A stretch of DNA of 64,000 bases from Afifella marina DSM 2698 (GTDB taxonomy: Bacteria > Pseudomonadota > Alphaproteobacteria > Rhizobiales > Afifellaceae). The notes under the pieces were generated by a model. That model was not told the origin of the DNA. It made no database searches and saw only the letters and a program-made list of their open reading frames with translations. Shown here piece by piece: positions 1-64,000 of the stretch; position 1 is the stretch's first letter, and each line of letters opens with the position of its first letter. The stretch is taken from NCBI RefSeq assembly GCF_900102695.1, contig NZ_FMVW01000003.1, forward strand, positions 124,001 through 188,000. Reading direction: 5' to 3'. The translations under genes were made by a program, and so were the position numbers.

Positions 1-1
1 C

Positions 2-334
2 CAGGATCCCTCCAAGCATGCGCGCCTGATGGCGCTGGCGCGCGGCCATGACGCCCTCATCACCTTCGGCATCACGGATTTCCTGCCCTTTGCCGGCGAG
101 GCCAAGGGCGACAAGATCTTCACCATCCTCGCCCTCGATGACATCCTCGTCGAACGCGATGCCGTCCGGCGCCGGGATCCCGTCACCGTCGTGGCCGCCT
201 ATGAACACGCCCATCATGTGATCGCCGCCGGTGCGAAGGCGCGCAAAGCGCTTGCCAATTGCGGCGTGCCGTCGAGCCGCCTCGTGCCCACGGAAGCGCT
301 CGCCTTCACCATCAAGAGCCGGCTCGCCCATTGA
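2..334 (+). CDS. C-terminal part of an unidentified protein (5' end outside window)
   Basis: An open frame runs from the left edge of the window to a TGA at 332-334, giving about 110 residues with no start inside the window that must be used. The fragment is mixed alpha/beta in character and contains the stretch LITFGITDFLPFAGEAKGDK; it has no membrane segment and I see no catalytic motif. It ends 40 bp before a sulfotransferase on the same strand, so it probably belongs to the same surface-glycan gene group. I do not recognise the family and assign no function. Codon use is GC-rich at third positions like the neighbours, which supports it being real coding sequence. Confidence 0.6.
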   Translation, partial: QDPSKHARLMALARGHDALITFGITDFLPFAGEAKGDKIFTILALDDILVERDAVRRRDPVTVVAAYEHAHHVIAAGAKARKALANCGVPSSRLVPTEALAFTIKSRLAH

Positions 335-374
335 TGCGCCGCCCGCCCCATTCGCTGAACCCGCGGAGACCCCT

Positions 375-1046
375 ATGACCGCCAGGCCCGACTTCGAGAA
401 ATTCATCGTCATCGTCACCTATGGCCGCTCGGGCTCCACGCTTTTGCAGACGGCGCTTCAGACGATCCCGGGGGCGATGATCCGGGGGGAAAACAACAAC
501 CTTCTCTATCCGCTCTTCCGGGCGTGGAAGCGGGCTCACAACACACGCTATAATCAGGGACAGACGCCGATCCCCGCGCACGGGCCATGGTACGGCGCCG
601 ACGAGATCGTGCCGCGCCGCTTCGGCGAAGAGCTCGCAGACCTCTTCTTGCGCGAGATCCTGAAGCCCACGCCGCAGACGCGTGTCCTCGGCTTCAAGGA
701 AATCCGCTTCCACGATGCGGAGCCCGGCGAGATGCCGGAATTTCTCGATTTCATCCGCGAGTTCTTCCCGCCCTGCCGGCTCGTCTTCAACACCAGGCGC
801 GCAGCCGACGTCGCGCGCTCCTCCTGGTGGAAAGATGTGGAAACCGAAAAGGTGATGGAGATGGTGGAGGATCTCGACCGCCAATACGCAGATTACGTCG
901 CCGCGCATTCCGATACGAGCTTCCTCGTGCGCTACGACGATTACGTCAAAGACCGGTCGAGCCTGCGCGCCCTTTTCGACTTCCTCGGCGAAGCCTATGA
1001 CGAGGCGGCGGTCGAGGCGGCCTTCGGCCACCGTCTGCCGCATTGA
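375..1046 (+). CDS. sulfotransferase family protein
   Basis: This 223-residue protein looks like a PAPS-dependent sulfotransferase, which would move a sulfuryl group from PAPS to a glycan or other acceptor in the cytoplasm. The N-terminal YGRSGSTLL (about residues 16-24) is the 5'-phosphosulfate loop and FNTRRAADVARSS (138-150) fits the 3'-phosphate binding segment. I chose the ATG at 375 because the loop should lie close to the N terminus, as it does from here; an upstream extension in the same frame runs back through the preceding gene and is unconvincing. It is followed 25 bp later by a second, different sulfotransferase and then a GT61 enzyme, which suggests sulfated polysaccharide synthesis. 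The acceptor is unknown. Confidence 0.82.
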   Translation: MTARPDFEKFIVIVTYGRSGSTLLQTALQTIPGAMIRGENNNLLYPLFRAWKRAHNTRYNQGQTPIPAHGPWYGADEIVPRRFGEELADLFLREILKPTPQTRVLGFKEIRFHDAEPGEMPEFLDFIREFFPPCRLVFNTRRAADVARSSWWKDVETEKVMEMVEDLDRQYADYVAAHSDTSFLVRYDDYVKDRSSLRALFDFLGEAYDEAAVEAAFGHRLPH

Positions 1047-1071
1047 GGCACGAGCCGAAAAACCGCTCCTG

Positions 1072-2115
1072 ATGCGCGAACTTCTTCTGCATATCGGCCA
1101 TCCGAAGACCGGGTCATCGACGCTCCAGGCCTTTCTCGCCAGGAATGCGGAAGAGCTTGCGCGCCGGGGTCTCTTTATCGCCGGCGGGGATCTCGGCTTC
1201 GATCCAAACAATGAAGTCTCCGGCAATCCGCTGCATTATTTCCGCGCCAATGCCGGGATCGCGCCCGAGGCTTTTGCGGACCATCTGCGCGCCAGGATGG
1301 CGGCGATTGAGGCGCCCGACGCCCGCTTCGTCCTCTCCACCGAGATCCTCTTCAATCCCGGCCATGCGGCACTCTTCGTCCCGCTTCTCGGCGAGATCTC
1401 GGTGCGCGTCGCCTATTACATCCGCCGGCAGGACCGCGTGCTTCTCGCCGCCTGGCGGCAATGGGGGCTGAAGCGCGGGCTGTCTCTGCCGGAATTCATC
1501 GCCTATCGGATGAACTCCGGGCTTCCCGATTATGAGACGACGATCGCCGAATGGGGCGAGCTCGCGGGAGAAGGCGCACTCCACCTGCGCTTTCTCGACC
1601 CCCGCTTTCTGACGCGCGGCGATCTCTTCGCCGATTTCGCGGAGTTCCTCAAAACGCCGGCCGAGGGCCTCGCCGCTGTCGCCAATGAGAATGTCAGTCC
1701 GGACGCACGGCTTCTGCGCTTTCTCTCCCGCCATTCCGGCCTCTTCGAGAGCCTCGACGACGACCGGCCGATCGACGTTTTGGCGATGGGCCGCTCGGGC
1801 GACGGCGCGGAGAAGCTGAAGCTGCCAAAAAACCTCTTCGATCTCGTGCGCCGCCGCTACGAAGCCCGCAACCAGGAGATCCTCGCCCGCTTCATGCCGG
1901 ACAAGGCCGGGCTCGCCGTCATCGACGAGGCGGATGCGCCGATCGAGGAGACGCAAGCGTGCGCCGGGGCCGAGGCGCGCGACGTCGAACATGTGACGGC
2001 CCGGCTCGTCGACCTCGTGTCGCGCCAGGAGCGGACACTGCAGGCTTTGCTCGCACGCATCGAAAAGCTGGAGGCCTTGCGGGCGAAAGGTTCGGACGGC
2101 AGCGGGCGTGGCTGA
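1072..2115 (+). CDS. second sulfotransferase-like protein
   Basis: The 347-residue product starts MRELLLHIGHPKTGSSTLQ, in which HPKTGSST (about residues 10-17) is a textbook sulfotransferase 5'-PSB loop. The rest resembles the group of bacterial proteins annotated as sulfotransferase or hypothetical with only this loop conserved. The last 35 residues are charged and heptad-like (SRQERTLQALLARIEKLEAL), so a short C-terminal coiled coil is likely. The ATG at 1072 is preferred over upstream codons because it places the loop at the extreme N terminus. The stop overlaps the GTG start of the next gene by 8 bp, which indicates translational coupling with the GT61 gene. It is not a duplicate of the preceding sulfotransferase; the two share only the loop. 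Confidence 0.78.
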   Translation: MRELLLHIGHPKTGSSTLQAFLARNAEELARRGLFIAGGDLGFDPNNEVSGNPLHYFRANAGIAPEAFADHLRARMAAIEAPDARFVLSTEILFNPGHAALFVPLLGEISVRVAYYIRRQDRVLLAAWRQWGLKRGLSLPEFIAYRMNSGLPDYETTIAEWGELAGEGALHLRFLDPRFLTRGDLFADFAEFLKTPAEGLAAVANENVSPDARLLRFLSRHSGLFESLDDDRPIDVLAMGRSGDGAEKLKLPKNLFDLVRRRYEARNQEILARFMPDKAGLAVIDEADAPIEETQACAGAEARDVEHVTARLVDLVSRQERTLQALLARIEKLEALRAKGSDGSGRG

Positions 2116-3370
2116 GGATCACGCGGCAGTTTTGCGCGACCTTGGCGGTCGCGAGATCGCGCCGGTGCGGGCGCCCGATCTTTGGGCCCGGCCCGGCGTC
2201 TGGCATCGGCTCTCGCCGCGGCTGCGGGCCAAGGCCGTTGCGGGCGCTGCGCCGCTCGGCGATGAGGGGCCGCGGCTTCCCCTCGGCGCGCCGCCCGATT
2301 CGGAGATCGAGCGAAAACCGCTTCAGGCGCGGCCACGCTATGTCGTTGCGGGAAAGAACGTCTTCCTGGCCGGCCAGCGAGCGCTGATCGATCCCGGCGA
2401 GCCCGACGCCCGAGAAAAGCTTCCCGCAGACGTCCCCGAAAGCGCTTCGGCGGGGCCCGGCCTCGTCAACGACGTTCTCCTCCTCCCCGCCCCCTTCTTC
2501 GATCAGTCCCGCCCGCTCTCGGCCTTTCCGCACGAATTCCGCATGACGCATGGCGTGAACCGCGCCGGCGAGAGGCTCCGGATCGAGGCGGACGCACAGC
2601 TTGAGGCGCCGATCGATACGCCCATCGTCGCGCTCGGCTCGACCGAATCGCGCAATTACGGCTCCTGGCTCTTCCGCATTCTGCCGAAACTCCTCCTCCT
2701 CGATGAGATCCCCGAAGCGGCGGGGGGCGCGCTCCTCCTGCCGATGGAGGCGGAATGGATGCGCGAGATCGTGGCGGCCGCGGCCCCCGGGCGCCAGGTG
2801 ATCGCCCAGGAGGTGACGACGATCACGCCCCTTGCCGACGTCCTCGCCCCCTCGCTCGCAGCCCCCGGCAACGTGTTTCCATCCGAGCTGCGCCAGGCGC
2901 TGGCGGCCTTCGCCGCTCGGCTGATTGGAACTGTGCCCTCGCAGGGCAGCGCCGGGCGCCGGCTCTATGTCTCGCGCCGAGGCTGGTCGAAGACGGCGCC
3001 GCGGCGCATTCTCGTGAACGAGGACGAGATCGTCGCGCGCCTCGGCGCCCTCGGCTTTGAGGAGGTCCGGCCCGAGAGCCTGTTGCTTCGCCCCCGCATC
3101 GCGGCCTTCCGGGACGCCGAGATCGTCATCGGCCCGTCGGGCTCCGGCCTCTTCAACTGCGTCTTCTGCCGCCCGGGCACGACGATCCTCGAGCTCGAGC
3201 CGCATGGCGGCTTCCGCCCCATGCATCAGAGCCTCTATCGCAGCCTCGGCCTCGCCCATGCCTTCCTGCGCGGTGAGATCGTGTCGCCGGGCCCGGCGCC
3301 GGCCCATCCGAACTGGCGGATCGAGGCGGATGCGGTCTTAAGAATCGCAGAGGCGTGCGCGGCGCGCTGA
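2108..3370 (+). CDS. glycosyltransferase family 61 protein
   Basis: This 420-residue protein matches the DUF563/GT61 family. The diagnostic C-terminal block is present: RRLYVSRRGW near residues 282-291, then the frame IVIGPSGSGLFNCVFC at about 339-354, followed by a TTILELEPHGG segment. GT61 enzymes transfer xylose, GlcNAc or related sugars, and in bacteria they sit in capsule and exopolysaccharide clusters. There is no signal peptide or membrane helix, so it should act on the cytoplasmic side. The GTG start at 2108 lies inside the end of the sulfotransferase gene (8-bp overlap). The sulfotransferase/GT61 coupling suggests that both act on the same glycan. Donor and acceptor cannot be read from sequence. 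Confidence 0.83.
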   Translation: MAEDHAAVLRDLGGREIAPVRAPDLWARPGVWHRLSPRLRAKAVAGAAPLGDEGPRLPLGAPPDSEIERKPLQARPRYVVAGKNVFLAGQRALIDPGEPDAREKLPADVPESASAGPGLVNDVLLLPAPFFDQSRPLSAFPHEFRMTHGVNRAGERLRIEADAQLEAPIDTPIVALGSTESRNYGSWLFRILPKLLLLDEIPEAAGGALLLPMEAEWMREIVAAAAPGRQVIAQEVTTITPLADVLAPSLAAPGNVFPSELRQALAAFAARLIGTVPSQGSAGRRLYVSRRGWSKTAPRRILVNEDEIVARLGALGFEEVRPESLLLRPRIAAFRDAEIVIGPSGSGLFNCVFCRPGTTILELEPHGGFRPMHQSLYRSLGLAHAFLRGEIVSPGPAPAHPNWRIEADAVLRIAEACAAR

Positions 3371-4134
3371 AAACACCGCCGACAAGGCACCCGAAACGGC
3401 GGAAAAGCTGCCTGCGCCTGCCGCTTGACATGATGCAGACGGGCAACACTTCCGCGCCAACGCACCGGCGAGATGTTGAGCCGCAGGCCGGCCTCAGGGA
3501 TGGCGCACCCGAAGGCCGCACGGGCCGCCGCCCTTCGGGAGAGCGGGGGCGCCGCGGTCCCGCCGGGCCATCGCTCCACAGGCTCTCAAGAGCCAGATCG
3601 CCGGATCGGCAGGTCCTGCGACGCCCCGCCGCCTTGCATCAGCGACAGACCGGCGAAAGACGTGTCGCATCTGCCACGCGCCGAGAACGGCGCTCCACAC
3701 GTTTGTTTTCCAAGGACTTAGGGGAGCTCAGAGATGTCATTCGCGCGTCGAGCGACACCGAGGGCGGCGAATGGGCGAAGGAAACCGCGGCGTACCACAA
3801 CAGCTCTGCAAAGGCTGGCACAAAACCTGCCGCGCCGCACGAGAGGCGCCCGCCGACAGGCAAAGGCGCCGCCATTCTTTTCAGGTACTCTTAAGTTTCT
3901 TTAAAAGAAGCTTTCCCCAGCTGGCGTTTTCACTTAAGCCCTTTCTACGACGCGACAATTGCATTTTAGCAACCCCCGCGGAAATTTATCCGCCGTGGCT
4001 TTCGCAGGTTGACACCGATAGGGGCCTCCGCAATAAGCTGCGGTCCGCGTTACCCTCCGCCGCGGCGCAAACATGGCGTGGGGATGGGGATACAACACAC
4101 GCGCGTGTTTTGAAGCTCTACTGGAGAGACACAC
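3371..4134 (+). promoter_or_regulatory. long intergenic leader upstream of the RTX gene
   Basis: About 760 bp carry no convincing gene. An open frame of 179 codons crosses 3355-3894 but is rich in Arg/Pro/Ser, has no domain and is typical of a chance frame in GC-rich DNA. From about 3885 the base composition turns AT-rich (runs such as TTTCTTTAAAAGAAGC), as expected for a strong promoter region. The last 130 bp hold a candidate promoter, a 12-bp perfect palindrome ACACGCGCGTGT in the predicted leader RNA at about 4098-4109 and a good ribosome binding site GGAGAG at 4123-4128, six bases before the ATG. Confidence 0.55.
4009..4037 (+). promoter_or_regulatory. candidate sigma-70 promoter of the RTX gene
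   Basis: A perfect -35 hexamer TTGACA at 4009-4014 is followed by a 17-base spacer and an AATAAG element at 4032-4037 that could serve as -10. Transcription would start near 4044, leaving a leader of about 90 bases. The -35 is ideal and the -10 is only partial, so this is a sequence-based guess. It is the only convincing promoter close to the RTX gene. Confidence 0.45.
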
Positions 4135-5451
4135 ATGGCTACAATTACGGGCACGTCTGGCAACGACGTGATCAACGGCACGGCCGAAGACGATCTCATC
4201 TCCGCTCTGGCCGGTGATGACACCGTCACCGATGGCGCTGGCTCAGATCTGATCTACGGCGGCGAAGGCGCCGACTCGATCGTCGGAAGCAACGACGGCG
4301 AAGGCGACACGGTTCTCGGCGGCGCCGGTGACGATTTCATCGATTTCACGGCTGATGCCGGTGGCTTCGGCGTGACGGCTCCCACTCAGGAGCTGTTTGG
4401 CGGCGAAGGCGCCGACACGATCACGGTTGCAGCGAGCACGCTCGACTTCGTGCTGGGCGGCGGCGACGGCGCTGACAGCCTCGTCGGCGGTGCGGGCGAT
4501 GACACCTTCTACGGTGGTGCAGAGACCGACGCCATCACTTCCGGCGCTGGTGCGGATCTTATCTACGCCGGCGAAGGCGATGAGACGATCGCTCTGACCG
4601 CCGATACGGATGCCGACACGGTCTTCGGCGGAGCTGGCGACGACAGCGTCACCGGCACGACCGGCGACATGGTCTTCGGTGGCGAAGGCGATGACGATCT
4701 GACGGCTGCGTTCGCATACGGCGGTGCCGGCGCCGACACTCTCGCCGCAGCGACCACGGACAGCGAGCTCGGCGGCGGCGACGGCGACGACGTCTTCTCC
4801 GACGGTGCGGGCGACGACACGATCTACGGTGGTTCGGGTGCGGATTCTGTCGATGCCTCGACCGGTGGCGACGATGAGATCTACGGCGGCGCCGGCGTCG
4901 ACTCGATCGCAGCGAGCGGTGGCGACACCGTTTTCGGTGGCGACGACGCTGACTCCATCACGGCGGGCGGTAGCGATAACATCGTTTACGGCGGCGCTGG
5001 CGGTGACTCGATCGGTGCTTCCGGCGGTTCGAACGAGCTCGGCGGCGGCGACGGTGACGACACGATCATTGGCGCAGCTGCGGACACGATCTATGCCGGT
5101 TCTGGCGACGACGCCATCACTCTTGGTGCTGACTCAATCGTTGCTTACGGCAGCGATGGAGCCGACACGATCACGGGTGACACGAACTTCGACGCCGCAA
5201 CCATCGAAGGCGGCGCAGGCGACGACGTCTTCAACTTTACCGACCTCGGTGGCGGATCCGACTCGATCACCATCACCGACTTCAATGATGTCGGTAACGA
5301 CATGTTCGTTCTCGATACCGGTGACACCGTGGTCACGAGCGCCAGCGGCGATGATTTCATCCTGACCATCGACGATGGCACCGACACGCTCACGGTCGTC
5401 CTTGAGAACACGACGAACTTCTCGATCTCTGACGACATCACTTTCGTCTAA
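4135..5451 (+). CDS. secreted RTX (calcium-binding beta-roll) protein, no basic residues
   Basis: The 438-residue product is almost entirely Gly/Asp-rich nonapeptide-type repeats (GGAGDDTFYGG, GGEGADSIVG, GGGDGDDTI and others) from about residue 5 to 350, the hallmark of Ca2+-bound RTX beta-rolls secreted by type I systems. The C-terminal 80 residues (from about FNFTDLGGGSDSITITDFN) look like a type I secretion signal ending in DDITFV. There is no N-terminal signal peptide. The protein contains no Lys, Arg, His, Cys or Trp, so it is extremely acidic. It has no visible enzymatic, adhesin or protease domain, so a structural surface role (S-layer-like or matrix protein) is my inference. It has its own promoter region, RBS and terminator. 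The T1SS HlyD/ATPase pair lies 3-7 kb downstream and is the likely exporter. Confidence 0.88.
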   Translation: MATITGTSGNDVINGTAEDDLISALAGDDTVTDGAGSDLIYGGEGADSIVGSNDGEGDTVLGGAGDDFIDFTADAGGFGVTAPTQELFGGEGADTITVAASTLDFVLGGGDGADSLVGGAGDDTFYGGAETDAITSGAGADLIYAGEGDETIALTADTDADTVFGGAGDDSVTGTTGDMVFGGEGDDDLTAAFAYGGAGADTLAAATTDSELGGGDGDDVFSDGAGDDTIYGGSGADSVDASTGGDDEIYGGAGVDSIAASGGDTVFGGDDADSITAGGSDNIVYGGAGGDSIGASGGSNELGGGDGDDTIIGAAADTIYAGSGDDAITLGADSIVAYGSDGADTITGDTNFDAATIEGGAGDDVFNFTDLGGGSDSITITDFNDVGNDMFVLDTGDTVVTSASGDDFILTIDDGTDTLTVVLENTTNFSISDDITFV

Positions 5452-5473
5452 AGATCCGCAGGATTTCGGAGAG

Positions 5474-5501
5474 AAAGGGGCGCTTCGGCGCCCCTTTTTT
5501 T
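5474..5501 (+). terminator. rho-independent terminator of the RTX gene
   Basis: A perfect 7-bp stem GGGGCGC/GCGCCCC (5477-5483 with 5488-5494) closes a UUCG tetraloop and is followed by a run of seven T from 5495. It lies 22 bp after the RTX stop codon. This very strong terminator fits a monocistronic, highly expressed gene. Three A precede the stem, so weak activity on the other strand is possible. Confidence 0.92.
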
Positions 5502-5527
5502 ATGCAGAACGCAGAGGAGACGAGCTC

Positions 5528-6280
5528 ATGCGGCTTTCGATTCCGCTCGAGCAGATCAATGGTTTTTTCTTCGGTTTCAAAAGGGGGCGGTATTTTCCGA
5601 CACGGCGGTTTCCGCCGCTGACATCGGAGGAGCAGGCGATCACCGACCGCTTTCATCGGCTCTATTACCGGCGCCTTTTCTCCAAAGCGACCGCGCCGTC
5701 CGAGGTGAGCTGGCTCGGTCACCGGGTTCTGAAATGCCCGATGGACATGATCACCTATCAGGAGATCATCACCGAGACGCAGCCTGATCTCATCATCGAG
5801 TGCGGGACGAAGTTCGGCGGCAGCGCCTTCTTCCTGGCGACCATCTGTCAGCTCGTCGGAAACGGCCGCATCGTCACCATCGACATCAACGCGCCGGACG
5901 ATCCGCCCAAGCACAATCTGATCACCTATCTCACGGGATCGAGCACCGATGCCGCGATCGTGGAGCAGGTGAAGAACATGATCCGGCCCGACATGCGGGT
6001 GATGGTCATCCTCGATTCAGACCACCGGGCCGCGCATGTCCGTCGGGAATTGGAGCTTTATGCGCCCCTGGTCAGCTCAGGCTGCTACCTGATCGTCGAG
6101 GACGGCAACGTCAATGGCCATCCCGTCTTTCCCGAGCACGGCCCCGGGCCGCAGGAAGCGATCAAGGACTTCCTCGCCACGGACGACCGTTTCGAGCTCG
6201 ATACGCAGCGCGAACGGCATCTTTTGACGCTCAATCCCGGCGGCTTTCTGCGCCGGAAGGGCGAAGCGGCGTCCGCCTGA
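5528..6280 (+). CDS. CmcI/rhamnosyl O-methyltransferase family protein
   Basis: This 250-residue protein resembles the CmcI cephalosporin hydroxylase / rhamnosyl O-methyltransferase family, whose bacterial members are mostly SAM-dependent O-methyltransferases of glycans. The SAM-binding motif I is LIIECGTKFGGSA (about 88-100), followed by the motif II strand RIVTIDIN (114-121), a metal-site segment VILDSDHRAAHV and YLIVEDGNVNG near the C-terminal third. The ATG at 5528 is preceded by GGAGA at a proper distance; upstream in-frame codons overlap the RTX terminator and can be discarded. Its position between the RTX gene and other glycan genes suggests a role in methylating a surface sugar. Beta-lactam hydroxylation is very unlikely in this context. 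Confidence 0.75.
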   Translation: MRLSIPLEQINGFFFGFKRGRYFPTRRFPPLTSEEQAITDRFHRLYYRRLFSKATAPSEVSWLGHRVLKCPMDMITYQEIITETQPDLIIECGTKFGGSAFFLATICQLVGNGRIVTIDINAPDDPPKHNLITYLTGSSTDAAIVEQVKNMIRPDMRVMVILDSDHRAAHVRRELELYAPLVSSGCYLIVEDGNVNGHPVFPEHGPGPQEAIKDFLATDDRFELDTQRERHLLTLNPGGFLRRKGEAASA

Positions 6281-6312
6281 CGGCTCGCCGGCGCTTTTAG
6301 TCTCGCGCCGGT

Positions 6313-7083
6313 TCAGGCCTGACGCGCTTGCGCCGGAGCCTTCTTCGCCGCCATCGCGAGCTTCAAGCGGTTCGTCACGGCCCCGCCCAGGAAGGCGAAC
6401 GTCCGGCGTACGGCGCTCGTCGCCTCCGGGTCGTGGCGGGCCGCGCAGAGCGCGGCCATCGCTTCGTTCCGCGGCTCGCCCTTGACGAGCACGCCGAGGC
6501 CAAAGCCATGCAAGAACTCGAACGCATGCGCCCCCTCGGCGATCTCCGCCCAATAGCGGTGCACGCCGAAATCGCCCCTGCGGACATTGGTGTCGTGAAA
6601 GAGGATGACGCCCCCCTCCTTCACCTTCGGCAGCCAGGTCTCATGGTCGTGCGCCACAGCTTCATAGGTATGAAGCCCGTCGATGTGCAGAAGGTCGATA
6701 GCGCCATCCTCGAAATGCGCGAGCGCCTCGTCGAAGCGAGCGCGGATCAAGGTCGCAAAACTGCCGTAGCGATCCTCGTTGTAACGCGCCAGCTCGTTGT
6801 AGATGTTGTCGCCGTAATAGCCGGCGTGCTGGTCGCCCTGCCAGGTGTCGACGGCATGGCAGGCGGTTGCCGTGCCGAGCTGCTTGATCGCCTGATTGAA
6901 GGCGCAGAACGAAATGCCGGTATGCGTGCCGAGTTCGACGAGGCGCTCCGGGCGCAGCTTGTCGATGAGCCAGAAGGCGAAGGGCGTGTGCTCCAACCAG
7001 CCTGAGGCACCGATCCGCTCAGGCACCTGAAAGACGGCCGGCGAATAAAGCCAGGAAAGATCTTCGGTCATAACGTCGTTCAC
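6313..7083 (-). CDS. class I SAM-dependent methyltransferase
   Basis: The 256-residue product carries a motif I ELGTHTGISF (about 50-59) and a late segment DLLHIDGLHTYEAV that matches the Methyltransf_24 type often found next to glycosyltransferases. The DGLHTY and LFHDTNV elements suggest metal-assisted O-methyl transfer. The gene lies 3 bp downstream of the large glycosyltransferase on the same strand, so the two are probably co-transcribed and act on the same glycan. It converges with the CmcI-like gene, leaving only 32 bp between stops. Confidence 0.78.
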   Translation of the reverse strand: MNDVMTEDLSWLYSPAVFQVPERIGASGWLEHTPFAFWLIDKLRPERLVELGTHTGISFCAFNQAIKQLGTATACHAVDTWQGDQHAGYYGDNIYNELARYNEDRYGSFATLIRARFDEALAHFEDGAIDLLHIDGLHTYEAVAHDHETWLPKVKEGGVILFHDTNVRRGDFGVHRYWAEIAEGAHAFEFLHGFGLGVLVKGEPRNEAMAALCAARHDPEATSAVRRTFAFLGGAVTNRLKLAMAAKKAPAQARQA

Positions 7084-7086
7084 CCT

Positions 7087-8763
7087 CTAGGCCGTCTCGG
7101 CTTGTGGTTCGCCCCAGGCCGGCTCGTCGCGCAGGCGCGCGACGCGCTCGGCCTCGAGCGCTTCGTGATTTCGCAAGAGCTCTGTGAACCATGCGGCTTC
7201 ACCGCTCGCGTGGTAGGTGCGCATCCGCCGCGAGGCAACTTCTTCATAGGCCGCGCGAGCAATTTTCCCGCGCTGCTCCCGATCTTCGATCAGCGCGCGG
7301 AGATGCTCGCGAAGCTGTTTCGCCGACTTATAGAGAAGCCCGGTCTCGCCATGACGGACGACGTCGCCATAGATCACGGGGCTCGCAACGACGGCGACGG
7401 AATAGGCCCCGCATTCGATGAATTTCAGGTCGCTCTTGCAGCGGTTGAAGAGATTGTCTTCAAGCGGCAGCCAGGCGATATCAGCCTTCGACAGGAGCGC
7501 CTTGTATTCCCTGAACGGCAGCACCGGCTGGTAATGCTTGTCCTCCGCCTTCACCGCGTCGAAAAACGCACGGTCGAAGACGACGTCGACGCGAAGCTTC
7601 TCCGGCCCGTAGCGGAAGACCACCTCGTTGACGGCATCGATATAGGGCGCCCAATCCTCTTTGCGGTTGAGGGCGGCGAAGAGAAGCCTCACCGGTCCCT
7701 GCCGGGGCTCCACCGGTCGAAAGGGCGGCAGCGCTTCGATCTGGTTGGGCGAGACGAAGACGTTCGGATTCCATTCGCGAATGATCTCGGCCATCTTCTC
7801 CGTAGAGGTTCTGACGGCATGCGCCGCGCGAAAGGTGAGATGGTCGTTTTCGGCAATCGCCGGCCAGCGCATCGGATGATCGTCGAACTCGACCACCAGA
7901 AGCTTGTGGGTTTGCAGGATGCTCCTGTAGGAGGCGAGGGATCCCTGGCGTGTCAGGATCGGCCGCTGCCAGATGAAGACGCCGCGTTTCTCCTCTCCCG
8001 GCCTCAGCACGATGCGAGGCGCCGGCAGGACCTGTCCGATCTCAAAGTCGGGCAGGGTGCCAAGCGCGGCAAGCGGCGCCTGCATCCGGACGATCGCCAT
8101 CGCATCGGGCTTTGACGCGAGCGGCGCGCCGGTCACGCGAATGGTTCTTTCCGGCTTTCGGCGCGGGCGCGTCTGGGTGGTGAAATGCGAGGCCGCGAGC
8201 CGCCGGAGTGCCATCTCGCCGTCGACCTGCAGCGCCGCGCAGAGCGGCCGTAAGGCCTTTGCCGTCTCCTCGCTGAGCCTCGGTCCCGCCTGGATGGCGA
8301 CGATGCGTGCAAGCGGCGCGCCGGCGCGTTTCGCCATCTCCTGCAAGTCCTCGAGATCGAAACCGCCTGGCGCATCCTCTTTCTTGCCGGCGAGGAAGGC
8401 CTGCAAACGCGGCCAGAAAAACCGGTTCGGCACGAGGAGCGCGCAGACACCCTCGTTGCTCACGCGCGGCGCCAGCGCTTTCAGCGCGGCTTCCGCTTCC
8501 TCGGGCGTGTCGGCGACAAGTGCGGCTGCATCATAGGGGCCCGTGTCATAGGGGGCCGTGTTATCGCGGGGAGCATCGCTCGGCATGTCCGCAGAGGGCG
8601 CGGCGCCGTCCACCCGTTCGATCACGATCTTTGGGTTGCGCGCCCGCAAAAGCGCCTCGAGCCCCGGCACGGGACGCCCAGCGAGGAGGACACGGCGCGC
8701 CGTGATCGGCAGCTGCGCCGCAAGCCTGTCGGCCAGCATGCCCGGCGTCTCTCTCTCGCCCAT
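7087..8763 (-). CDS. glycosyltransferase with unusual N-terminal domain
   Basis: The 558-residue protein ends in a GT4/GT1-like C-terminal half: FVSPNQIEALPPF near residue 335, KFIECGAYSVAVVASPVIYG near 452, then HGETGLLYKSAKQLREHL, a pattern typical of nucleotide-sugar binding in GT-B enzymes. The first 200 residues do not resemble a normal GT-B acceptor domain; they read more like a degenerate Rossmann domain with an inserted low-complexity stretch (NTAPYDTGPYDAAAL), which is also a short tandem repeat at DNA level near 8535-8560. There is no signal peptide. It forms an operon with the methyltransferase immediately downstream. Substrate unknown. Confidence 0.68.
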   Translation of the reverse strand: MGERETPGMLADRLAAQLPITARRVLLAGRPVPGLEALLRARNPKIVIERVDGAAPSADMPSDAPRDNTAPYDTGPYDAAALVADTPEEAEAALKALAPRVSNEGVCALLVPNRFFWPRLQAFLAGKKEDAPGGFDLEDLQEMAKRAGAPLARIVAIQAGPRLSEETAKALRPLCAALQVDGEMALRRLAASHFTTQTRPRRKPERTIRVTGAPLASKPDAMAIVRMQAPLAALGTLPDFEIGQVLPAPRIVLRPGEEKRGVFIWQRPILTRQGSLASYRSILQTHKLLVVEFDDHPMRWPAIAENDHLTFRAAHAVRTSTEKMAEIIREWNPNVFVSPNQIEALPPFRPVEPRQGPVRLLFAALNRKEDWAPYIDAVNEVVFRYGPEKLRVDVVFDRAFFDAVKAEDKHYQPVLPFREYKALLSKADIAWLPLEDNLFNRCKSDLKFIECGAYSVAVVASPVIYGDVVRHGETGLLYKSAKQLREHLRALIEDREQRGKIARAAYEEVASRRMRTYHASGEAAWFTELLRNHEALEAERVARLRDEPAWGEPQAETA

Positions 8764-8829
8764 TCTCTCCCCCGGCCCCGCTCCGGTTGCCCGTTATCGG
8801 GCTTCTTCTCGCGTCCGTTCCCGCGCGGC

Positions 8830-10215
8830 TCAGCCGACGAAGGCCTTGTCGCGCATGTCCTGATAGGGCTCGATCAGATATTCTAGGAAGGTCTTGTTTT
8901 CGAGCTCGAAATACACCTGCCCCACATTGCCGGGCATGACCTTGCCGTACTCTTTCAGGCTCTCCGGGTCGACGGAGGCGCGCACCTTGTAGAAATAGCG
9001 GCCGGTCTTTTCGTCCTGCTCGCTGTCCGGCGAAATGTAGCTCACCTCGCCGTCGAGAATCTGGATCGCCTTGGAGCGCTCGCGCGAGGGGAAGCGGATC
9101 GAGACGTGCTGACCCTGGCGCACGGAATCGATGTAATGCGGGTCGACCATCGCCTCGATGCTCATCGGCACGCCTTCCGGCAGGATCTCGAAGATCGGAT
9201 CACCCGGCTTGATCACCTGATCCTGCGTGTTGACGGCGACATTCACGATCGTGCCGGAAACCGGCGCGCGCACTTCCGAACGCTTCGTCACGTCGGAAAA
9301 ATAGCGGATATTCGAGGAGAGCTCGAAGATGTTAGAGCGCAGATCAGTGATCTGCTGGGCGACTTCGTTGGCCCGCTGCGACAGGGCCCGGTTCAGCTGT
9401 TCCTGCGTCTCGTTGATGGTGGAGCGCTTGTCGTCCATCTGAATGAGCGTCTGGCGGACATTGTCCTGGTCGGACGCGAGCTGGCGGTTGAGCGCAAAAT
9501 TGCGATCGCGCGTCGTCAGGCCTTTGTCCAGAAGGTCGCTCGAAACGCGCACCTCTTCCTGCGTCGCCTCGACGCGCTCGCGCCGCTCCGTCAGCATCTC
9601 TTTCAGATTGTCGAGAAGCTGCTGATTGTTGTCGATGCGCTGGTTGAGGATCGTTTTCAGCGACGTCATCTCCGCCGTCTTGGCTTCGAATTCCTCGCGC
9701 TGCGAACTCGCCGTGTCGGCGAGCTCCGGCTCTTCGGCGATGCGCCGCTCAAGGTCCGGCGGCAGGACGATCTCGTCGTCGCCCCGCTGCTCGGCGAGAT
9801 AGCGGGCAAGCTTCACCCGGGCGACGTCGCGCTGCATCTGCGCGGTCGCCAGCTTCGCCTCCGCGCTCGTCACGTCGATGCGGGCCAGAAGGTCGCCCGC
9901 CTTCACCTGCTCGCCCTCCTTCACCAGCACCTCGTTGACGATGCCGCCTTCCAGATGCTCCACGATGCGGTTCTTGCCCTGGGCCACCAGGCGGCCATCG
10001 GCCATGAAGGCGCCGTCGATCGGAGCGGACACGGCCCAATAGGTGCCGAGACCCACAAAACAGAACATGGCGATGATGGCGAGCCGGTAAGCGCGCGTCA
10101 GCTTCAAAGGCACCTCATGGTGCCAGGCATGGTAGAAGGGCTCGTCGTCCTTGCGGCTTTTGCGGGCCGCGGGGGCCGGCTTGCCGTACATGCCGATCGC
10201 CTGCAATTCCTTCAC
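8830..10215 (-). CDS. type I secretion periplasmic adaptor (HlyD family)
   Basis: This 461-residue membrane fusion protein has a cytoplasmic N terminus, one membrane helix at about residues 44-64 and a lipoyl half-motif region (VEHLEGGIVNEVLVKEGEQV). A long coiled-coil hairpin follows (about 130-300, rich in Gln/Glu/Arg), then the second lipoyl half (VRAPVSGTIVNVAVNT) and a beta-barrel domain. This is the standard layout of HlyD/PrtE adaptors that link the inner-membrane ABC transporter to TolC. The start codon overlaps the end of the ATPase gene by 4 bp. No outer-membrane TolC gene is in the window, so the channel must be encoded elsewhere. The adjacent RTX protein is the obvious candidate substrate. 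Confidence 0.93.
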   Translation of the reverse strand: MKELQAIGMYGKPAPAARKSRKDDEPFYHAWHHEVPLKLTRAYRLAIIAMFCFVGLGTYWAVSAPIDGAFMADGRLVAQGKNRIVEHLEGGIVNEVLVKEGEQVKAGDLLARIDVTSAEAKLATAQMQRDVARVKLARYLAEQRGDDEIVLPPDLERRIAEEPELADTASSQREEFEAKTAEMTSLKTILNQRIDNNQQLLDNLKEMLTERRERVEATQEEVRVSSDLLDKGLTTRDRNFALNRQLASDQDNVRQTLIQMDDKRSTINETQEQLNRALSQRANEVAQQITDLRSNIFELSSNIRYFSDVTKRSEVRAPVSGTIVNVAVNTQDQVIKPGDPIFEILPEGVPMSIEAMVDPHYIDSVRQGQHVSIRFPSRERSKAIQILDGEVSYISPDSEQDEKTGRYFYKVRASVDPESLKEYGKVMPGNVGQVYFELENKTFLEYLIEPYQDMRDKAFVG

Positions 10216-11999
10216 GATGCGGACCCTCCCGCGCCGGCCGCGACCTGGCCGTCCGTCTTCTCGTTCGCCTCCTCGCCAGCCTTGGGCTGCTGGATCTGAC
10301 GCACGGGCCGCCGTTCCACGCTCGCCGGCTTCACCACCTTGGGCAGAACCTCCTGGCGCGGACCGTAATTCTCGATCGTGCCGTTTTTCATCAAGAGCAC
10401 GCGGTCGACGACCTGCAGCAGCACCGGGCGCTGCGTGACGAGGATGATGGTGGCGCCACGCGCCTTGGCGCGGCTCACCGCGCCCAAGAGGATGTGGTCA
10501 CCCTCCTGGTCGAGATTGGAATTGGGCTCGTCGAGAAAAATAAGCCGGGGATTGCGGTAAAGCGCGCGGGCGAGCGCGATCAGCTGCTTCTGGCCGCCCG
10601 AGGGCTGCATCCCGCCTGTGCCGATGCGCGTGTCGTAGCCGCGCGGAAAGCGCAGGATCATCTCGTGGATGCCCGCCTGCTGCGCGGCCTCGACGATATC
10701 GGCATCCGACGCGTCGGGATCGAAACGGGCAATGTTCTCGCCGATCGTGCCGGGGAAGAATTCGACCGCTTGCGGCACGTAGCCCATATATTCGCCGAGC
10801 TGGATGCGGTTCCAGTTGCGCATGTCGGCGCCGTCAAGACGCACATGGCCGGCATTCGGCATCAGCCCGCCGGCGAGCAGGCGCAGAAGCGTCGATTTGC
10901 CGGCGCCGCTCGGTCCGATGATGCCGATCGTCTCGCCGGCTTCGATGCCGAAAGAGATGCGCTTGATGATCGCCTCGTCGGAGCCGCGCACGCCAAAGAC
11001 GAGCTTCTCGACCATGAAATTTCCCCTGGGCTCCGGCAGGGCCGTCTTTTCCGGCTCGACATAAAAGCCGATCAGCGCATCGCGGACACGGTTATGGGCG
11101 GACCAGGCATTGGTCAGCGCGCTCCACGAGCCGACGAGACCGTCGAGCGGCGCGAGCGCCCGTCCGCCGAGCATCATGCAGGCGAAGACGACCACGGCCG
11201 CGACATCGCCCTCGAGCGCCAGAAAGGCGCCGACACCGAGGATCGAGGCCTGCAGGCTGAAGCGCATGAAGCGGGAAAAGCCGCCAAAGAGCGCGCCGAC
11301 CGTCTGCAGATTGACGAACGCGGTGAGGCCGCGCGCATTGAGACTGCCCCAACGCGCGATCGCCGTCTTCTGCAGGCCGAGGACGCGCACCGTTTCAGAT
11401 TGTTCGATATGCGATTGCAGGATCCGGTTGGCCCCGCGCTGGGCATCGTTCTGCACTTCGATGCCGCGCTTCATAGCGCGCTGCTGCAGGATGGCGACGA
11501 CGACCATCACAACCATGCCGCAGGTGATCAAAATCCCGAGCGCAATGTCGACCATGAAGAGGACGGCGACGAAGATCGGGATGAACGGAGCCTCGGCCAC
11601 CGCCGCCAATGCGCGCGAACCGATGAACGTCTTCACCTGCCGCACATCCTGCATGAGCTCCATGCCGGAGGACGCATCGCGGCTGCCATCCAGGAAATGC
11701 GCGTAAACGACCGGTCCGGCAAGCATGGCTTCGTAACGCGCGGCCGCACGTGCGAGAACCGCCATGCGCAAGGCCTCGAAAATGCCGTAGGTCGCAAAAG
11801 CGATGAAAGCGAGGATCGACAGCGCGATCAGCGTTTCCTCGCTGCGGCTCGGCAGCACCCGCTGAAACACCTGCATCATGTAAAACGGCAGCGCCAGCAT
11901 CAGAACGGAGGTGATCCCGCTCATGATGAACACGCCAATGAAGGCGCGGCGGACACTGGAGGTCGCGTGGTCAAGTTCTGTCATTGCGCTGCCGAACAC
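10212..11999 (-). CDS. type I secretion system permease/ATPase (PrtD type)
   Basis: The 595-residue half-transporter has an N-terminal ABC exporter membrane domain (about 1-300, six helices) without a C39 peptidase domain. The nucleotide-binding domain follows, with Walker A GPSGAGKSTLL (about 359-369), signature PSGGQKQLIALARAL (about 463-477) and Walker B LIFLDEPNSNLD (about 483-494). This is the PrtD/HasD-like class that exports RTX proteins carrying C-terminal signals. The C-terminal 50 residues are a basic/charged tail. It is the first gene of a two-gene operon with hlyD (4-bp overlap), reading away from a 315-bp AT-rich region. Confidence 0.93.
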   Translation of the reverse strand: MFGSAMTELDHATSSVRRAFIGVFIMSGITSVLMLALPFYMMQVFQRVLPSRSEETLIALSILAFIAFATYGIFEALRMAVLARAAARYEAMLAGPVVYAHFLDGSRDASSGMELMQDVRQVKTFIGSRALAAVAEAPFIPIFVAVLFMVDIALGILITCGMVVMVVVAILQQRAMKRGIEVQNDAQRGANRILQSHIEQSETVRVLGLQKTAIARWGSLNARGLTAFVNLQTVGALFGGFSRFMRFSLQASILGVGAFLALEGDVAAVVVFACMMLGGRALAPLDGLVGSWSALTNAWSAHNRVRDALIGFYVEPEKTALPEPRGNFMVEKLVFGVRGSDEAIIKRISFGIEAGETIGIIGPSGAGKSTLLRLLAGGLMPNAGHVRLDGADMRNWNRIQLGEYMGYVPQAVEFFPGTIGENIARFDPDASDADIVEAAQQAGIHEMILRFPRGYDTRIGTGGMQPSGGQKQLIALARALYRNPRLIFLDEPNSNLDQEGDHILLGAVSRAKARGATIILVTQRPVLLQVVDRVLLMKNGTIENYGPRQEVLPKVVKPASVERRPVRQIQQPKAGEEANEKTDGQVAAGAGGSAS

Positions 12000-12314
12000 C
12001 CGTTGCGGAAGCCGTCAGCGGCGTTCCGCAAGATGGAAAGGAGACTCCCGAAACCAAACCCGCGTCCCGGGTCGTTCCTGGCCGCCGGAAAGCGGCCACC
12101 GTCGCATGCCAGACCGCTTCTATTCAAACCCATGCCTACAATAGCATCTGGGATAGATTATCAGCTAGCACATGCTAACGAAGTCTCACAAGCACAGCGT
12201 TTCGGACGATATTGCGGCGAAACGATGAGAGATTCGTGCCACGTGCAGCCGACCTCAGCGAAGAGGACCGTCTCGCCTGGACAAGATCGTCCCGCAACTC
12301 GTATAGGCGCCCCC
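12000..12314. promoter_or_regulatory. divergent promoter region between the T1SS operon and a methyltransferase gene
   Basis: This 315-bp gap separates divergently read genes and is noticeably AT-richer than its surroundings from 12120 to 12200. It holds an inverted repeat TAGCA-CA-TGCTA at 12166-12177 and an extra TAGCAT half-like site near 12143, which together look like an operator. I could not assign a convincing -35/-10 pair. No gene fits here: a frame open through the whole region is antisense to the ATPase and lacks any domain. Confidence 0.4.
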
Positions 12315-13466
12315 ATGATCCACCTCGACAGCCACCCAACTGCCGAGCTCTCCACGCCTTATGACGTGTTCGAGGGGTGGGTTGCACATGCCTCCGAGGG
12401 ACGCCTTGATCTCAGACTTGCCGGCGTGCCGCTTGCGGTCAGCAAGGTGGCGCGCCCCGATCTCGGGCAAGGCGGGATCGGCTTTCGGGCCTATGTCGAT
12501 CTCACGCAGCTCGACAACGGAGCTTTGCAAGCGGCGTTGCCCCTCATCGCGGAAGTGGAGGGCGATCCGGCTGGTACTCTCGAGATCATGCTCGCGCCCG
12601 ATCTTGCCGATACCGTCGCGGGGGCGCGTTCTGCCAAACTCCGCAAGCGAGACTGGCTCGTCCAGCATCTCCGGCACAGGCAGAGCGGCGAAGCCGGGGT
12701 GACGAAAGACGAAGCGCTCGTCTTTCCGCAGGCTGGCTTTTCCACGCCGCTTCCCCCCTTCGGCGCCGTCAATATGCTCGATCCCGCTTATGGCTTCTCC
12801 GGAAAGCTCTCCGACAAGGCCGACGGGGTCTCCGACCATCCCTATCCAAGCCTTCTCGAAACCCAGCTTGCCGCGGCGCGGCACGAAAATTTCATGGCGC
12901 TCGATTTCGGTGCCGGCTTCAAGCGGATCGAGCGGCCCGATGTGGTCTACATGGAGATCTTCGACTATCCGTCGACGGATCTCCTCACCGTCGGCCAGGC
13001 TCTTCCCTTCGCGGACAACACCTTCGACATGGTGCTGACACTCGCGGTGCTCGAGCATGTCGATGATCCCTTCACCTGCGCAAAGGAAATCGTGCGTGTG
13101 CTGAAGCCGGGCGGATTGGTGTTTTCCGGCATCCCCTTCATGCAGCCCGAACACGGCTATCCCGACCACTATTTCAACATGACGCGCTCAGGCCATCGCC
13201 GTCTCTACGGGGCGGAAATCGAGGTCATCGAGCACATCGTAGACGACCACCAGCACCCGTTCCGCTCGCTGCAATGGATCTTGCGCTCCTATATGCAGGG
13301 GCTGCCGGAGGACGCGCGCCCGGAATTTGCCGAGATGAGCGTGCGCGATATTCTGACGAGCCGCTATTGGAAGGCGCGCCAGCAGCCCTTCGTCAAAGAT
13401 TTGAGCGAGACGGCGCAGTTCGAACTCGCCTCGGCCACGACATTGATCGGCCGCAAGCGCGGCTGA
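12315..13466 (+). CDS. class I SAM-dependent methyltransferase with N-terminal extra domain
   Basis: The 383-residue product has its Methyltransf_11 core in the second half: LDFGAGFKRIERPDVVYMEI (from about residue 196), LPFADNTFDMVLTLAVLEHV (about 231) and VRVLKPGGLVFSGIPF. The first 190 residues form a separate domain that I do not recognise, with segments such as GWVAHASEGRLDLRLAGVPL that resemble a small beta-rich domain seen in other glycan-locus proteins. The ATG at 12315 is the first sensible start after the divergent promoter region. The stop is one base from the ATG of the acyltransferase gene, so the two are co-translated. A role in glycan modification is inferred from context only. 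Confidence 0.78.
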   Translation: MIHLDSHPTAELSTPYDVFEGWVAHASEGRLDLRLAGVPLAVSKVARPDLGQGGIGFRAYVDLTQLDNGALQAALPLIAEVEGDPAGTLEIMLAPDLADTVAGARSAKLRKRDWLVQHLRHRQSGEAGVTKDEALVFPQAGFSTPLPPFGAVNMLDPAYGFSGKLSDKADGVSDHPYPSLLETQLAAARHENFMALDFGAGFKRIERPDVVYMEIFDYPSTDLLTVGQALPFADNTFDMVLTLAVLEHVDDPFTCAKEIVRVLKPGGLVFSGIPFMQPEHGYPDHYFNMTRSGHRRLYGAEIEVIEHIVDDHQHPFRSLQWILRSYMQGLPEDARPEFAEMSVRDILTSRYWKARQQPFVKDLSETAQFELASATTLIGRKRG

Positions 13467-13467
13467 C

Positions 13468-14565
13468 ATGACCGACCGCCTGCGGACCGCCCGCGACGAG
13501 AGCCAGCCTTGGCGAGGTCCCGCCCCCGTTCCGGCGCATATCCCGGCGCTCGACGGTCTGCGGGGCGTGGCGGCGGTCATCGTCATGCTCTCGCATGTGG
13601 CGAGCGCCACGGGCGTCGCGCATGACTATTTTCAACGCGGCGGCGGTCAGATCGGCGTCATGATCTTCTTTGCGCTGTCGGGCTTTCTGATGGCGCACAT
13701 CTATTTTGAGACGCCGCCACGGGCTTCTGCGCTCTACAAATATCTTGTGGCCCGCGTCGCCCGTGTCGTGCCGCTCTTCCTCGCCGTCGTTTTCCTCTCC
13801 TACGCGATCGCGAAGTGGAAAAGCGGCGAATATCCCTTCGTCTATCCCCTCGATGGCGCCGATCTCATCGACCATCTGCTTCTGCGGCGTGGCGAAAGCG
13901 TGCTTTGGACGATCCCGGTCGAGCTGCGGTTCTACGCGCTCTTCCCATTCTTCTGGATCATTTATCGCTTCTCGAGCAATCTCGCCCTACTCTCGTGTCT
14001 GGCGCTTGCTCTCGCCTACTATCTGCTGCCGCCCTTCTCCATGCCGGTCATGCATCTCGGGCATTACTTCGTCATCGGCATGGCGACGAAGCTTCTGTCT
14101 CAACGCATCCATCTCGCGCCGAGATTCAACGACGCCGGCTTCGTCGCCTCCGCCGTGATGATCGCCTTTCTCTTCCCCATGCCGTTCATCTGGCTGTTCG
14201 GGCATACGCCACGCATGTGGTGGGAGCCGCAGATCGCACTCGCCGTCTTTCTCCTCCTCTTCTTCACCTTGCGCAGCAATCTCGCCGCAAACCTGCTTGG
14301 AACGCTTTGGCTGCGCAAACTCGGCGACATCTCCTATTCGCTTTACCTCACCCACATGCTGACCATCGGCAATCTGCGCTACGTCCTCGACCCGCAGACC
14401 CATCCCGTTCTTTTCGGGATCTCGGCCATCACGCTTGCCATCCTCCAATCCTTCGTGATCTTCATCCTCTTCGAGAGACCGGCGCGCCGCCTCATCCGAC
14501 GCCTTGCAGCACCGAGGCGCCGGCCTGCCATGCGCTCCGCGCCGAGCGCGCCGCGGGAGGGTTGA
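13468..14565 (+). CDS. acyltransferase 3 family (OafA/YrhL-like) membrane protein
   Basis: This 365-residue polytopic protein begins its family signature at IPALDGLRGVAAVIVMLSHV (about 26-45), where the His is the conserved catalytic-region residue, and continues with MIFFALSGFLMAHI. About ten hydrophobic segments follow to residue 340, the usual acyltransferase-3 arrangement. Members O-acetylate or otherwise acylate exopolysaccharides, LPS or peptidoglycan, passing the acyl group across the inner membrane. It lacks the SGNH C-terminal domain found in long OafA proteins. The ATG follows the methyltransferase stop by one base, indicating a shared transcript and likely the same glycan target. 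Confidence 0.88.
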   Translation: MTDRLRTARDESQPWRGPAPVPAHIPALDGLRGVAAVIVMLSHVASATGVAHDYFQRGGGQIGVMIFFALSGFLMAHIYFETPPRASALYKYLVARVARVVPLFLAVVFLSYAIAKWKSGEYPFVYPLDGADLIDHLLLRRGESVLWTIPVELRFYALFPFFWIIYRFSSNLALLSCLALALAYYLLPPFSMPVMHLGHYFVIGMATKLLSQRIHLAPRFNDAGFVASAVMIAFLFPMPFIWLFGHTPRMWWEPQIALAVFLLLFFTLRSNLAANLLGTLWLRKLGDISYSLYLTHMLTIGNLRYVLDPQTHPVLFGISAITLAILQSFVIFILFERPARRLIRRLAAPRRRPAMRSAPSAPREG

Positions 14566-14900
14566 CAGAGCGCGCGACGGCGATGATGCCTGTGGCCGCG
14601 ACGGGTCAAAGCCGCCCGTCGATCTCGATGCCTCAAAATCACCCTATTGCGCCGGACATGAGCCTCGTCGATTTTCAACCCTGGGTCAGCCGGCTTGTCA
14701 GTTCTGCCAAACGCTCCGCACATCTTCGCAACGAAACGCTGCATCGGCGCCTTGAGGGACGTAGCGAAAGCCCTGTCCATGAGACATGGGCATGTCACCT
14801 TCGGGCACTGCGGTTCGACGCGATGAGCCCCACCTTGGAGCCGCACCGCACGCGAACGCGACGTGCGCCCAATTTTTACCAGAGCGGGGCGGCGTAGACG
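14566..14900. other. intergenic stretch before a GT2 gene
   Basis: The 335 bp between the acyltransferase and GT2 genes carry no convincing gene. A frame that stays open through both the acyltransferase gene and this gap (13815-14897) is Arg/Pro/His-rich and out of frame with the real gene. The last 20 bp before the GT2 start are locally AT-rich (CCCAATTTTTACC), and no Shine-Dalgarno of note is visible. I see no terminator hairpin with a T run here. Confidence 0.4.
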
Positions 14901-15848
14901 ATGTCCTTGTCGCGAAATGAACCGGATGCGCCGCGGACCGCCATCCTCCTGTCGGTCTACAACGGCGAACGCTTCCTGCTGCCGCAAATCCAGTCTCTGA
15001 AGACCCAGAGCGTCGCGCCGATCGACCTTTGGATCTCGGACGATGGCTCGTCCGATGGGTCCGGCGAGATCCTGGCGGAGACCGAACGGCAATGGGACAA
15101 GGGCGCCTGCCATCTTTTGACAGGGCCACGCGATGGATTCGCGGCCAATTTCCGAGCACTTCTCGCCAATCCCGATATCGGGGCCGATTACGTCGCCTTC
15201 TGCGACCAGGACGACCTTTGGGACGAGGACAAGCTCGCGGCCGCGCTCGGCTGGCTCGCCGGCGAGGACCCGAAGACGCCGGCGCTCTATTGCACCCGCA
15301 CGCGCCTTATCGCCGAGGACGGCAGCCTCCTCGGCCATTCACCCCTATTTCCGCGCACGCCGACCTTCCAGAACGCCATCCTGCAGAGCATTGCGGGCGG
15401 CAACACGATGGTCATGAACAGAGCCGCCCACGAGTTGATGCGGGAAGCCTCCCGCCGCAGCGACTTCGTCAGCCACGATTGGTGGTGCTATATGATGGTA
15501 ACGGGCGCCGGCGGACGGGTGCATTACTCGCCCGAAGCGCGCATCGGCTACCGTCAGCACGGGTGCAATCTCGTCGGAGCCAACTCCTCCTGGCCCGCCC
15601 GCCTGCGCCGGATCACCTTCCTCACCAAGGGCGGCTTTCAGGGATGGAACGCGCAGAATCTCGCCGGTCTGAGAGCCTGCTGGGATCTCTTGACACCGGA
15701 TGCGCGAAACGTCATCGAACGCATCGAACAAGCGCGCTCCGGTCCGTTGCCTAAACGGCTTTCCGCGCTTTGGAAATCCGGCGCTTATCGACAGACTGTC
15801 TACGGAGATATCGGCCTTTATGTCGGCTGCATCATCAATCGCCTGTGA
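14901..15848 (+). CDS. glycosyltransferase family 2 (rhamnosyltransferase-like)
   Basis: The 315-residue protein has the GT2 GT-A fold signatures: ILLSVYNGERFL (about 15-26), the nucleotide-binding SDDGSSDGS (46-54) and the metal-binding region AFCDQDDLW (99-107). Further on, VSHDWWCY and YRQHGCNLVG match the rhamnosyltransferase/O-antigen GT2 subgroup. There are no membrane helices, so it should add a sugar to a lipid-linked glycan on the cytoplasmic face. It lies 82 bp upstream of the polysaccharide ABC exporter genes in the same direction, so the same glycan is probably exported by them. Confidence 0.88.
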   Translation: MSLSRNEPDAPRTAILLSVYNGERFLLPQIQSLKTQSVAPIDLWISDDGSSDGSGEILAETERQWDKGACHLLTGPRDGFAANFRALLANPDIGADYVAFCDQDDLWDEDKLAAALGWLAGEDPKTPALYCTRTRLIAEDGSLLGHSPLFPRTPTFQNAILQSIAGGNTMVMNRAAHELMREASRRSDFVSHDWWCYMMVTGAGGRVHYSPEARIGYRQHGCNLVGANSSWPARLRRITFLTKGGFQGWNAQNLAGLRACWDLLTPDARNVIERIEQARSGPLPKRLSALWKSGAYRQTVYGDIGLYVGCIINRL

Positions 15849-15929
15849 CGCGGCCATGCTGTCGCCCTGGCGCGGGCTCAAAGTCGCCGCGGCACAGGAG
15901 CTTTCGGCGGGACGGCATCGCGTGAGGCA

Positions 15930-16718
15930 ATGGCAATGCTGAAATGGCTGTGGGCCGCATTTGCGGATCTGCGCGAGGGGATCGCCTTCCGCCGCGCCTG
16001 GATGGCGCTCGCGGGCGAGGACATCACCGACCAGCACCGGCGCACCGCGCTCGGGCCGATCTGGCTTCTCATCAACTACCTCGCCTTCGTCGGGACGTTC
16101 ATCGCCATCTTCGGTTATGCGCGCGGCGCCGGCTTTTCGGCCTATGTGGCGCTCGGCTTCTTCGTCTGGATGTATCTGTCAGAGGTGATCAACCAGAGCA
16201 TCTCGCTCTTCGTGCGCGAGGAGAACTTCATCAAGGGCACGCGCCTGCCTCTCTCCGTCTACGTGTTCCGGCTCACCATGCAGTCGCTCATCCGCGCCGG
16301 CTACGCCCTCATCGGCCTTCTCGGTCTGCTCTTCATTCTCGGAACGCCGATCACAATGGCCTGGATGTGGTCGCTCATCGGTATCCTGCTCATCGTCGCG
16401 ATCACGCCGGCCGCGATCACGGTCCTTGCCGTCGCCGGCGCCTTCTTCCCAGACCTGCAGTTCGTCGTCGGCAACGTCATCCGGCTCGGTCTCTTTCTCA
16501 CGCCGATCTTCTGGTATCCGGCCGAGGGCGCCATCCGCGGACATTTCTATTTCTGGAACCCGTTCACCTATTTCCTCGAAATCGTGCGCGTTCCGATCAC
16601 GGACGGCGTCCTGCCGCTGCATGCCTTCTATGTCTGCGGTCTGATCGGCGCCATTTCGTGGCTCCTGGCTCTCTGGAGCCTCGGCCGTTTCCGTCGGCAG
16701 ATCATCTTCGTTCTCTGA
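15930..16718 (+). CDS. polysaccharide export ABC transporter permease (KpsM/Wzm-like)
   Basis: This 262-residue inner-membrane protein has six predicted helices and the ABC-2 layout of capsule and O-antigen exporters: DITDQHRRTALGPIWLLIN (about 31-49) before the first helix, and the late NPFTYFLEIVRVPI segment that is typical of KpsM/Wzm/RfbA permeases. It should form the channel that moves an undecaprenyl- or lipid-linked polysaccharide across the inner membrane. A second ATG two codons downstream is an alternative start. The TGA overlaps the ATG of the ATPase gene by one base (TGATG), ensuring coupled translation of both subunits. Confidence 0.92.
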   Translation: MAMLKWLWAAFADLREGIAFRRAWMALAGEDITDQHRRTALGPIWLLINYLAFVGTFIAIFGYARGAGFSAYVALGFFVWMYLSEVINQSISLFVREENFIKGTRLPLSVYVFRLTMQSLIRAGYALIGLLGLLFILGTPITMAWMWSLIGILLIVAITPAAITVLAVAGAFFPDLQFVVGNVIRLGLFLTPIFWYPAEGAIRGHFYFWNPFTYFLEIVRVPITDGVLPLHAFYVCGLIGAISWLLALWSLGRFRRQIIFVL

Positions 16719-17437
16719 TGCCCTCCATTCATCTCGACAATGTCAGCCTCGTCTACCGCGTCCGGCACAAGCTGAGCTTTCGCCCGGCGGACCGCAGGCT
16801 GAGCCCGCCCGGCGGCGTCATCGGCGGCCGCGGCACGAAACGCTTCGTCACCGCACTCGATGGCGTCAGCCTCGATCTCAAGGCCGGCGACAGGCTCGGC
16901 CTCGCCGGCCCGAACGGAGCCGGCAAGACGACGCTGCTCAAGGTCATTTATGGCGTCTATGAGCCGAGCGGCGGCGTCGTAAAGATCGACGGGCGCGTCG
17001 ATGCCCTCTTCAACATCACGCTCGGCTTTCGCGGTGAGGCGACCGGCCGGCGCAATGTCGAGCTCCGCGGCCTCATCAACGGCTGGAGCAAGGAAGAGAT
17101 CGCCGAGCGCATGCCCGAGATCATCGAGTTCAGCGAGCTCGGCGAATTCATCGATATGCCGCTCAAGGCCTACAGCCAGGGCATGGCGGCGCGCCTCGCC
17201 TTTTCGGTCGCAACGAGCTTCGAACCCGAAATCCTGGTCATGGACGAGTGGATCGGTGCCGGCGACAAGAGCTTTCAGGACAAGGCGGCGAGCCGCATGA
17301 ACGCGCTTGCCGAAAAGGCCGGCATCATGATCCTTGCCAGCCACAATCCGACGCTCCTGAAGCGCACCTGCAACAAGATCCTGACGCTTGAAAAGGGCAA
17401 GATCAAATCCCTGGAGCCGACGGCGTCGACGGACTGA
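16718..17437 (+). CDS. polysaccharide export ABC transporter ATP-binding protein (KpsT/Wzt-like)
   Basis: The 239-residue ATPase has Walker [15 protein letters not shown] (about 61-74), a signature region YSQGMAARLAFSVATSF and Walker B EILVMDEWIGAGD. The DEWIGAGD form and the SQGM signature are characteristic of the KpsT/Wzt/TagH polysaccharide ABC family. At this length it lacks the C-terminal carbohydrate-binding domain of long Wzt proteins, so export need not depend on terminal glycan modification. It ends the glycan cluster on this strand; an iron-uptake operon follows after 250 bp. Confidence 0.93.
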   Translation: MPSIHLDNVSLVYRVRHKLSFRPADRRLSPPGGVIGGRGTKRFVTALDGVSLDLKAGDRLGLAGPNGAGKTTLLKVIYGVYEPSGGVVKIDGRVDALFNITLGFRGEATGRRNVELRGLINGWSKEEIAERMPEIIEFSELGEFIDMPLKAYSQGMAARLAFSVATSFEPEILVMDEWIGAGDKSFQDKAASRMNALAEKAGIMILASHNPTLLKRTCNKILTLEKGKIKSLEPTASTD

Positions 17438-17690
17438 GAAGCGCGTCCTCCTCGTCCCTTCCGCTCGCGCCACGCACGACGATCGCTCACAACAGGCCGT
17501 ACTCTCATCTGTGGCGGCGTCTCCTGGCATCCCGTGGCCGCGCGGCTGGACGACGATGCACCAGGGCAAAGGGATCGCCTCTCCCACACACGCGACCGTG
17601 ACCGCTCGGCCCCCTTTCGGGACATGCGGGAAGCCATCGTGGATGCTAAGGCTCGGCGCGCCGTCCTATCGCGAACCGAGGCCCAGACCG

Positions 17691-18803
17691 ATGAACGACG
17701 AGCCCCCGATCTCGCCACAGGTCCTGCCGCCGATCCTGGAAATCTGCGGTGTCACGCGCCGGTTCGGCGGGGTACCAGCGCTCGACAACGTCTCGCTCAA
17801 GGTCAGGGCCGGCGAGATCGTCGCGCTTCTCGGGCATTCGGGCTGCGGAAAATCGACTTTATTGCGCATCATCGCCGGCGTTGAGGACATCGACGGCGGC
17901 CAGGTCGCACTGGGAAGCCAGGTCGTGGTCGGCAGCGATGTTTTCGTCGAGCCGGAGATCCGTAACGTCGGAATGATGTTTCAGGATTATGCGCTGTTTC
18001 CGCATCTGACGGCGCGCCAGAATATCGGCTTCGGCCTGAAGAAGATGCCACGCAAGCGGGCTGCGGCCCGCGTCGCGGCGATCATCGAGCGGCTCAACCT
18101 CGAAAGCTTGAGCGAACGCTATCCGCATATGATGTCGGGCGGCGAACAGCAGCGCGTCGCGCTGGCGCGGGCGCTCGCGCCCCAGCCTCACATTCTCTTG
18201 ATGGACGAGCCTTTCTCCAATCTCGACCGCGGATTGCGCGAGAGGATCCGGAGGGAAACGGTCGACGTCTTGCGCGCGCTCGGCACGACGGCGATCATCG
18301 TGACGCACGATGCCGAAGAGGCTCTGGCGCTCGGCGACCGCGTTGTTCTCATGGACAAGGGCCGGATCGTGGAAGAGGGCTCCGGAGAGGCAATCTACCG
18401 GACGCCGCGCACCGCGGATGCGGCCCTTTTCTTCTCACACGTCAACATCGTACCGGCGCAGCCCTCGGGGGAGTGGCTTGAAAGCCCGATCGGCCGGTTC
18501 CCGGATCGTCGCGCGCGGACCGCCCCGGTGCGGCTCTTCATCAGACCGCAGGCCGTTGCGCTTGCAGAGCAGGGCATCCCGGCGCGCGTCAGCGGTCGCA
18601 TGCTCCTGGGCGAGATCGAGGAATTGATGCTGACGGTCGAGACGCTCAACGAACCTCTGGTCATGCGGACGACCACACGCAGCGAAGTCGAGATCGGCGA
18701 TGACGTCCGGGTCAGTTTCGATACCGGCAGCATTCTCGTCTGCGAGGGCGATCATACGAAGACACGCGCCCTCACCCCGCTCGTCGATGCGGGCGGGGTT
18801 TGA
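17691..18803 (+). CDS. fbpC: ferric iron ABC transporter ATP-binding protein
   Basis: The 370-residue protein has Walker A GHSGCGKSTLLRII (about 48-61), signature MSGGEQQRVALARAL, Walker B ILLMDEPFSNLD and the switch His in VTHDAEEALALGD. A C-terminal regulatory TOBE-like domain (from about 265) completes the FbpC/PotA type architecture. It powers Fe3+ import from the periplasm. The ATG at 17691 gives a normal length; an in-frame extension upstream is Arg/Ser-rich and unlikely to be translated. The gene lies before fbpA and fbpB, separated from fbpA by 257 bp with its own regulatory site, so the order C-A-B differs from the common fbpABC arrangement. Confidence 0.85.
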   Translation: MNDEPPISPQVLPPILEICGVTRRFGGVPALDNVSLKVRAGEIVALLGHSGCGKSTLLRIIAGVEDIDGGQVALGSQVVVGSDVFVEPEIRNVGMMFQDYALFPHLTARQNIGFGLKKMPRKRAAARVAAIIERLNLESLSERYPHMMSGGEQQRVALARALAPQPHILLMDEPFSNLDRGLRERIRRETVDVLRALGTTAIIVTHDAEEALALGDRVVLMDKGRIVEEGSGEAIYRTPRTADAALFFSHVNIVPAQPSGEWLESPIGRFPDRRARTAPVRLFIRPQAVALAEQGIPARVSGRMLLGEIEELMLTVETLNEPLVMRTTTRSEVEIGDDVRVSFDTGSILVCEGDHTKTRALTPLVDAGGV

Positions 18804-18855
18804 GGAAACCAACCTCCGCGGGCCGCACTCGCAGACGACCAAAAACCGGGCGCCC

Positions 18856-18933
18856 GATGGGCGGCCCATCTGAGAGGCGGCGTGCGGCGCCTGCCGGCAC
18901 GGCCCTCCACACGTAGACACGGCCCTCCACACG
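18856..18933 (+). repeat. hairpin and tandem 16-bp direct repeat between fbpC and fbpA
   Basis: A GATGGGC-G-GCCCATC hairpin occupies 18856-18870, 50 bp after fbpC, and may slow transcription, though no T run follows. A 16-bp direct repeat then appears twice, CACGGCCCTCCACACG at 18898-18913 and again at 18918-18933, with a 20-bp period. Function is unknown; a duplicated regulator site or replication slippage are both possible. Confidence 0.5.
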
Positions 18934-18986
18934 CAACTGTGACCGGCATATCCGGGCGATCGTCGGATCAACCCGGCCGCAAATGT

Positions 18987-19001
18987 TGACTCTATTTGTC
19001 A
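18987..19001 (+). promoter_or_regulatory. candidate Iron-Rhodo box (RirA-type site) upstream of fbpA
   Basis: The sequence TGA-CTCTATTTG-TCA (TGA-N9-TCA) matches the core of the Iron-Rhodo box bound by RirA in Rhizobiales. It overlaps a TTGACT element at 18986-18991 that could be the -35 of the fbpA promoter, and lies 60 bp before the fbpA start. The position over the promoter of an iron-uptake gene supports the reading, but the core is short enough to occur by chance. Confidence 0.5.
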
Positions 19002-19060
19002 CCTATGAATTAAGGCGCCCCTGGATGCGCTGTCATCCGGTCCGCAGACGGAGAGGAAAC

Positions 19061-20083
19061 ATGACGCCTGCCTTGAAGATCGCCATCGGTTTCATCGCGC
19101 TGAGCGCCGCCGTGCCGGCAGCCGCGGAGGAAGTGAACATCTACACGACACGGGAGCCGGGGCTGATCCAGCCCATTCTCGATGCCTATACCGCCGAGAC
19201 CGGTACGACGGTGAATACGGTGTTCCTTCAGGATGGCCTCATCGAGCGGGTCAAGGCGGAGGGCGAAAGCTCACCCGCCGATATTCTGATGACGGTGGAT
19301 TTCGGGGCTTTGATCGATCTCGTCGATGCCGGGCTCACGCAACCCGTCGAATCGGAGATTCTTCGTTCGGCCATTCCGGAGAGCTTGCGCGACCCGCAGG
19401 GCAATTGGTTCGCACTCTCGGGACGCGCGCGCATCGTCTACGCGGCGCGTGATCTCGACATCGATTCCATCACCTATGAGGAGCTCGCCGACGAGAAATG
19501 GCGCGGGCGCCTGTGCATCCGCTCCGGCCAGCACCCTTACAATACGGCCCTCTTCGCCGCCTATATCGCCCATCACGGTGAAGAGGCCGCGGAAGAATGG
19601 TTGCGCGGCGTGAAGGCGAACCAGGCCCGCCCGGCAGCCGGCGGCGACCGTGACGGCGCGCGCGATATTGCCGCCGGCATTTGCGATATCGCTATCGGCA
19701 ATTCCTACTATGTCGGCCGCATGAAAAGCGGCGGCGGCGGTGCCGAACAGGTCGAATGGGGTGATGCGATCAAGGTTCTGATCCCGACCTTCGAGGATGG
19801 CGGAACGCATGTGAACATCACCGGCGCCAGCGTTGCGGCACACGCACCCAATCGCGAGGAAGCCACCGAGCTCCTGGAGTATCTCGTCTCCGACGAAGCT
19901 CAGAAGCTCTATGCCGAAGCCAATTTCGAGCATCCGATCACCGCGACGGCGGAGCCGCATCCGATCGTTGCCTCCTTCGGAGAGGTCGTCCCCGACACCA
20001 TCTCTCTCGGGCAGGTCCTGCCTCACCGCACAGTGGCGAGCGAGATGGTCGACCGTTTGAATTTCGACACCTTTGAGAACTGA
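19061..20083 (+). CDS. fbpA: ferric iron ABC transporter substrate-binding protein
   Basis: The 340-residue protein starts with a clear signal peptide (MTPALKIAIGFIALSAAVPA, cleaved near residue 22) and continues EEVNIYTTREPGLIQPIL, the typical start of class II/III Fe3+-binding periplasmic proteins. The tandem tyrosines in IGNSYYVGRM are the conserved iron ligands of the FbpA/FutA group. It should capture ferric iron in the periplasm and deliver it to FbpB/FbpC. The ATG at 19061 follows GAGAGGAAAC, a good RBS, which rejects an in-frame extension upstream. It is followed 32 bp later by the permease. Control by iron through the TGA-N9-TCA site upstream is inferred. Confidence 0.93.
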   Translation: MTPALKIAIGFIALSAAVPAAAEEVNIYTTREPGLIQPILDAYTAETGTTVNTVFLQDGLIERVKAEGESSPADILMTVDFGALIDLVDAGLTQPVESEILRSAIPESLRDPQGNWFALSGRARIVYAARDLDIDSITYEELADEKWRGRLCIRSGQHPYNTALFAAYIAHHGEEAAEEWLRGVKANQARPAAGGDRDGARDIAAGICDIAIGNSYYVGRMKSGGGGAEQVEWGDAIKVLIPTFEDGGTHVNITGASVAAHAPNREEATELLEYLVSDEAQKLYAEANFEHPITATAEPHPIVASFGEVVPDTISLGQVLPHRTVASEMVDRLNFDTFEN

Positions 20084-20115
20084 GCGAGGGAGCCCGCCTC
20101 CCACGCGCGTTCCCC

Positions 20116-21873
20116 ATGAGTGACCTGGCTCTCAGGCCCCTGCGCAGACGCGCACGGCTCATCCCGAGCGGATGGGCCGTATTCGCGTTCGGGGTCGCCG
20201 TTTTCGCCGTCCTGCCGATCGTGGTCATCCTCACGACCGCCATGGAGAACACCGGCGCACTCTGGTCCCACATCGTCGCCGGGATTCTGCCGCAGGCCAC
20301 CCGCACGACGCTGACGCTTCTCGTCGGGACCGCCGTCCTCGTCACCGTCATCGGGACGGGATGCGCCTGGCTCGTCACGGCGTACCGGTTCCGCGGCCGA
20401 GCCTTCCTGGAATGGGGGCTGCTCCTGCCCCTCGCTGTGCCGACTTACATCATGGCCTATGCCTATATGGATGTGCTGAGCCCGCTCGGCCTCATTCAAG
20501 GCGTGATCCGCGATCTTCTCGGCTATTCCAGTCCACGCGAATTCCGGCTGCCCGACATCCGTGCCATGTGGGGGGCGATCACCCTCTTCGGCTTCGTCCT
20601 CTACCCTTACGTCTATCTGACCACCCGCATGATGTTCCTCACGCAGGCCGCCAACCTCGTGGAGGCCTCGCGCACATTGGGGACGAGCCGGTCCGCCGTG
20701 TTCTGGCGGGTGGCATTGCCGCTCGCACGTCCGGCGATCGCCGTCGGCGTCAGCCTGGCCCTCATGGAAACGCTGAATGACATCGGCGCATCGCAGTTTC
20801 TCGGCGTGCGGACGCTGACGGCGTCGGTCTATACGACCTGGATCGTCCGCAACGACCTTGCAGGCGCAACCCAGATCGCCAGCGCCATGCTCGTCTTCGT
20901 GGTTTTGCTGATCTGGCTTGAGCGCTTTGCGCGGCGGCGCCAGCGCTATGCCAGCAATGCCCAGCGGTCGCGGGCGATGGCTGCACGTCCTCTCACCGGC
21001 GCGAAAGGCGCCGTCGCTTTCGCCGTCGGCTTTCTCCCGATCTTCATCGGCTTCATCGGACCCGCTTCCTATCTTCTGGGCGCTGCCATCCGGCGCATCG
21101 AATTCGCCGGTATCTCACCCCAGATCGTGCGGGCGACGCTGAACACGGTCACGGTCTCGGCCGTGGCCACATTGTTGGTTCTCGTTGCGGGCTTCGTCGT
21201 GGCGTATGCGAGCCGCATCCGTCCGGGGCCGTGGACCGGGAGCTTTTTGCGCCTCTCTACCCTCGGCTATGCCGTGCCGGGTACAGTTCTGGCGATCGGC
21301 ATCCTCATTCCCGTCGCGGCGCTTGATCGCTTCATCGATCGCAGCGCCAGCGAGTGGTTCGGTCTGTCGACGGGCCTCTTGTTCATGGGATCCGGGTGCG
21401 CCCTGGTTTACGCTTACACGGCCCGCTTCCTCGCCATCTCCTCGGGAGGCATAGAGGCGGGCCTCAGCCGCATCGCGATCTCCTATGATCATGCAGCCCG
21501 CACGCTCGGCCACACATCGACCGGCGCGCTTTTGAAAGTGCACCTGCCCCTGTCGCGCACAGCACTGACGGCCGCAGGCCTTCTCGTCTTCGTCGATTGC
21601 ATGAAGGAGCTGCCCGCGACGCTTCTCCTGCGCCCGCTCAACTTCGAAAGCCTTTCAACCCTGCTTTACGGTGAGGCCGCCCGCGGCACCTATGAGGACG
21701 CCGCGCTCGCCGCCCTGGTGATCGTGGCGATCGGGATGCTGCCGGTGACGTTGCTGGCGCGGGTCGGAACCTCATCATCAGATCCTGTCGCTTTCACCGA
21801 CGGCGCGCAGGAAAGCCGCTCTGGCCGAGGGATCTTTTGGAAGACCTCCGGCCGGAGGTCGGCCTCGACATGA
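20116..21873 (+). CDS. fbpB: ferric iron ABC transporter permease
   Basis: This 585-residue inner-membrane protein is a duplicated permease with about twelve hydrophobic segments. Two EAA-type loops are visible, EASRTLGTSRSAVFWRVALP (about 192-211) and the later YDHAARTLGHTSTGALLKVH, each of which docks one ATPase. This double-permease layout is standard for FbpB/SfuB iron transporters. It should form the channel for Fe3+ released by FbpA. It lies directly after fbpA with a 32-bp gap and is surely co-transcribed with it. No TonB-dependent receptor is nearby. Confidence 0.92.
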   Translation: MSDLALRPLRRRARLIPSGWAVFAFGVAVFAVLPIVVILTTAMENTGALWSHIVAGILPQATRTTLTLLVGTAVLVTVIGTGCAWLVTAYRFRGRAFLEWGLLLPLAVPTYIMAYAYMDVLSPLGLIQGVIRDLLGYSSPREFRLPDIRAMWGAITLFGFVLYPYVYLTTRMMFLTQAANLVEASRTLGTSRSAVFWRVALPLARPAIAVGVSLALMETLNDIGASQFLGVRTLTASVYTTWIVRNDLAGATQIASAMLVFVVLLIWLERFARRRQRYASNAQRSRAMAARPLTGAKGAVAFAVGFLPIFIGFIGPASYLLGAAIRRIEFAGISPQIVRATLNTVTVSAVATLLVLVAGFVVAYASRIRPGPWTGSFLRLSTLGYAVPGTVLAIGILIPVAALDRFIDRSASEWFGLSTGLLFMGSGCALVYAYTARFLAISSGGIEAGLSRIAISYDHAARTLGHTSTGALLKVHLPLSRTALTAAGLLVFVDCMKELPATLLLRPLNFESLSTLLYGEAARGTYEDAALAALVIVAIGMLPVTLLARVGTSSSDPVAFTDGAQESRSGRGIFWKTSGRRSAST

Positions 21874-22025
21874 CGAGCGTGCGGAAACGGCGGGCGATGG
21901 AAGCGAGCTGCCGAGGCGAGTGGAGGTTGAGCCAACGAGGCACGCAATAAACCGCTCCGTGCGTTGAGGCCCTGCCCGCCCGCTTCCGAAGAGAGGGCAG
22001 GCATAAGCCAGAAGCAAAGTGCGCG

Positions 22026-22664
22026 TCACTCCGCCGGTTTGATAACGGCGCGCCAATGGCGATGAAGCGCCGCGACGTCGCCGCTCGTCAGAATCGGCAT
22101 CGCCTCCTTCAAAGCAGCGTCCTCCCAATCCCACCAGCGAAGTTCGAGGAGCTGCGCGATGGCCGTCCCGTCAAATCGCTTGCGGATGACCTTGGCCGGA
22201 TTGCCGCCGACGATGGCGTAAGATTCGACGTCCTTAGTCACCAAAGCCCTGGTTCCGATGACAGCGCCATCTCCGACCGTAACGCCCGGCATGATGACCG
22301 CCTCGGACCCGATCCACACATCGTTGCCGATCACCGTGTCGCCGGCCGGCCGATATCCGTTCTCCGCTCCTGCGAAGGTCGGAACATCAGACATCCAATA
22401 GAACGGGAACGTGCTGATCCAATCGTTTCTGTGGCCCTGGTTGCCGGCCATGATGAAGGCCGCGCCCGAACCGATCGAACAGAATGAACCGATGATGAGC
22501 CGGTCCACACCTTCATCCGGCAAGAGAAAGCGGGCGCATTCGTCGAAGCCGTGCCCGTGATAATAGCCGGAATAATAGCTGTAGCGGCCGACTTGGATGT
22601 TCGGGTTGGTGACGAGACGATCAAGAGTGATGCCCCTGAAGGGGCTTTCAAAGACATTTGCCAT
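22026..22664 (-). CDS. CatB-type O-acetyltransferase (left-handed beta-helix)
   Basis: The 212-residue product belongs to the xenobiotic/virginiamycin acetyltransferase family. It has hexapeptide repeats ([31 protein letters not shown]), the active-site region [13 protein letters not shown] with His78, and the C-terminal [13 protein letters not shown]. Members acetylate chloramphenicol or streptogramins using acetyl-CoA; many chromosomal versions may have other hydroxyl acceptors. The 212-residue size and the H-x6-TFPF pattern match type B chloramphenicol acetyltransferases. It stands alone, with no neighbouring mobile element, so an old chromosomal gene is likelier than acquired resistance. 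Whether it confers resistance cannot be told from sequence. Confidence 0.82.
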
Positions 22665-22857
22665 AGCAAGTACCGTAGGCTCGCAAGCCGCATATGCGGC
22701 AGAGCTTCACCCGCAAATCTGCAGGCGAAAATGGGCAAGGGATCTCGGAGATCGCTTGCCAAGCACTTCTGACGTCACAGACGCGGAAGCGATATGCGGG
22801 TGGTACAATCTGCGGACTTCATGTCGTCATCATGCTGCGCAAATCGGCGCGCAAAAA

Positions 22858-22947
22858 TGGCGGAGGGAGAGGGATTCGAACCCTCGAGACGGTTGCCCGC
22901 CTACACGCGTTCCAGGCGTGCGCCTTCGACCACTCGGCCATCCCTCC
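22858..22947 (-). tRNA. tRNA-Ser (anticodon GGA)
   Basis: Read on the minus strand the 90-base sequence folds as a class II tRNA. The acceptor stem GGAGGGA pairs with TCCCTCC, followed by G and an encoded CCA. An anticodon stem CACGC/GCGTG encloses loop CTGGAAC with anticodon GGA, a long variable arm follows as expected for serine, and the T arm has GGTTCGAATCC. It decodes UCC/UCU. I see no integrase or duplicated 3' end beside it, so it has not served as an attachment site here. Confidence 0.96.
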
Positions 22948-23241
22948 AGCGAGGCTCCCCTTTAGCGATGCCGCGCCGCGAGGGCAAGGCGGAGAGCACG
23001 AATTCGTCGCCGCTGCCCCCACCCTGTTTCGCCATTCTGCAACCGGCGCCCGTTTGTGCGATCGGGACCAGCCTGAGAAGCTCCGGCACGCCGTCCGGTC
23101 GGTGACCGGCGCGCAGACGAGGCCTGATGCGAAACGTCGAAGACCGAGCGTCGACGAAAAGCCGGAGCGCGATTGCACGCGAGCCGGCGCGGCCCTACCT
23201 AATGAGCCAGGACTGAAACCTCAAGTGCTGCGCAACGCCAG

Positions 23242-23565
23242 ATGATCCGCTTTTTTCTTCGCTTAATGGCTATCTGGCTCGCTGCCGCAGGCCTCGTCAT
23301 GGCCGTCATCGATGCGGCGAAATCGATCGCCGAATCACGCCTCGTTCTCACGCCCTTTGCCGAGACCTGGGCGAATTGGGCGGCCGCGAGCCTCGACGCG
23401 GCGCATCATGCCCTTGCCGACAAGGCGCCGTGGCTTTGGGTGTTTCTCGACAAGGCGGTGCTGAGCGCGCCGACCTTCGCCGTCTTGCTGGTCGTTGCTG
23501 GACTCCTCTTCTGGCTCGGCCGGCCACGGCGGCGTTTCACCTTCGCGCATGAGCGCGACCTTTAG
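23242..23565 (+). CDS. small two-helix membrane protein of unknown function
   Basis: The 107-residue protein has an N-terminal hydrophobic segment (about 3-24, [20 protein letters not shown]) and a second at about 72-92 ([18 protein letters not shown]), followed by a basic tail. The middle is amphipathic ([20 protein letters not shown]). It resembles short conserved membrane proteins that sit beside msrA in Rhizobiales genomes, but I know no function. It is 30 bp upstream of msrA and probably shares its transcript. Both ends inside the cytoplasm fit the Arg-rich C terminus. Confidence 0.72.
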
Positions 23566-23595
23566 ACGACGCGACCTCCAGACAAGGATCTCCCC

Positions 23596-24261
23596 ATGTT
23601 CCCCTTCGACCGGCTCGCCAAGAAAACTGATCTCCCGAAGCCCGAAGATGCGCTGCCCGGCCGCGCCGAGGCTCTGCCGACCGCGGAGACGCATTTCGTC
23701 AATGGTCGCGCCCTCAAGGGACCGTACCCGGAGGGTTTCAAGACAGCCATCTTCGGTCTCGGCTGTTTCTGGGGTGCAGAGCGCGTCTTCTGGCAGACGG
23801 ACGGCGTCTATGTGACGGCGGTCGGCTATGCGGGCGGGGCCACGCCGAACCCGACCTACCGGGAAGTCTGCACCGGGCGCACCGGCCACAACGAAGTCGT
23901 GCTCGTCGTCTACGACCCCAATGTCGTCAGCTATTCAAAGCTCGTCGCCCGCTTCTTCGAGGCGCATGATCCGACCCAGGGCATGCGTCAGGGCAACGAT
24001 GTCGGCACACAATACCGCTCGGGCATCTACGTCTTCGACGAAGAGCAGAAGCAAAAGGCGGAAACGGCCAAAGCGGCCTATACGAAGGTTCTGAAGGAGA
24101 AGGGCTTCGGGCCGATTACGACGGAAATCGTCGACGCGCCGGCCTTCTATTTCGCCGAGGATTACCATCAGCAGTACCTGGCGAAGAATCCCGGCGGCTA
24201 TTGCGGCCTCGGCGGCACAGGCCTCTCCTGCCCCTCCGTGTCGGAGAATGCGGCCGCCTGA
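23596..24261 (+). CDS. msrA: peptide-methionine (S)-S-oxide reductase
   Basis: This 221-residue enzyme reduces the S epimer of methionine sulfoxide in oxidised proteins. The catalytic motif GCFWG is present with Cys57, the conserved acid-rich [12 protein letters not shown] follows near residue 190, and the C-terminal [14 protein letters not shown] supplies two resolving cysteines (about 203 and 212) recycled by thioredoxin. The length and the N-terminal extension of 50 residues match the longer E. coli-type MsrA. There is no signal peptide, so it works in the cytoplasm. It follows a small membrane protein gene by 30 bp. Confidence 0.96.
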
Positions 24262-24280
24262 TCAGACGAGATCGCGAATT

Positions 24281-24301
24281 CCGCCGTTCTGAGAACGGCG
24301 G
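24281..24301. terminator. hairpin between convergent msrA and mepA
   Basis: A perfect 10-base inverted repeat CCGCCGTTCT/AGAACGGCGG around a single G lies between the converging stop codons. It could end transcription from both sides, but there is no T run on either strand, so it is only a candidate terminator. Confidence 0.4.
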
Positions 24302-24332
24302 AGCTCCTGCGAGCCCTCTCGTCGGAAGAGCT

Positions 24333-25376
24333 TCAGCGGATCACCGCCGGCCGCGCCTGCGGCAGGGTATGCGGCATCGACGGCGCGCCGGGCGCCCCGA
24401 CATCGGGGCGCAGCGCCACGGCCTTGGCCGCCACGTCGGCTGGAACATCGTCGCCATAGGCGGCAAGTGCCGTGATCGCGCCAGGCTTGTCGCCTGCAGC
24501 CAGAATCTGGCGGCAGGCATTGGGCAGATCGTCGAGCGTCGTTTCGCGCTTCTTCGCCGGCTTCTTGCCGGGCTTTGCGGGACGATAGGGTTCCTTCGAA
24601 TACCACCAGGCGAGCGGTGCGCCGCAGCCGTCGTCCTTGCCCGTCGCGCGCTGAGGCTCACAGCCCGGCGACCCCTTCGGGCAGACGAGGCGCACATGGA
24701 TATGCTCGTTATGGCCCCAATAGGGACGCACCTTGGCAAGCCATGAGCGATCGCCGGTCGCCGTCTCGCAGAGCTTCTTCTTGATGCCGGGCGCGACGAA
24801 GATGCGCTGGACCTCGGGATAGGATGCGGCACGCTTGATGAGCCTTGCATGCGCATTCGTCCAGCGTCGCGGATCGACCTCGTGTGGTCCGACCTCCACG
24901 ACGGGAATGGCCGACATCGTCTCGCGCTCCTTCGCCGGCAACCGGCGCTGCGGCATCGGCTGCAGCCAGATGTCGATGTCGAGACCGACCTGATGCGAGG
25001 CATGGCCTGACACCATCGGGCCGCCGCGCGGCTGCGACATGTCACCGAGGAGAAGCCCCGGCCAACCGTCCTTGGTGGCGGCCTCGCGCCCCAGCCATTC
25101 GATGAAATGAATGAGGTTCGGATGGCCCCAGATGCGGTTTCTCGACAGGCGCATCGCCTGCCAATAGGGACCGTCGACGGTGATCGCCTCGCCGCCCGCC
25201 AGACACCCCTTGGAATAAAAGCCGACCGCCGCGGCGCGCCCGTCGGAAGGGAGCTTGGCGGCGCCGAAATAACGCTTGGCCGGAACCTGGTCTGCCAGAC
25301 CAACGGCCGGAAAGCCCCCGACGAACAAGGCGCTGAGGGTGAAGACCAAGCATTTGACGAATCGCAGCATTGGCAA
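24333..25376 (-). CDS. mepA: penicillin-insensitive murein endopeptidase
   Basis: The 347-residue protein is a LAS-type (M74) zinc metallopeptidase that cuts D-Ala-mDAP crosslinks in peptidoglycan. The metal and catalytic sites are visible as GHASHQVGLDIDIW in the first half and HNEHIHVRLVCP towards the C terminus. The N terminus is a signal peptide (residues 1-28), and LPSDGRAAAVGFYSKGCLAG follows as in E. coli MepA. The length exceeds the E. coli protein (274) because of a C-terminal extension of about 70 residues (from the RETTLDDLPNAC region) that I do not recognise. It is transcribed away from a GT2 gene, with 108 bp between starts. Confidence 0.93.
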   Translation of the reverse strand: MPMLRFVKCLVFTLSALFVGGFPAVGLADQVPAKRYFGAAKLPSDGRAAAVGFYSKGCLAGGEAITVDGPYWQAMRLSRNRIWGHPNLIHFIEWLGREAATKDGWPGLLLGDMSQPRGGPMVSGHASHQVGLDIDIWLQPMPQRRLPAKERETMSAIPVVEVGPHEVDPRRWTNAHARLIKRAASYPEVQRIFVAPGIKKKLCETATGDRSWLAKVRPYWGHNEHIHVRLVCPKGSPGCEPQRATGKDDGCGAPLAWWYSKEPYRPAKPGKKPAKKRETTLDDLPNACRQILAAGDKPGAITALAAYGDDVPADVAAKAVALRPDVGAPGAPSMPHTLPQARPAVIR

Positions 25377-25484
25377 ATGCTATCACGCCGGCAGCGAGTT
25401 CCGAAGCCGACGCCTTACTCTCCTTTAACGCTTTAGAAGCTATCTTTGCCTTGGGTTTGCGCGGCATTAAGGGGAAGCGTCGAA

Positions 25485-26420
25485 ATGAGCGAGTTTACCG
25501 CCTGCGAGGGCCTCGGCGTCGCCGTGCTTCTGCCGTGTCGCGATCAGGCGACCACCATCGAGAGCGTGGTCCGCGGCTTCCGTGGAGCCTTGCCCGATGC
25601 TCGCATCTACGTCTTCGACGAGAATTCCTCCGACGACACCGCCCGTCAGGCGAGAAAGGCCGGCGCACGCGTTCTGCGCGGCCCGAGCCATGCGCCAAAC
25701 CATGCCCCAAACCAGGCGGTCTGGCGCATGTTCGCCGATATCGACGCCGACATCTATCTTCTCGCCGCGGGCGACGGCTCCTGCGATCCGGCCGATGCGA
25801 GCTCGCTCATCAATGCGCTTTTGACGGAACGCGTCGATATGGTGGTCGGCACCTCGGCGGCGCTCGGCGGTTGTGGCGCCGACGAGATGCGCCATGGCGG
25901 CGGCGTCTTCGACCTCTACCGACGCTTCTTCGGCACCGGCTTTTCGGCGCGCACCTCGATCTACCGCGCCCTCAGCCGCCGCTTCGTCAAGAGCTTCCCG
26001 CCGGTCTCCGAAGGCCTCTCCCCGCAAACCGAATTGTCGCTGCATGCGAGCGAACTCATGGTGCCGGTCGCCAGCCTGTCGCTCGATGGCGGCCAAAGCG
26101 CCAGCGAGCGGAAGCCGGCAGAAAACGTGCGTCACGCTATGGGCGAAGTCGCCACCTTCCTGCGTGTCATGCAGATCGCGCGCCCGCTTCCCCTCTTCGG
26201 CGTCGCGGGTCTCCTTCTCGGCCTCCTCGGCCTCCTCACAGCGCTGCCGGCGCTCGCCGACGGCGATTCCGTGCAGGCTGGCGCGGTTCTTTCCGCGAGC
26301 GCTTTCGTGCTTGCCGGAATCTCCCTTTCCTGCGGCCTTATTCTGGAGAGCCTGCGCCGATCTCGGCTCGAACAGAAGCGCATCCTGTTTCTGAGCGTGC
26401 CGGCGCTTCCCATTCAGTAG
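25485..26420 (+). CDS. glycosyltransferase family 2 with C-terminal membrane anchor
   Basis: This 311-residue protein has a GT2 core: GVAVLLPCRDQATTIESVV (about 11-29), the nucleotide-binding FDENSSDDT (44-52) and AAGDGSCDP in place of the usual DAD. Two hydrophobic helices follow at about 237-257 and 264-287, as in polyprenyl-phosphate glycosyltransferases of the DPM1/GtrB kind. It probably moves a sugar onto a polyprenyl phosphate. The ATG at 25485 follows AAGGGG at a good distance; upstream in-frame codons belong to the mepA promoter region. It is a single gene unit and its sugar is unknown. Confidence 0.82.
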   Translation: MSEFTACEGLGVAVLLPCRDQATTIESVVRGFRGALPDARIYVFDENSSDDTARQARKAGARVLRGPSHAPNHAPNQAVWRMFADIDADIYLLAAGDGSCDPADASSLINALLTERVDMVVGTSAALGGCGADEMRHGGGVFDLYRRFFGTGFSARTSIYRALSRRFVKSFPPVSEGLSPQTELSLHASELMVPVASLSLDGGQSASERKPAENVRHAMGEVATFLRVMQIARPLPLFGVAGLLLGLLGLLTALPALADGDSVQAGAVLSASAFVLAGISLSCGLILESLRRSRLEQKRILFLSVPALPIQ

Positions 26421-26454
26421 CCCGGTTCGCCCCCAAAGCCCGCTGTCGCGGCGG

Positions 26455-27750
26455 CTACTGGCAGATGCGGTAGCCGTTGCTCCGTTCCTTCAGATCGAAA
26501 TGGAAATGCGTGGCATGGGCGGCATTGGCGCCAGGCCCGAGGACTGTGGTGAAATGCTCGCACGCCCCTTCGCGGATCCGCTTCTGAAACCGGCTCGCGG
26601 CGGCCTCGGCATCATCGCGCTCTTTCACGGTAATCGGCGAACGGCTCTTGAAGGTGATGGCGCTGACGTCGATCGCATTGGCGAGCGCGTGCTCTGAGAT
26701 CTTCGCACCCGGACGATTGTAGCGCGTACGGCACACATAGCCGGAGGCCTGGGTCACGCCGCGCAATTCGGCGCCATCGAGAAGCTCGTCGGCGGCGGGC
26801 TTCACGACCTCCTTCAGCCAGATGGCGAGCGCTTCTGTCACCGCGCAATTGAGCGTGACGGGAGGAGAGATCGCAACGCCTGGGGCAAGTTCCTCGACCT
26901 CGATCGGATGGGCGATGTCGCAGGCGCCGCCATCGGCGATCGCAGGCTCCTCCCTGAACTCCACACCGAGAGCTCTGAGGCGCCAGACGCATTGGCGAAA
27001 ATCCTCCGCCGCAGCCGCCTTTGCCGCCTCGTCCTCTTCCGACGCCTTTGTGGCACCTTCGGAAGCATCCTCGTCCGCTTCACCCTCCGGCGCCGCAGGG
27101 CGCTCAGCAGGCCCCTCAGACGGGTTCTTGGCCGGCACCTGCGATGGGGGCTGAGCAATCAGCGGCTCCACCGGCTCTGGCGCATCCTCCGGGCGAGCCT
27201 CGGGAATGGACGGCGCCGCTTTGGCGGCATCCTCGTCCGCGGGAGCATCACCCGTCTCGCCCGGCTTCTCGCCCGCCTTCGCGTCCTGAGGTGTCTCACC
27301 TTGGCCTTCGGTGCCCGTCTCAGCTTCAGATGCGCCCGTATCCTTCGGAGCTTGATCTGCTTGCGCGTCGCCTGGAGATGGCACAGCCGGTCCATCCTCG
27401 TTTTCGGGCTCGGGCGCGTCTTCCGTCGCCGGCGATGCAGATCCGTCGTCCGTCTCTTTCTCGTCCGCCCTATCCGCCTCACCCTGTGGCCGGATATCCG
27501 GCACAGGTGGGGCCGGGCCCGCGTCCTCGCTCGATCCTTCCGGCCGCGGCTTCGGTGTCGCGGGGGCGCCGTCCGTCTTGCCCGCGGGAGAAGGTGAAGC
27601 GGACGGCTGAGCCGCCGCGGCAGTCCCTTCCGCATCCGCAGCCTCCGCCGGGCGCGGCTGAGGCTTCAGCGGGGGTGTCTCGGCCCCCGCTGTGCCGACG
27701 CCTAGCGCCAGCATCACCACGAAACCCCAGACAGGAAGATGGCTAGTCAA
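26455..27750 (-). CDS. extensin-like domain protein with long acidic low-complexity region
   Basis: The 431-residue protein has a signal peptide, then about 220 residues of Pro/Glu/Ala/Asp-rich low complexity, and a C-terminal extensin-like domain (PF06904 type) from about residue 245. That domain contains the family cysteines (QCVWRL, GYVCRTRYN, GACEHFTT) and the segments ISEHALANAIDVS and ATHFHFDLKE. The H-x6-D plus HFHFD pattern resembles LAS metallopeptidases such as VanY/MepA, so a cell-wall peptidase role is plausible; this is inference. Its start overlaps the end of the L,D-transpeptidase gene by 8 bp, so the two are translationally coupled and both likely act in the periplasm on peptidoglycan. 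Confidence 0.78.
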   Translation of the reverse strand: MTSHLPVWGFVVMLALGVGTAGAETPPLKPQPRPAEAADAEGTAAAAQPSASPSPAGKTDGAPATPKPRPEGSSEDAGPAPPVPDIRPQGEADRADEKETDDGSASPATEDAPEPENEDGPAVPSPGDAQADQAPKDTGASEAETGTEGQGETPQDAKAGEKPGETGDAPADEDAAKAAPSIPEARPEDAPEPVEPLIAQPPSQVPAKNPSEGPAERPAAPEGEADEDASEGATKASEEDEAAKAAAAEDFRQCVWRLRALGVEFREEPAIADGGACDIAHPIEVEELAPGVAISPPVTLNCAVTEALAIWLKEVVKPAADELLDGAELRGVTQASGYVCRTRYNRPGAKISEHALANAIDVSAITFKSRSPITVKERDDAEAAASRFQKRIREGACEHFTTVLGPGANAAHATHFHFDLKERSNGYRICQ

Positions 27751-29092
27751 GGAATTCCACCTTCGTGCCGGGCTTCACCATATGGGCGAGCTCCGTGGCA
27801 TCCCAGTTCGTCAGACGCACGCAGCCATGCGAAAACGTCTTGTCGATCGCCTCCGGCGCAGGCGTGCCGTGAATGCCATAGGTCGGCTTCGACAGATCGA
27901 TCCAGACCGACCCGACCGGCCCGTTGGGACCCGGCGGGATCGTCAGGACATCGCGATTTTCGCCCTGCTGGAAGTTGACGTCTGGCCGGTAGGTGTAGGT
28001 CGGATCTAAGGCGACGCCTTCCACCTCGACCGTGCCGCTCGGCGACGGCGTATCGGAACTGCCGATGGTGGCGGGATAGACGACGAGGAGCCGGCCTGCG
28101 CTGTCATAGCCGCGCAGAGCGGCGAGCCCCTTATCGGCCTCGATCCGCACCACCTCGCCTTGGACATCGCCACCCGGCGCCGCCACGGCGATCGTCGTGC
28201 CCGGCACGGAGAAATTGGCCTGAGGGTTGAGCGCCTTCAGAAAACCCTCGTCCATATGAAAGCGCTCGGCGAGCATTTCCGACGGGCTCGTAAACGAGAG
28301 GCGCTCCATCGCCGCCTTCTCGCGGTAATCGGACGGGATCGAAGGAGCAAAGGGCCCAGCCACATCCTCTTCGGTGATGCGGTATTGGGCGATGACGGGC
28401 GTCGTATCGTTTTGCGCGATCTCCGCCCACAAGGTCGCGGAAAGCTGCCCGTCCGGGACCTCTTCGCGCGACAATTGAAAATTCTGCACCGCCTTTTGGA
28501 CGTTGTCGCCCCAATAGCCGTCGATCACGCCGGGCGAAATTCCGGCCCGGTCGAGAAGCACCTGCAGCTTCACGATGAACGGATCGCGGTGCTTGGCGAC
28601 GAAGACGTGGTCCGCAGCGAAGGTCGCGGCGTTGATCGTCTCGGGCGTAACCAAAGGGGCCGCCATCTCCTGCTCGCCGAGAGGCACCGCTTGAAACGGC
28701 TCCGTCGCGGTGCCGGTCGGCGCATTGCCTAAAGCCGGATCATTCGCAGACGGCTGGGCCGGCGCGGGCGACTGGGTCTCAGGCAATGGGGAGGCAGGCG
28801 ACGGGGAGGCAGGCGGTGGAGCAACAGGCGGCGGAGCAGGATCGACGGTGACGGGCGGCGCGGACGGCGCCGGAACGACCGGCGGAGGCGGCGCCGTGGG
28901 AGAAGGAGCTGCGGGGGGCGGCGGTGCCGGCTCTCCCGGCGCCGGGGCCGGACCGAGAAGCACGGACCCCGGTGAAACGCCGGGCGGTGCTTCAAGCACC
29001 TCCTGCGACACGGCCGGCGGGATGAGAAAGGAAACGGCGGTGACAACGAGAGCGGCCCGAAGGCCAAAGCTGCAGACAAAGCGGATGGACAT
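27743..29092 (-). CDS. L,D-transpeptidase with peptidoglycan-binding and Pro-rich regions
   Basis: The 449-residue protein begins with a signal peptide (MSIRFVCSFGLRAALVVTAV), then a Pro/Ala-rich linker of about 90 residues, a PG-binding-like domain (FIVKLQVLLDRAG, VQKAVQNFQLS) and a C-terminal YkuD catalytic domain. The active site reads HGTPAPEAIDKTFSHGCVRL, with the nucleophilic Cys in SHGCVR. It should form 3-3 crosslinks or attach proteins to peptidoglycan. The ATG at 29092 is chosen because it starts the signal peptide; a longer upstream frame has no such start. It is the first gene of a pair with the extensin-like protein. Confidence 0.9.
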   Translation of the reverse strand: MSIRFVCSFGLRAALVVTAVSFLIPPAVSQEVLEAPPGVSPGSVLLGPAPAPGEPAPPPPAAPSPTAPPPPVVPAPSAPPVTVDPAPPPVAPPPASPSPASPLPETQSPAPAQPSANDPALGNAPTGTATEPFQAVPLGEQEMAAPLVTPETINAATFAADHVFVAKHRDPFIVKLQVLLDRAGISPGVIDGYWGDNVQKAVQNFQLSREEVPDGQLSATLWAEIAQNDTTPVIAQYRITEEDVAGPFAPSIPSDYREKAAMERLSFTSPSEMLAERFHMDEGFLKALNPQANFSVPGTTIAVAAPGGDVQGEVVRIEADKGLAALRGYDSAGRLLVVYPATIGSSDTPSPSGTVEVEGVALDPTYTYRPDVNFQQGENRDVLTIPPGPNGPVGSVWIDLSKPTYGIHGTPAPEAIDKTFSHGCVRLTNWDATELAHMVKPGTKVEFLD

Positions 29093-29320
29093 CAAAGAGG
29101 ATCGGAAAATTCTTGTTTCAGTTGAAGGACAAACGCCGATCCTCTCGAAACGCTCCCTTGTGGCTGCGAGCGGCCGCGCCGCCGTTTTCAGCCGGTCGCT
29201 CTGGGCAGACATCGACAGCACCTCGCCAAACGCCGCACAGACCGGTGGGAACAAGGCGTCAGCGCGGCGGTTAATTCGGTCAGGTGCAACGACACCTGAA
29301 CCTACCGGAGAATTTCCACC

Positions 29321-29497
29321 ATGCTGAAATGGGCCCTTATCTTTGCCGTGATCGCGGTTATCGCTGGCGCACTCGGCTTCAGCGGCATCGCTGCGGGCGC
29401 TGCGACGATCGCGCGCTTCCTGTTCTTCATCTTCCTGGTCATCGCCGTCATCTTCTTCGTCCTGATGCTTCTGGGCGTCGGCGCCGTGGCGGTTTAA
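29321..29497 (+). CDS. DUF1328 small membrane protein (YtjA family)
   Basis: This 58-residue peptide starts [20 protein letters not shown] and continues [20 protein letters not shown], matching the DUF1328/YtjA family of two-helix inner-membrane peptides found in many proteobacteria. The first helix spans about 5-25 and the second about 33-57. The ATG at 29321 lies 8 bases after a CGGAG-like site. A strong terminator follows at 29554-29583, so it is a single-gene unit, divergent from the L,D-transpeptidase. Related genes are often stress induced, but the function is unknown. Confidence 0.88.
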
Positions 29498-29553
29498 GGA
29501 CGGGTTTTGCGCAGGGCCGTGCCCGGCGCGGCCTGCGCCTCCCTCAAAACGAC

Positions 29554-29583
29554 AAAGGGCTCTGCCGCGGCAGAGCCCTTTTT
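29554..29583 (+). terminator. rho-independent terminator of the DUF1328 gene
   Basis: AAAGGGCTCTGC, a CGCG loop and GCAGAGCCCTTT form a 12-bp perfect stem followed by more T. It lies 57 bp after the DUF1328 stop. The A run before and T run after make it potentially bidirectional, so it may also stop transcription of the nuclease gene arriving from the right. Confidence 0.92.
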
Positions 29584-29601
29584 GTTGCCGGCGTCGGCGT
29601 T

Positions 29602-29648
29602 TGGCGCCTAACCGCCGATGATGTCGCCGCCGTTCGGGTGCAACACCT
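29602..29648 (-). repeat. left copy of a 47-bp duplicated SDR gene 3' end
   Basis: This 47-bp stretch matches 30733-30779 at 43 of 47 positions in the same orientation. Read on the minus strand it encodes VLHPNGGDIIGG followed by a TAG, the last residues of an SDR like the one at 30739-31599, which ends VLHPNGGAVVGG. No rest of an SDR gene is attached: it stops 6 bp from the nuclease stop codon. It is therefore a displaced gene end, and the distal boundary of an insertion. Confidence 0.88.
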
Positions 29649-29654
29649 AACGCG

Positions 29655-30617
29655 TCAATCGCGGTCGGGCGCGTCCGAGGGGCGGGCTGCCTCATACCAT
29701 TCGAGGAGACGCTTCATCGCGTCGAAAGCTTCCCTGGCAATCAGCTCATTAAAGCCATCCGATTGCCGCATTTCCGGCACCCTAAGGGAGATCTGGAGGC
29801 CGTCCTTCTTACTTCCGTAGTCTTCCGCGATTCCGTCTTGCAGCCGGATTTGGAGCAAGCGAGCTTTCTCTTTCTCCTCAATAGGCGAAAAGACAAGATC
29901 GACCCGTCCGGACGGGTCGTGCACCGACGTCCACAGGCGATGTCTCAGCCAAACCCCAGCCGGCATCATGCGGTGGCGAATTGGCTCGATCCATGAATCG
30001 CCATCGTAATACGCGCGTCGCAACCACGGAAAGGTGAGGCCCGCGCTTTGGTTGGCCCAGAATGCTTCGGCGAACTTCAAATACTGGGACCGAAGGCTGT
30101 GCATCGCGGGATCTGGGACCTGCACACCCGACGCGTTTTTCTTTGCGATCGCCCGTTGGATGATTTTTCGGCGATATGCGCGCCGCACGGGATCGGCAGC
30201 CTCAATGAGCTCAGCAACAGCTTCCAGGGGGATCGCGCAATCATAAAGATCCCGTTCGCCTCCGTAGGCCGCGGGGGCGACCAGGATGCAGTAAACCGCG
30301 TCCCAGTCTCCACCGCGCAACCGTTGAGCATACCGACGATAGCGTTCTGCCTGACGGACTCCCGGCTGAGCCGTTATCTTGTCTTCAATGAGGAGCGCGA
30401 TCTGCTTGCTTTGTGCGCTCCCCTTTACCAGCAAATCCCCGAAGCCCTCACCGCCGAGGCTCGGCTCCGGAATAGCCTCTACAACATGGAAACCTGGCGC
30501 CAAGAGGCCGCATTCCGCCAAGAACCTCTCTCCGAACGTTAGATCGCAACAGAACTCTTCCGCCAGGAGATGGTCGATCTCGACCTCCTGGGCAGATTTG
30601 CGCAATATCTCCGTCAT
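29655..30617 (-). CDS. PD-(D/E)XK superfamily nuclease, lone inserted gene
   Basis: The 320-residue protein has a PD-(D/E)XK type core: GFGDLLV with Asp61, then LLIEDKI with Glu78 and Lys80, followed by the helix QAERYRRYAQRL with the supporting Gln89. This is the catalytic pattern of restriction-like nucleases. The C-terminal 200 residues are unlike any domain I know and may bind DNA or a partner. There is no methyltransferase or specificity gene beside it. Its GC content (about 55%) is clearly below that of its neighbours, and it is bounded on both sides by a 47-bp duplicated SDR gene end, indicating horizontal acquisition. I took the ATG at 30617; a TTG at 30638 in the same frame is an alternative. 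Confidence 0.75.
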   Translation of the reverse strand: MTEILRKSAQEVEIDHLLAEEFCCDLTFGERFLAECGLLAPGFHVVEAIPEPSLGGEGFGDLLVKGSAQSKQIALLIEDKITAQPGVRQAERYRRYAQRLRGGDWDAVYCILVAPAAYGGERDLYDCAIPLEAVAELIEAADPVRRAYRRKIIQRAIAKKNASGVQVPDPAMHSLRSQYLKFAEAFWANQSAGLTFPWLRRAYYDGDSWIEPIRHRMMPAGVWLRHRLWTSVHDPSGRVDLVFSPIEEKEKARLLQIRLQDGIAEDYGSKKDGLQISLRVPEMRQSDGFNELIAREAFDAMKRLLEWYEAARPSDAPDRD

Positions 30618-30732
30618 CGTCTTCCGGCTGGCTTCCAATTCCGCACTTTTGATGAAAAGCCTCGGGATTTGTTGCTCGTCGTCAAGGTCTGCTATGACGC
30701 AACTTCCGGCGGAAATGTGCGGGCTACATCCA

Positions 30733-30779
30733 TGGCGCCTAACCGCCGACGACGGCGCCGCCGTTCGGGTGCAGCACCT
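30733..30779 (-). repeat. right copy of the 47-bp duplicated SDR gene 3' end
   Basis: This is the functional 3' end of the SDR gene (stop at 30739-30741) and matches 29602-29648 at 43 of 47 positions. The four differences include changes that turn GGAVVGG into GGDIIGG, so the two copies have different histories, as expected if the insertion brought its own version of the gene end and thereby kept the SDR reading frame intact. Confidence 0.88.
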
Positions 30780-31599
30780 GGCCGGTCATGTAGGAGGAAT
30801 CGGCGCAGGCGAGGAAGAGCACCGCGGGCGCCACTTCGTTCGGTTGCCCGGCACGGCCCATCGGCTGGTTGGCCCCGAAATTCGCCACCTTGTCGGGCGG
30901 AAAGCTCGCCGGAATGAGCGGCGTCCAGATCGGGCCCGGCGCTACGCCGTTCACACGGATGCCCTTGTCGGCAAGGTTCTTCGACAACGAGCGGGTGAGC
31001 GCCAGGATGGCCCCCTTGGTCGAGGCGTAATCCATCAAAACCGGCTGGCCGCGATAGGCGGTGATCGACGTCAGATTGACGATCGCATCACCCTTCTTCA
31101 GATGCGGCAGAGCCGCCTGCGTGATGAAGAAGATGCCGAAAATGTTCGTGCGGAAGGTGCGCGTCAGCTGGGCTTCGGAGATCTCTTCGAGCTCCTCGGC
31201 CATATGCTGCTCGCCGGCATCGTTGACGAGAACATCGAGGCGGTCGAATTCTGACACCGTCTTAGCGACGACCTCGTCGCAAAAGCTCTTGTCGCCGATA
31301 TCGCCGCGGAAGGCGATCGCCTTGCCGCCCTCCTCTTCGATCAACCGGCGGGTCTTTTCGGCGTCTTCGTCCTTGTCGCGATAAACGAAGGCGATTTTGG
31401 CACCCTCGCGCGCAAAGAGGATCGATGTCGCACGTCCAATGCCCGAATCGCCGCCGGTGATGAGCGCGACCTTATCCTTGAGCCGTCCAGAGCCCGGATA
31501 ACGGGGCATGTAATCCGGCTCGGGCATCATCTTGTGCTCGTCGCCCGGCTGATGTTCCTGCGCCTGCGGCGGACGCTCGGTGTCGTGCCTGTCGCTCAT
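30739..31599 (-). CDS. SDR family oxidoreductase (YghA-like)
   Basis: The 286-residue enzyme has a 40-residue hydrophilic N-terminal extension, then the cofactor loop TGGDSGIGR (about 48-56), VNDAG in place of NNAG, and the catalytic set Ser178, Tyr191 and Lys195 in YASTKG. The conserved C-terminal GQVLHPNGG is present. It belongs to the group of YghA/YdaD general-stress SDRs using NADP(H), with aldehydes or ketones as likely substrates. Its 3' end is duplicated on the far side of the nuclease gene at 29602-29648, so the last 14 or so codons may derive from the inserted element. It is otherwise a single-gene unit, divergent from a LysE exporter gene. Confidence 0.9.
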   Translation of the reverse strand: MSDRHDTERPPQAQEHQPGDEHKMMPEPDYMPRYPGSGRLKDKVALITGGDSGIGRATSILFAREGAKIAFVYRDKDEDAEKTRRLIEEEGGKAIAFRGDIGDKSFCDEVVAKTVSEFDRLDVLVNDAGEQHMAEELEEISEAQLTRTFRTNIFGIFFITQAALPHLKKGDAIVNLTSITAYRGQPVLMDYASTKGAILALTRSLSKNLADKGIRVNGVAPGPIWTPLIPASFPPDKVANFGANQPMGRAGQPNEVAPAVLFLACADSSYMTGQVLHPNGGAVVGG

Positions 31600-31750
31600 G
31601 GCTTTTCTCCCTCATTCTTGAGGGGAAGCGAAGCGGGCGGGTGCGGTTCCGCACGTCGCGACGAAACAGCTGAGACGGCTAGTTACCGGCTCGCCGGGCA
31701 CGCGAACTTCGGCTAGCCTTAGAGGCTCTGTCGCAAAGGCCCTCGACCCG

Positions 31751-32374
31751 ATGCTCCTTGATCCTCTGACCCTCACGCTTTTTGCGGGCGTCCTCCTCGT
31801 CAATGCCGGGACGCCGGGCCCCAGCGTCACGGCCCTCGTGTCGCGCGTTCTGACCCGCGGTTGGCGCGACGTCCTGCCTTTTGCAGCCGCGATGTGGATC
31901 GGAGAGGTTCTGTGGCTCGCCGCGGCGGTTTTCGGGCTCGCAACCCTCGCGGCGAGCTTCTTCTGGGCCTTCGCGCTCGTCAAATTCGCCGGCGCCGCCT
32001 ATCTCGTCTATCTCGCCGTCAAGACGTGGAATGCGCCAGCAAGATCGGAACCGGATCAGGACGCGATGTCGCCGCGCGGTTCGGCTCTCAAAATGTTTCT
32101 TGCGGGCTTCGCGGTGACGATGGGCAATCCGAAGATCATGGTCTTCTATCTCGCCCTCTTGCCCAACCTTCTCGATCTGGAAAGCCTGAGCCTCGTCGGC
32201 TGGGGGGAGCTGTCGCTCACCCTTCTTCTCGTGCTCGCGGCAATCGACCTCAGCTACATCGCCCTTGCCGGCCAGGCGCGTCGCTTCCTGCAGAAGCCCG
32301 CTGCCCGCCGTATCGTCAACCGGATCAGCGCCCTTTTCCTCGGCGGCGCCGCTGCGGCGATCGCGACCCGATAG
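31751..32374 (+). CDS. LysE family amino-acid exporter
   Basis: This 207-residue protein has six hydrophobic segments and the family start GVLLVNAGTPGPSVTALVSR (about 15-34), where the TPGP motif is diagnostic of the LysE/RhtB superfamily. AGFAVTMGNPKIMVFYLALLP, also a family hallmark, lies near residue 117. It should export an amino acid or a related compound by proton exchange. No regulator is adjacent; the SDR gene is divergent at 150 bp and lepA converges with a 14-bp gap. Confidence 0.92.
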   Translation: MLLDPLTLTLFAGVLLVNAGTPGPSVTALVSRVLTRGWRDVLPFAAAMWIGEVLWLAAAVFGLATLAASFFWAFALVKFAGAAYLVYLAVKTWNAPARSEPDQDAMSPRGSALKMFLAGFAVTMGNPKIMVFYLALLPNLLDLESLSLVGWGELSLTLLLVLAAIDLSYIALAGQARRFLQKPAARRIVNRISALFLGGAAAAIATR

Positions 32375-32388
32375 ACCCTTCAGTCAGT

Positions 32389-34191
32389 CTATTCGTCGCC
32401 CATCTTCAGGGCGGCGATGAAGGCCTCCTGCGGGATCTCCACCTTGCCGAACTGGCGCATCTTCTTCTTGCCCTCTTTCTGCTTGTCCAAAAGCTTGCGC
32501 TTTCTGGTCGCGTCGCCGCCATAGCATTTGGCGGTGACGTCCTTCCTGAGGGCTGCAATCGTCTCGCGTGCAATGACCTTGCCGCCGACGGCCGCCTGGA
32601 CCGGGATCTTGAAGAGGTGGCGGGGGATCAGATCCTTCAGTTTTTCGCAGAGCGCACGCCCACGCCGATCGGCCTGGCTGCGATGAACGAGCATCGACAG
32701 CGCATCGACCGGCTCGGCATTGACGAGGATCTGCATCTTCACGAGATCGCCCGGCTCATAGCCGGTGATGTGATAATCAAAGCTCGCATAACCCTTGGAG
32801 ATCGATTTCAGCCGGTCGTAGAAATCGAAAACGACCTCGTTCAAAGGCAGATCGTATTCCAGCATGGCCCGCTGGCCGACATAGGTGAGCCCCTGCTGGA
32901 TGCCGCGGCGGTCCTGGCAGAGTTTCAGCACGCCGCCCAGATATTCGTCCGGCGTCAGGATGGTGGCACGGATCCACGGCTCCTTGATTTCCTCGATCCT
33001 GACCGGGTCGGGCATATCGGCCGGGTTGTGGAGCTCGATCTCTTCGCCGTCCGTCAGGCGGATCTGATAGACGACGGAAGGCGCCGTCGCGATCAAATCG
33101 AGATCGAATTCACGCGCCAGCCGCTCCTGGATGATTTCCAGGTGCAGAAGCCCCAGGAAGCCGCAGCGGAACCCAAAGCCGAGCGCGGCCGAGGTTTCCA
33201 TCTCATAGGAGAACGACGCGTCGTTGAGGCGTAATTTGCCCATCGCCGCGCGCAGATCCTCAAAATCGTTGGCGTCGACCGGGAAGAGGCCACAGAAGAC
33301 GACGGGCACGGCCGGCCGGAAGCCCGGCAGCGCCTTTTCCGTCGGACGCTTGTCCTCGGTGATGGTGTCGCCGACGCGGGTATCGGCCACGTCCTTGATG
33401 GAGGCTGTCAGAAAGCCGATCTCGCCCGGCGGCAGCTCGTCGATCTCCACCATCTTCGGCGTGAACATGCCGACCTGGTTGACCTCATAGCGCGCGCCGG
33501 TGCCCATCATGCGCACCGTCTGGCCCTTCTTCAGAGTGCCGTCGATGACGCGCACGAGCACGACGACGCCGAGATAGGGATCATACCAGGAATCGACGAG
33601 GAGCGCCTTCAATGGCGCGTCGAGCAGGCCTTTCGGCGCCGGCAGACGATGCACGATCGCCTCCAGCACGTCCTCGATGCCGAGCCCGGTCTTCGCGGAG
33701 ATCATCACCGCATCCGAGGCATCGAGGCCGATCACGTCCTCGATCTGCTGCTTGATACGCTCCGGCTCGGCCGCCGGCAGGTCGATCTTGTTCAAGACCG
33801 GGACGATCTCGTGATTGACCTCGATCGCCTGATAGACATTGGCGAGCGTTTGCGCCTCCACGCCCTGCGAGGCATCGACGACGAGGAGCGAGCCCTCGCA
33901 GGCATAAAGCGAACGGTTCACCTCGTAGGCGAAGTCGACATGGCCGGGCGTGTCGATCAGGTTGAGGTGATATTCCTCGCCGTTCTTCGCCGTGTAGCGC
34001 AGATGCACGGTCTGCGCCTTGATGGTGATGCCGCGCTCGCGCTCGATATCCATGGAATCGAGGAGCTGCTCCTTCATCTCGCGCTCCGGCAGGGTGCCGG
34101 TCGTCTGAATCAGGCGGTCGGCAAGCGTCGACTTGCCGTGGTCGATATGCGCGACGATCGCAAAATTGCGGATGTGGGAAAGATCAGCCAT
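32389..34191 (-). CDS. lepA: elongation factor 4 (LepA)
   Basis: The 600-residue GTPase has G1 AHIDHGKST (14-22), G3 DTPGHVDF, G4 NKID and the LepA-specific C-terminal domain with [20 protein letters not shown] near residue 555, ending [21 protein letters not shown]4 acts on stalled or badly positioned ribosomes and promotes back-translocation or biogenesis. I chose the ATG at 34191 ([10 protein letters not shown]) because the protein then has the canonical length and N terminus; a longer in-frame stretch upstream is not conserved. It converges with the LysE gene and is divergent from the first GT87-like gene, with 168 bp between starts. Confidence 0.97.
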
Positions 34192-34359
34192 GGAGCGCGC
34201 ATGTAGCATGGCCGCAGGCCGGCGCAAGCACGGATCATGCGGCATCGCCCTCCTGCCGCAGAAATTGCGCAGCGCTGACGGCGTCTTTCGTCGCAGGAGG
34301 AGTTGAGGGGGCCCCGGTTTAACCGCAGATTTAAGCCTCGCTGCGTAGTCTTTCCAGCG

Positions 34360-35589
34360 ATGCCGCAATTCACCATCCTCAACGACCGCCGCTTCTGGCT
34401 CTTCTTCGCCTTTATGATGTGCCAGTTCGGCTATCCGCTTGGTGCGTTCAATGAGTGGTGGACGCAAACCGGGGTCTTCGGCAACAACAACCATCCGGGT
34501 GGTGGCGACTTCATCAACTTCTGGGTCGCCTCTCGCGCAGCCTTGGAAGGGCATGCCAGCGCACTGTTCGACCCGCAAAACTACTCAGCGCTCCTGACGG
34601 AGCAGTTTGGAACGGATTACGGTTATCGCTGGCTTTATCCGCCTCATTTCCTTCTTTTAATTCTGCCGCTAGGGCTTTTCCCGTACGGCCTTGCCTTTGC
34701 ACTTTTCATGGGCGCGACACTTCTCCTCTATCTCGTCATTGCACGACGGCTATGGGGAGGATGGGAGATCGTCGGCTGGCTGCTCATAGCGCCCGTCACG
34801 GCGCTTGGGCTGCTCAACGGGCAGACCTGCTTCCTCGTCGGCGCCCTCTTCATTGGCGGCGTCTATCTGTGGGACGACCGACCCGTGCTCGCCGGCATCT
34901 TCCTCGGGTTTCTCACAGTGAAGCCCCAGTTCGGAGTGCTCATTCCGTTCGTGCTCCTCATCGAGCGCCGCTGGTGGGTGATCGGGACCGCCATGGCCAC
35001 CGCGGGATGCTTGATCGGCGCCTCTGTGATCGCTTTCGGCGTGGAACCCTGGAGGGAATTCTTCGTCAGCCCTCTCAGCGCAAGCAACGATGTGCTTCTC
35101 GCCGATCGCACCGACTTGATGGGCATCCACCTGGCCCCCTTCGGCGCGGCGCGCTTCCTCGGTTTCTCGCCCGCCACCGCCAGCATCGTCCAGCTGGGCT
35201 TCTCCCTGTTCGCCGTGGGAGCTCTCAGCGCTACGCACCGTCTGCAGGCGCGGCCTGACACGAAGGTGGCGATGCTCATCGCAGCGACCTACCTCTTTAT
35301 TCCGTATGTGCTCTTCTATGATCTAGCCGCCCCGACCTTTTCGGCCTTATCGCTATATTTCGGGCGCCAGCAACAGAATGCGCCGGGCCTAGCCTTCTCC
35401 ATCCTCTTGGTCGGGGTGGGCACCCTTTCATTCATTAACGGAGCAACCACGCTCATCGGCATTCCTCTCGGTCCCGCGGTCTTCGCAATCCTATGTGCTG
35501 CACTGATTGGGCGCGCTTACCAGGAAGGCTGCGAGGCTGCGCAACCACTGCCCAGGGCGCCAGTCCCGCGGGGACGCGCCATTGCGTGA
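34360..35589 (+). CDS. GT87/DUF2029-like polytopic membrane protein, copy 1
   Basis: The 409-residue protein starts [18 protein letters not shown] and has about ten hydrophobic segments. Family-like blocks are [17 protein letters not shown] (about 47-63), [20 protein letters not shown] (about 89-108), [20 protein letters not shown] (about 188-207) and [13 protein letters not shown] (about 320-332). GT87 members (PimE-like) are polyprenyl-phosphate-dependent mannosyl or other glycosyltransferases acting at the outer face of the inner membrane; the acidic GGGD loop fits a catalytic Asp. It is the first of four adjacent paralogs and ends 4 bp before the next. Confidence 0.78.
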
Positions 35590-35593
35590 ACCT

Positions 35594-36868
35594 ATGCCCC
35601 GATTCACAATCCTCAACGATCGCCGCTTCTGGCTATTTTTTGCTTTTGCGCTGACGCTGTTGGGTTTTCCCCGCGGCATTCTGCTCGATTGGATCTATCG
35701 CACAGGCTCGCTTACTGACCTCAATCACCCAGGCGGAGCAGACTTCGTCACCTTTTGGGTGGCCGCCAAGGGGGCCCTCTCCGGCCATGCCGGAAATCTC
35801 TACGATCCGTCGTTCTTTTCGCGAGCCATGGTCGATCAATTCGGGGAGGATTTCGACATGCGGTGGCTCTATCCGCCGCATTTCCTTCTCTTGATATTTC
35901 CGCTTGGCGCTTTGCCCTACTCGGTCGCCTACACGGCCTTTCAAGCGATCGGCCTCGTCGCTTTCGCCTCACTTGGGATATTGGCCCCACGACGGTGCGA
36001 AATGTCTTTGTGGCTGGTCTTCGCACCGACATCCATCTTGTGCCTGCTGGTCGGGCAAACGGCACTTCTGGTCGGCGCGCTCTCCATTGGCGCGATCTTC
36101 CTTTGGGATCGCAAGCCCATTCTGGCTGGGGTTTTTCTCGGTCTTTTGACGATCAAACCCCAATTTGGTGTCCTCATCCCGCTCGTGCTTCTCATAGAGC
36201 GGCGGTGGCTTGTAATTGCTAGCGCGACGTTGACGACCTGCGCATTGGTCGCTTTCGCAGGTCTGGTCTTTGGTTTTGATGCCTGGCGAGACTTCATCTT
36301 GAATATCGCGGGTCCGCAAGGCGACGTACTCCGGGCCAACGCAAAGACATTTCTCGAAATCCAGATGAGCGTTTACGGCGGAATGCGTCTTGCGGGCTTT
36401 GAGGCGGATACCGCCATGCTCACGCAGATCGGGGTTGGGTCGGCAGCAATAATTGCCCTGATCACAACTCTGCGCTCAGCGGCCAGACGGTGCACCAAGC
36501 TCGCTATGCTGGTCACGTCGACATATCTGTGCGTTCCCTACATATTGTTTTACGATCTTGCGGCACCGACCTTCATCGCGGTCTGGCTCTATCTCGGCTA
36601 TGGCCTTGAGAAGGGGGCGGGTCCTGTCCTTTCCATACTGCTCGTGCTCGTGGCGACCCTGTCCTTCGTCAACGGCCTGACTGTCGCGATGGGGTTCAGC
36701 GCGGGGCCGTTGGTGTTTGTGGCGCTTGCCACGGCGCTCTTTTTCCGCGCCCGCGAGGAGAGTGCCCGCGCCCCAGAACATCAGCGCAGTCCTCAACCGG
36801 ACGAGACGACGCCACGAGCCGGCGACCGGCCTGTCCTCGCCAGAGAGAGTGCGGCGTCATGGCGTTGA
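35594..36868 (+). CDS. GT87/DUF2029-like polytopic membrane protein, copy 2
   Basis: This 424-residue paralog starts [18 protein letters not shown], nearly identical to copy 1 at the N terminus, with the loop NHPGGADFVTFWVAAK (the second Gly replaced by Ala), [20 protein letters not shown] and [20 protein letters not shown]. The middle is clearly diverged from copies 3 and 4, and the DNA is a little AT-richer (about 55% GC in parts). It lies 4 bp after copy 1 and overlaps the start of copy 3, which implies a polycistronic message. The charged C-terminal tail of about 30 residues is unique to this copy. Confidence 0.77.
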   Translation: MPRFTILNDRRFWLFFAFALTLLGFPRGILLDWIYRTGSLTDLNHPGGADFVTFWVAAKGALSGHAGNLYDPSFFSRAMVDQFGEDFDMRWLYPPHFLLLIFPLGALPYSVAYTAFQAIGLVAFASLGILAPRRCEMSLWLVFAPTSILCLLVGQTALLVGALSIGAIFLWDRKPILAGVFLGLLTIKPQFGVLIPLVLLIERRWLVIASATLTTCALVAFAGLVFGFDAWRDFILNIAGPQGDVLRANAKTFLEIQMSVYGGMRLAGFEADTAMLTQIGVGSAAIIALITTLRSAARRCTKLAMLVTSTYLCVPYILFYDLAAPTFIAVWLYLGYGLEKGAGPVLSILLVLVATLSFVNGLTVAMGFSAGPLVFVALATALFFRAREESARAPEHQRSPQPDETTPRAGDRPVLARESAASWR

Positions 36869-38151
36869 AACACTCGCAGGCACATGCACACACTCTGAGG
36901 CCGGAGCTGGCGAGCATGCAATTCACGATCCTCAATGACCGGCGATTCTGGCTGCTCTTTGCTTTCGCGATCACGCTGCTCGGCTTTCCCTATGGCATCC
37001 TGACGGACTGGATCACTCGCAGCGGCGACGTTTATTCGACGAACCATCCGGGCGGCGGCGATTTCGTCGTCTTCTACGTCGCCTCAGAGATGATCCTGCA
37101 GGGCCATTTCCGGGACCTCTACGACCCAGCCAAATTCTCGCAGACGATCATCGATCGTTACGGCAGCGACTACGAAATGCGCTGGCTTTACCCGCCGCAT
37201 TTCCTGTTCTTCATCGCCCCGATCGCCAAGTTGCCTTATCTCGCGGCCTGGGCGGGCTTCATGGCAGCGAGCTTCGCCTTTCTGGCCGCAATCGGCCGCA
37301 TCGTCTGGGGAAAGCGCGACATCGTCTTCTGGCTTCTCGTCGCCCCCTCGACATTTCTCGGCGTGCTTCTCGGCCAAATGAGTTTTCTTGTCGGCGGCCT
37401 TATGATCGGCTCCATTTTTCTCTGGGATCGGAAGCCCATCCTCGCCGGCATTCTCCTCGGGCTTCTCACCATCAAACCGCAATACGGCGTCTTGATCCCG
37501 CTTGTTCTCCTCCTGGAGCGGCGGTGGCTCGTGATCGGCGTCGCTTCGGCAACAGCCCTCGTCTTGATCGGGGCCTCCATTCTCGTCTTCGGCACCGCCC
37601 CTTGGCACGCCTTCCTGTTCGGCATGGACGGGGCCAATTCCGACATCCTGACGACAGCGAGCAAGAAGTTCCTCGGGCTGCAAATGAGCGTCTTCGGTTC
37701 TGCTCGGCTCCTCGGGGCCGATCTTGCGACGGCAGCCTTGCTCCAGGGTTTGAGCGCGCTCCTTGCCGTCGTCGCGCTCGTCGCCACGACGCTGTCGGGC
37801 GCACGACGTGACACGAAGATCGCCATGCTCGTCACGGCGACCTATCTCGTCTCGCCCTATGTGCTCTTCTATGACCTCGTCGCCCCGACCTTTGTGGCGC
37901 TGTGGCTTTATTTCGGCAAAGAGCGCGAGCAACCTCCCGGCATCCTCTTCTCTGCCCTTCTCATCTTCGTTGCCGTCCTCTCCTTCGTGAACGGCGCCAC
38001 CGTGGCGTTTGGATTCGGCAGCGGACCGATCGCCTTCTTCGCCCTGGCGATCGCGCTTCTACTGCGTGGGCGGGCGGAAACCGGGCGCAACGGTCGATCG
38101 CTTCGCGGCCCTCTCATCAAGGGCAAATGCCGTGAGGCAAACGCTGCATGA
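36859..38151 (+). CDS. GT87/DUF2029-like polytopic membrane protein, copy 3
   Basis: The 430-residue product begins with 19 residues absent from the paralogs, then [20 protein letters not shown]. The ATG at 36859 overlaps the stop of copy 2 by 10 bp and has GAGAG upstream; an alternative ATG at 36916 would match the length of the other copies. [56 protein letters not shown] and [13 protein letters not shown] are the shared blocks. It carries a basic C-terminal tail (LRGPLIKGKCREANAA). Function as for copy 1; acceptor and donor unknown. Confidence 0.77.
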   Translation: MALKHSQAHAHTLRPELASMQFTILNDRRFWLLFAFAITLLGFPYGILTDWITRSGDVYSTNHPGGGDFVVFYVASEMILQGHFRDLYDPAKFSQTIIDRYGSDYEMRWLYPPHFLFFIAPIAKLPYLAAWAGFMAASFAFLAAIGRIVWGKRDIVFWLLVAPSTFLGVLLGQMSFLVGGLMIGSIFLWDRKPILAGILLGLLTIKPQYGVLIPLVLLLERRWLVIGVASATALVLIGASILVFGTAPWHAFLFGMDGANSDILTTASKKFLGLQMSVFGSARLLGADLATAALLQGLSALLAVVALVATTLSGARRDTKIAMLVTATYLVSPYVLFYDLVAPTFVALWLYFGKEREQPPGILFSALLIFVAVLSFVNGATVAFGFGSGPIAFFALAIALLLRGRAETGRNGRSLRGPLIKGKCREANAA

Positions 38152-38158
38152 GGCAGGG

Positions 38159-39409
38159 ATGAAGGCCGCGACACCAGCTGAGCCGCGACGAGCGTGGGCA
38201 TCCGGCTTCACGCTCCTCAACGATCGGCGTTTCTGGCTCGCTTTTGCGTTCCTCGTGACCCTTCTCGGTTTTCCGCGCGGCATGCTGACGGGGTGGATTA
38301 CCCGTACGGGCGAGGTCTATTCCACAACACATCCAGGCGGCGGGGACTTCATCGTCTTCTGGATCGCCTCGCGCATGCTTCTCGAAGGCCATCTCTCGGG
38401 TCTTTTCGATCCAAGCCAGTTCTCGCGTTACATCATCGACCTTTATGGCTCGGATTTCGGTGTTCGCTGGCTCTATCCGCCGCATTTTCTCTTCCTTCTC
38501 GCGCCGCTCGGCCTCTTTCCCTACCTCGTCGCCTATGGCCTCTTCATGGGCGGCAGCCTCGCAGCGTTCCTCTTCGTGGCGGCCCGTGTCTGGGGCGACA
38601 GGAGCGTCGCCCTCTGGCTTTTGATCGCGCCCGTCACGGCGCTCGGAATCCTCATCGGCCAGACCTGCTTCATCGTGGGAGCGCTTTTTGTCGCCGCCAT
38701 CTATCTCTGGGACGAAAGGCCAATCCTCGCCGGAATTCTCCTCGGCCTCCTGACCGTCAAACCGCAGTTCGGCGTTCTCATCCCGCTCGTGCTTCTCTTG
38801 GAGCGCCGCTTCCTCGTCATCGCGGTGGCCAGCGTTACAGCGACGGCACTCATCGGCGCCTCGATCCTCGCCTTCGGAATCGAACCGTGGAGAGCCTTCC
38901 TCTTTGGGCTGCAGGATCCGACGGGCGCGATCCTGCTGAGCGAACGCGACGCCTTCCTGAGCGTGCAGATGACCGTCTACGGTGCTGCGCGGTATTTCGG
39001 CCTCAGTTTCGCGGCGGCCGCCGGCCTGCAAGGGATGAGTGCGCTCTTTGCGGTCGGCTCCCTCGTCTACGTGACATTGTCGAGCGCCCGGCGCGACACC
39101 AAAGCAGCAATGCTGGTGACGGCCACCTATCTGACGCTGCCCTACGTGCTTTACTACGACCTCGCAGCTCCGACCTTCGTGGCGCTCTGGCTCTATTTCG
39201 GCCACGGCCGACGCGCTCGGCCAGGGATCGCCGTCTCGGCCCTCCTGGTGGGGGTCGCCTCGATCTCCTTCATCAACGGCGCGGCCACCACTTTGTGGCA
39301 CGTCAACGTCGCGCCGGTCGCTTTTCTAGCACTCGCGGTTTTCCTCATTTGGAGCGTTGGACGCGAAACGTCCCCAGGCTTTGACCGATTTGAGAACGCG
39401 CGGCCCTGA
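38159..39409 (+). CDS. GT87/DUF2029-like polytopic membrane protein, copy 4
   Basis: The 416-residue fourth paralog has [18 protein letters not shown] from about residue 17, then [56 protein letters not shown] and [13 protein letters not shown]. It starts 8 bp after copy 3 at an ATG preceded by AGGCAGGG. The four copies therefore form one tight operon of 5 kb. There is no other glycan gene beside them. After its stop only a terminator for the opposite strand and the convergent ompW gene follow. Confidence 0.77.
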   Translation: MKAATPAEPRRAWASGFTLLNDRRFWLAFAFLVTLLGFPRGMLTGWITRTGEVYSTTHPGGGDFIVFWIASRMLLEGHLSGLFDPSQFSRYIIDLYGSDFGVRWLYPPHFLFLLAPLGLFPYLVAYGLFMGGSLAAFLFVAARVWGDRSVALWLLIAPVTALGILIGQTCFIVGALFVAAIYLWDERPILAGILLGLLTVKPQFGVLIPLVLLLERRFLVIAVASVTATALIGASILAFGIEPWRAFLFGLQDPTGAILLSERDAFLSVQMTVYGAARYFGLSFAAAAGLQGMSALFAVGSLVYVTLSSARRDTKAAMLVTATYLTLPYVLYYDLAAPTFVALWLYFGHGRRARPGIAVSALLVGVASISFINGAATTLWHVNVAPVAFLALAVFLIWSVGRETSPGFDRFENARP

Positions 39410-39458
39410 AATCGAAGCGCATGGTCGCAAGAGCAAGGGTGCTTTGAGGCAAAAGAAA

Positions 39459-39482
39459 AGCGGCCCCGCAAGCGGGGCCGCT
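39459..39482 (-). terminator. rho-independent terminator of ompW
   Basis: An 11-bp perfect stem AGCGGCCCCGC/GCGGGGCCGCT with a two-base spacer lies between the converging GT87-like and ompW genes. On the minus strand it is followed by TTTTCTTTT, so it terminates ompW 24 bp after its stop. Confidence 0.9.
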
Positions 39483-39505
39483 CAAATTGTTCAGTGCAAT
39501 GGCGA

Positions 39506-40192
39506 TCAGAACTTGTAGGTGATACCAGCGCCGATAAGCCAGGGATCGAGATCGGCGTCGCCGCTCACATAGGTGCCGTCCGCCAGGCTGCCGTCCCAAT
39601 CGGCCGAGAGGAAGAGCTTCTTCACATCGAGGTTCAGGCCCCAATGTTCGTTGAACATGTAGTCGGCACCGACCTGCAGCGCGAGGCCGAAGCTGTTGTC
39701 GATATCGAAAGCGGCGAGATCCTCGTTCTCGGTGCCGTAGAAGAAGGTGTAGTTCACGCCAGCGCCGACATAAGGCTTGAAGGCGCCGAAATTGGTGAAG
39801 TGATACTGCAACGTCAGGGTCGGCGGCAGGATCCAGGTGTCGCCAGCGTCGAGACCACTGATCGGTCCGTCGCCTTCAACTTCAGCATAGGTCGTGCCGA
39901 GAATGAGTTCGGCCGCGATATTCGGCGTGAAGAAGTAGGTGATGTCGAGTTCAGGCGTGACCGAATTCGAATAGGAGAGGTCCGACCCCGGGATCTGGTC
40001 AACCGAGCCCGAATCATGGGGGACGACGGCCAATGCGCGCAAACGAATCTGCCAGGGGCTCCAGGCGACAGGCGCCGGGGCGGCCATCGGCTCGTAGGTT
40101 TGGCCCGGCAGATCAGCAGCCCCCGCCACACCCGCGATGGAAAGGAACGCGGCCGCCAGTGCCGCCCGTCCTAGAATCTTTGTCCCGCGCAT
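39506..40192 (-). CDS. ompW: OmpW family outer membrane protein
   Basis: The 228-residue protein has a signal peptide cleaved near AGVAGA-ADLPG (about 25) and then the OmpW fold: WQIRLRALAVVPHDSG (first strands), VTPELDITYFFTPNIAAELI, LPPTLTLQYHFTNFGAFKPYVGAG in two halves of this block, and the C-terminal DPWLIGAGITYKF ending in Phe for BAM recognition. OmpW forms an eight-stranded barrel with a hydrophobic channel for small non-polar compounds and is induced under oxygen limitation in enteric bacteria. A TTGAC-N4-GTCAA site 62 bp upstream of the start suggests similar FNR/FixK control. Confidence 0.92.
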   Translation of the reverse strand: MRGTKILGRAALAAAFLSIAGVAGAADLPGQTYEPMAAPAPVAWSPWQIRLRALAVVPHDSGSVDQIPGSDLSYSNSVTPELDITYFFTPNIAAELILGTTYAEVEGDGPISGLDAGDTWILPPTLTLQYHFTNFGAFKPYVGAGVNYTFFYGTENEDLAAFDIDNSFGLALQVGADYMFNEHWGLNLDVKKLFLSADWDGSLADGTYVSGDADLDPWLIGAGITYKF

Positions 40193-40253
40193 TCTCGTCC
40201 CCTGCGTTCAAAATAACAGGGCCCTGATATGCGGGGTAGACAGCCTCGTCCAT

Positions 40254-40267
40254 TTGACACAGGTCAA
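40254..40267 (-). promoter_or_regulatory. candidate FNR/FixK-type binding site for ompW
   Basis: TTGACACAGGTCAA is a perfect 5-bp arm inverted repeat with a four-base centre, matching the TTGAY-N4-RTCAA pattern of FNR/FnrL/FixK regulators. Its centre lies about 41 bp upstream of a possible start site near 40219, with a weak CATATC -10 between, which is the usual class II activation spacing. The transcription start is not known, so the spacing is inferred. Confidence 0.58.
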
Positions 40268-40354
40268 AAACCGAGGCTCTCGGCCGCAACAGGTTAGAAT
40301 TGTTGCAATTCCAACACAGCCGCAGATGCCGGGCAGCCGACGAAATGCGCGTCT

Positions 40355-40573
40355 TTAGCGGCGCAGGATGATCCACACAGCGTGAATGATACCTGGCACG
40401 TAACCGAAGAGCGTCAGAATAATATTCAGCCAGAACTGCAGGCCGAGACCAACCTGAAGAAACACGCCGAGCGGCGGCAGGATGATCGCCAGAAGAATGC
40501 GGACGATGTCGCCGCTCGTTGCTGTCGAGCGATCGACGGGATGACCGTGGTGGCGGTCGGCTTCGTAAGACAT
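40355..40573 (-). CDS. YqaE/Pmp3 family membrane peptide
   Basis: This 72-residue peptide has an acidic/His-rich N terminus and the typical Pmp3 body: DIVRILLAIILPPLGVFLQV (first helix from about 26) and WLNIILTLFGYVPGIIHAVW (second helix), ending in RR. The PPLGVFLQ motif is invariant in the family. The ATG at 40573 follows AAGGAGAATTCC, an ideal ribosome binding site. Pmp3 peptides are linked to ion and membrane-potential stress in plants, yeast and bacteria. It is a single gene between ompW and the photolyase. Confidence 0.9.
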   Translation of the reverse strand: MSYEADRHHGHPVDRSTATSGDIVRILLAIILPPLGVFLQVGLGLQFWLNIILTLFGYVPGIIHAVWIILRR

Positions 40574-40716
40574 GGAATTCTCCTTGTTCGCTGCCGCCTC
40601 AACTCTTGACACGGTGAAGTGTTCCGTATCCGGGCCGCAAGATCGTGCGGGGATTGCAACGAAAGCGCGCTAAGCTCGTCATCATCCTGACGAACGAAGA
40701 GCAGCCTGCGAATTCC

Positions 40717-42057
40717 ATGACCGATGACGATCCCCGCCTCATTCCTCTGAACGGCAAGACCCCACAGGAGGGTCAGTTCGTTCTCTATTGGATGGACCGG
40801 GCGCAGCGCGTGCGCCTCAACCACGCGCTCTCTTTCGCCGCCAGGCAGGCGAACCGGCACGAATGCCCGCTCCTTGTCGTCATGCGCCTCGGGGGTGAGG
40901 AACCGTCGATCACCCGCCGCCAGGCGAAGTTCATGGCCGAAGGCATTCAGGAACTCGCGGACGAGCTTTCCCACATGGGGGCCGGGTTTGTCGTTCTGGC
41001 GGAGGCAGACGACAAGGCCTTTTGCGGGCTTCTCGGGCGTACGGTCATTGCCATCACCGATGTCGGCCATCTCCGCCATCACCGCCAGCGCCGCGCCTGG
41101 CTCGGCGACAACGCCCCTTGTCAGGCGATTGCCGTCGAAACCGATCTCGTCGTGCCGGTCGGTGCGGCGTCCGACAAGGCCGAGTATGCCGCACGCACCA
41201 TCCGCCCGAAGATCAATCGGCAGCTTGAGCGTTTTCTCGTCGATCAGACAGATGAACGGCCGCAAAAAAGCTTTTCCGGCATTGCGCTTCCGGCGGGCCT
41301 TGCCCCTCACGATTGGGAAGAGCTCGCCGCAGTCTGCGATGAGCGCGGGCCTGAGCCGGTCGACTGGATCAGGGGCGGTCACAGCGAGGCAAAGCGGCGC
41401 CTTGCAAGTTTTCTCGCCAACGATCTTCCCCGCTATGATGGCGAACGCAGCGATCCCACGAAATGCCGTGTCTCGCATCTCTCTCCCTATCTGCGCTTTG
41501 GCCAGATCTCGCCCATCGAGATCGCGCTCAAGGCACGGGCCGCGAAGGCGGAGGCCGCCGGATTTCTGGAAGAGCTCATCATACGCCGGGAACTCGCGGC
41601 CAATTGGTGCCATTACCGCGACGATTACGATCGCTACGAGGCCCTCCCCGCCTGGGCGCGCGCGACACTTGAACGCCATTCCGACGACACACGCGATCCG
41701 GGCTATACGGCTGCGGAGATCGAGGCGGGCGACACCTCAGACGCGGCCTTCAATGCCGCGATGCGTGAGATGAAGGCGACGGGCTATCTCCACAACCATC
41801 TCAGAATGTACTGGGCAAAGCAGATCCTGCGCTGGGCCTCCAGCCCGCAATATGCGCTTGAAACCATCATCGCCCTGAACAACCGGTATTTTCTCGACGG
41901 TGGCGATCCGAACTCCTTCGCCAACAATCTCTGGGCATTCGGCCTCCACGACCGGCCTTTCCAGGAAAACGCCGTCTACGGAACCGTGCGCCCGATGACG
42001 CAAAGCGGGCTCCGGCGCAAATTCGATGTCGATGGGTATGTGAAGAACGCGCCCTGA
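40717..42057 (+). CDS. phrB: class II CPD photolyase
   Basis: The 446-residue protein is a light-driven repair enzyme for cyclobutane pyrimidine dimers carrying FAD. Class II marks are FVLYWMDRAQRVRLNHAL (about 20-37), ELAANWCHYRDDYDRYEALP, TGYLHNHLRMYWAKQILRW and the C-terminal LNNRYFLDGGDPNSFANNL with HDRPF. Class I proteins differ in all of these. The ATG at 40717 gives an ordinary length; a slightly longer frame upstream is in the promoter region shared with the Pmp3 gene. A DNA-repair related mmcB gene follows after 93 bp. Confidence 0.95.
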   Translation: MTDDDPRLIPLNGKTPQEGQFVLYWMDRAQRVRLNHALSFAARQANRHECPLLVVMRLGGEEPSITRRQAKFMAEGIQELADELSHMGAGFVVLAEADDKAFCGLLGRTVIAITDVGHLRHHRQRRAWLGDNAPCQAIAVETDLVVPVGAASDKAEYAARTIRPKINRQLERFLVDQTDERPQKSFSGIALPAGLAPHDWEELAAVCDERGPEPVDWIRGGHSEAKRRLASFLANDLPRYDGERSDPTKCRVSHLSPYLRFGQISPIEIALKARAAKAEAAGFLEELIIRRELAANWCHYRDDYDRYEALPAWARATLERHSDDTRDPGYTAAEIEAGDTSDAAFNAAMREMKATGYLHNHLRMYWAKQILRWASSPQYALETIIALNNRYFLDGGDPNSFANNLWAFGLHDRPFQENAVYGTVRPMTQSGLRRKFDVDGYVKNAP

Positions 42058-42150
42058 GTCCCGGCTGTCTCTCCGCCCGTCGTGCGCCATGGCCGGGGCT
42101 CATGTTCATCTTTTGTTTGCAGACGCGGTGGCGCTTGCTATCTTTGCCTC

Positions 42151-42651
42151 ATGCCGCGCATCGCCATCCGCACCGTTCTCGTCGAGACCGACAGCCAGCC
42201 CGCCCTCATCGACGGTCGTCAATCGGCCGCGGCGCTTGCCATCCGCCGCGGCACCTGCCGCAGGCTTCGCGCCGAAGGTTATGCGCTTTTGCCGGAAGTC
42301 TCGCTTTCGAGCGGACGCCGCGCCGATCTCGTGGCGCTCGGCGGCAAGGGCGAGATCGTCATCGTGGAGATCAAGTCATCGCTCGCCGACTTCATGGCCG
42401 ACCACAAATGGCGTGACTACTTTGGCTATTGCGACCGGTTTTATTTCGCGACGTCCGCGGACGTGCCTCTCGACGTTTTCCCGCAGGAAGCCGGCCTCAT
42501 CCTCGCCGATGCCTTCGGCGCAGAAATCCTACGCGACAGCGACGAGACGCGGCTCGCCGGCGCCCGGCGCAAGGAAATGCTGGTGAGGATTGCACGTGCA
42601 GGCGCCAACCGCCTGCACGATCTGGAGGATCCGGATTTCACGCGCGCGTGA
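42151..42651 (+). CDS. mmcB: MmcB family DNA repair protein
   Basis: The 166-residue protein has a PD-(D/E)XK nuclease-like core, RRADLVALG followed by IVIVEIKSSLADF, where Asp and Glu-x-Lys form the expected active site. It matches the MmcB family, whose Caulobacter member is SOS-controlled and acts in mutagenesis and repair. The ATG at 42151 (MPRIAIRTVLV) gives the family length; the longer frame upstream is Cys/Arg-rich and unlikely. It lies after the photolyase gene on the same strand. An ACGCGCG-TGAT-CGCGCGT hairpin overlaps its stop and may separate it from the convergent regA gene. Confidence 0.88.
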   Translation: MPRIAIRTVLVETDSQPALIDGRQSAAALAIRRGTCRRLRAEGYALLPEVSLSSGRRADLVALGGKGEIVIVEIKSSLADFMADHKWRDYFGYCDRFYFATSADVPLDVFPQEAGLILADAFGAEILRDSDETRLAGARRKEMLVRIARAGANRLHDLEDPDFTRA

Positions 42652-42715
42652 TCGCGCGTTCATCCAGGTCACATGCGTCCCACGAGGGCCGGAGTTTCGG
42701 CCGGGGACGAACGGC

Positions 42716-43273
42716 TCAGCGCGGGGCGCGCTTTGCCAGAATGCGCTGCAGAGTGCGGCGGTGCATGTTGAGGCGGCGTGCCGTCTCCGAGACATTGCGG
42801 TCGCAGAGCTCGTAGACGCGTTGGATATGCTCCCAGCGGACGCGATCGGCCGACATCGGGTTTTCCGGCGGATCCGCCCGATCTTCCGGATTGCGGACGA
42901 GCGAGGCAAAGATGTCGTCGGCATCGGCCGGCTTCGACAGATAGTCGATCGCCCCCATCTTCACCGCCGTCACCGCGGTCGCGATATTGCCGTAGCCGGT
43001 CAAGATCACGGCGCGGGCGTCCGGCCGCTTCTCACGCAAGAGCTCGATCACATCGAGGCCGTTGCCATCTTCCAGACGCATATCGACCACCGCGAAAGCT
43101 GGCGGCTTGCTCGCCACCTGCTGCTTGGCGTCACGCACGCAATCGGCGGTCACGATATCAAAGCCACGCTTTTCCATGGCACGCGCAAGACGCTGCAAGA
43201 AGGCGCGGTCGTCATCCACGATCAGCAAGGAGGAATCGGCAAGGCCGAGTTCCGAAACGGTTTCACTGTTCAT
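42716..43273 (-). CDS. regA: redox response regulator RegA/ActR/PrrA
   Basis: The 185-residue protein has a receiver domain with acidic pair Asp20/Asp21, phosphoacceptor Asp64 (FAVVDMRLEDG), Thr92 and Lys114. A proline-containing linker follows, then a short C-terminal Fis-like helix-turn-helix (NVSETARRLNMHRRTLQRIL) that is almost invariant in RegA proteins. It should regulate oxygen-controlled genes (respiration, nitrogen or carbon fixation, photosynthesis) after phosphorylation by RegB. The ATG at 43273 gives the canonical length. The gene lies 87 bp downstream of regB on the same strand, but a senC/prrC homologue, often found with this pair, is absent. Confidence 0.94.
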   Translation of the reverse strand: MNSETVSELGLADSSLLIVDDDRAFLQRLARAMEKRGFDIVTADCVRDAKQQVASKPPAFAVVDMRLEDGNGLDVIELLREKRPDARAVILTGYGNIATAVTAVKMGAIDYLSKPADADDIFASLVRNPEDRADPPENPMSADRVRWEHIQRVYELCDRNVSETARRLNMHRRTLQRILAKRAPR

Positions 43274-43360
43274 CACAGAAACGCCTGATTTAACTCGTTG
43301 CTCCACTATCTGTGCTAATGCCTCAGCACAGGGTTTGCAAACCCGATCGTCAAATTGATG

Positions 43361-44725
43361 TTACACCTCATAGTGTAAATCTGACCCGTCATCGCTCGCC
43401 AATGCCGGCGACTGGCGGCGCCACCCGATGGTGACAATCGCGCCCGTCTCCGGGGCCGGCCGATTTTTAAGCGACAGTCTGGCACCGCTCCGCTCCAGGA
43501 GCGTCTTGGCAATAAAGAAGCCGAGGCCCAGTCCACCCCCGGAATTGTCACGTTCCGTGGGGCTCGTCTTGAAGCGGGTCGAGACATAGGGCTCGCCGAG
43601 CCGCTCGATCATCTCCGGCGCGAAGCCCGGACCGTCGTCGGAAATGGCGATGAGAACGAAGCGATCGTCCCAGCTCGCGGAGACGCGAACCTCGCTCTTG
43701 GCAAAATCGAGAGCGTTTTCCAGAATGTTGCCAAGGCCATAGAGAATACCAGGGTTGCGATGAAAGATGGGCTCCGGACCCTTCCCATCGCTCTCCACCA
43801 TCAGCTTGATGCCAAAATCGCGATGCGGTGCCGTCGCCTCTTCGAGAAGGCGCGGCAGAGCGAGACGGCCAAGATGCTCCTCCGGCTCGGAGGAGAGCGA
43901 GGTGAGCTTGGAGAGGATCTCGCGACAGCGCGCGGTCTGAGAGGCGAGGAGCTTCAGATCTTCCGAAGAGGGATCTTCGGCATCGACCTCACTCAGCATC
44001 TCCTTGACCACGAGCGTGATCGTCCCAAGCGGTGTGCCGAGTTCGTGGGCGGCCGCGGCCGCAAGTCCATCGAGCGCCGACAGATGCTGCTCGCGCTGCA
44101 TGACGAGCTCGGTGGCGGCGAGCGCATCAGCAAGCTGGCGCGCCTCCTCGGCGACGCGGAAGGCGAAGAAGCCCATAAAGACGAGCGAGCAGACGACCGC
44201 CGCCCACATGCCGCCGACGTAGAGCAGCGGCAGGTTCAGGGGCGGGCCGGACCAGGGAAGCGGCTCGTGGAAAAACACGAGATAGCTTGCGCTGATGAAA
44301 GCCAGACCCCCCAAGAACAAGGTCTTGTCCGGCGGCATCGTCGTCGCCGAGACGAGCGCCGGGAAAATGATCAAAAAGGCGAAGGGGTTTTCCATCCCTC
44401 CCGTCAAGTACAAGAGCCCGGCAAGCTGTACGATGTCATAGGTGAGAAGCACCGTCGCCCAGTTCGGATGCAGGCGCCGTGTTGCCGGAAACGTCAGTCT
44501 GAGACCGATATTGACCCAGGCCGACAACGCGATCAGCGCGAAGCAGGCTCCGAAGGGGACCGGGAATCCGAGGACGAAGCCGATCAGCACCACGGCGGCC
44601 GTTTGCCCGGCGATGGCCAGCCATCGCAGGCGCGTCAGGGTGCTCAACCTGAGGCGTCGGCTCGAAAAAGCCCGCTCCATTCCAACTTCGCGGGTCAGTT
44701 TGCTCGATGGGTCGCTGAAAGGCAT
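43361..44725 (-). CDS. regB: redox sensor histidine kinase RegB/ActS/PrrB
   Basis: This 454-residue kinase has six membrane helices in the first 190 residues, including the quinone-sensing motif GGMENPF (109-115). The H box reads LAAAAAHELGTPLG with His227, and a Cys267 in the TARCREIL segment corresponds to the redox-active cysteine of Rhodobacter RegB. N, G1 (ISDDGPGFA) and G2 (GGGLGLGFFIAK) ATP-binding boxes follow. It should autophosphorylate when the quinone pool is reduced and pass the phosphate to RegA. The ATG at 44725 gives a normal N terminus. The pair is divergent from the dapB group across 316 bp. Confidence 0.95.
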   Translation of the reverse strand: MPFSDPSSKLTREVGMERAFSSRRLRLSTLTRLRWLAIAGQTAAVVLIGFVLGFPVPFGACFALIALSAWVNIGLRLTFPATRRLHPNWATVLLTYDIVQLAGLLYLTGGMENPFAFLIIFPALVSATTMPPDKTLFLGGLAFISASYLVFFHEPLPWSGPPLNLPLLYVGGMWAAVVCSLVFMGFFAFRVAEEARQLADALAATELVMQREQHLSALDGLAAAAAHELGTPLGTITLVVKEMLSEVDAEDPSSEDLKLLASQTARCREILSKLTSLSSEPEEHLGRLALPRLLEEATAPHRDFGIKLMVESDGKGPEPIFHRNPGILYGLGNILENALDFAKSEVRVSASWDDRFVLIAISDDGPGFAPEMIERLGEPYVSTRFKTSPTERDNSGGGLGLGFFIAKTLLERSGARLSLKNRPAPETGAIVTIGWRRQSPALASDDGSDLHYEV

Positions 44726-45041
44726 GCGTCCTCTTAGCGAAACTGCACACGATTGGAATATGCAGCAGGCTAAATTTCGCCAATTTCGCGCTCTCCAGCA
44801 GCGTTGCCGCACCACAAAGCGTTACTGCCGCGCAAAGACTTCGTTGGCGCGAAAATATCTATCTCGGTTTTCTGCTTATTTGAGCGGTGCGAGCGATTTT
44901 CTCACGGACCGTTTTCTGACGCAGGCCGTTCTCTCACGCGGTCCGTCGCGACCAGGACGGCTTTGAGTTTTGGCAAAGCCGGCGAGGATGGCCTTGCGCC
45001 GCAGGCATGCTATAGGCGGCGCGACAGAACGGGAGAGGCCA
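44726..45041. other. intergenic region between regB and dapB
   Basis: A 316-bp gap separates regB from the dapB group. Its centre (about 44810-44890) is AT-rich with runs such as GCGAAAATATCTATCTCGG, which could hold divergent promoters, but I cannot fix a -35/-10 pair with confidence. I see no gene or terminator in it. A GGGAGAGG ribosome binding site lies at its right end, just before the GTG of dapB. Confidence 0.4.
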
Positions 45042-45851
45042 GTGACACAGCTGAGAACCGTCGTGGCGGGTGCCAGCGGGCGCATGGGACGCGCTCTCAT
45101 CGCCGCCGTTGCAGCGCATGACGATTTGCGCCTCGTGGGCGCGCTGGAGCGGGAAGGCTCCGAAGCGATCGGCCAGGACGCGGGGCTCGTCGCCGGCATC
45201 AAGGAAACGGGTATCGCCATTTCCGACGATCCGCTTTCCGTCCTCGCGCAGTCTGACGTGCTGATCGACTTCACCGGGCGCTCCGCCAGCCTCGCCTTGA
45301 GCGAGCTCGCAGCCCAGGCACGCATCGTCCATGTCGTCGGCTCGACGGGCTTTCAGCCGGAGGACGAACAGACATTCCGCGCCGCCTCGCGTCATTGCCG
45401 CATCGTCAAATCCGGCAATATGAGCCTCGGGGTCAATCTCGTGGCCGGTCTCGTACGCCGGGCTGCAGCGGCCCTCGGGCCGGAATTCGATATCGAGATC
45501 GTGGAAATGCACCACCGCCACAAGGTCGATGCGCCCTCCGGCACGGCGCTCCTCCTCGGCGAGGCAGCGGCGGAGGGGCGCGACGTCGATCTCGACACGG
45601 TCGCCGTGCGCGGGCGCGACGGGGAGACCGGAGAGCGACCTGAAGGCGCCATCGGCTTTGCAAGCCTCAGGGGCGGTTCAGTCGTCGGCGATCATATTGT
45701 GGTGCTCGCCGGCGAGGGCGAACGCATCGAAATCGGCCATCGCGCCGAGACCCGCCTCATCTTCACCCGCGGGGCGCTTCGTGCCGCCTTGTGGGCATTC
45801 GACAAAAAGCCCGGCCTTTACGACATGGCCGACGTTCTCGGGCTGCACTGA
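45042..45851 (+). CDS. dapB: 4-hydroxy-tetrahydrodipicolinate reductase
   Basis: The 269-residue enzyme reduces HTPA with NAD(P)H in lysine and diaminopimelate synthesis. GASGRMG (about 10-16) is the cofactor loop, VGSTGF follows near residue 108, and the catalytic/substrate block is [15 protein letters not shown] near residues 157-171. The GTG at 45042 is preceded by GGGAGAGG and gives the standard N terminus. The gene starts a three-gene group with gpmA (28-bp gap) and a hemerythrin gene. In many Hyphomicrobiales dapB is indeed followed by gpmA. Confidence 0.96.
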
Positions 45852-45879
45852 AACCATTTGCCTAATTGAGGGAGACAAT

Positions 45880-46512
45880 ATGGATCGCCTTCTCGTTCTC
45901 GTCCGCCACGGACAGTCGGAATGGAATCTCAAGAACCTCTTCACCGGCTGGAAAGACCCTGGCCTCACGGAGAAGGGGATCGAAGAAGCCCGCAAGGGCG
46001 GCCGGCTTCTCAAGGAGGCAGGTCTCGGCTTCGACCTCACCTATACGAGCGCCCTGACACGGGCCCAGAAGACACTCGATCTCATCCTGGAAGAGCTCGG
46101 CGTGCCGCTCACCGGCGAGGGTTCTCTGCCGCGCCAGCAGGATCTCGCCCTCAACGAGCGCGATTACGGCGATCTTTCCGGCCTGAACAAGGACGATGCG
46201 CGCCAGAAATGGGGCGAGGAGCAGGTGCATATCTGGCGCCGCTCCTACGATACGGCCCCTCCGGGAGGGGAGAGCCTGAAGGATACCGGCGCCCGCGTGT
46301 GGCCTTACTACATGACGCACATCTTGCCCGACGTGATGAACGGCAAGCGGGTTCTGGTGTCGGCCCACGGGAATTCGCTGCGGGCGCTCATCATGGTGCT
46401 CGACCGGCTGACGCCCGACGCCGTCACCAAGCTTGAACTCGCAACCGGCGTGCCGCTCGTCTACCGGCTCAACGCCGACACCACCGTCGCCGAAAAGGTC
46501 ATCTTGCAGTGA
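45880..46512 (+). CDS. gpmA: 2,3-bisphosphoglycerate-dependent phosphoglycerate mutase
   Basis: This 210-residue glycolytic/gluconeogenic enzyme interconverts 3- and 2-phosphoglycerate. The phosphohistidine motif [10 protein letters not shown] is at about 7-16, [10 protein letters not shown] follows, [10 protein letters not shown] lies near residue 88 and the second catalytic His is in [10 protein letters not shown]. It is slightly shorter than the E. coli enzyme (250), as is usual for alphaproteobacterial GpmA. The ATG lies after TTGAGGGAGAC, a good RBS. Its last bases overlap the GTG start of the hemerythrin gene (GTGA). Confidence 0.96.
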
Positions 46513-47108
46513 GCGATGCACCGCCGATCGATCCTGCGCTTAGGCTCGGTTCGCGGGCGCATCTGCCGGATGACCTCCTCGCCCTCCTGCGGAAATATCC
46601 GCGGGAGGTCTGGCCGGAGCACGAGAATTTGGGCGAGCTCGCGAAATTCTGGCTCGCCCGTCACGACATGTTCCGAGAGCTTTGTGCCATCCTCGCCAAA
46701 TCGGCGGAGGATCTCCGGGAGGGACGCATCGATCCGGCCGAGTTCCGCGGCTTCTTCGCCCCGCGCATGCGTTTCTTTCTGCACCAGCTGAACGGGCATC
46801 ACCAGATCGAAGACCACGCCTACTTCCCCGCCTTCATGGCAGCGGAGGCGAGCCTTACCCGCGGCTTCGAAATCCTGGAAAACGACCACGAGATCATCCA
46901 CGGCGATCTCGTGCGGATGGGCGAAGCGGGCAATGCGCTCGTTGAAAGTCTTAGCCAAGACCGGGATGCGCAGATGCGCAGCGCCGAAACGATGAGCGGC
47001 GAACTGACCGGCTTTCTAACCGGCCTTCACCGCCATCTGGCCGACGAGGAGGACATCATCGTGCCGCTCATCCTCGATCGGACGGAAGAAAAGCTCGGCG
47101 TGAAGTAG
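46509..47108 (+). CDS. hemerythrin HHE-domain protein
   Basis: The 199-residue helical protein carries hemerythrin-type iron ligands: [16 protein letters not shown] (about 39-54), [14 protein letters not shown] (about 96-109), [11 protein letters not shown] and [14 protein letters not shown] near the C terminus. A diiron site binding O2, or sensing oxidants or nitric oxide, is expected. It is larger than typical single-domain hemerythrins because of an N-terminal 38-residue segment. The GTG start overlaps the gpmA stop by 4 bp, so its production is tied to central metabolism genes. Oxygen storage versus stress sensing cannot be told apart from the sequence. Confidence 0.85.
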
Positions 47109-47589
47109 ACCCGCCGGGTCTTCAGGCGATCGCGAGACGCCACGACCGTTCCCGCGCTTTTTGATCCGGCCACTCAGTTGCGGATGCGCTTGACGAGTGA
47201 CCGAACTAAAAAGAGAGGCTCCGGGGCTGGTTGCGGGCCGCACATGCGGGGCCGGCGCCGCGCATGTAGTGCTTTTCGGGCCGGTAGGCGGTAGAAAAGA
47301 AAGCGCGGGTGCTGTCACCCAGGCGGCGAACCCATTTTCTGAACAGCAGCATGGTCTTAACTCTCCCGTCCGACCGGACCTCAAGCGCGGGCGGAGCCTT
47401 TCGATATGGCTCAAGCGATAGCGCCGAATATCTGAACAGAAGATGACCTGGGGCTTGCGCCCGATGAATTCTTACCAATTCGATTAAACTGTTGTGCCGC
47501 GGCAACAGGTAGCAACGCCGCCAGGCGCCGTCCGGGCGGCGGATACTGGCGGCGAATACTGCCGGCGGTCGTGGCTATGCGGCACGCAT
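47109..47589. other. 480-bp gap between hemerythrin and aldo/keto reductase genes
   Basis: Except for a possible 48-codon gene on the minus strand (47206-47352), the stretch holds nothing I can identify. A short AGACCC-GCC-GGGTCT hairpin follows the hemerythrin stop at about 47106-47120, without a T run. Confidence 0.4.
47206..47352 (-). CDS. possible 48-residue basic small protein
   Basis: An ATG at 47352 preceded by GGGAGAG at 8-base spacing opens a 48-residue frame starting MLLFRKWVRRLGDSTRAFFS and ending in SLSF. It is basic, with Arg/Tyr/Phe and two small Cys-containing motifs (GPACAARN), and does not match a family I know. The ribosome binding site and the lack of any other gene here argue for it; the short length argues against. 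No homology evidence is available from sequence alone. Confidence 0.38.
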   Translation of the reverse strand: MLLFRKWVRRLGDSTRAFFSTAYRPEKHYMRGAGPACAARNQPRSLSF

Positions 47590-48459
47590 TCAGGCCCCGT
47601 TGCCGATGTCCTCCAGCTCCTGGAGCACACCCTGCGGCAGACCGAGCTCGGCTGCGGCCAGATTCTCCTCAAGATGCTGCAGCGAGGAGGTGCCCGGAAT
47701 GAGCAGGATATTGGGCGAACGCTGCAAGAGCCAGGCGAGCGCCACCTGCATAGGCGTTGCGCCGAGGCGTTCGGCAACCGCGTTTAAGGACGAGGATTGC
47801 AGCGGCGTGAAACCGCCGAGCGGGAAGAACGGCACATAGGGAATGCCCTCTTTCGCCAGTTCGTCGATCAGCTCGTCATCTGTGCGATGGGCGAGATTGT
47901 AGAGGTTTTGCACACAGACGATCTCGGCGATTTTGCGTGCCTCCGCGACCTGCGTCGGGGTGGCGTTGCTGAGCCCGATGTGATGGACGAGCCCCTCTTC
48001 CTGCATCTTTGCGAGAACCGTGAGGGCCGGCTCCACCGATCCTTCAGCCGGCCCCTCTGCGAACATCAGCCGGAGATTGACGACCTCAAGCCGTTCCAGC
48101 CCGAGATTTTTCAGGTTGTCGTGGACGGCCTGCCGCAACTCCTCGGGCGCAAAGGCGGGCAGCCAATTGCCCTTGTCATCACGGCGCGCACCGATCTTCG
48201 TGACGATGACGAGATCGTCCGGGTAAGGGTGCAGCGCCTCGCGGATGATCTCGTTGGTGACATGCGGTCCGTAAAAATCGCTGGTGTCGATGTGGTCGAC
48301 GCCCGCCTCCACCGCCCGGCGCAGCACCGCGACCGCAGCATCACGATCCTTCGGCGGGCCGAAAACGCCAGGGCCTGCAAGCTGCATAGCGCCGTAACCC
48401 AGACGTTTGACCGTATGGCTGCCGAGCTTAAACGTGCCGGCCTTGTCGATATTGGGCAT
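47590..48459 (-). CDS. aldo/keto reductase
   Basis: The 289-residue NADPH-dependent enzyme has the AKR pattern HIDTSDFYGPH (Asp and Tyr of the catalytic tetrad), VTKIG with the catalytic Lys and HHIGLSNATP in the barrel. The segment EVVNLRLMF stands where most AKRs have a catalytic His, a substitution also seen in the YdbC-like group; the enzyme may therefore act on a different range of carbonyls. The ATG at 48459 (MPNIDKAGTF) gives the family start. It is a single gene downstream of mbfA on the same strand. Confidence 0.88.
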   Translation of the reverse strand: MPNIDKAGTFKLGSHTVKRLGYGAMQLAGPGVFGPPKDRDAAVAVLRRAVEAGVDHIDTSDFYGPHVTNEIIREALHPYPDDLVIVTKIGARRDDKGNWLPAFAPEELRQAVHDNLKNLGLERLEVVNLRLMFAEGPAEGSVEPALTVLAKMQEEGLVHHIGLSNATPTQVAEARKIAEIVCVQNLYNLAHRTDDELIDELAKEGIPYVPFFPLGGFTPLQSSSLNAVAERLGATPMQVALAWLLQRSPNILLIPGTSSLQHLEENLAAAELGLPQGVLQELEDIGNGA

Positions 48460-48565
48460 GAAACGAATTCCTCTCCGCAAGCGCTTGGCCCGAGACATAG
48501 CGCCGTGGGCGACAAAGTGCAGTGCGGAAAGTGCAGATCTCAGCCGTTCGCCGGACCGGCTTGGC

Positions 48566-49543
48566 TCAGGCGTTGCCGATCAAAACACCCGCGGCAAAGA
48601 CGAGAGAGCCGCCCAAGATCACCTGCATGGCAGCCCGCCAGAAGGGCGTGTCCATCCAGCGCTGCTGGATCCAGGCGATCGCCCACAATTCCGCGATCAC
48701 GATCGCAAAAGCGAGCGTCGTCGCCGTCCAGAAATGCGGGATGAGGTAGGGAAGCGCATGACCGAGCCCGCCAATCGCCGTCATCACGCCTGACGAAATG
48801 CCCCGCTTCAACGGCGATCCCCGGCCGGTCAGCGCGCCATCGTCGCTCGCCGCCTCGGTGAAGCCCATGGAGATGCCGGCGCCGATCGCAGCGGCAAGGC
48901 CGACGAGAAAGGTCTGCGAGGTGTCGTGCGTGGCAAAGGCGGCGGCAAAGATCGGCGCAAGCGTGGAAACCGAGCCATCCATCAGCCCGGCAAGGCCCGG
49001 CTGCACATAGGTCAGGAGAAAACGGCGATGCGCGGCCCGATCTTCTTCCGAACGCGCCTCTGCCGGCAGATATTCCGCCTCGAGCCGTTCTGCGGTGGCG
49101 ATGTGGTGGCCTTCAGCGACGGCAAGATCGCCCAGGAGCTTGCGCGTCTCCGCATGGGCCGTGCGCGCAGCCGCCTTCTGATAGAAATTGCGCGCTTCCT
49201 CTTCCATCGCCGCAGCTTCGCTGCGGATCCGGTCGAGGCTCAAATTGGCGACGAGCCACACCGGGCGCCTTCGCATGAAGCCCGCCACATGCTCGCGGCG
49301 GATGAGCGGGATCGTATCGCCGAACGCGGCCCGGAAATGATCGATGAGCAGGCGCCGGTGGCCGTCCTCTTCCTTGCCCATCGCAGCAAACATCGCCGCC
49401 GTCTGCGGAAATTCGTCTTTCAGACGCTCCGCATACGTGCTGTAGATCTGGCTGTCCTCCTCCTCCGCGGAGATAGCGAGGGCCAGTATCTCCTTCTCTC
49501 CCAGCTCGGAGAAGCGAAGGCGGCGCTGCATGTTGATCAGCAT
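48566..49543 (-). CDS. mbfA: membrane-bound ferritin / iron exporter MbfA
   Basis: This 325-residue protein joins an N-terminal erythrin-like ferritin domain (about 1-150), with diiron ligands in AISAEEEDSQIY and GKEEDGHRR, to a C-terminal VIT1/CCC1-like iron transport domain with GLMDGSVSTLAPIFAAAF, GMGFTEAASDDG-like helices and four or five membrane segments. In Bradyrhizobium and Agrobacterium such proteins export iron and protect against peroxide, under Irr control. I see no clear Irr box in the 116-bp gap upstream. The ATG at 49543 gives MLINMQRRLRFSELG; an ATG four codons on is an alternative. It complements the fbp uptake system in the same window. Confidence 0.9.
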   Translation of the reverse strand: MLINMQRRLRFSELGEKEILALAISAEEEDSQIYSTYAERLKDEFPQTAAMFAAMGKEEDGHRRLLIDHFRAAFGDTIPLIRREHVAGFMRRRPVWLVANLSLDRIRSEAAAMEEEARNFYQKAAARTAHAETRKLLGDLAVAEGHHIATAERLEAEYLPAEARSEEDRAAHRRFLLTYVQPGLAGLMDGSVSTLAPIFAAAFATHDTSQTFLVGLAAAIGAGISMGFTEAASDDGALTGRGSPLKRGISSGVMTAIGGLGHALPYLIPHFWTATTLAFAIVIAELWAIAWIQQRWMDTPFWRAAMQVILGGSLVFAAGVLIGNA

Positions 49544-49659
49544 GGGGATCCTTTCATCCGCTCCATGGCGCGCAATCGTCGCATGCGCAAGAGCGCCAGT
49601 CGCCGCAAGTTCAAGAGCCCCTTGACCAAGCCCGTCCGGATACTTCTTCTTGGCAGAGC

Positions 49660-50502
49660 ATGACGCAGCAAGCTGACACCTTTCTGGAGCGCACGGGGCA
49701 CGTCCTCGCAGGCTGGCTGCGCACCGAAACGCGCGACTACGAACCCTTCGCACCCTTCGACGCGGCGGCGCTGCGCAAAGTCTTGAAACCCGGGGACATC
49801 ATCCTCGTCGAGGGGCGGGAGTATATTTCCCAGGTCATCAAATACCTGACCACGTCGACCTGGTCGCATTCCGCGCTTTATGTCGGCGATATCCCCGGCA
49901 AAACGGAAGAGGACGGCGAACCGCACTGCCTCATCGAGGTCGATGTCGGCGAGGGCTGCATCTCTCTGCCCTTGTCGCGCTACGACACCTACAACATCCG
50001 TATCTGCCGACCGGTCGGGCTCTCATCCGCCGATCGCGAGGAGGTGACGCGCTTCATGATTTCGAAGATCGGCCTTTCCTACGACATGAAGAACATCTTC
50101 GACCTGTTGCGCTATTTCTTCCCCCTGCCGCTGCCGGCGAGATGGCGGCGCCGGGCGATCGCCTTCGGATCGGGCGATCCGACGCGCGCAATCTGTTCCT
50201 CGCTGATCGCAGAGGCCTATCAGCGCGTGCATTACCCGATCCTGCCCATCATCCGCACGGAAGAGAGGCGCCGCTGGGGCATGGGCGCAAGGCGGCGCGA
50301 GATCTATTTCATCCGCCATCATTCGCTGTTCGCACCGCGCGACTTCGACCTCTCCCCCTATTTCGCCATCGTCAAGCCGACGCTCGAAAGAGGCTTCAAA
50401 TACAAAAAGCTCGTCTGGGGAGAGGGCGATCCGCCGCCCAAGGAAGAAGAGGTGGTGCGGGCAACCGAAAAAGCCGTCGAAGAGGCCGCCGCGCACGGTT
50501 AG
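49660..50502 (+). CDS. YiiX/YebB-like NlpC/P60-type cysteine hydrolase
   Basis: The 280-residue protein belongs to the permuted NlpC/P60 (YiiX/YebB, PF05708-like) group. GDIILVEGREYISQ (about 45-58) leads into TSTWSHSALYVGD, with His70 as the catalytic His. The nucleophile is Cys179 in RAICSSLIAEAYQ. No signal peptide is visible, so it probably acts in the cytoplasm on an amide, thioester or lipid-linked substrate. The C-terminal 90 residues (from YPILPIIRTEERRR) are charged and end in a Glu/Lys-rich helix. It converges with rpoN, leaving 65 bp, and is divergent from mbfA. Confidence 0.82.
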   Translation: MTQQADTFLERTGHVLAGWLRTETRDYEPFAPFDAAALRKVLKPGDIILVEGREYISQVIKYLTTSTWSHSALYVGDIPGKTEEDGEPHCLIEVDVGEGCISLPLSRYDTYNIRICRPVGLSSADREEVTRFMISKIGLSYDMKNIFDLLRYFFPLPLPARWRRRAIAFGSGDPTRAICSSLIAEAYQRVHYPILPIIRTEERRRWGMGARRREIYFIRHHSLFAPRDFDLSPYFAIVKPTLERGFKYKKLVWGEGDPPPKEEEVVRATEKAVEEAAAHG

Positions 50503-50567
50503 GCCCTGTCATAGATGACAGCCGCTTTGATAAACTGCCGCCTTCTCACGCGGCCATATCAGCCCTT

Positions 50568-52070
50568 TCAGGATGCAAGCTTCTGGCGCTGCATGCGGCG
50601 GCGATTGACGGATGAGGGAATGCCCATCGCTTCGCGGTATTTGGCAACCGTGCGGCGGGCGATGACGATGCCCTCGTCCTTCAGGATCGCCACGATCTGG
50701 TCATCGGAGAGGACGCGCTCGCCCTCGCCTGCGACGAGGACGCGAATGCGCTGGCGCACCGCCTCGGCGGAATGGGAATCGCCGCCATCCGTCGCAGCAA
50801 GCGCGACGGAGAAGAAGGCCTTGAGCGGAAAGATGCCGCGCGGCGTCGCCATCGCCTTATTGGCCACGGCGCGGCTCACCGTCGATTCGTGCATGCCGAT
50901 CTCGTCGGCCACCATGCGCAGCGTCAAAGGCTTCAGATAGGCGGCGCCGTCATGCAGGAAACGATCCTGCCAGCGTACGATTTCGGCCGATACGGCGAGC
51001 AGCGTGCGGGCGCGCTGATCGAGGCTCTTCTCGAGCCAGGTCGCCTTCTGCAGGCATTCGGAGAGAAACTTGTCGGTCGCCTGGTCACGGCGGCGACCTT
51101 TAACTTCCGTATGGTAGCGCCGATCGATGAGAAGCCGCGGCAGAACCGCATCGTTGAGATCGATCAGCCAGGCGCCTTCCGGCCCCGGCCTGACGACGAT
51201 GTCCGGCACCAGCAGCGCCACGGGATCGCTCAGATAGCGCAGGCCCGGTTTCGGATCGAGCGCCCTCACCTCGGCGATCATCTCGATCATGTCTTCCATA
51301 CCGACGCCGCAGGCGTTGCACAAAGCGGCTCGATTGCCCGAGGCGAGAAGCTCCAGATTGTCGATGAGGGCTGCCATGGCCGGGTCGCAACGATCGAATT
51401 CGGCCAACTGGATCTTCAGGCATTCCTTGAGCGAACGGGCGAAGACGCCGGCCGGCTCGAAACCCTGGCAGCGAGAAAGGACGCGCAGCACATCTTCCAC
51501 GGCCACTTCGAGGTTCGCCGCGAGAATCTCCGGCTCGGCGCGCAGATACCCGGCCTCGTCGATTTCGCCCAGAAGTGTGAGCGCGATCATGCGCTCCGTG
51601 GCGTCGGAAAAGGCCGCATCGATCTGCTGCTCGAGAACCGCGAGAAGCGTGGGCGTGGACGCCGCGTAGCTGTCTTCGTCGGGGAATTCGGACGTGTCGC
51701 GGCTGCCGGCGCGGGCAAAATCGCTCGAACCGGAAAGACTGCGGTCATCATCTGGGTAGAGATCTTCGCGGGCGACGTCGGTGTCGCTGACGGACGCAGC
51801 CGCCGTCTCTGCCGTGAGCTCTCCGCCCGCACTTTCCGCGGCGGACGCCTCTCGGGTCTCCTCGGCTGCCTCAGATGCGCGCTCCCCCGCATCGGCGCTC
51901 CCCTCACCGCTCTCGTCGCGCGAAAGCAGCGGGTTTTCTTCAATCTCACGGTCGATGAAGTCTTCGAGCTCCGGCGCCGACATCTGCAGGAGCCGGATCG
52001 CCTGCATGAGCTGCGGCGTGATGACCAGTGACTGCGACTGCCTGAGCTGAAGTCTCGCCGACATGTTCAT
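50568..52070 (-). CDS. rpoN: RNA polymerase sigma-54 factor
   Basis: The 500-residue protein starts with region I (LQLRQSQSLVITPQLMQAIR, rich in Gln/Leu), has an acidic region II (about 50-125), a core-binding domain, a helix-turn-helix (MHESTVSRAVANKAM) and the invariant RpoN box ARRTVAKYRE at about 471-480. It directs transcription from -24/-12 promoters with enhancer-binding proteins. The gene lies downstream of lptB in the usual alphaproteobacterial order, but the hibernation factor gene (hpf) that normally follows is absent here; a YiiX-like gene converges instead. Confidence 0.97.
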   Translation of the reverse strand: MNMSARLQLRQSQSLVITPQLMQAIRLLQMSAPELEDFIDREIEENPLLSRDESGEGSADAGERASEAAEETREASAAESAGGELTAETAAASVSDTDVAREDLYPDDDRSLSGSSDFARAGSRDTSEFPDEDSYAASTPTLLAVLEQQIDAAFSDATERMIALTLLGEIDEAGYLRAEPEILAANLEVAVEDVLRVLSRCQGFEPAGVFARSLKECLKIQLAEFDRCDPAMAALIDNLELLASGNRAALCNACGVGMEDMIEMIAEVRALDPKPGLRYLSDPVALLVPDIVVRPGPEGAWLIDLNDAVLPRLLIDRRYHTEVKGRRRDQATDKFLSECLQKATWLEKSLDQRARTLLAVSAEIVRWQDRFLHDGAAYLKPLTLRMVADEIGMHESTVSRAVANKAMATPRGIFPLKAFFSVALAATDGGDSHSAEAVRQRIRVLVAGEGERVLSDDQIVAILKDEGIVIARRTVAKYREAMGIPSSVNRRRMQRQKLAS

Positions 52071-52191
52071 CGTTGACGCCCCACGCCTTGGGGCCAGACG
52101 CCAACACCCTGCCGATGACCTTCAAATGACCTTCAGAGGAGGCAGCTGGCCCGTTCCTTGCAGGGAAAGCTTAACCGGCTTTTGGAGCGTG

Positions 52192-53112
52192 TCAAAGCCG
52201 GAAGTGCTCGCCCAGGTAAACGCGTCGCACCTCTGGATTGGCGACGATCGCTTCGGGGCTTCCTTCCGTCAAAACCTCGCCGGAATGGATGATATAGGCG
52301 CGGTCGATGAGCCCCAGCGTCTCCCTGACATTGTGGTCGGTGATGAGGACGCCGATGCCGCGCGAGGTCAGATGGCGCACCAGTGACTGAATGTCGCCGA
52401 CGGCGATCGGGTCGATGCCGGCGAAGGGCTCATCCAGCAGCATGAAGGCAGGGCGGCTCGCCAGCGCCCGCGCAATCTCGCAGCGCCGGCGTTCGCCGCC
52501 GGAGAGCGCAATCGCGGGCGATTTGCGCAGATGCCCGATATGGAATTCTTCGAGAAGCGAATCGAGTTCCTCCCGCCGCTTCTTGCGGTTGGGCTCCACC
52601 ACTTCGAGGATGGCGAGGATGTTGTCCTCCACGCTGAGCCCACGGAAGATCGACGCTTCCTGCGGCAGATAGCCGATGCCCAGCCGCGCACGCCGGTACA
52701 TCGGCAGACGCGTCACGTCGTAGCCCTCGAGTTCGATGCGGCCGCCTTCGGCACGGATCAGGCCGGTGATCATATAGAAGACCGTGGTCTTGCCGGCACC
52801 GTTTGGCCCGAGGAGCCCGACGGCTTCTCCCTGACGCACGGCGAGAGACACGTCCTTCACGACCGTGCGCCCCTTGAACGATCGCCTGAGGCCGCTCGCA
52901 ACGAGCCAGCCGTTGCGATCAAGGGCTTCGGAGCCTCCGGATTCTTCGCCGGCCATGCCGGTGTCCTTGTCGAAATCGGAGGCTTCTGCGGTCGAGGCGG
53001 CCCCGTCGGCGGGGCGGGAGGAATCACGCGACAGGCCAAAGAGACCTCGTCGCGAGCCCCCCTCAGCCTCGGTTTCGGCGGGGGCGCCTTTCGCGGCGCG
53101 GCGCATCAGCAT
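52192..53112 (-). CDS. lptB: LPS export ABC transporter ATP-binding protein LptB
   Basis: The 306-residue ATPase has Walker [17 protein letters not shown] (102-117), signature [15 protein letters not shown], Walker [14 protein letters not shown] and the LptB-typical [12 protein letters not shown] near residue 260. It powers extraction of LPS from the inner membrane with LptFG. The first 68 residues are an Arg/Ser/Glu-rich extension not found in E. coli LptB (241 residues); alphaproteobacterial LptB proteins often have one. It is coded 7 bp after lptA and 121 bp before rpoN. Confidence 0.96.
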
Positions 53113-53119
53113 TGCTCCG

Positions 53120-53746
53120 TTACTGTCCGCTTTGACCGGACGAACCCGGCGCGAGGATTGTCTGCACGCGCCCGCCCTGCATCTGCGCCTGCTTGGTCTT
53201 CAAATTGACGACGAGCTTTTCTCCGCGCAGCACGTTGTCGTCCTCCGTCAGGACGACATTGCCGTAGAGGGTGACCATGTCGGTCGCCATTTCGAAGTCC
53301 GCCCGGTCGCCCGTCGCGGTGCGGTTTTCGGAGGTGACGAGGACGCCGCCTTCCGCCTCGATACGGGTGATGGAAGAGCCCGGCGTTGCGGAGGCGTTCG
53401 AGGAGGCCTTGCCGCTGTTTCCGCCACTCTCCCCCGTGCTGCCTCCGTTGCCCCCGCCGCCATTGAGGCTTTCGCTGGGGTTGCCGGAGTAATGAACTGT
53501 CAGTTTGGCCGTCTCCAGCACGGTTTCGGCCTGGCGGACTTTCACATTGCCGCTGTAGATCGCAACCTTGTCGTTGTCGCGCACCTCCAGACGATCGGCT
53601 TCCACCATGATCGGATCGTTGGAGCTTGAGGAGAAACCCGAGAAGGTTTCCCCGAAATCCTGCGCCGGCGCCATCGAAACGAAGGGCAGAACGCAAAGCG
53701 CGGCGAGAAGCGCCGTAAGCCGCAAAGACATCAGCAAAGACCTCAA
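53120..53746 (-). CDS. lptA: LPS transport periplasmic protein LptA
   Basis: This 208-residue protein has a signal peptide (about residues 1-28) and an OstA-like beta-jellyroll that binds lipid A during transport across the periplasm: [20 protein letters not shown] (about 44-63), [20 protein letters not shown] and [21 protein letters not shown] 30-residue Gly/Ser/Asn-rich insert (from [20 protein letters not shown]) interrupts the domain. The start overlaps the end of lptC by 4 bp. It works with LptC upstream and LptB downstream. Confidence 0.94.
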
Positions 53747-54462
53747 TTGACGGCCGCCCCTTGGCCACGTTTCGGCGGCATGATGCGCGTGCGCACATTG
53801 CCCTGGATAATGATGCGTTGACCGCCGTCGGTGGCGTCGATCGAATTCCCGGTCGTTTCGCTATCTTGATAGGTGATCGAAACGGGGTTGTCGGATTTGA
53901 GCGTGCCGCTCTTCGTATCGATCTGTGCGCCAGTCAGCGTCAGACCGTAACCGTCGGCGGAATCGACGACGATGTTGCCGCCCATCTGGAGATCGCCCTT
54001 GGCATTGTCGAAATCGGCCGTGACGGCGTCGATCGCCACCGGCCCGCGGCCTGGCGAGTTGATGTGCGCGGTGATGTTCTCCAGCGTCACGGCGTCGGGC
54101 GAGGTGAACTTCTGGATGGCACGATCGGCTTCCAGACGGAATTCGCGATCGTAGCGATCGAAGCCCGTGAGCTTCGGATTGTCCATGATGATGGCGTTCT
54201 TGGCGATCGTCGTCTTGGCGATCGACAGGTCGAACTGTTCATCGCTCGAGAATTGCCCGATGAGCGCAAGGACTGCGATGCCTGCAACACCGCCCACCGG
54301 CAGAAGGACGCGCAGAAACCGCACGAAGGCCGAATGACGCTTCGCCTTGCGGAAAGCCTTGTCGCGCGCAGAAAGCCGGGCACGCCCGAAAATCTGCGGC
54401 TGCGCCGTCGCGGTTGCTGTCGCAGCTGCCATCAACTCACCTTCTGGTGTCGGGGTCGCCAC
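53743..54462 (-). CDS. lptC: LPS export protein LptC
   Basis: The 239-residue protein is cytoplasmic for about 45 residues, has one membrane anchor at about 46-66 (FVRFLRVLLPVGGVAGIAVL) and a periplasmic beta-jellyroll with PKLTGFDRYDREFRLEADRA and GGNIVVDSADGYGLTLTGAQ. It is a member of the DUF1239/LptC group and bridges LptFG-B to LptA. The N-terminal 40 residues are Ala/Arg-rich. It starts the lpt group, 45 bp after rnd, and ends in a 4-bp overlap with lptA. Confidence 0.93.
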   Translation of the reverse strand: MATPTPEGELMAAATATATAQPQIFGRARLSARDKAFRKAKRHSAFVRFLRVLLPVGGVAGIAVLALIGQFSSDEQFDLSIAKTTIAKNAIIMDNPKLTGFDRYDREFRLEADRAIQKFTSPDAVTLENITAHINSPGRGPVAIDAVTADFDNAKGDLQMGGNIVVDSADGYGLTLTGAQIDTKSGTLKSDNPVSITYQDSETTGNSIDATDGGQRIIIQGNVRTRIMPPKRGQGAAVN

Positions 54463-54507
54463 ACTTCATGCCGTCCAACATGGTGATTTTTGGGCGGACG
54501 CCAACCT

Positions 54508-55122
54508 TTAGGCATGCGCGAAGATATCCGAATCCTCCCAACCGAGCAAATCGAGCTCGGCGCGCACGGGCACGAAACGGAAGCAGGCTTCGGCGAGCTC
54601 AAGGCGATGCTCGCGGGTCAGCCTTTCCACGAGAACCTCGCGCATGGCGTGGAGATGGAGAACGTCGGCGGCCGCATATTGGAGCTGCGCTTCACTCAAA
54701 GTGTCGGCGCCCCAATCGGAGCTCTGCTGCTGCTTCGACAATTCGAGACCGAGGAGCTCGCGCGCCAGATCCTTGAGACCGTGGCGGTCGGTGTAGGTGC
54801 GCACGAGTTTGGAGGCGATCTTCGTACACCAGATCGGCGTCGTGATCACGCCGAACGCATAGCGCAAAGCCGCCACGTCGAAGCGGGCGTAATGAAAGAT
54901 CTTCGTGCGCTCCTGATCGGCCATCAGCGCCGTCAGATTGGGTGCCGCGTCCTGACCCTGCGCGATCCGCACCACATCAGCGGTGCCGTCGCCCGGAGAA
55001 AGCTGCACGACACAGAGCCGGTCGCGGCCGGGCCGGAGCCCCATCGTCTCGGTGTCGATCGCGACGAACTCGCCGTAATTGGAAAGATCCGGCAGATCGC
55101 CTTCGTGAAAGCGGATGGTCAT
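54508..55122 (-). CDS. rnd: ribonuclease D (short DEDDy exonuclease)
   Basis: This 204-residue 3'-5' exonuclease carries the DEDDy set: Asp23 and Glu25 in AIDTETMGL, Asp82 in HYARFDVAALRY, and Tyr149/Asp153 in QYAAADVLHL. Only the nuclease domain is present; the HRDC domains of E. coli RNase D are missing, as is typical of the alphaproteobacterial short form that precedes lptC. It should trim tRNA and other stable RNA ends. It opens the rnd-lptC-lptA-lptB-rpoN group. Confidence 0.94.
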   Translation of the reverse strand: MTIRFHEGDLPDLSNYGEFVAIDTETMGLRPGRDRLCVVQLSPGDGTADVVRIAQGQDAAPNLTALMADQERTKIFHYARFDVAALRYAFGVITTPIWCTKIASKLVRTYTDRHGLKDLARELLGLELSKQQQSSDWGADTLSEAQLQYAAADVLHLHAMREVLVERLTREHRLELAEACFRFVPVRAELDLLGWEDSDIFAHA

Positions 55123-55505
55123 GTCTTAGCCTCTTCGTTGGCAAAGCTCCTGACATGATCTGCGCCCTCCGACAATGGGTGACGGCCGCCTCGCCCGCGG
55201 GGCCGGCGCCCGGAACGGACGCCCAAAGAGCCCGCTCGCGTGGCCTCACTCTCCTTGCCCCGTTCACCATTGCCATTGTGCCGGCAACCTGATCCCGGCA
55301 GATCTTCTCTCTTATTCCAGCGGATCTTCTCTCCGCCGTGATGCTTTTCAGCGTGGTTCCTGCCATCGTCGTTGCAAACGATCCGCAATCAGCGAGGCGG
55401 CCGATTGCAGGACGAAGGGGTCAGAGCCGCAGCCCCTCTCTTGCACGCAGCCAATCCTTGCTGTTGCCCTCCGCCCCTCTCAACAGCCCATGAAAGGCCA
55501 CGCCC
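55123..55505. promoter_or_regulatory. divergent intergenic region rnd/GFA
   Basis: The 383 bp between divergent starts carry no gene that I can support: frames that stay open are Arg/Ala/Pro-rich on both strands. The stretch 55300-55400 has lower GC and may contain the rnd promoter. Nothing else is recognised. Confidence 0.4.
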
Positions 55506-55967
55506 ATGACTTCGACCGAATGGAAAACACGCCAAGGCTCGTGTCGCTGCGGCAGGCTGCGCTTCGAAATCACCTCGCCCCCGCTCGTCACGACGGCGTG
55601 CCATTGCAAGGGATGCCAGCGGATGAGTGCGAGCGCTTTTTCCCTGAGCGTGGCGGTGCCTGCAGCTGGATTCCGAATTCTCTCCGGCGAGCCCGTCATC
55701 GGCGGCGCGCAGGAAATGCAGGGGATCGTCCATTCGTTCTGCGGTCACTGCATGAGCTGGGTCTTCACGCGCTTTCCCGAAGTGATGGGCGAAATCGTCA
55801 ATGTTCGCAGCACGATGCTTGACGACACAACCGGTCTGGAACCCTTTATCGAAACCTGCACGGCCGAAAAGCTCGACTGGGTCACAACGCCGGCAAAGCA
55901 CAGCTTCGCCCATTTCCCCGCACCCGAGGAGTTTCCTGCGCTGATCGAAGAATATGGCAGGCGCTGA
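55506..55967 (+). CDS. GFA family zinc-binding protein
   Basis: The 153-residue protein has the GFA/CENP-V fold with zinc ligands in GSCRCGRLRFE (about 11-21), ACHCKGCQRMS (about 31-41) and SFCGHCMSW (about 77-85). Homologues have been linked to glutathione-dependent formaldehyde binding, though this is not proven for most. It stands alone between the rnd group and the convergent DsbA-like gene; a CCGCC-GAT-GGCGG hairpin lies near 55978 after its stop. Cytoplasmic. Confidence 0.9.
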   Translation: MTSTEWKTRQGSCRCGRLRFEITSPPLVTTACHCKGCQRMSASAFSLSVAVPAAGFRILSGEPVIGGAQEMQGIVHSFCGHCMSWVFTRFPEVMGEIVNVRSTMLDDTTGLEPFIETCTAEKLDWVTTPAKHSFAHFPAPEEFPALIEEYGRR

Positions 55968-56012
55968 GCATCTCTCTCCGCCGATGGCGGAAAGCGATCG
56001 CTTGAAAACGCC

Positions 56013-56621
56013 TCAGCCGCGGGCCTTGGCAAACGCCTCCAGCAGCGCCTTTTCGTCCATCACGCCGGGATAAAGTGTGGTCTCGGCGACGAAGGCCGGG
56101 GTGCCGGGAAAGCCAAAAGCTTCCGCCTGATGCGAATTGCGCATGATGAGCGCGTCGATCTCGCCCTTGCGCTCACGGTAGGCGTTGCGAAGCGTTTCCA
56201 CGTCGAGCTCAGCTTTCTCCAACGTCGTCTCGACCGCCTGCCGGCTGAGCGCCCCTTTCGTGTTCAAAAGCGCTTCCTGAGCATGGGCGTAGCCGCCGGT
56301 CGGTACGGCGGCGAGGACGAGATGCGACGCATAGACGGAGGCCTCGCCGAAGATCGGCCAGTCTTTCATGACGAGGCGCACCTTGCCGTCTGTTTCGACC
56401 GCGCGCATCACCTCCGCATGGCTGCCCTTGCAGGCCGGACATTGGTAGTCAAAGTATTCGACCAGCGTCACGTCACCGTCGGGGTTGCCGCGCACGGGGG
56501 CGGTCGGATCGGAGAGGACCTCCTCGACGGTCAGTCCCGTCTGCCCCCGCGCGAAGCCCGGCAACAGAGCAAAGCCGGCCGCGCCTGCGGCCAGCATCAT
56601 GAAACGGCGGCGATCCAGCAT
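56013..56621 (-). CDS. DsbA family thiol oxidoreductase
   Basis: This 202-residue exported protein has a twin-arginine-like signal DRRRFMMLAAGAAGFALL and then a thioredoxin fold with the active site CPAC (Cys61, Cys64) and the cis-Pro loop GFPGTPAF near residue 173. It belongs to the Com1/BdbD-type DsbA relatives common in alphaproteobacteria. It should introduce or shuffle disulfides in periplasmic proteins. It lies one base after the L,D-transpeptidase stop on the same strand, so the two are co-transcribed; the substrate pair is unknown. Confidence 0.9.
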   Translation of the reverse strand: MLDRRRFMMLAAGAAGFALLPGFARGQTGLTVEEVLSDPTAPVRGNPDGDVTLVEYFDYQCPACKGSHAEVMRAVETDGKVRLVMKDWPIFGEASVYASHLVLAAVPTGGYAHAQEALLNTKGALSRQAVETTLEKAELDVETLRNAYRERKGEIDALIMRNSHQAEAFGFPGTPAFVAETTLYPGVMDEKALLEAFAKARG

Positions 56622-56622
56622 G

Positions 56623-57384
56623 TCAGCTCAGCCCTCCCGACGCCGCGGCGCCGGTCAGAGGTCCCGCAGCCATCGGGCCATTCGGCACCGTTCCCTGACC
56701 GGATTGCGAACGATTCAATACCACGACGCGCGACCCTGGGGGGACGCGGCTGGCGAGATCGATGATATCCTGGTTGAACAATCGGATACAGCCTGACGAA
56801 ACCGCCTTGCCGATCGACCAGGGCTCGTTCGTGCCATGAATGCGGTAGAGCGTGTCCCGGCCGTTCTTATAAAGATAAAGCGCGCGGGCCCCGAGCGGAT
56901 TGGAAACGCCACCGTCGAGCCCGTCGGCAACCTTGCCATATCGATCCGGCTCGCGTTTGATCATCGCCTGTGTCGGCGTCCACCGCGGCCATGCCGCCTT
57001 GCGCGCAACTTCCGCCTTGCCGGCAAATTCCATTCCCGAACGGGCGACGCCGATGCCATAGCGCATGGCCTTGCCGTTCTCCATCACGAGATAGAGAAAG
57101 CGTTCGTAAGGATCGACGACGATGGTGCCGGCCGGATAAGGCGAATTGTAATCGACCATCTGACGCAGATAGCGGGGATCGACTTTCGACACATCGATTG
57201 CAGAGACGTTCCAGCCATCATCTTGCACCGGGCCATACATGCGCACATAGCTTTGATCGATGCGCGGCCCCTCAGGTGGTGCAGGACGTGTCGTCGTGCA
57301 GGCGGCGAGCGCCAAGACAAGCGCAGCGACGGCCGGAAGCCGCAGGGCCACCCCGCGGCTTTTCTCAAACATCCAGTTCGGCAA
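56623..57384 (-). CDS. L,D-transpeptidase lipoprotein (ErfK/YbiS/YcfS/YnhG family)
   Basis: The 253-residue protein has a lipobox LALAAC with Cys29, then a YkuD catalytic domain: the pocket His183 in RIHGTNEP and the nucleophile Cys199 in [11 protein letters not shown], as in ErfK-type enzymes that attach Braun lipoprotein or form 3-3 crosslinks. It follows [18 protein letters not shown], a block conserved among alphaproteobacterial members. This is the second L,D-transpeptidase in the window; the first lies at 27743-29092 and differs in domain make-up. Paired with the DsbA-like gene downstream. Confidence 0.93.
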
Positions 57385-57623
57385 TTCTTTCTCCTTCTTG
57401 CGCGTTCAGCCGACCCAACCCCGCCCATGAATGGGAGCAAGGCCGTGATGGCCGGCGGGCCGCGCCCTCGCAGTGCGGACAAAGCTCCCGACTGCGGCCC
57501 CGCGCGGATGGCCATCGCTTCAAGGCGAAGATGTGACCGAACCATCATTTGTCGAGAGAGATCACGTTCTTATCACTGCAAGTGAGAACGAACGCGGCGC
57601 GCGTGCAACACATGGCAAGCCGT

Positions 57624-60116
57624 TCAGCGCCCGGCGAGACGACCCTCCGTCCGCGCCAGATGGCTCGCCTGATGTGCAGCCTTCATGTCGAGGGCGCGAC
57701 GCAGGGCAATCGCAATCGCGCTCTCGATCGGAAGCCAGGCAAGCGCATAAGCCCAGACGCCAAGCGCATAGGTCCAGCCGATCGGCGTCACGAAGATGCC
57801 GTAGACGGCCACAAGCGTGCCAAGAATCTGCGTCGCCTCCGTCGTCAGGAACAGCTTGAGGCTCGGGAAAGGCCTTGACCAGAACCAGCGCTGGTTACGC
57901 GTAACGTAGAGGGTCAGGTGGCCAGCGACGAGAAGCTTGAGGAAAATCACCGTCTGGATGACCTCGCGCGGCAAATGCATGACCGTGTCGACGTACCAGA
58001 AGAGCAGAAAGGTCTCCGCCACGCCTAGGAGGCCGAGGCAGCTCGCGATGGTGAGTACCCGCGGCATATTCCAGCGCACAGGCTTTTCGGCGACATTGGC
58101 GTTGTCGTAGGCAATCATCATGATCGGGAAGTCGTTCAGGACCGCCAGAAGCACGATCATGACGGCCGTCACCGGATAGAAGTCGAAGATCAGGATCGAC
58201 AGGCTCATGAACACCAGAACCCGGATCGTCTCGGCGATGCGGAAGGTGGCGTAGCTCGTCATCCGTTCGAAGATCCGCCGCGCCTCTTCGATCGCCGAGG
58301 AGATGACGCCAAGACCTGAACTCGTCAGCACGACATCGGCGGCGGCACGGGCGGCATCCGTCGCCCCGCTGACCGCGATGCCGGCATCGGCCTGTTTCAA
58401 GGCCGGGGCATCGTTCACGCCGTCGCCCGTCATCGCCACGATGTGGCCGCGGTCCTGCAAGGCGCGCACGATCTTGAATTTGTGCTCGGGCAGGACGCGG
58501 GCAACGCCGTCGGCCTGTTCGATGCGCTCGCTGACCTCGCCGTCGCTGCCATCGGCGAAGACGGTGTCGGCGGAGCGGATGTTGCGACGAAGACCGAGCT
58601 TGGCCGCGATCTGGCGCGCGATCGCCTCATGGTCGCCGGTGATCATCTTGACGGCGAGGCCCATCCGGCCGGTTTCGGCAATGGTCGCGGCCGCATCCTC
58701 ACGCGGCGGATCGAAAATCGAGACGAGGCCGATGAACTGCCAGACATCGCCCTCGCGGCGGGCCACGCCGAGGGCGCGGTAACCTTCCTCGGCCAGGCGG
58801 TCGACCTCTGCCTCGATGCGCGCACGGATCTCCGCCGGCGGCGTGGCGAGATCGAGAATGACCTGGGGAGCGCCCTTGGAGAAGGCGATTTTGCGATCGC
58901 CCAACGTCGCCTCCACCATCGTGCGTTTCGACACCGGGTCGAAGGGCGTGAAATCGCCGATCACGTAGCCGGCACCGGCGGCTGCGCCTTCGGCGGCGAG
59001 CACCGCCTTGTCGATCGGATCGGGATCATTGGCGTTGCTTGCAAGCTGCGCGGCAAGGACGACATCGGACGCCTCCACCCCCTGTTCGGGGAGGATGTCG
59101 GCGACAGTCAGCGCGTTCATTGTCAAGGTGCCGGTCTTGTCGACGCAAAGGACATCGACGCCGGCCAGTTCCTCAATCGCCACGAGGCGAGAGACGATCG
59201 CCTTCATCCGGGCGAGCTTTTCCGCGCCGACCGCCATCGTCACCGACAGGACCGTCGGCAGAGCGACCGGGATCGCCGCCACCGTCAGAATGAGCGAAAA
59301 TTGCACGGTCTCCCAGAAGGGCGTACCGCGGAAGACGGCCACGAGCACGATCACCGCGACGAGGACGAGCGTCGTCAGGATCAGGAAATTGCCGATAGAA
59401 AGCACCGCGCGCTGGAAATGCGAGCGCGTCTCGGCAGAGGCGACGAGCTGCGCCGTCTTGCCGAAATAAGTGTTCATGCCCGTCGCCGTCACAACGCCCG
59501 TCATCTCGCCGAGCTTGACGACAGAACCGGAATAGGCGGCGTCGCCGACAGCCTTATCGACCGGCATGGATTCACCCGTCAGCGCCGCCTCGTCGGCGCT
59601 CAGATAATCGCCGGCGACGAGCCGGATGTCGGCGGGCGTGACATTGCCGATGCGCAAAAGCACGACATCGCCCGGCACCAGATCTTTCGCCGGCAGCGTC
59701 TGCCAGGTGCCGTCGCGCAAGACGCGGGCGGTGAGCGCCAGGCTCTCCTTCAAAAGCTCGATGGCGTTGCCGGCCTTCCTTTCCTGCCAGAAATCGACGG
59801 CCGCATTGACGAGAAGCATGGTGACGATGATGGCGAAACCGGCCCAGTCACCGAGTGCTGCGGAGAGGATCGCCGCCGCCTCGATCATCCACGGGATCGG
59901 CGCCCAGAAATAGCGCATGAGCCGCTGGAGAGGGCTCGTCTTCTCTTCGCTGATGGCGTTTTCGCCGAACGTCGCCAGTCGCTCCTGGGCCGTCTCGCTC
60001 GTCAGGCCGGTTTCGAGATCGGTCTCCGGCAGGGGCGCTTCTGCCGGTGTCGCACCCTCCGGCAGTTCTTGAGGGGGCTGTTTTTGAGGGGGCTTCGCGG
60101 CCGTTTTATCGTTCAT
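57624..60116 (-). CDS. P3A-type plasma-membrane H+-ATPase
   Basis: The 830-residue P-type ATPase has the phosphorylation loop CVDKTGTLTMN (about 321-331), the TGES actuator motif (ADEAALTGESMPVD), KGAPQVIL in the nucleotide domain and TGDGVNDAPALKQADAGIAV near residue 560. Ten membrane helices are expected. This is the proton-pump subfamily IIIA best known from plants and fungi, found in some bacteria and archaea. It lacks the long C-terminal autoinhibitory domain. The first 35 residues are Pro/Gln/Glu-rich. The ATG at 60116 (MNDKTAAK) is preferred over a longer upstream frame. It is a single-gene unit. Confidence 0.93.
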   Translation of the reverse strand: MNDKTAAKPPQKQPPQELPEGATPAEAPLPETDLETGLTSETAQERLATFGENAISEEKTSPLQRLMRYFWAPIPWMIEAAAILSAALGDWAGFAIIVTMLLVNAAVDFWQERKAGNAIELLKESLALTARVLRDGTWQTLPAKDLVPGDVVLLRIGNVTPADIRLVAGDYLSADEAALTGESMPVDKAVGDAAYSGSVVKLGEMTGVVTATGMNTYFGKTAQLVASAETRSHFQRAVLSIGNFLILTTLVLVAVIVLVAVFRGTPFWETVQFSLILTVAAIPVALPTVLSVTMAVGAEKLARMKAIVSRLVAIEELAGVDVLCVDKTGTLTMNALTVADILPEQGVEASDVVLAAQLASNANDPDPIDKAVLAAEGAAAGAGYVIGDFTPFDPVSKRTMVEATLGDRKIAFSKGAPQVILDLATPPAEIRARIEAEVDRLAEEGYRALGVARREGDVWQFIGLVSIFDPPREDAAATIAETGRMGLAVKMITGDHEAIARQIAAKLGLRRNIRSADTVFADGSDGEVSERIEQADGVARVLPEHKFKIVRALQDRGHIVAMTGDGVNDAPALKQADAGIAVSGATDAARAAADVVLTSSGLGVISSAIEEARRIFERMTSYATFRIAETIRVLVFMSLSILIFDFYPVTAVMIVLLAVLNDFPIMMIAYDNANVAEKPVRWNMPRVLTIASCLGLLGVAETFLLFWYVDTVMHLPREVIQTVIFLKLLVAGHLTLYVTRNQRWFWSRPFPSLKLFLTTEATQILGTLVAVYGIFVTPIGWTYALGVWAYALAWLPIESAIAIALRRALDMKAAHQASHLARTEGRLAGR

Positions 60117-60416
60117 GTCTTCGATCCTCCGCCAGATCACGACCAGGGGAAACAGCGCTGCGCGCCCCCGCCGTATCCGCGTCATCTCCTGTGATGAAGG
60201 ATCCTCCTTAACGTCTCACTGCACCGGGCCGCCGCAGGTAAATTCGGCGTTCGCCGGCGGTGCGGCTTATGCTGCCGCAGCGTCACCAACGCCTCAGAAA
60301 AGGCGATCTTGTGGAGACAAGATTAAGTTCGCGAAAGATTGGGGCGCGGATGCCCGTCTCCTCCCACATGGAGCGGAATCAACGGGCCACGCGACTGGCG
60401 GCCAGGCTTTGCCCTC
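60117..60416. promoter_or_regulatory. 300-bp upstream region of the H+-ATPase with an inverted repeat
   Basis: No gene is supported here. A perfect inverted repeat ATCTTGT-GGAG-ACAAGAT at 60306-60323 lies about 190 bp upstream of the ATPase start and could be an operator or RNA hairpin. There is no T run, so a terminator for the regulator gene to the right is unlikely. Confidence 0.42.
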
Positions 60417-61040
60417 TCACCAGACCGGCGGCGTGGTGACCCAGAGAATGCGGGTCCTCACCTCTGCAAGGTTGCGGAAGCGGTGCGGCAGTCGGCTTTC
60501 GAAGGCGAAGGAATCGCCTTCCTTCAAACGGTAAACACTGCCGTCGACAAAGAGCTCCAGGCGGCCTTCGAGCACGACACCCGTCTCTTCGCCATCATGG
60601 CTGTAGGCTTCCTCGCCCGAGCCGCCGCCAGGCTCGAGGACGATCTCCATCATCTGAAGCGTGCCTTCTTCGTTCGTCGTCAGGAAGGATTTGATCATGC
60701 CCTTGGCACCGAAATCCACCTGCCGGCGTTCGGCCGCACGAACAATGCGCCGGGCTTCGAGTTCGGACTTCGCCTCCATGTCGCCAAAGAGCGTGAAGAC
60801 CGGCATGTCGAGCACATTGCAGATCGCCCTCAGTGCCCGCACGGAAGGCGAAGAAATGCCCCGCTCGATCTGACTCAAGAGACCGACCGAGATGCCGGCG
60901 CCGTCGGCGACCTGCTTCAGCGAAAGACCGCGGCCGCGGCGTGCTTCGCGGACCGCCGAACCGAGCGAACGGTCCTCTTCACCCGGCTCGTTGTCGAGTT
61001 CGTGGACGGCCAAAGCTTCGCGCGGGTTCGAACCCATCAT
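60417..61040 (-). CDS. XRE-family transcriptional regulator with cupin sensor
   Basis: The 207-residue protein has an N-terminal helix-turn-helix (LSLKQVADGAGISVGLLSQI, about 39-58) and a C-terminal cupin_2 domain (MEIVLEPGGGSGEEAYSHDG, then EETGVVLEGRLELFVDG). This is the PuuR-like type that senses a small metabolite through the cupin pocket. It is transcribed away from an ABC transporter for amino acids or polyamines and an FAD oxidoreductase, a layout that suggests local repression of their catabolic genes. The first 20 residues are acidic. Two adjacent ATG codons serve as start; either is acceptable. Confidence 0.88.
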   Translation of the reverse strand: MMGSNPREALAVHELDNEPGEEDRSLGSAVREARRGRGLSLKQVADGAGISVGLLSQIERGISSPSVRALRAICNVLDMPVFTLFGDMEAKSELEARRIVRAAERRQVDFGAKGMIKSFLTTNEEGTLQMMEIVLEPGGGSGEEAYSHDGEETGVVLEGRLELFVDGSVYRLKEGDSFAFESRLPHRFRNLAEVRTRILWVTTPPVW

Positions 61041-61298
61041 CCGTGCGCTCTCTTTTTCATCACCATGAACACAATATGGGATTTCTGCTGTCTGGGAAAC
61101 TGTTCAGCGGCGGTGTTCGCCATTCCAACTCCTTGGAGACAAAGAAGGCGCGGGACGCTGCCACAAAATCGTTCAATTCGCGGGTTTGCGCGTTTATCGG
61201 ATTTCATGATAATGAACCTACGCGCGTTTTCCTGACGCGCCGGATCACCAAGCTCCGCCCGATTGCGGCGCTTTTATCGATCGTAGCGGAAGAAATAA
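61041..61298 (+). promoter_or_regulatory. divergent promoter region with candidate operator
   Basis: The 258 bp between the regulator and transporter genes contain the inverted repeat TTCAT-GATA-ATGAA at 61203-61216 in an AT-rich stretch, a plausible binding site for the cupin regulator. No gene fits here. GGAAG before 61299 and GGGGAA before 61317 can serve as ribosome binding sites for alternative starts of the binding-protein gene. Confidence 0.45.
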
Positions 61299-62054
61299 AT
61301 GGGGAATTTCATGGATATGAAACACGTCGCCTCGCTCGCCTTCGGTCTCGCGATGGCGTTTGCAGCCCCTGCCTATGCCGAATCCGTCAATGTCGGCGTC
61401 ACCACGACAGGCGTTCCCTTCACCTTCGTCGACACGGCAACCCAAGAGCCGACGGGCGCGATGGTCGATCTCGCCAAGGCTATCACGGCGGATATCGGCG
61501 ACGAGGCCGAGTTCAAGGTGGTGGCGTTTTCCGCGCTGATCCCGGCGCTTTCCAGCGGCAAGATCGACCTCATCTCGGCCGGCATGTTCGCCACCGACGA
61601 GCGCAAGAAAGTGGTCGATTTCTCCACCCCCGTCTATTCCTACGGCGACGCCATGTTCGTCGCGGCGGACGATGCGACGAACTACACGCTCGATGATCTG
61701 AAGGGCGAGACGGTGGGCGCGCAGATCGGCACGACCTTTGCCGACAAGCTTCAGGCTCTCGGCACGTTCGGCGAGGTGAAGCTCTACGATTCGATCGCCG
61801 ACATCATGCGCGACGTGAAGCTCGGGCGCATCAAGGCGGGCTTCGGCGACAAGCCTATCGTCGCCTACCAGATATCTGAAAAGCCGCAACTCGGCGTGCG
61901 CCTTGTGGAAGGCTACGAGCCCATGCAGAAGGGCGATGTCGCGGTGGCCGTCTCCAAGGAAAATCCCGCCTTTCTGGAAAAGGTCAATGGAGCGATCGCA
62001 AAGCTGAAGGAGAGCGGCGAGCTCGACAAGATCTTCGCCAAATACGGCCTGTGA
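61299..62054 (+). CDS. amino-acid/polyamine-type ABC transporter substrate-binding protein
   Basis: The 251-residue SBP_bac_3 protein has a signal peptide (HVASLAFGLAMAFAAPAYA) and the fold marks VGVTTTGVPFTFVD (about 32-45), LISAGMFATDERKKVVDFS and KVNGAIAKLKESGELDKIF near the C terminus. ATG codons at 61299, 61311 and 61317 are all possible; the last gives the most usual signal-peptide start and has GGGGAA upstream. The ligand is not evident. The divergent PuuR-like regulator and the downstream FAD oxidoreductase point to an amine-bearing substrate such as a polyamine, glutamylputrescine or an amino acid. Confidence 0.9.
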   Translation: MGNFMDMKHVASLAFGLAMAFAAPAYAESVNVGVTTTGVPFTFVDTATQEPTGAMVDLAKAITADIGDEAEFKVVAFSALIPALSSGKIDLISAGMFATDERKKVVDFSTPVYSYGDAMFVAADDATNYTLDDLKGETVGAQIGTTFADKLQALGTFGEVKLYDSIADIMRDVKLGRIKAGFGDKPIVAYQISEKPQLGVRLVEGYEPMQKGDVAVAVSKENPAFLEKVNGAIAKLKESGELDKIFAKYGL

Positions 62055-62136
62055 GAGACCCACGAGAGCGTTTCGGTCTCATGATCCTTATCATGCGTGA
62101 GGCGGCCTTCGGGCAGCCTCACCAGCGAGGTCTCGC

Positions 62137-62793
62137 ATGAGCGACTTCTTCGTCAGTGCGCAAATCTACCTGCCCATCCTCCTCAAGGGCATGTGGCTGA
62201 CGATCTCCGTCACGCTTCTGTCGCTCGCGCTTGCCACCGCGCTCGGGCTGGTCTGGGCACTGTTTCGGACCTCCGGCGTCCGCTGGCTTTCCATCTCGAC
62301 ACGCATCGTGGTGGAATTTGTGCGCGGCATCCCGATCCTGGTCGTCCTCTTCTACATCTATTTCGTGATGCCGGAATTCGGCCTCGACCTCACCGCCTTC
62401 CAGGCGGGCGTCGCGGGCCTCGCGCTCACCTATTCCTGCTATATCGGCGAGACGTTTCGGGCGGGCATCGAAGCCGTCGACCGGGGCCAGGTGGAGGCCG
62501 CCAAATCGATCGGCATGAAAACGCCCTTGATGATGCGCCGGGTGGTGCTGCCGCAGGCCTTCAGGATCGTGGTGCCGCCCTACGCCAACAACATGGTGAT
62601 GCTTCTAAAGGATTCCTCGCAGGTGTCGGTGATTTCGGTCGCCGAACTCACCATGCAGGGCAAGATGCTCGCCTCCTCCACCTTCGACAACATGACTGTC
62701 TTCACGCTCGTCGCGCTTCTCTATCTGTGCCTGACGGTGCCGCTCAATTTCGCCATGCGCTATGTCGAAGTGAAGATGGGACAGGCGCGATGA
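62137..62793 (+). CDS. amino-acid type ABC transporter permease (HisM family)
   Basis: This 218-residue inner-membrane protein has about five hydrophobic segments, the family start [20 protein letters not shown] (about 14-33) and the EAA loop [20 protein letters not shown] (about 126-145) that docks the ATPase. It is the only permease subunit here, so a homodimer is likely. It lies 82 bp after the binding-protein gene and overlaps the ATPase gene by 4 bp. Confidence 0.93.
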
Positions 62794-63521
62794 TCAAGCT
62801 CGAAAACGTACACAAGAGCTTCGGCGATCATGAAGTCCTGAAGGGCGTCCACGCGGAGATCGACAAGGGGCAGGTCGTGTGCCTGATCGGCCCGTCGGGC
62901 TCCGGAAAATCGACGCTTTTGCGCTGCATCAACGGGCTCGAGACCTATCAGGCGGGCAGGATCAGCATCGACGACGAGACCGTCGACGTCACCGCCCCTT
63001 CGATCCACGACCTGCGCACGCGCGTCTCCATGGTCTTCCAGCGCTTCAATCTCTTCCCGCACAGGACGGCGATCGAGAACGTCATGGAAGGGCCGCGCTA
63101 TGTCCTGAAACAGGGCAAGGCGGAGGTGCGTGAGAAGGCGGAGCGGCTTTTGACGCGGGTCGGGCTCGCCGACAAGCTCAACTCCTATCCCGCAGCACTC
63201 TCCGGCGGCCAGCAGCAGCGCGTGGCGATTGCCCGGGCCCTCGCCATGGAGCCGGAGGCGATCCTCTTCGACGAGCCGACATCGGCGCTCGATCCCGAAA
63301 TGGTCGGAGAAGTTCTGCAGGTGATGCGGGCGCTGGCGGAAGAGCACATGACCATGCTCGTCGTCACGCACGAGATCCTGTTTGCGCGCGAAGTCGCGGA
63401 CCGCGTGCTTTTCCTGGACGGTGGCCGCATCGTCGAGGAAGGTGCGGCCGATGAGGTCCTGCGGCAGCCGAAGAACGAACGCACCCAGGATTTTCTACGC
63501 CGCGTCACCCATCCGGTTTGA
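62790..63521 (+). CDS. amino-acid type ABC transporter ATP-binding protein (GlnQ family)
   Basis: The 243-residue ATPase has Walker [19 protein letters not shown] (about 33-50), Q-loop region [12 protein letters not shown], signature [17 protein letters not shown] and Walker [16 protein letters not shown]. This is the polar amino-acid uptake (GlnQ/HisP) family. The ATG at 62790 overlaps the permease stop, and the alternative in-frame stretch upstream has no merit. It is followed 23 bp later by an FAD oxidoreductase gene on the same strand, completing a transport plus oxidation unit. Confidence 0.95.
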
Positions 63522-63544
63522 TCATCGAACCTTCGGACACTGCC

Positions 63545-64000
63545 ATGTCAGAACATGTTGCTTCTCTTTGGGCCGCCACCGCCACGCCGGCGCCGGACAC
63601 ACAGCCGCTCATCGGCGAGGTCAGTGTGGATGTCGCCGTCATCGGCGCGGGTTTCACGGGTCTTTCCACCGCGCTCAGGCTCGCCGAAGGCGGGGCCAAG
63701 GTCGTCGTCATCGACGCGTACGAGCCGGGCTTCGGCGCGAGCGGGCGCAATGGCGGCCAGGTGATACCCGGTCTCAAATACGATCCCGAGACGCTCGACA
63801 AGCTTTACGGCGAGGCCACGACAGAATTTGCCGGACGCACGGCGGACGCGACATTCGCGCTCATCGCCAAACACGGCATCGCCTGCGACGCCCAACAGCA
63901 CGGCTGGATCCAGGCTTCGCTCAAACAAAGCCATCTGCCGCTCCTTCGCACCCGCATGGAAGAATGGCAGCGACGTGGGGCGCCGGTGGAAATGCTCGAT
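63545..64000 (+). CDS. FAD-dependent oxidoreductase, truncated at window end
   Basis: The 152 residues present contain the dinucleotide-binding VAVIGAGFTGLSTALRLAEG (about 29-48) and the DAO-family AYEPGFGASGRNGGQVIPG (about 59-77). This matches the OrdL/PuuB group (gamma-glutamylputrescine oxidase and relatives). With the ABC transporter and the cupin regulator it suggests uptake and oxidative deamination of an amine. The catalytic C-terminal half lies beyond the window. The ATG at 63545 is a normal start; the Ser/Glu N terminus is the family one. Confidence 0.85.
   Translation, partial: MSEHVASLWAATATPAPDTQPLIGEVSVDVAVIGAGFTGLSTALRLAEGGAKVVVIDAYEPGFGASGRNGGQVIPGLKYDPETLDKLYGEATTEFAGRTADATFALIAKHGIACDAQQHGWIQASLKQSHLPLLRTRMEEWQRRGAPVEMLD

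Follow-up and report, generated by a model that had tools for sequence, protein, structure and literature searches.

A Single Nuclease-like Gene Inserted at the Duplicated 3' End of an SDR Gene in Afifella marina

The Locus and Its Repeat Pair

The window analysed here is a stretch of 64,000 nucleotides (64 kb) from Afifella marina DSM 2698, and the genes that concern us lie on its minus strand. An intact gene for an SDR oxidoreductase of 286 aa occupies 30739–31599 (minus strand); its product hits adh_short_C2 (8.9e-59) and falls just short of the curated cut-off of the PRK06701 subfamily model (8.7e-121; 402.7 of 413 bits). The gene is closed by an SDR-end copy at 30733–30779 (minus strand; AVVGG, TAGGCGCC), which consists of the final 41 nt of the gene and 6 nt beyond. 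A 115-bp stretch (30618–30732, minus strand) leads from this copy to the start of a gene for a nuclease-like protein of 320 aa (29655–30617, minus strand), and 6 bp past the stop codon of that gene comes a second, orphan SDR-end copy of 47 bp (29602–29648, minus strand), whose right part is nearest to the SDR end of the congener G001 (DIIGG, TAGGCGCC). Next is a terminator-like hairpin with a 12-bp stem (29554–29581, minus strand), which in congeners stands 3' of the SDR gene and here lies downstream of the inserted nuclease, and then a DUF1328 gene on the plus strand (29321–29497; Pfam PF07043, E 1.2e-13), which by synteny, too, is the gene found next after the SDR gene, in convergent orientation, in congeners.

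A repeat search of the 64-kb window returned the two SDR ends as a direct repeat of 56 nt (29602–29657 and 30733–30788) with 86% identity, and BLAST of both flanks returned 47 nt (29602–29648 and 30733–30779) with 91.5% identity, or 43/47, at E ~4e-14. Both copies contain the same 18-bp core, at 29625–29642 in the orphan and at 30756–30773 in the intact gene (minus strand in each case). The inserted segment is 1,131 bp long, holds one gene and is tightly packed, with no other gene debris. Its GC content is 0.583 compared with 0.633 for the window, and GC3 is 0.664 in the nuclease gene and 0.815 in the SDR gene. The first-pass annotation, made from the letters of the sequence, had described a 47-bp repeat flanking one nuclease gene of lower GC, with the right copy ending the intact SDR gene and the left copy standing alone; the repeat search, BLAST, GC figures, coordinates and a comparison of the window with itself agree with each part of that description.

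Empty Sites in the Genus

We compared the window genome (G000) with four further members of the genus (G001–G004). An orthologue of the SDR gene is present in G001, G003 and G004 (94, 93 and 81% aa identity, respectively), and G002 was counted as lacking one because its best match reaches only E 8e-38. The check that had been set beforehand, namely whether relatives would have one SDR end running directly into the DUF1328 gene, came out as predicted: all three SDR-bearing congeners have a single SDR end, then a short stretch, a terminator-like stem-loop and the DUF1328 gene in convergent orientation, and no nuclease gene. A search of the four congeners gave no match to the nuclease, which is thus found in one of five genus members, its own genome counted.

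Three segments of more than 250 bp in the window align to neither G001 nor G003 (5121–5474, 27217–27634 and 29597–30733), with the last 4 kb, 3' of 60145, compared with G003 only, as the G001 contig apparently ends there. A long flanking repeat accompanies only 29597–30733, while 5121–5474 has a 21-nt flank match at E 0.015. The insertion is thus real: one acquired gene sits behind the SDR gene, together with a second copy of that gene's coding end, and the target gene is intact.

Other parts of the window also vary or repeat. Four adjacent ORFs of 428–466 aa on the plus strand (34303–39409) repeat one another at 71–85% identity, and two stretches within this tandem family, 34414–34767 and 34971–36550, have no alignment to G003; the family may change copy number. 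A 5.4-kb stretch (17427–22779) is unaligned to G001 and aligned to G003; it ends just before a tRNA-Ser gene (22858–22947), and some of its ORFs look transporter-like by eye. Diverged short direct repeats of 28–120 bp (74–96%) are packed into less than 1 kb at 4234–5061.

The Nuclease and Its Likely Role

The nuclease ORF on the minus strand runs over 29655–30638 if read from a TTG, or over 29655–30617 if read from an ATG. Because close homologues start near the residue that matches the ATG at 30617, we take the gene as 29655–30617, and this ATG is probably the start.

The protein has no match in Pfam or NCBIfam at E ≤ 0.1. Among seven family members, PDDEXK_4 is matched in four (best E 0.0061; 0.15 for the window protein), and the PADLOC models for PDC-S26, in which the S presumably means single-gene, match all seven at E ≤ 0.1 (best 4.3e-5; 0.015 for the window protein). 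In the alignment, D61, E78, K80, Q89 and Y93 are invariant in 7/7 sequences; we take D61 and E78-x-K80 to be the PD-(D/E)XK site and Q89-xxx-Y93 to be a RecB-like Q motif. A structure model from the single sequence reached a pLDDT of 34.6 and one from two sequences 56.8; from residue 26 the latter shows a helix, three strands, a helix and a strand, an order that fits the PD-(D/E)XK core. This low-confidence two-sequence model has no PDB match at E ≤ 0.001, and a search of solved structures gave a single match, at E 0.65. The PD-(D/E)XK label that the gene had been given at first thus stands on a conserved motif and weak profile matches, although no strong family match accompanies them. The protein is probably a stand-alone PD-(D/E)XK-type enzyme, and its most likely role, as judged from sequence, is defensive, as a single-gene defence against phages or plasmids. 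It has no homologue in phages and no PHROGs match, and none of the 87 stretches in viral contigs that fit a pattern encodes a relative of it.

Transcription of the nuclease probably depends on its neighbour. A simple consensus scan, which would miss other kinds of promoter, found no sigma-70-like promoter. The hairpin at 29554–29581 scores z −3.18 over a 66-nt stretch, and inspection by eye shows a comparable stem in G001, G003 and G004; terminator-like sites in the region number 2 against 2.6 expected from shuffles, which is not above expectation. Since no promoter was seen and the SDR gene's own terminator lies behind the nuclease, we infer that the nuclease would be read as the trailing cistron of the SDR transcript.

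Relatives of the Nuclease and Their Surroundings

The nuclease family is rare, with a match at E ≤ 0.001 in 3/199 genomes (own included) and, for the family profile at E ≤ 1e-10, in 4/397 genomes of the order and 13/385 drawn from the class, the own genome being counted in both. The nearest relatives are found in Pseudaminobacter arsenicus (56%) and on three Sinorhizobium plasmids (54–56%); more distant ones lie on Bradyrhizobium plasmids (one at 33%, three at 28%) and in the genomes G461 (49% by local alignment) and G093 (43%). Seven plasmids in all have a nuclease match. These relatives have differing surroundings. In G093, the sole genome of its genus, the nuclease sits between genes read as zwf and soxG. 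In S. terangae it follows a gene annotated as GIY-YIG and belongs to a cluster that also has UvrD-type and DGQHR genes; the same DNA recurs in S. fredii, whereas S. medicae has other gene surroundings and shares the nuclease alone, besides one 50-bp match far downstream. Between the S. terangae and S. fredii plasmids (L040 and L041, about 5998–6928), the nuclease is 93% identical and the neighbouring genes 85%, and an S. mexicanum plasmid that carries both the DGQHR and the GIY-YIG gene is absent from the seven nuclease-matching plasmids; the two observations together support exchange of the nuclease on its own. In Pseudaminobacter arsenicus (scaffold63, L034), the nuclease (2438–3403) lies ~250 bp from two ORFs (9–2191) that resemble an IS21-type transposase pair by eye.

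We also scanned the flanks of homologues for repeats, taking flanks of at most about 1.5 kb for L051–L064; the L034 sequence ends 315 bp past the gene, and the gene of L057 was not located. At the 22 other homologue loci there is no spanning gene-end repeat at E ≤ 0.01, save a self-match artefact at L057. The suggestion that homologues, too, might stand at duplicated gene ends finds no support, with 0/22 other loci doing so (some have short flanks and one was mislocated). As the relatives lie at unrelated loci, and those scanned lack such repeats, the duplication belongs to the event in the window and is no general feature of the family.

Which Copy Is Native

The two 56-nt copies, aligned with the congeners, differ at 8 positions, which are sorted by side around the identical 18-bp core. 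The orphan is unlike all of G001, G003 and G004 at columns 5, 6, 8, 9 and 15, and these five departures are bunched on the nuclease side. At columns 34, 36 and 39 it is the intact copy that departs from G001, while the orphan equals G001; over columns 33–55 the orphan has 1 difference from G001 and the intact copy 4. The intact gene accordingly ends in AVVGG, and the orphan reads DIIGG, like G001. The right-hand comparison depends on G001, which alone among the congeners has the same stop codon and following bases; with G003 (AVIGG) as the yardstick, two of the three right-hand positions point the opposite way, and with G004 (DIVGG), one. Since the SDR tail varies within the genus (DII, AVI, DIV), ordinary mutation could account for the three right-hand changes.

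Of the 16 amino-acid differences between the SDR proteins of the window and G001, 3 lie within the final 8 codons (hypergeometric P 0.007), but so do 2 of 10 between G001 and G003 (P 0.03), and 1 of 19 between the window and G003. The total differences along the SDR gene give no clear imported tract. Both copies have GGTTAGGCGCC in common, which is found in full in none of the three congeners, and any donor must therefore be very close to the window species. The switch of sides across the core is what a crossover with an imported, imperfect SDR end would leave, and we regard it as suggestive only.

Recombinases and Attachment Sites

No recombinase is encoded within the insert. The genome has four PF00589 (Phage_integrase) matches, of which, by eye, the two above the cut-off resemble XerC and XerD and the other, weaker pair resembles integrases of the phage type. 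A 151-bp query covering the nuclease upstream region and the SDR end matched the genome at its own position, at the orphan and, partially (30 bp), at one further place. The TGYTGCACCCGAACGGCGGC pattern occurs in no viral contig scanned; the 16-nt core occurs in 78 viral contigs, the best of which agrees with the 56-mer at 36/56 bases. When the intact end was searched against plasmids and phages, the matches listed were SDR genes or chance matches.

The insert had been taken at first for a minimal, one-gene mobile island. The empty sites bear out the insertion at the SDR 3' end, but mobility of the insert in its own right does not follow, given that it holds no recombinase, that the homologue loci scanned show no such repeat and that no viral contig scanned has a matching site.

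Route of Insertion

The route would be one of two known kinds of event, a pattern known from restriction genes and from genomic islands. With a probability of about one half, we favour the acquisition of a one-gene nuclease cassette, placed between the SDR stop codon and its terminator, that brought an imperfect SDR end of its own. The cassette would have arrived carrying its own SDR-end copy, and a crossover within the 18-bp core would have passed the final codons of the cassette (AVVGG) to the SDR gene, the original end, DIIGG, becoming the orphan, as in gene-end (att-type) islands. The recombinase may have been supplied in trans or since lost, or short homology may have been used.

We place this att-type route only slightly above insertion with a long target duplication, a serious if somewhat less probable competitor, in which the SDR end would have suffered a staggered break that took up the nuclease gene, ~47 bp would have been doubled by fill-in or replication, and the copies would then have drifted apart. 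Passages of PMC3874152 and PMC3031569 describe such insertions for restriction-modification genes, with duplications of the order of 100 bp. The empty site in G001, G003 and G004 and the 47-bp target repeat around the insert fit this route, as do the presence of GGTTAGGCGCC in both copies and the lack of an att-bearing element in the viral contigs scanned. What speaks against it is the distribution of the differences: of the four in the 47-bp repeat, three change an amino acid of the functional copy, at places where the unselected orphan equals G001, and the orphan's own five changes cluster on the nuclease side instead of being spread.

It is less probable again, though overlapping with the cassette reading, that an integrase-bearing island entered the SDR end and then lost all but the nuclease, in the manner of a CIME. 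The att-like anatomy would be the same, and elements that keep attL and attR without integration and transfer genes are described in part of PMC5704250; however, the insert is tight (6 bp on one side and 115 bp on the other) and holds no remains of other genes, and the SDR end is no visible hotspot. Among 35 SDR loci (~1.5 kb downstream, a short flank, and many paralogues), a gene-end repeat at E < 0.001 occurs in the window only; weaker ones (E 0.003–0.036) occur at L079, L069, L007, L008 and L011. A 60-mer from the orphan end has matches in 10/150 relatives' genomes, its own included, and outside the genus these are short (22–46 nt).

A free-standing homing endonuclease, which would cut empty SDR ends and spread through their repair, would also fit a nuclease gene at a conserved gene end whose alleles in relatives are empty; we consider it improbable, as homologues sit at unrelated sites (in G093, after a GIY-YIG gene on two Sinorhizobium plasmids, and near the IS21-type-like pair in Pseudaminobacter). 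Least probable by far is an old tandem SDR duplication whose second copy was mostly deleted around the nuclease: the orphan is indeed SDR-derived, but the terminator and DUF1328 gene follow the SDR end in three congeners with no second SDR gene, the similarity between the copies stops within 47–56 bp, the nuclease is unmatched in four congeners, and the window compared with itself has no further SDR-like repeat beside the left copy, so that the larger degraded SDR gene that the first-pass annotation had named as an alternative left no sign.

The favoured reading of a cassette with an imported SDR end can be carried one step further, to a self-contained one-gene defence cassette that travels with its target gene's end, restores the host gene on entry, is transcribed by the host gene and relies on a recombinase in trans; we think this fuller version doubtful.

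Comparison with Known Systems

Among the matches listed from the open-access literature (titles and abstract openings), no paper describes a cassette with a lone nuclease gene at an SDR end that is duplicated, and PDC-S26 is named in no paper of the open-access literature searched. The locus is a clean, small case, with empty sites in congeners, of a solitary nuclease gene that settles without harm to its target gene. Nobusato 2000 and Furuta 2010 are reportedly the primary reports on how restriction-modification genes insert with a long duplication of the target.

The earlier statement that no described system has this form was too strong, since parts of two publications describe the insertion of restriction-modification genes with ~100 bp target duplications (PMC3874152) and CIME-type elements (PMC5704250). 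The long duplications at restriction-modification genes are of variable length (PMC3874152, PMC3031569), single components of such systems appear mobile according to PMC3874152, and one H. pylori cluster of the long-target-duplication type is mentioned in a passage of PMC4978471. With these insertions the window shares a nuclease without a transposase of its own, a long direct target duplication and an empty allele in relatives; it differs in having one gene, a 47-bp duplication and copies that differ by side around an identical core. No methyltransferase adjoins the window nuclease, whose neighbours are the SDR and DUF1328 genes.

PDC stands for phage defence candidate in PADLOC-DB, according to an excerpt of PMC11514479. 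The window family resembles PDC-S26 in the stretch around D, E-x-K and QxxxY and in its single-gene setting, whereas the scores are weak (E 0.015 for the window protein, 4.3e-5 for the best family member) and the activity is a predicted one.

Islands at gene 3' ends and CIMEs, as portrayed in part of PMC5704250, have in common with the window an intact host gene on one side, a displaced end on the other and an identical core, whereas the window insert measures only 1.1 kb, is without an integrase and has no known donor element. If the SDR end was imported, the insert would be a very small cargo unit of the att type, a hint that single defence genes can move as gene-end cassettes without a large island around them.
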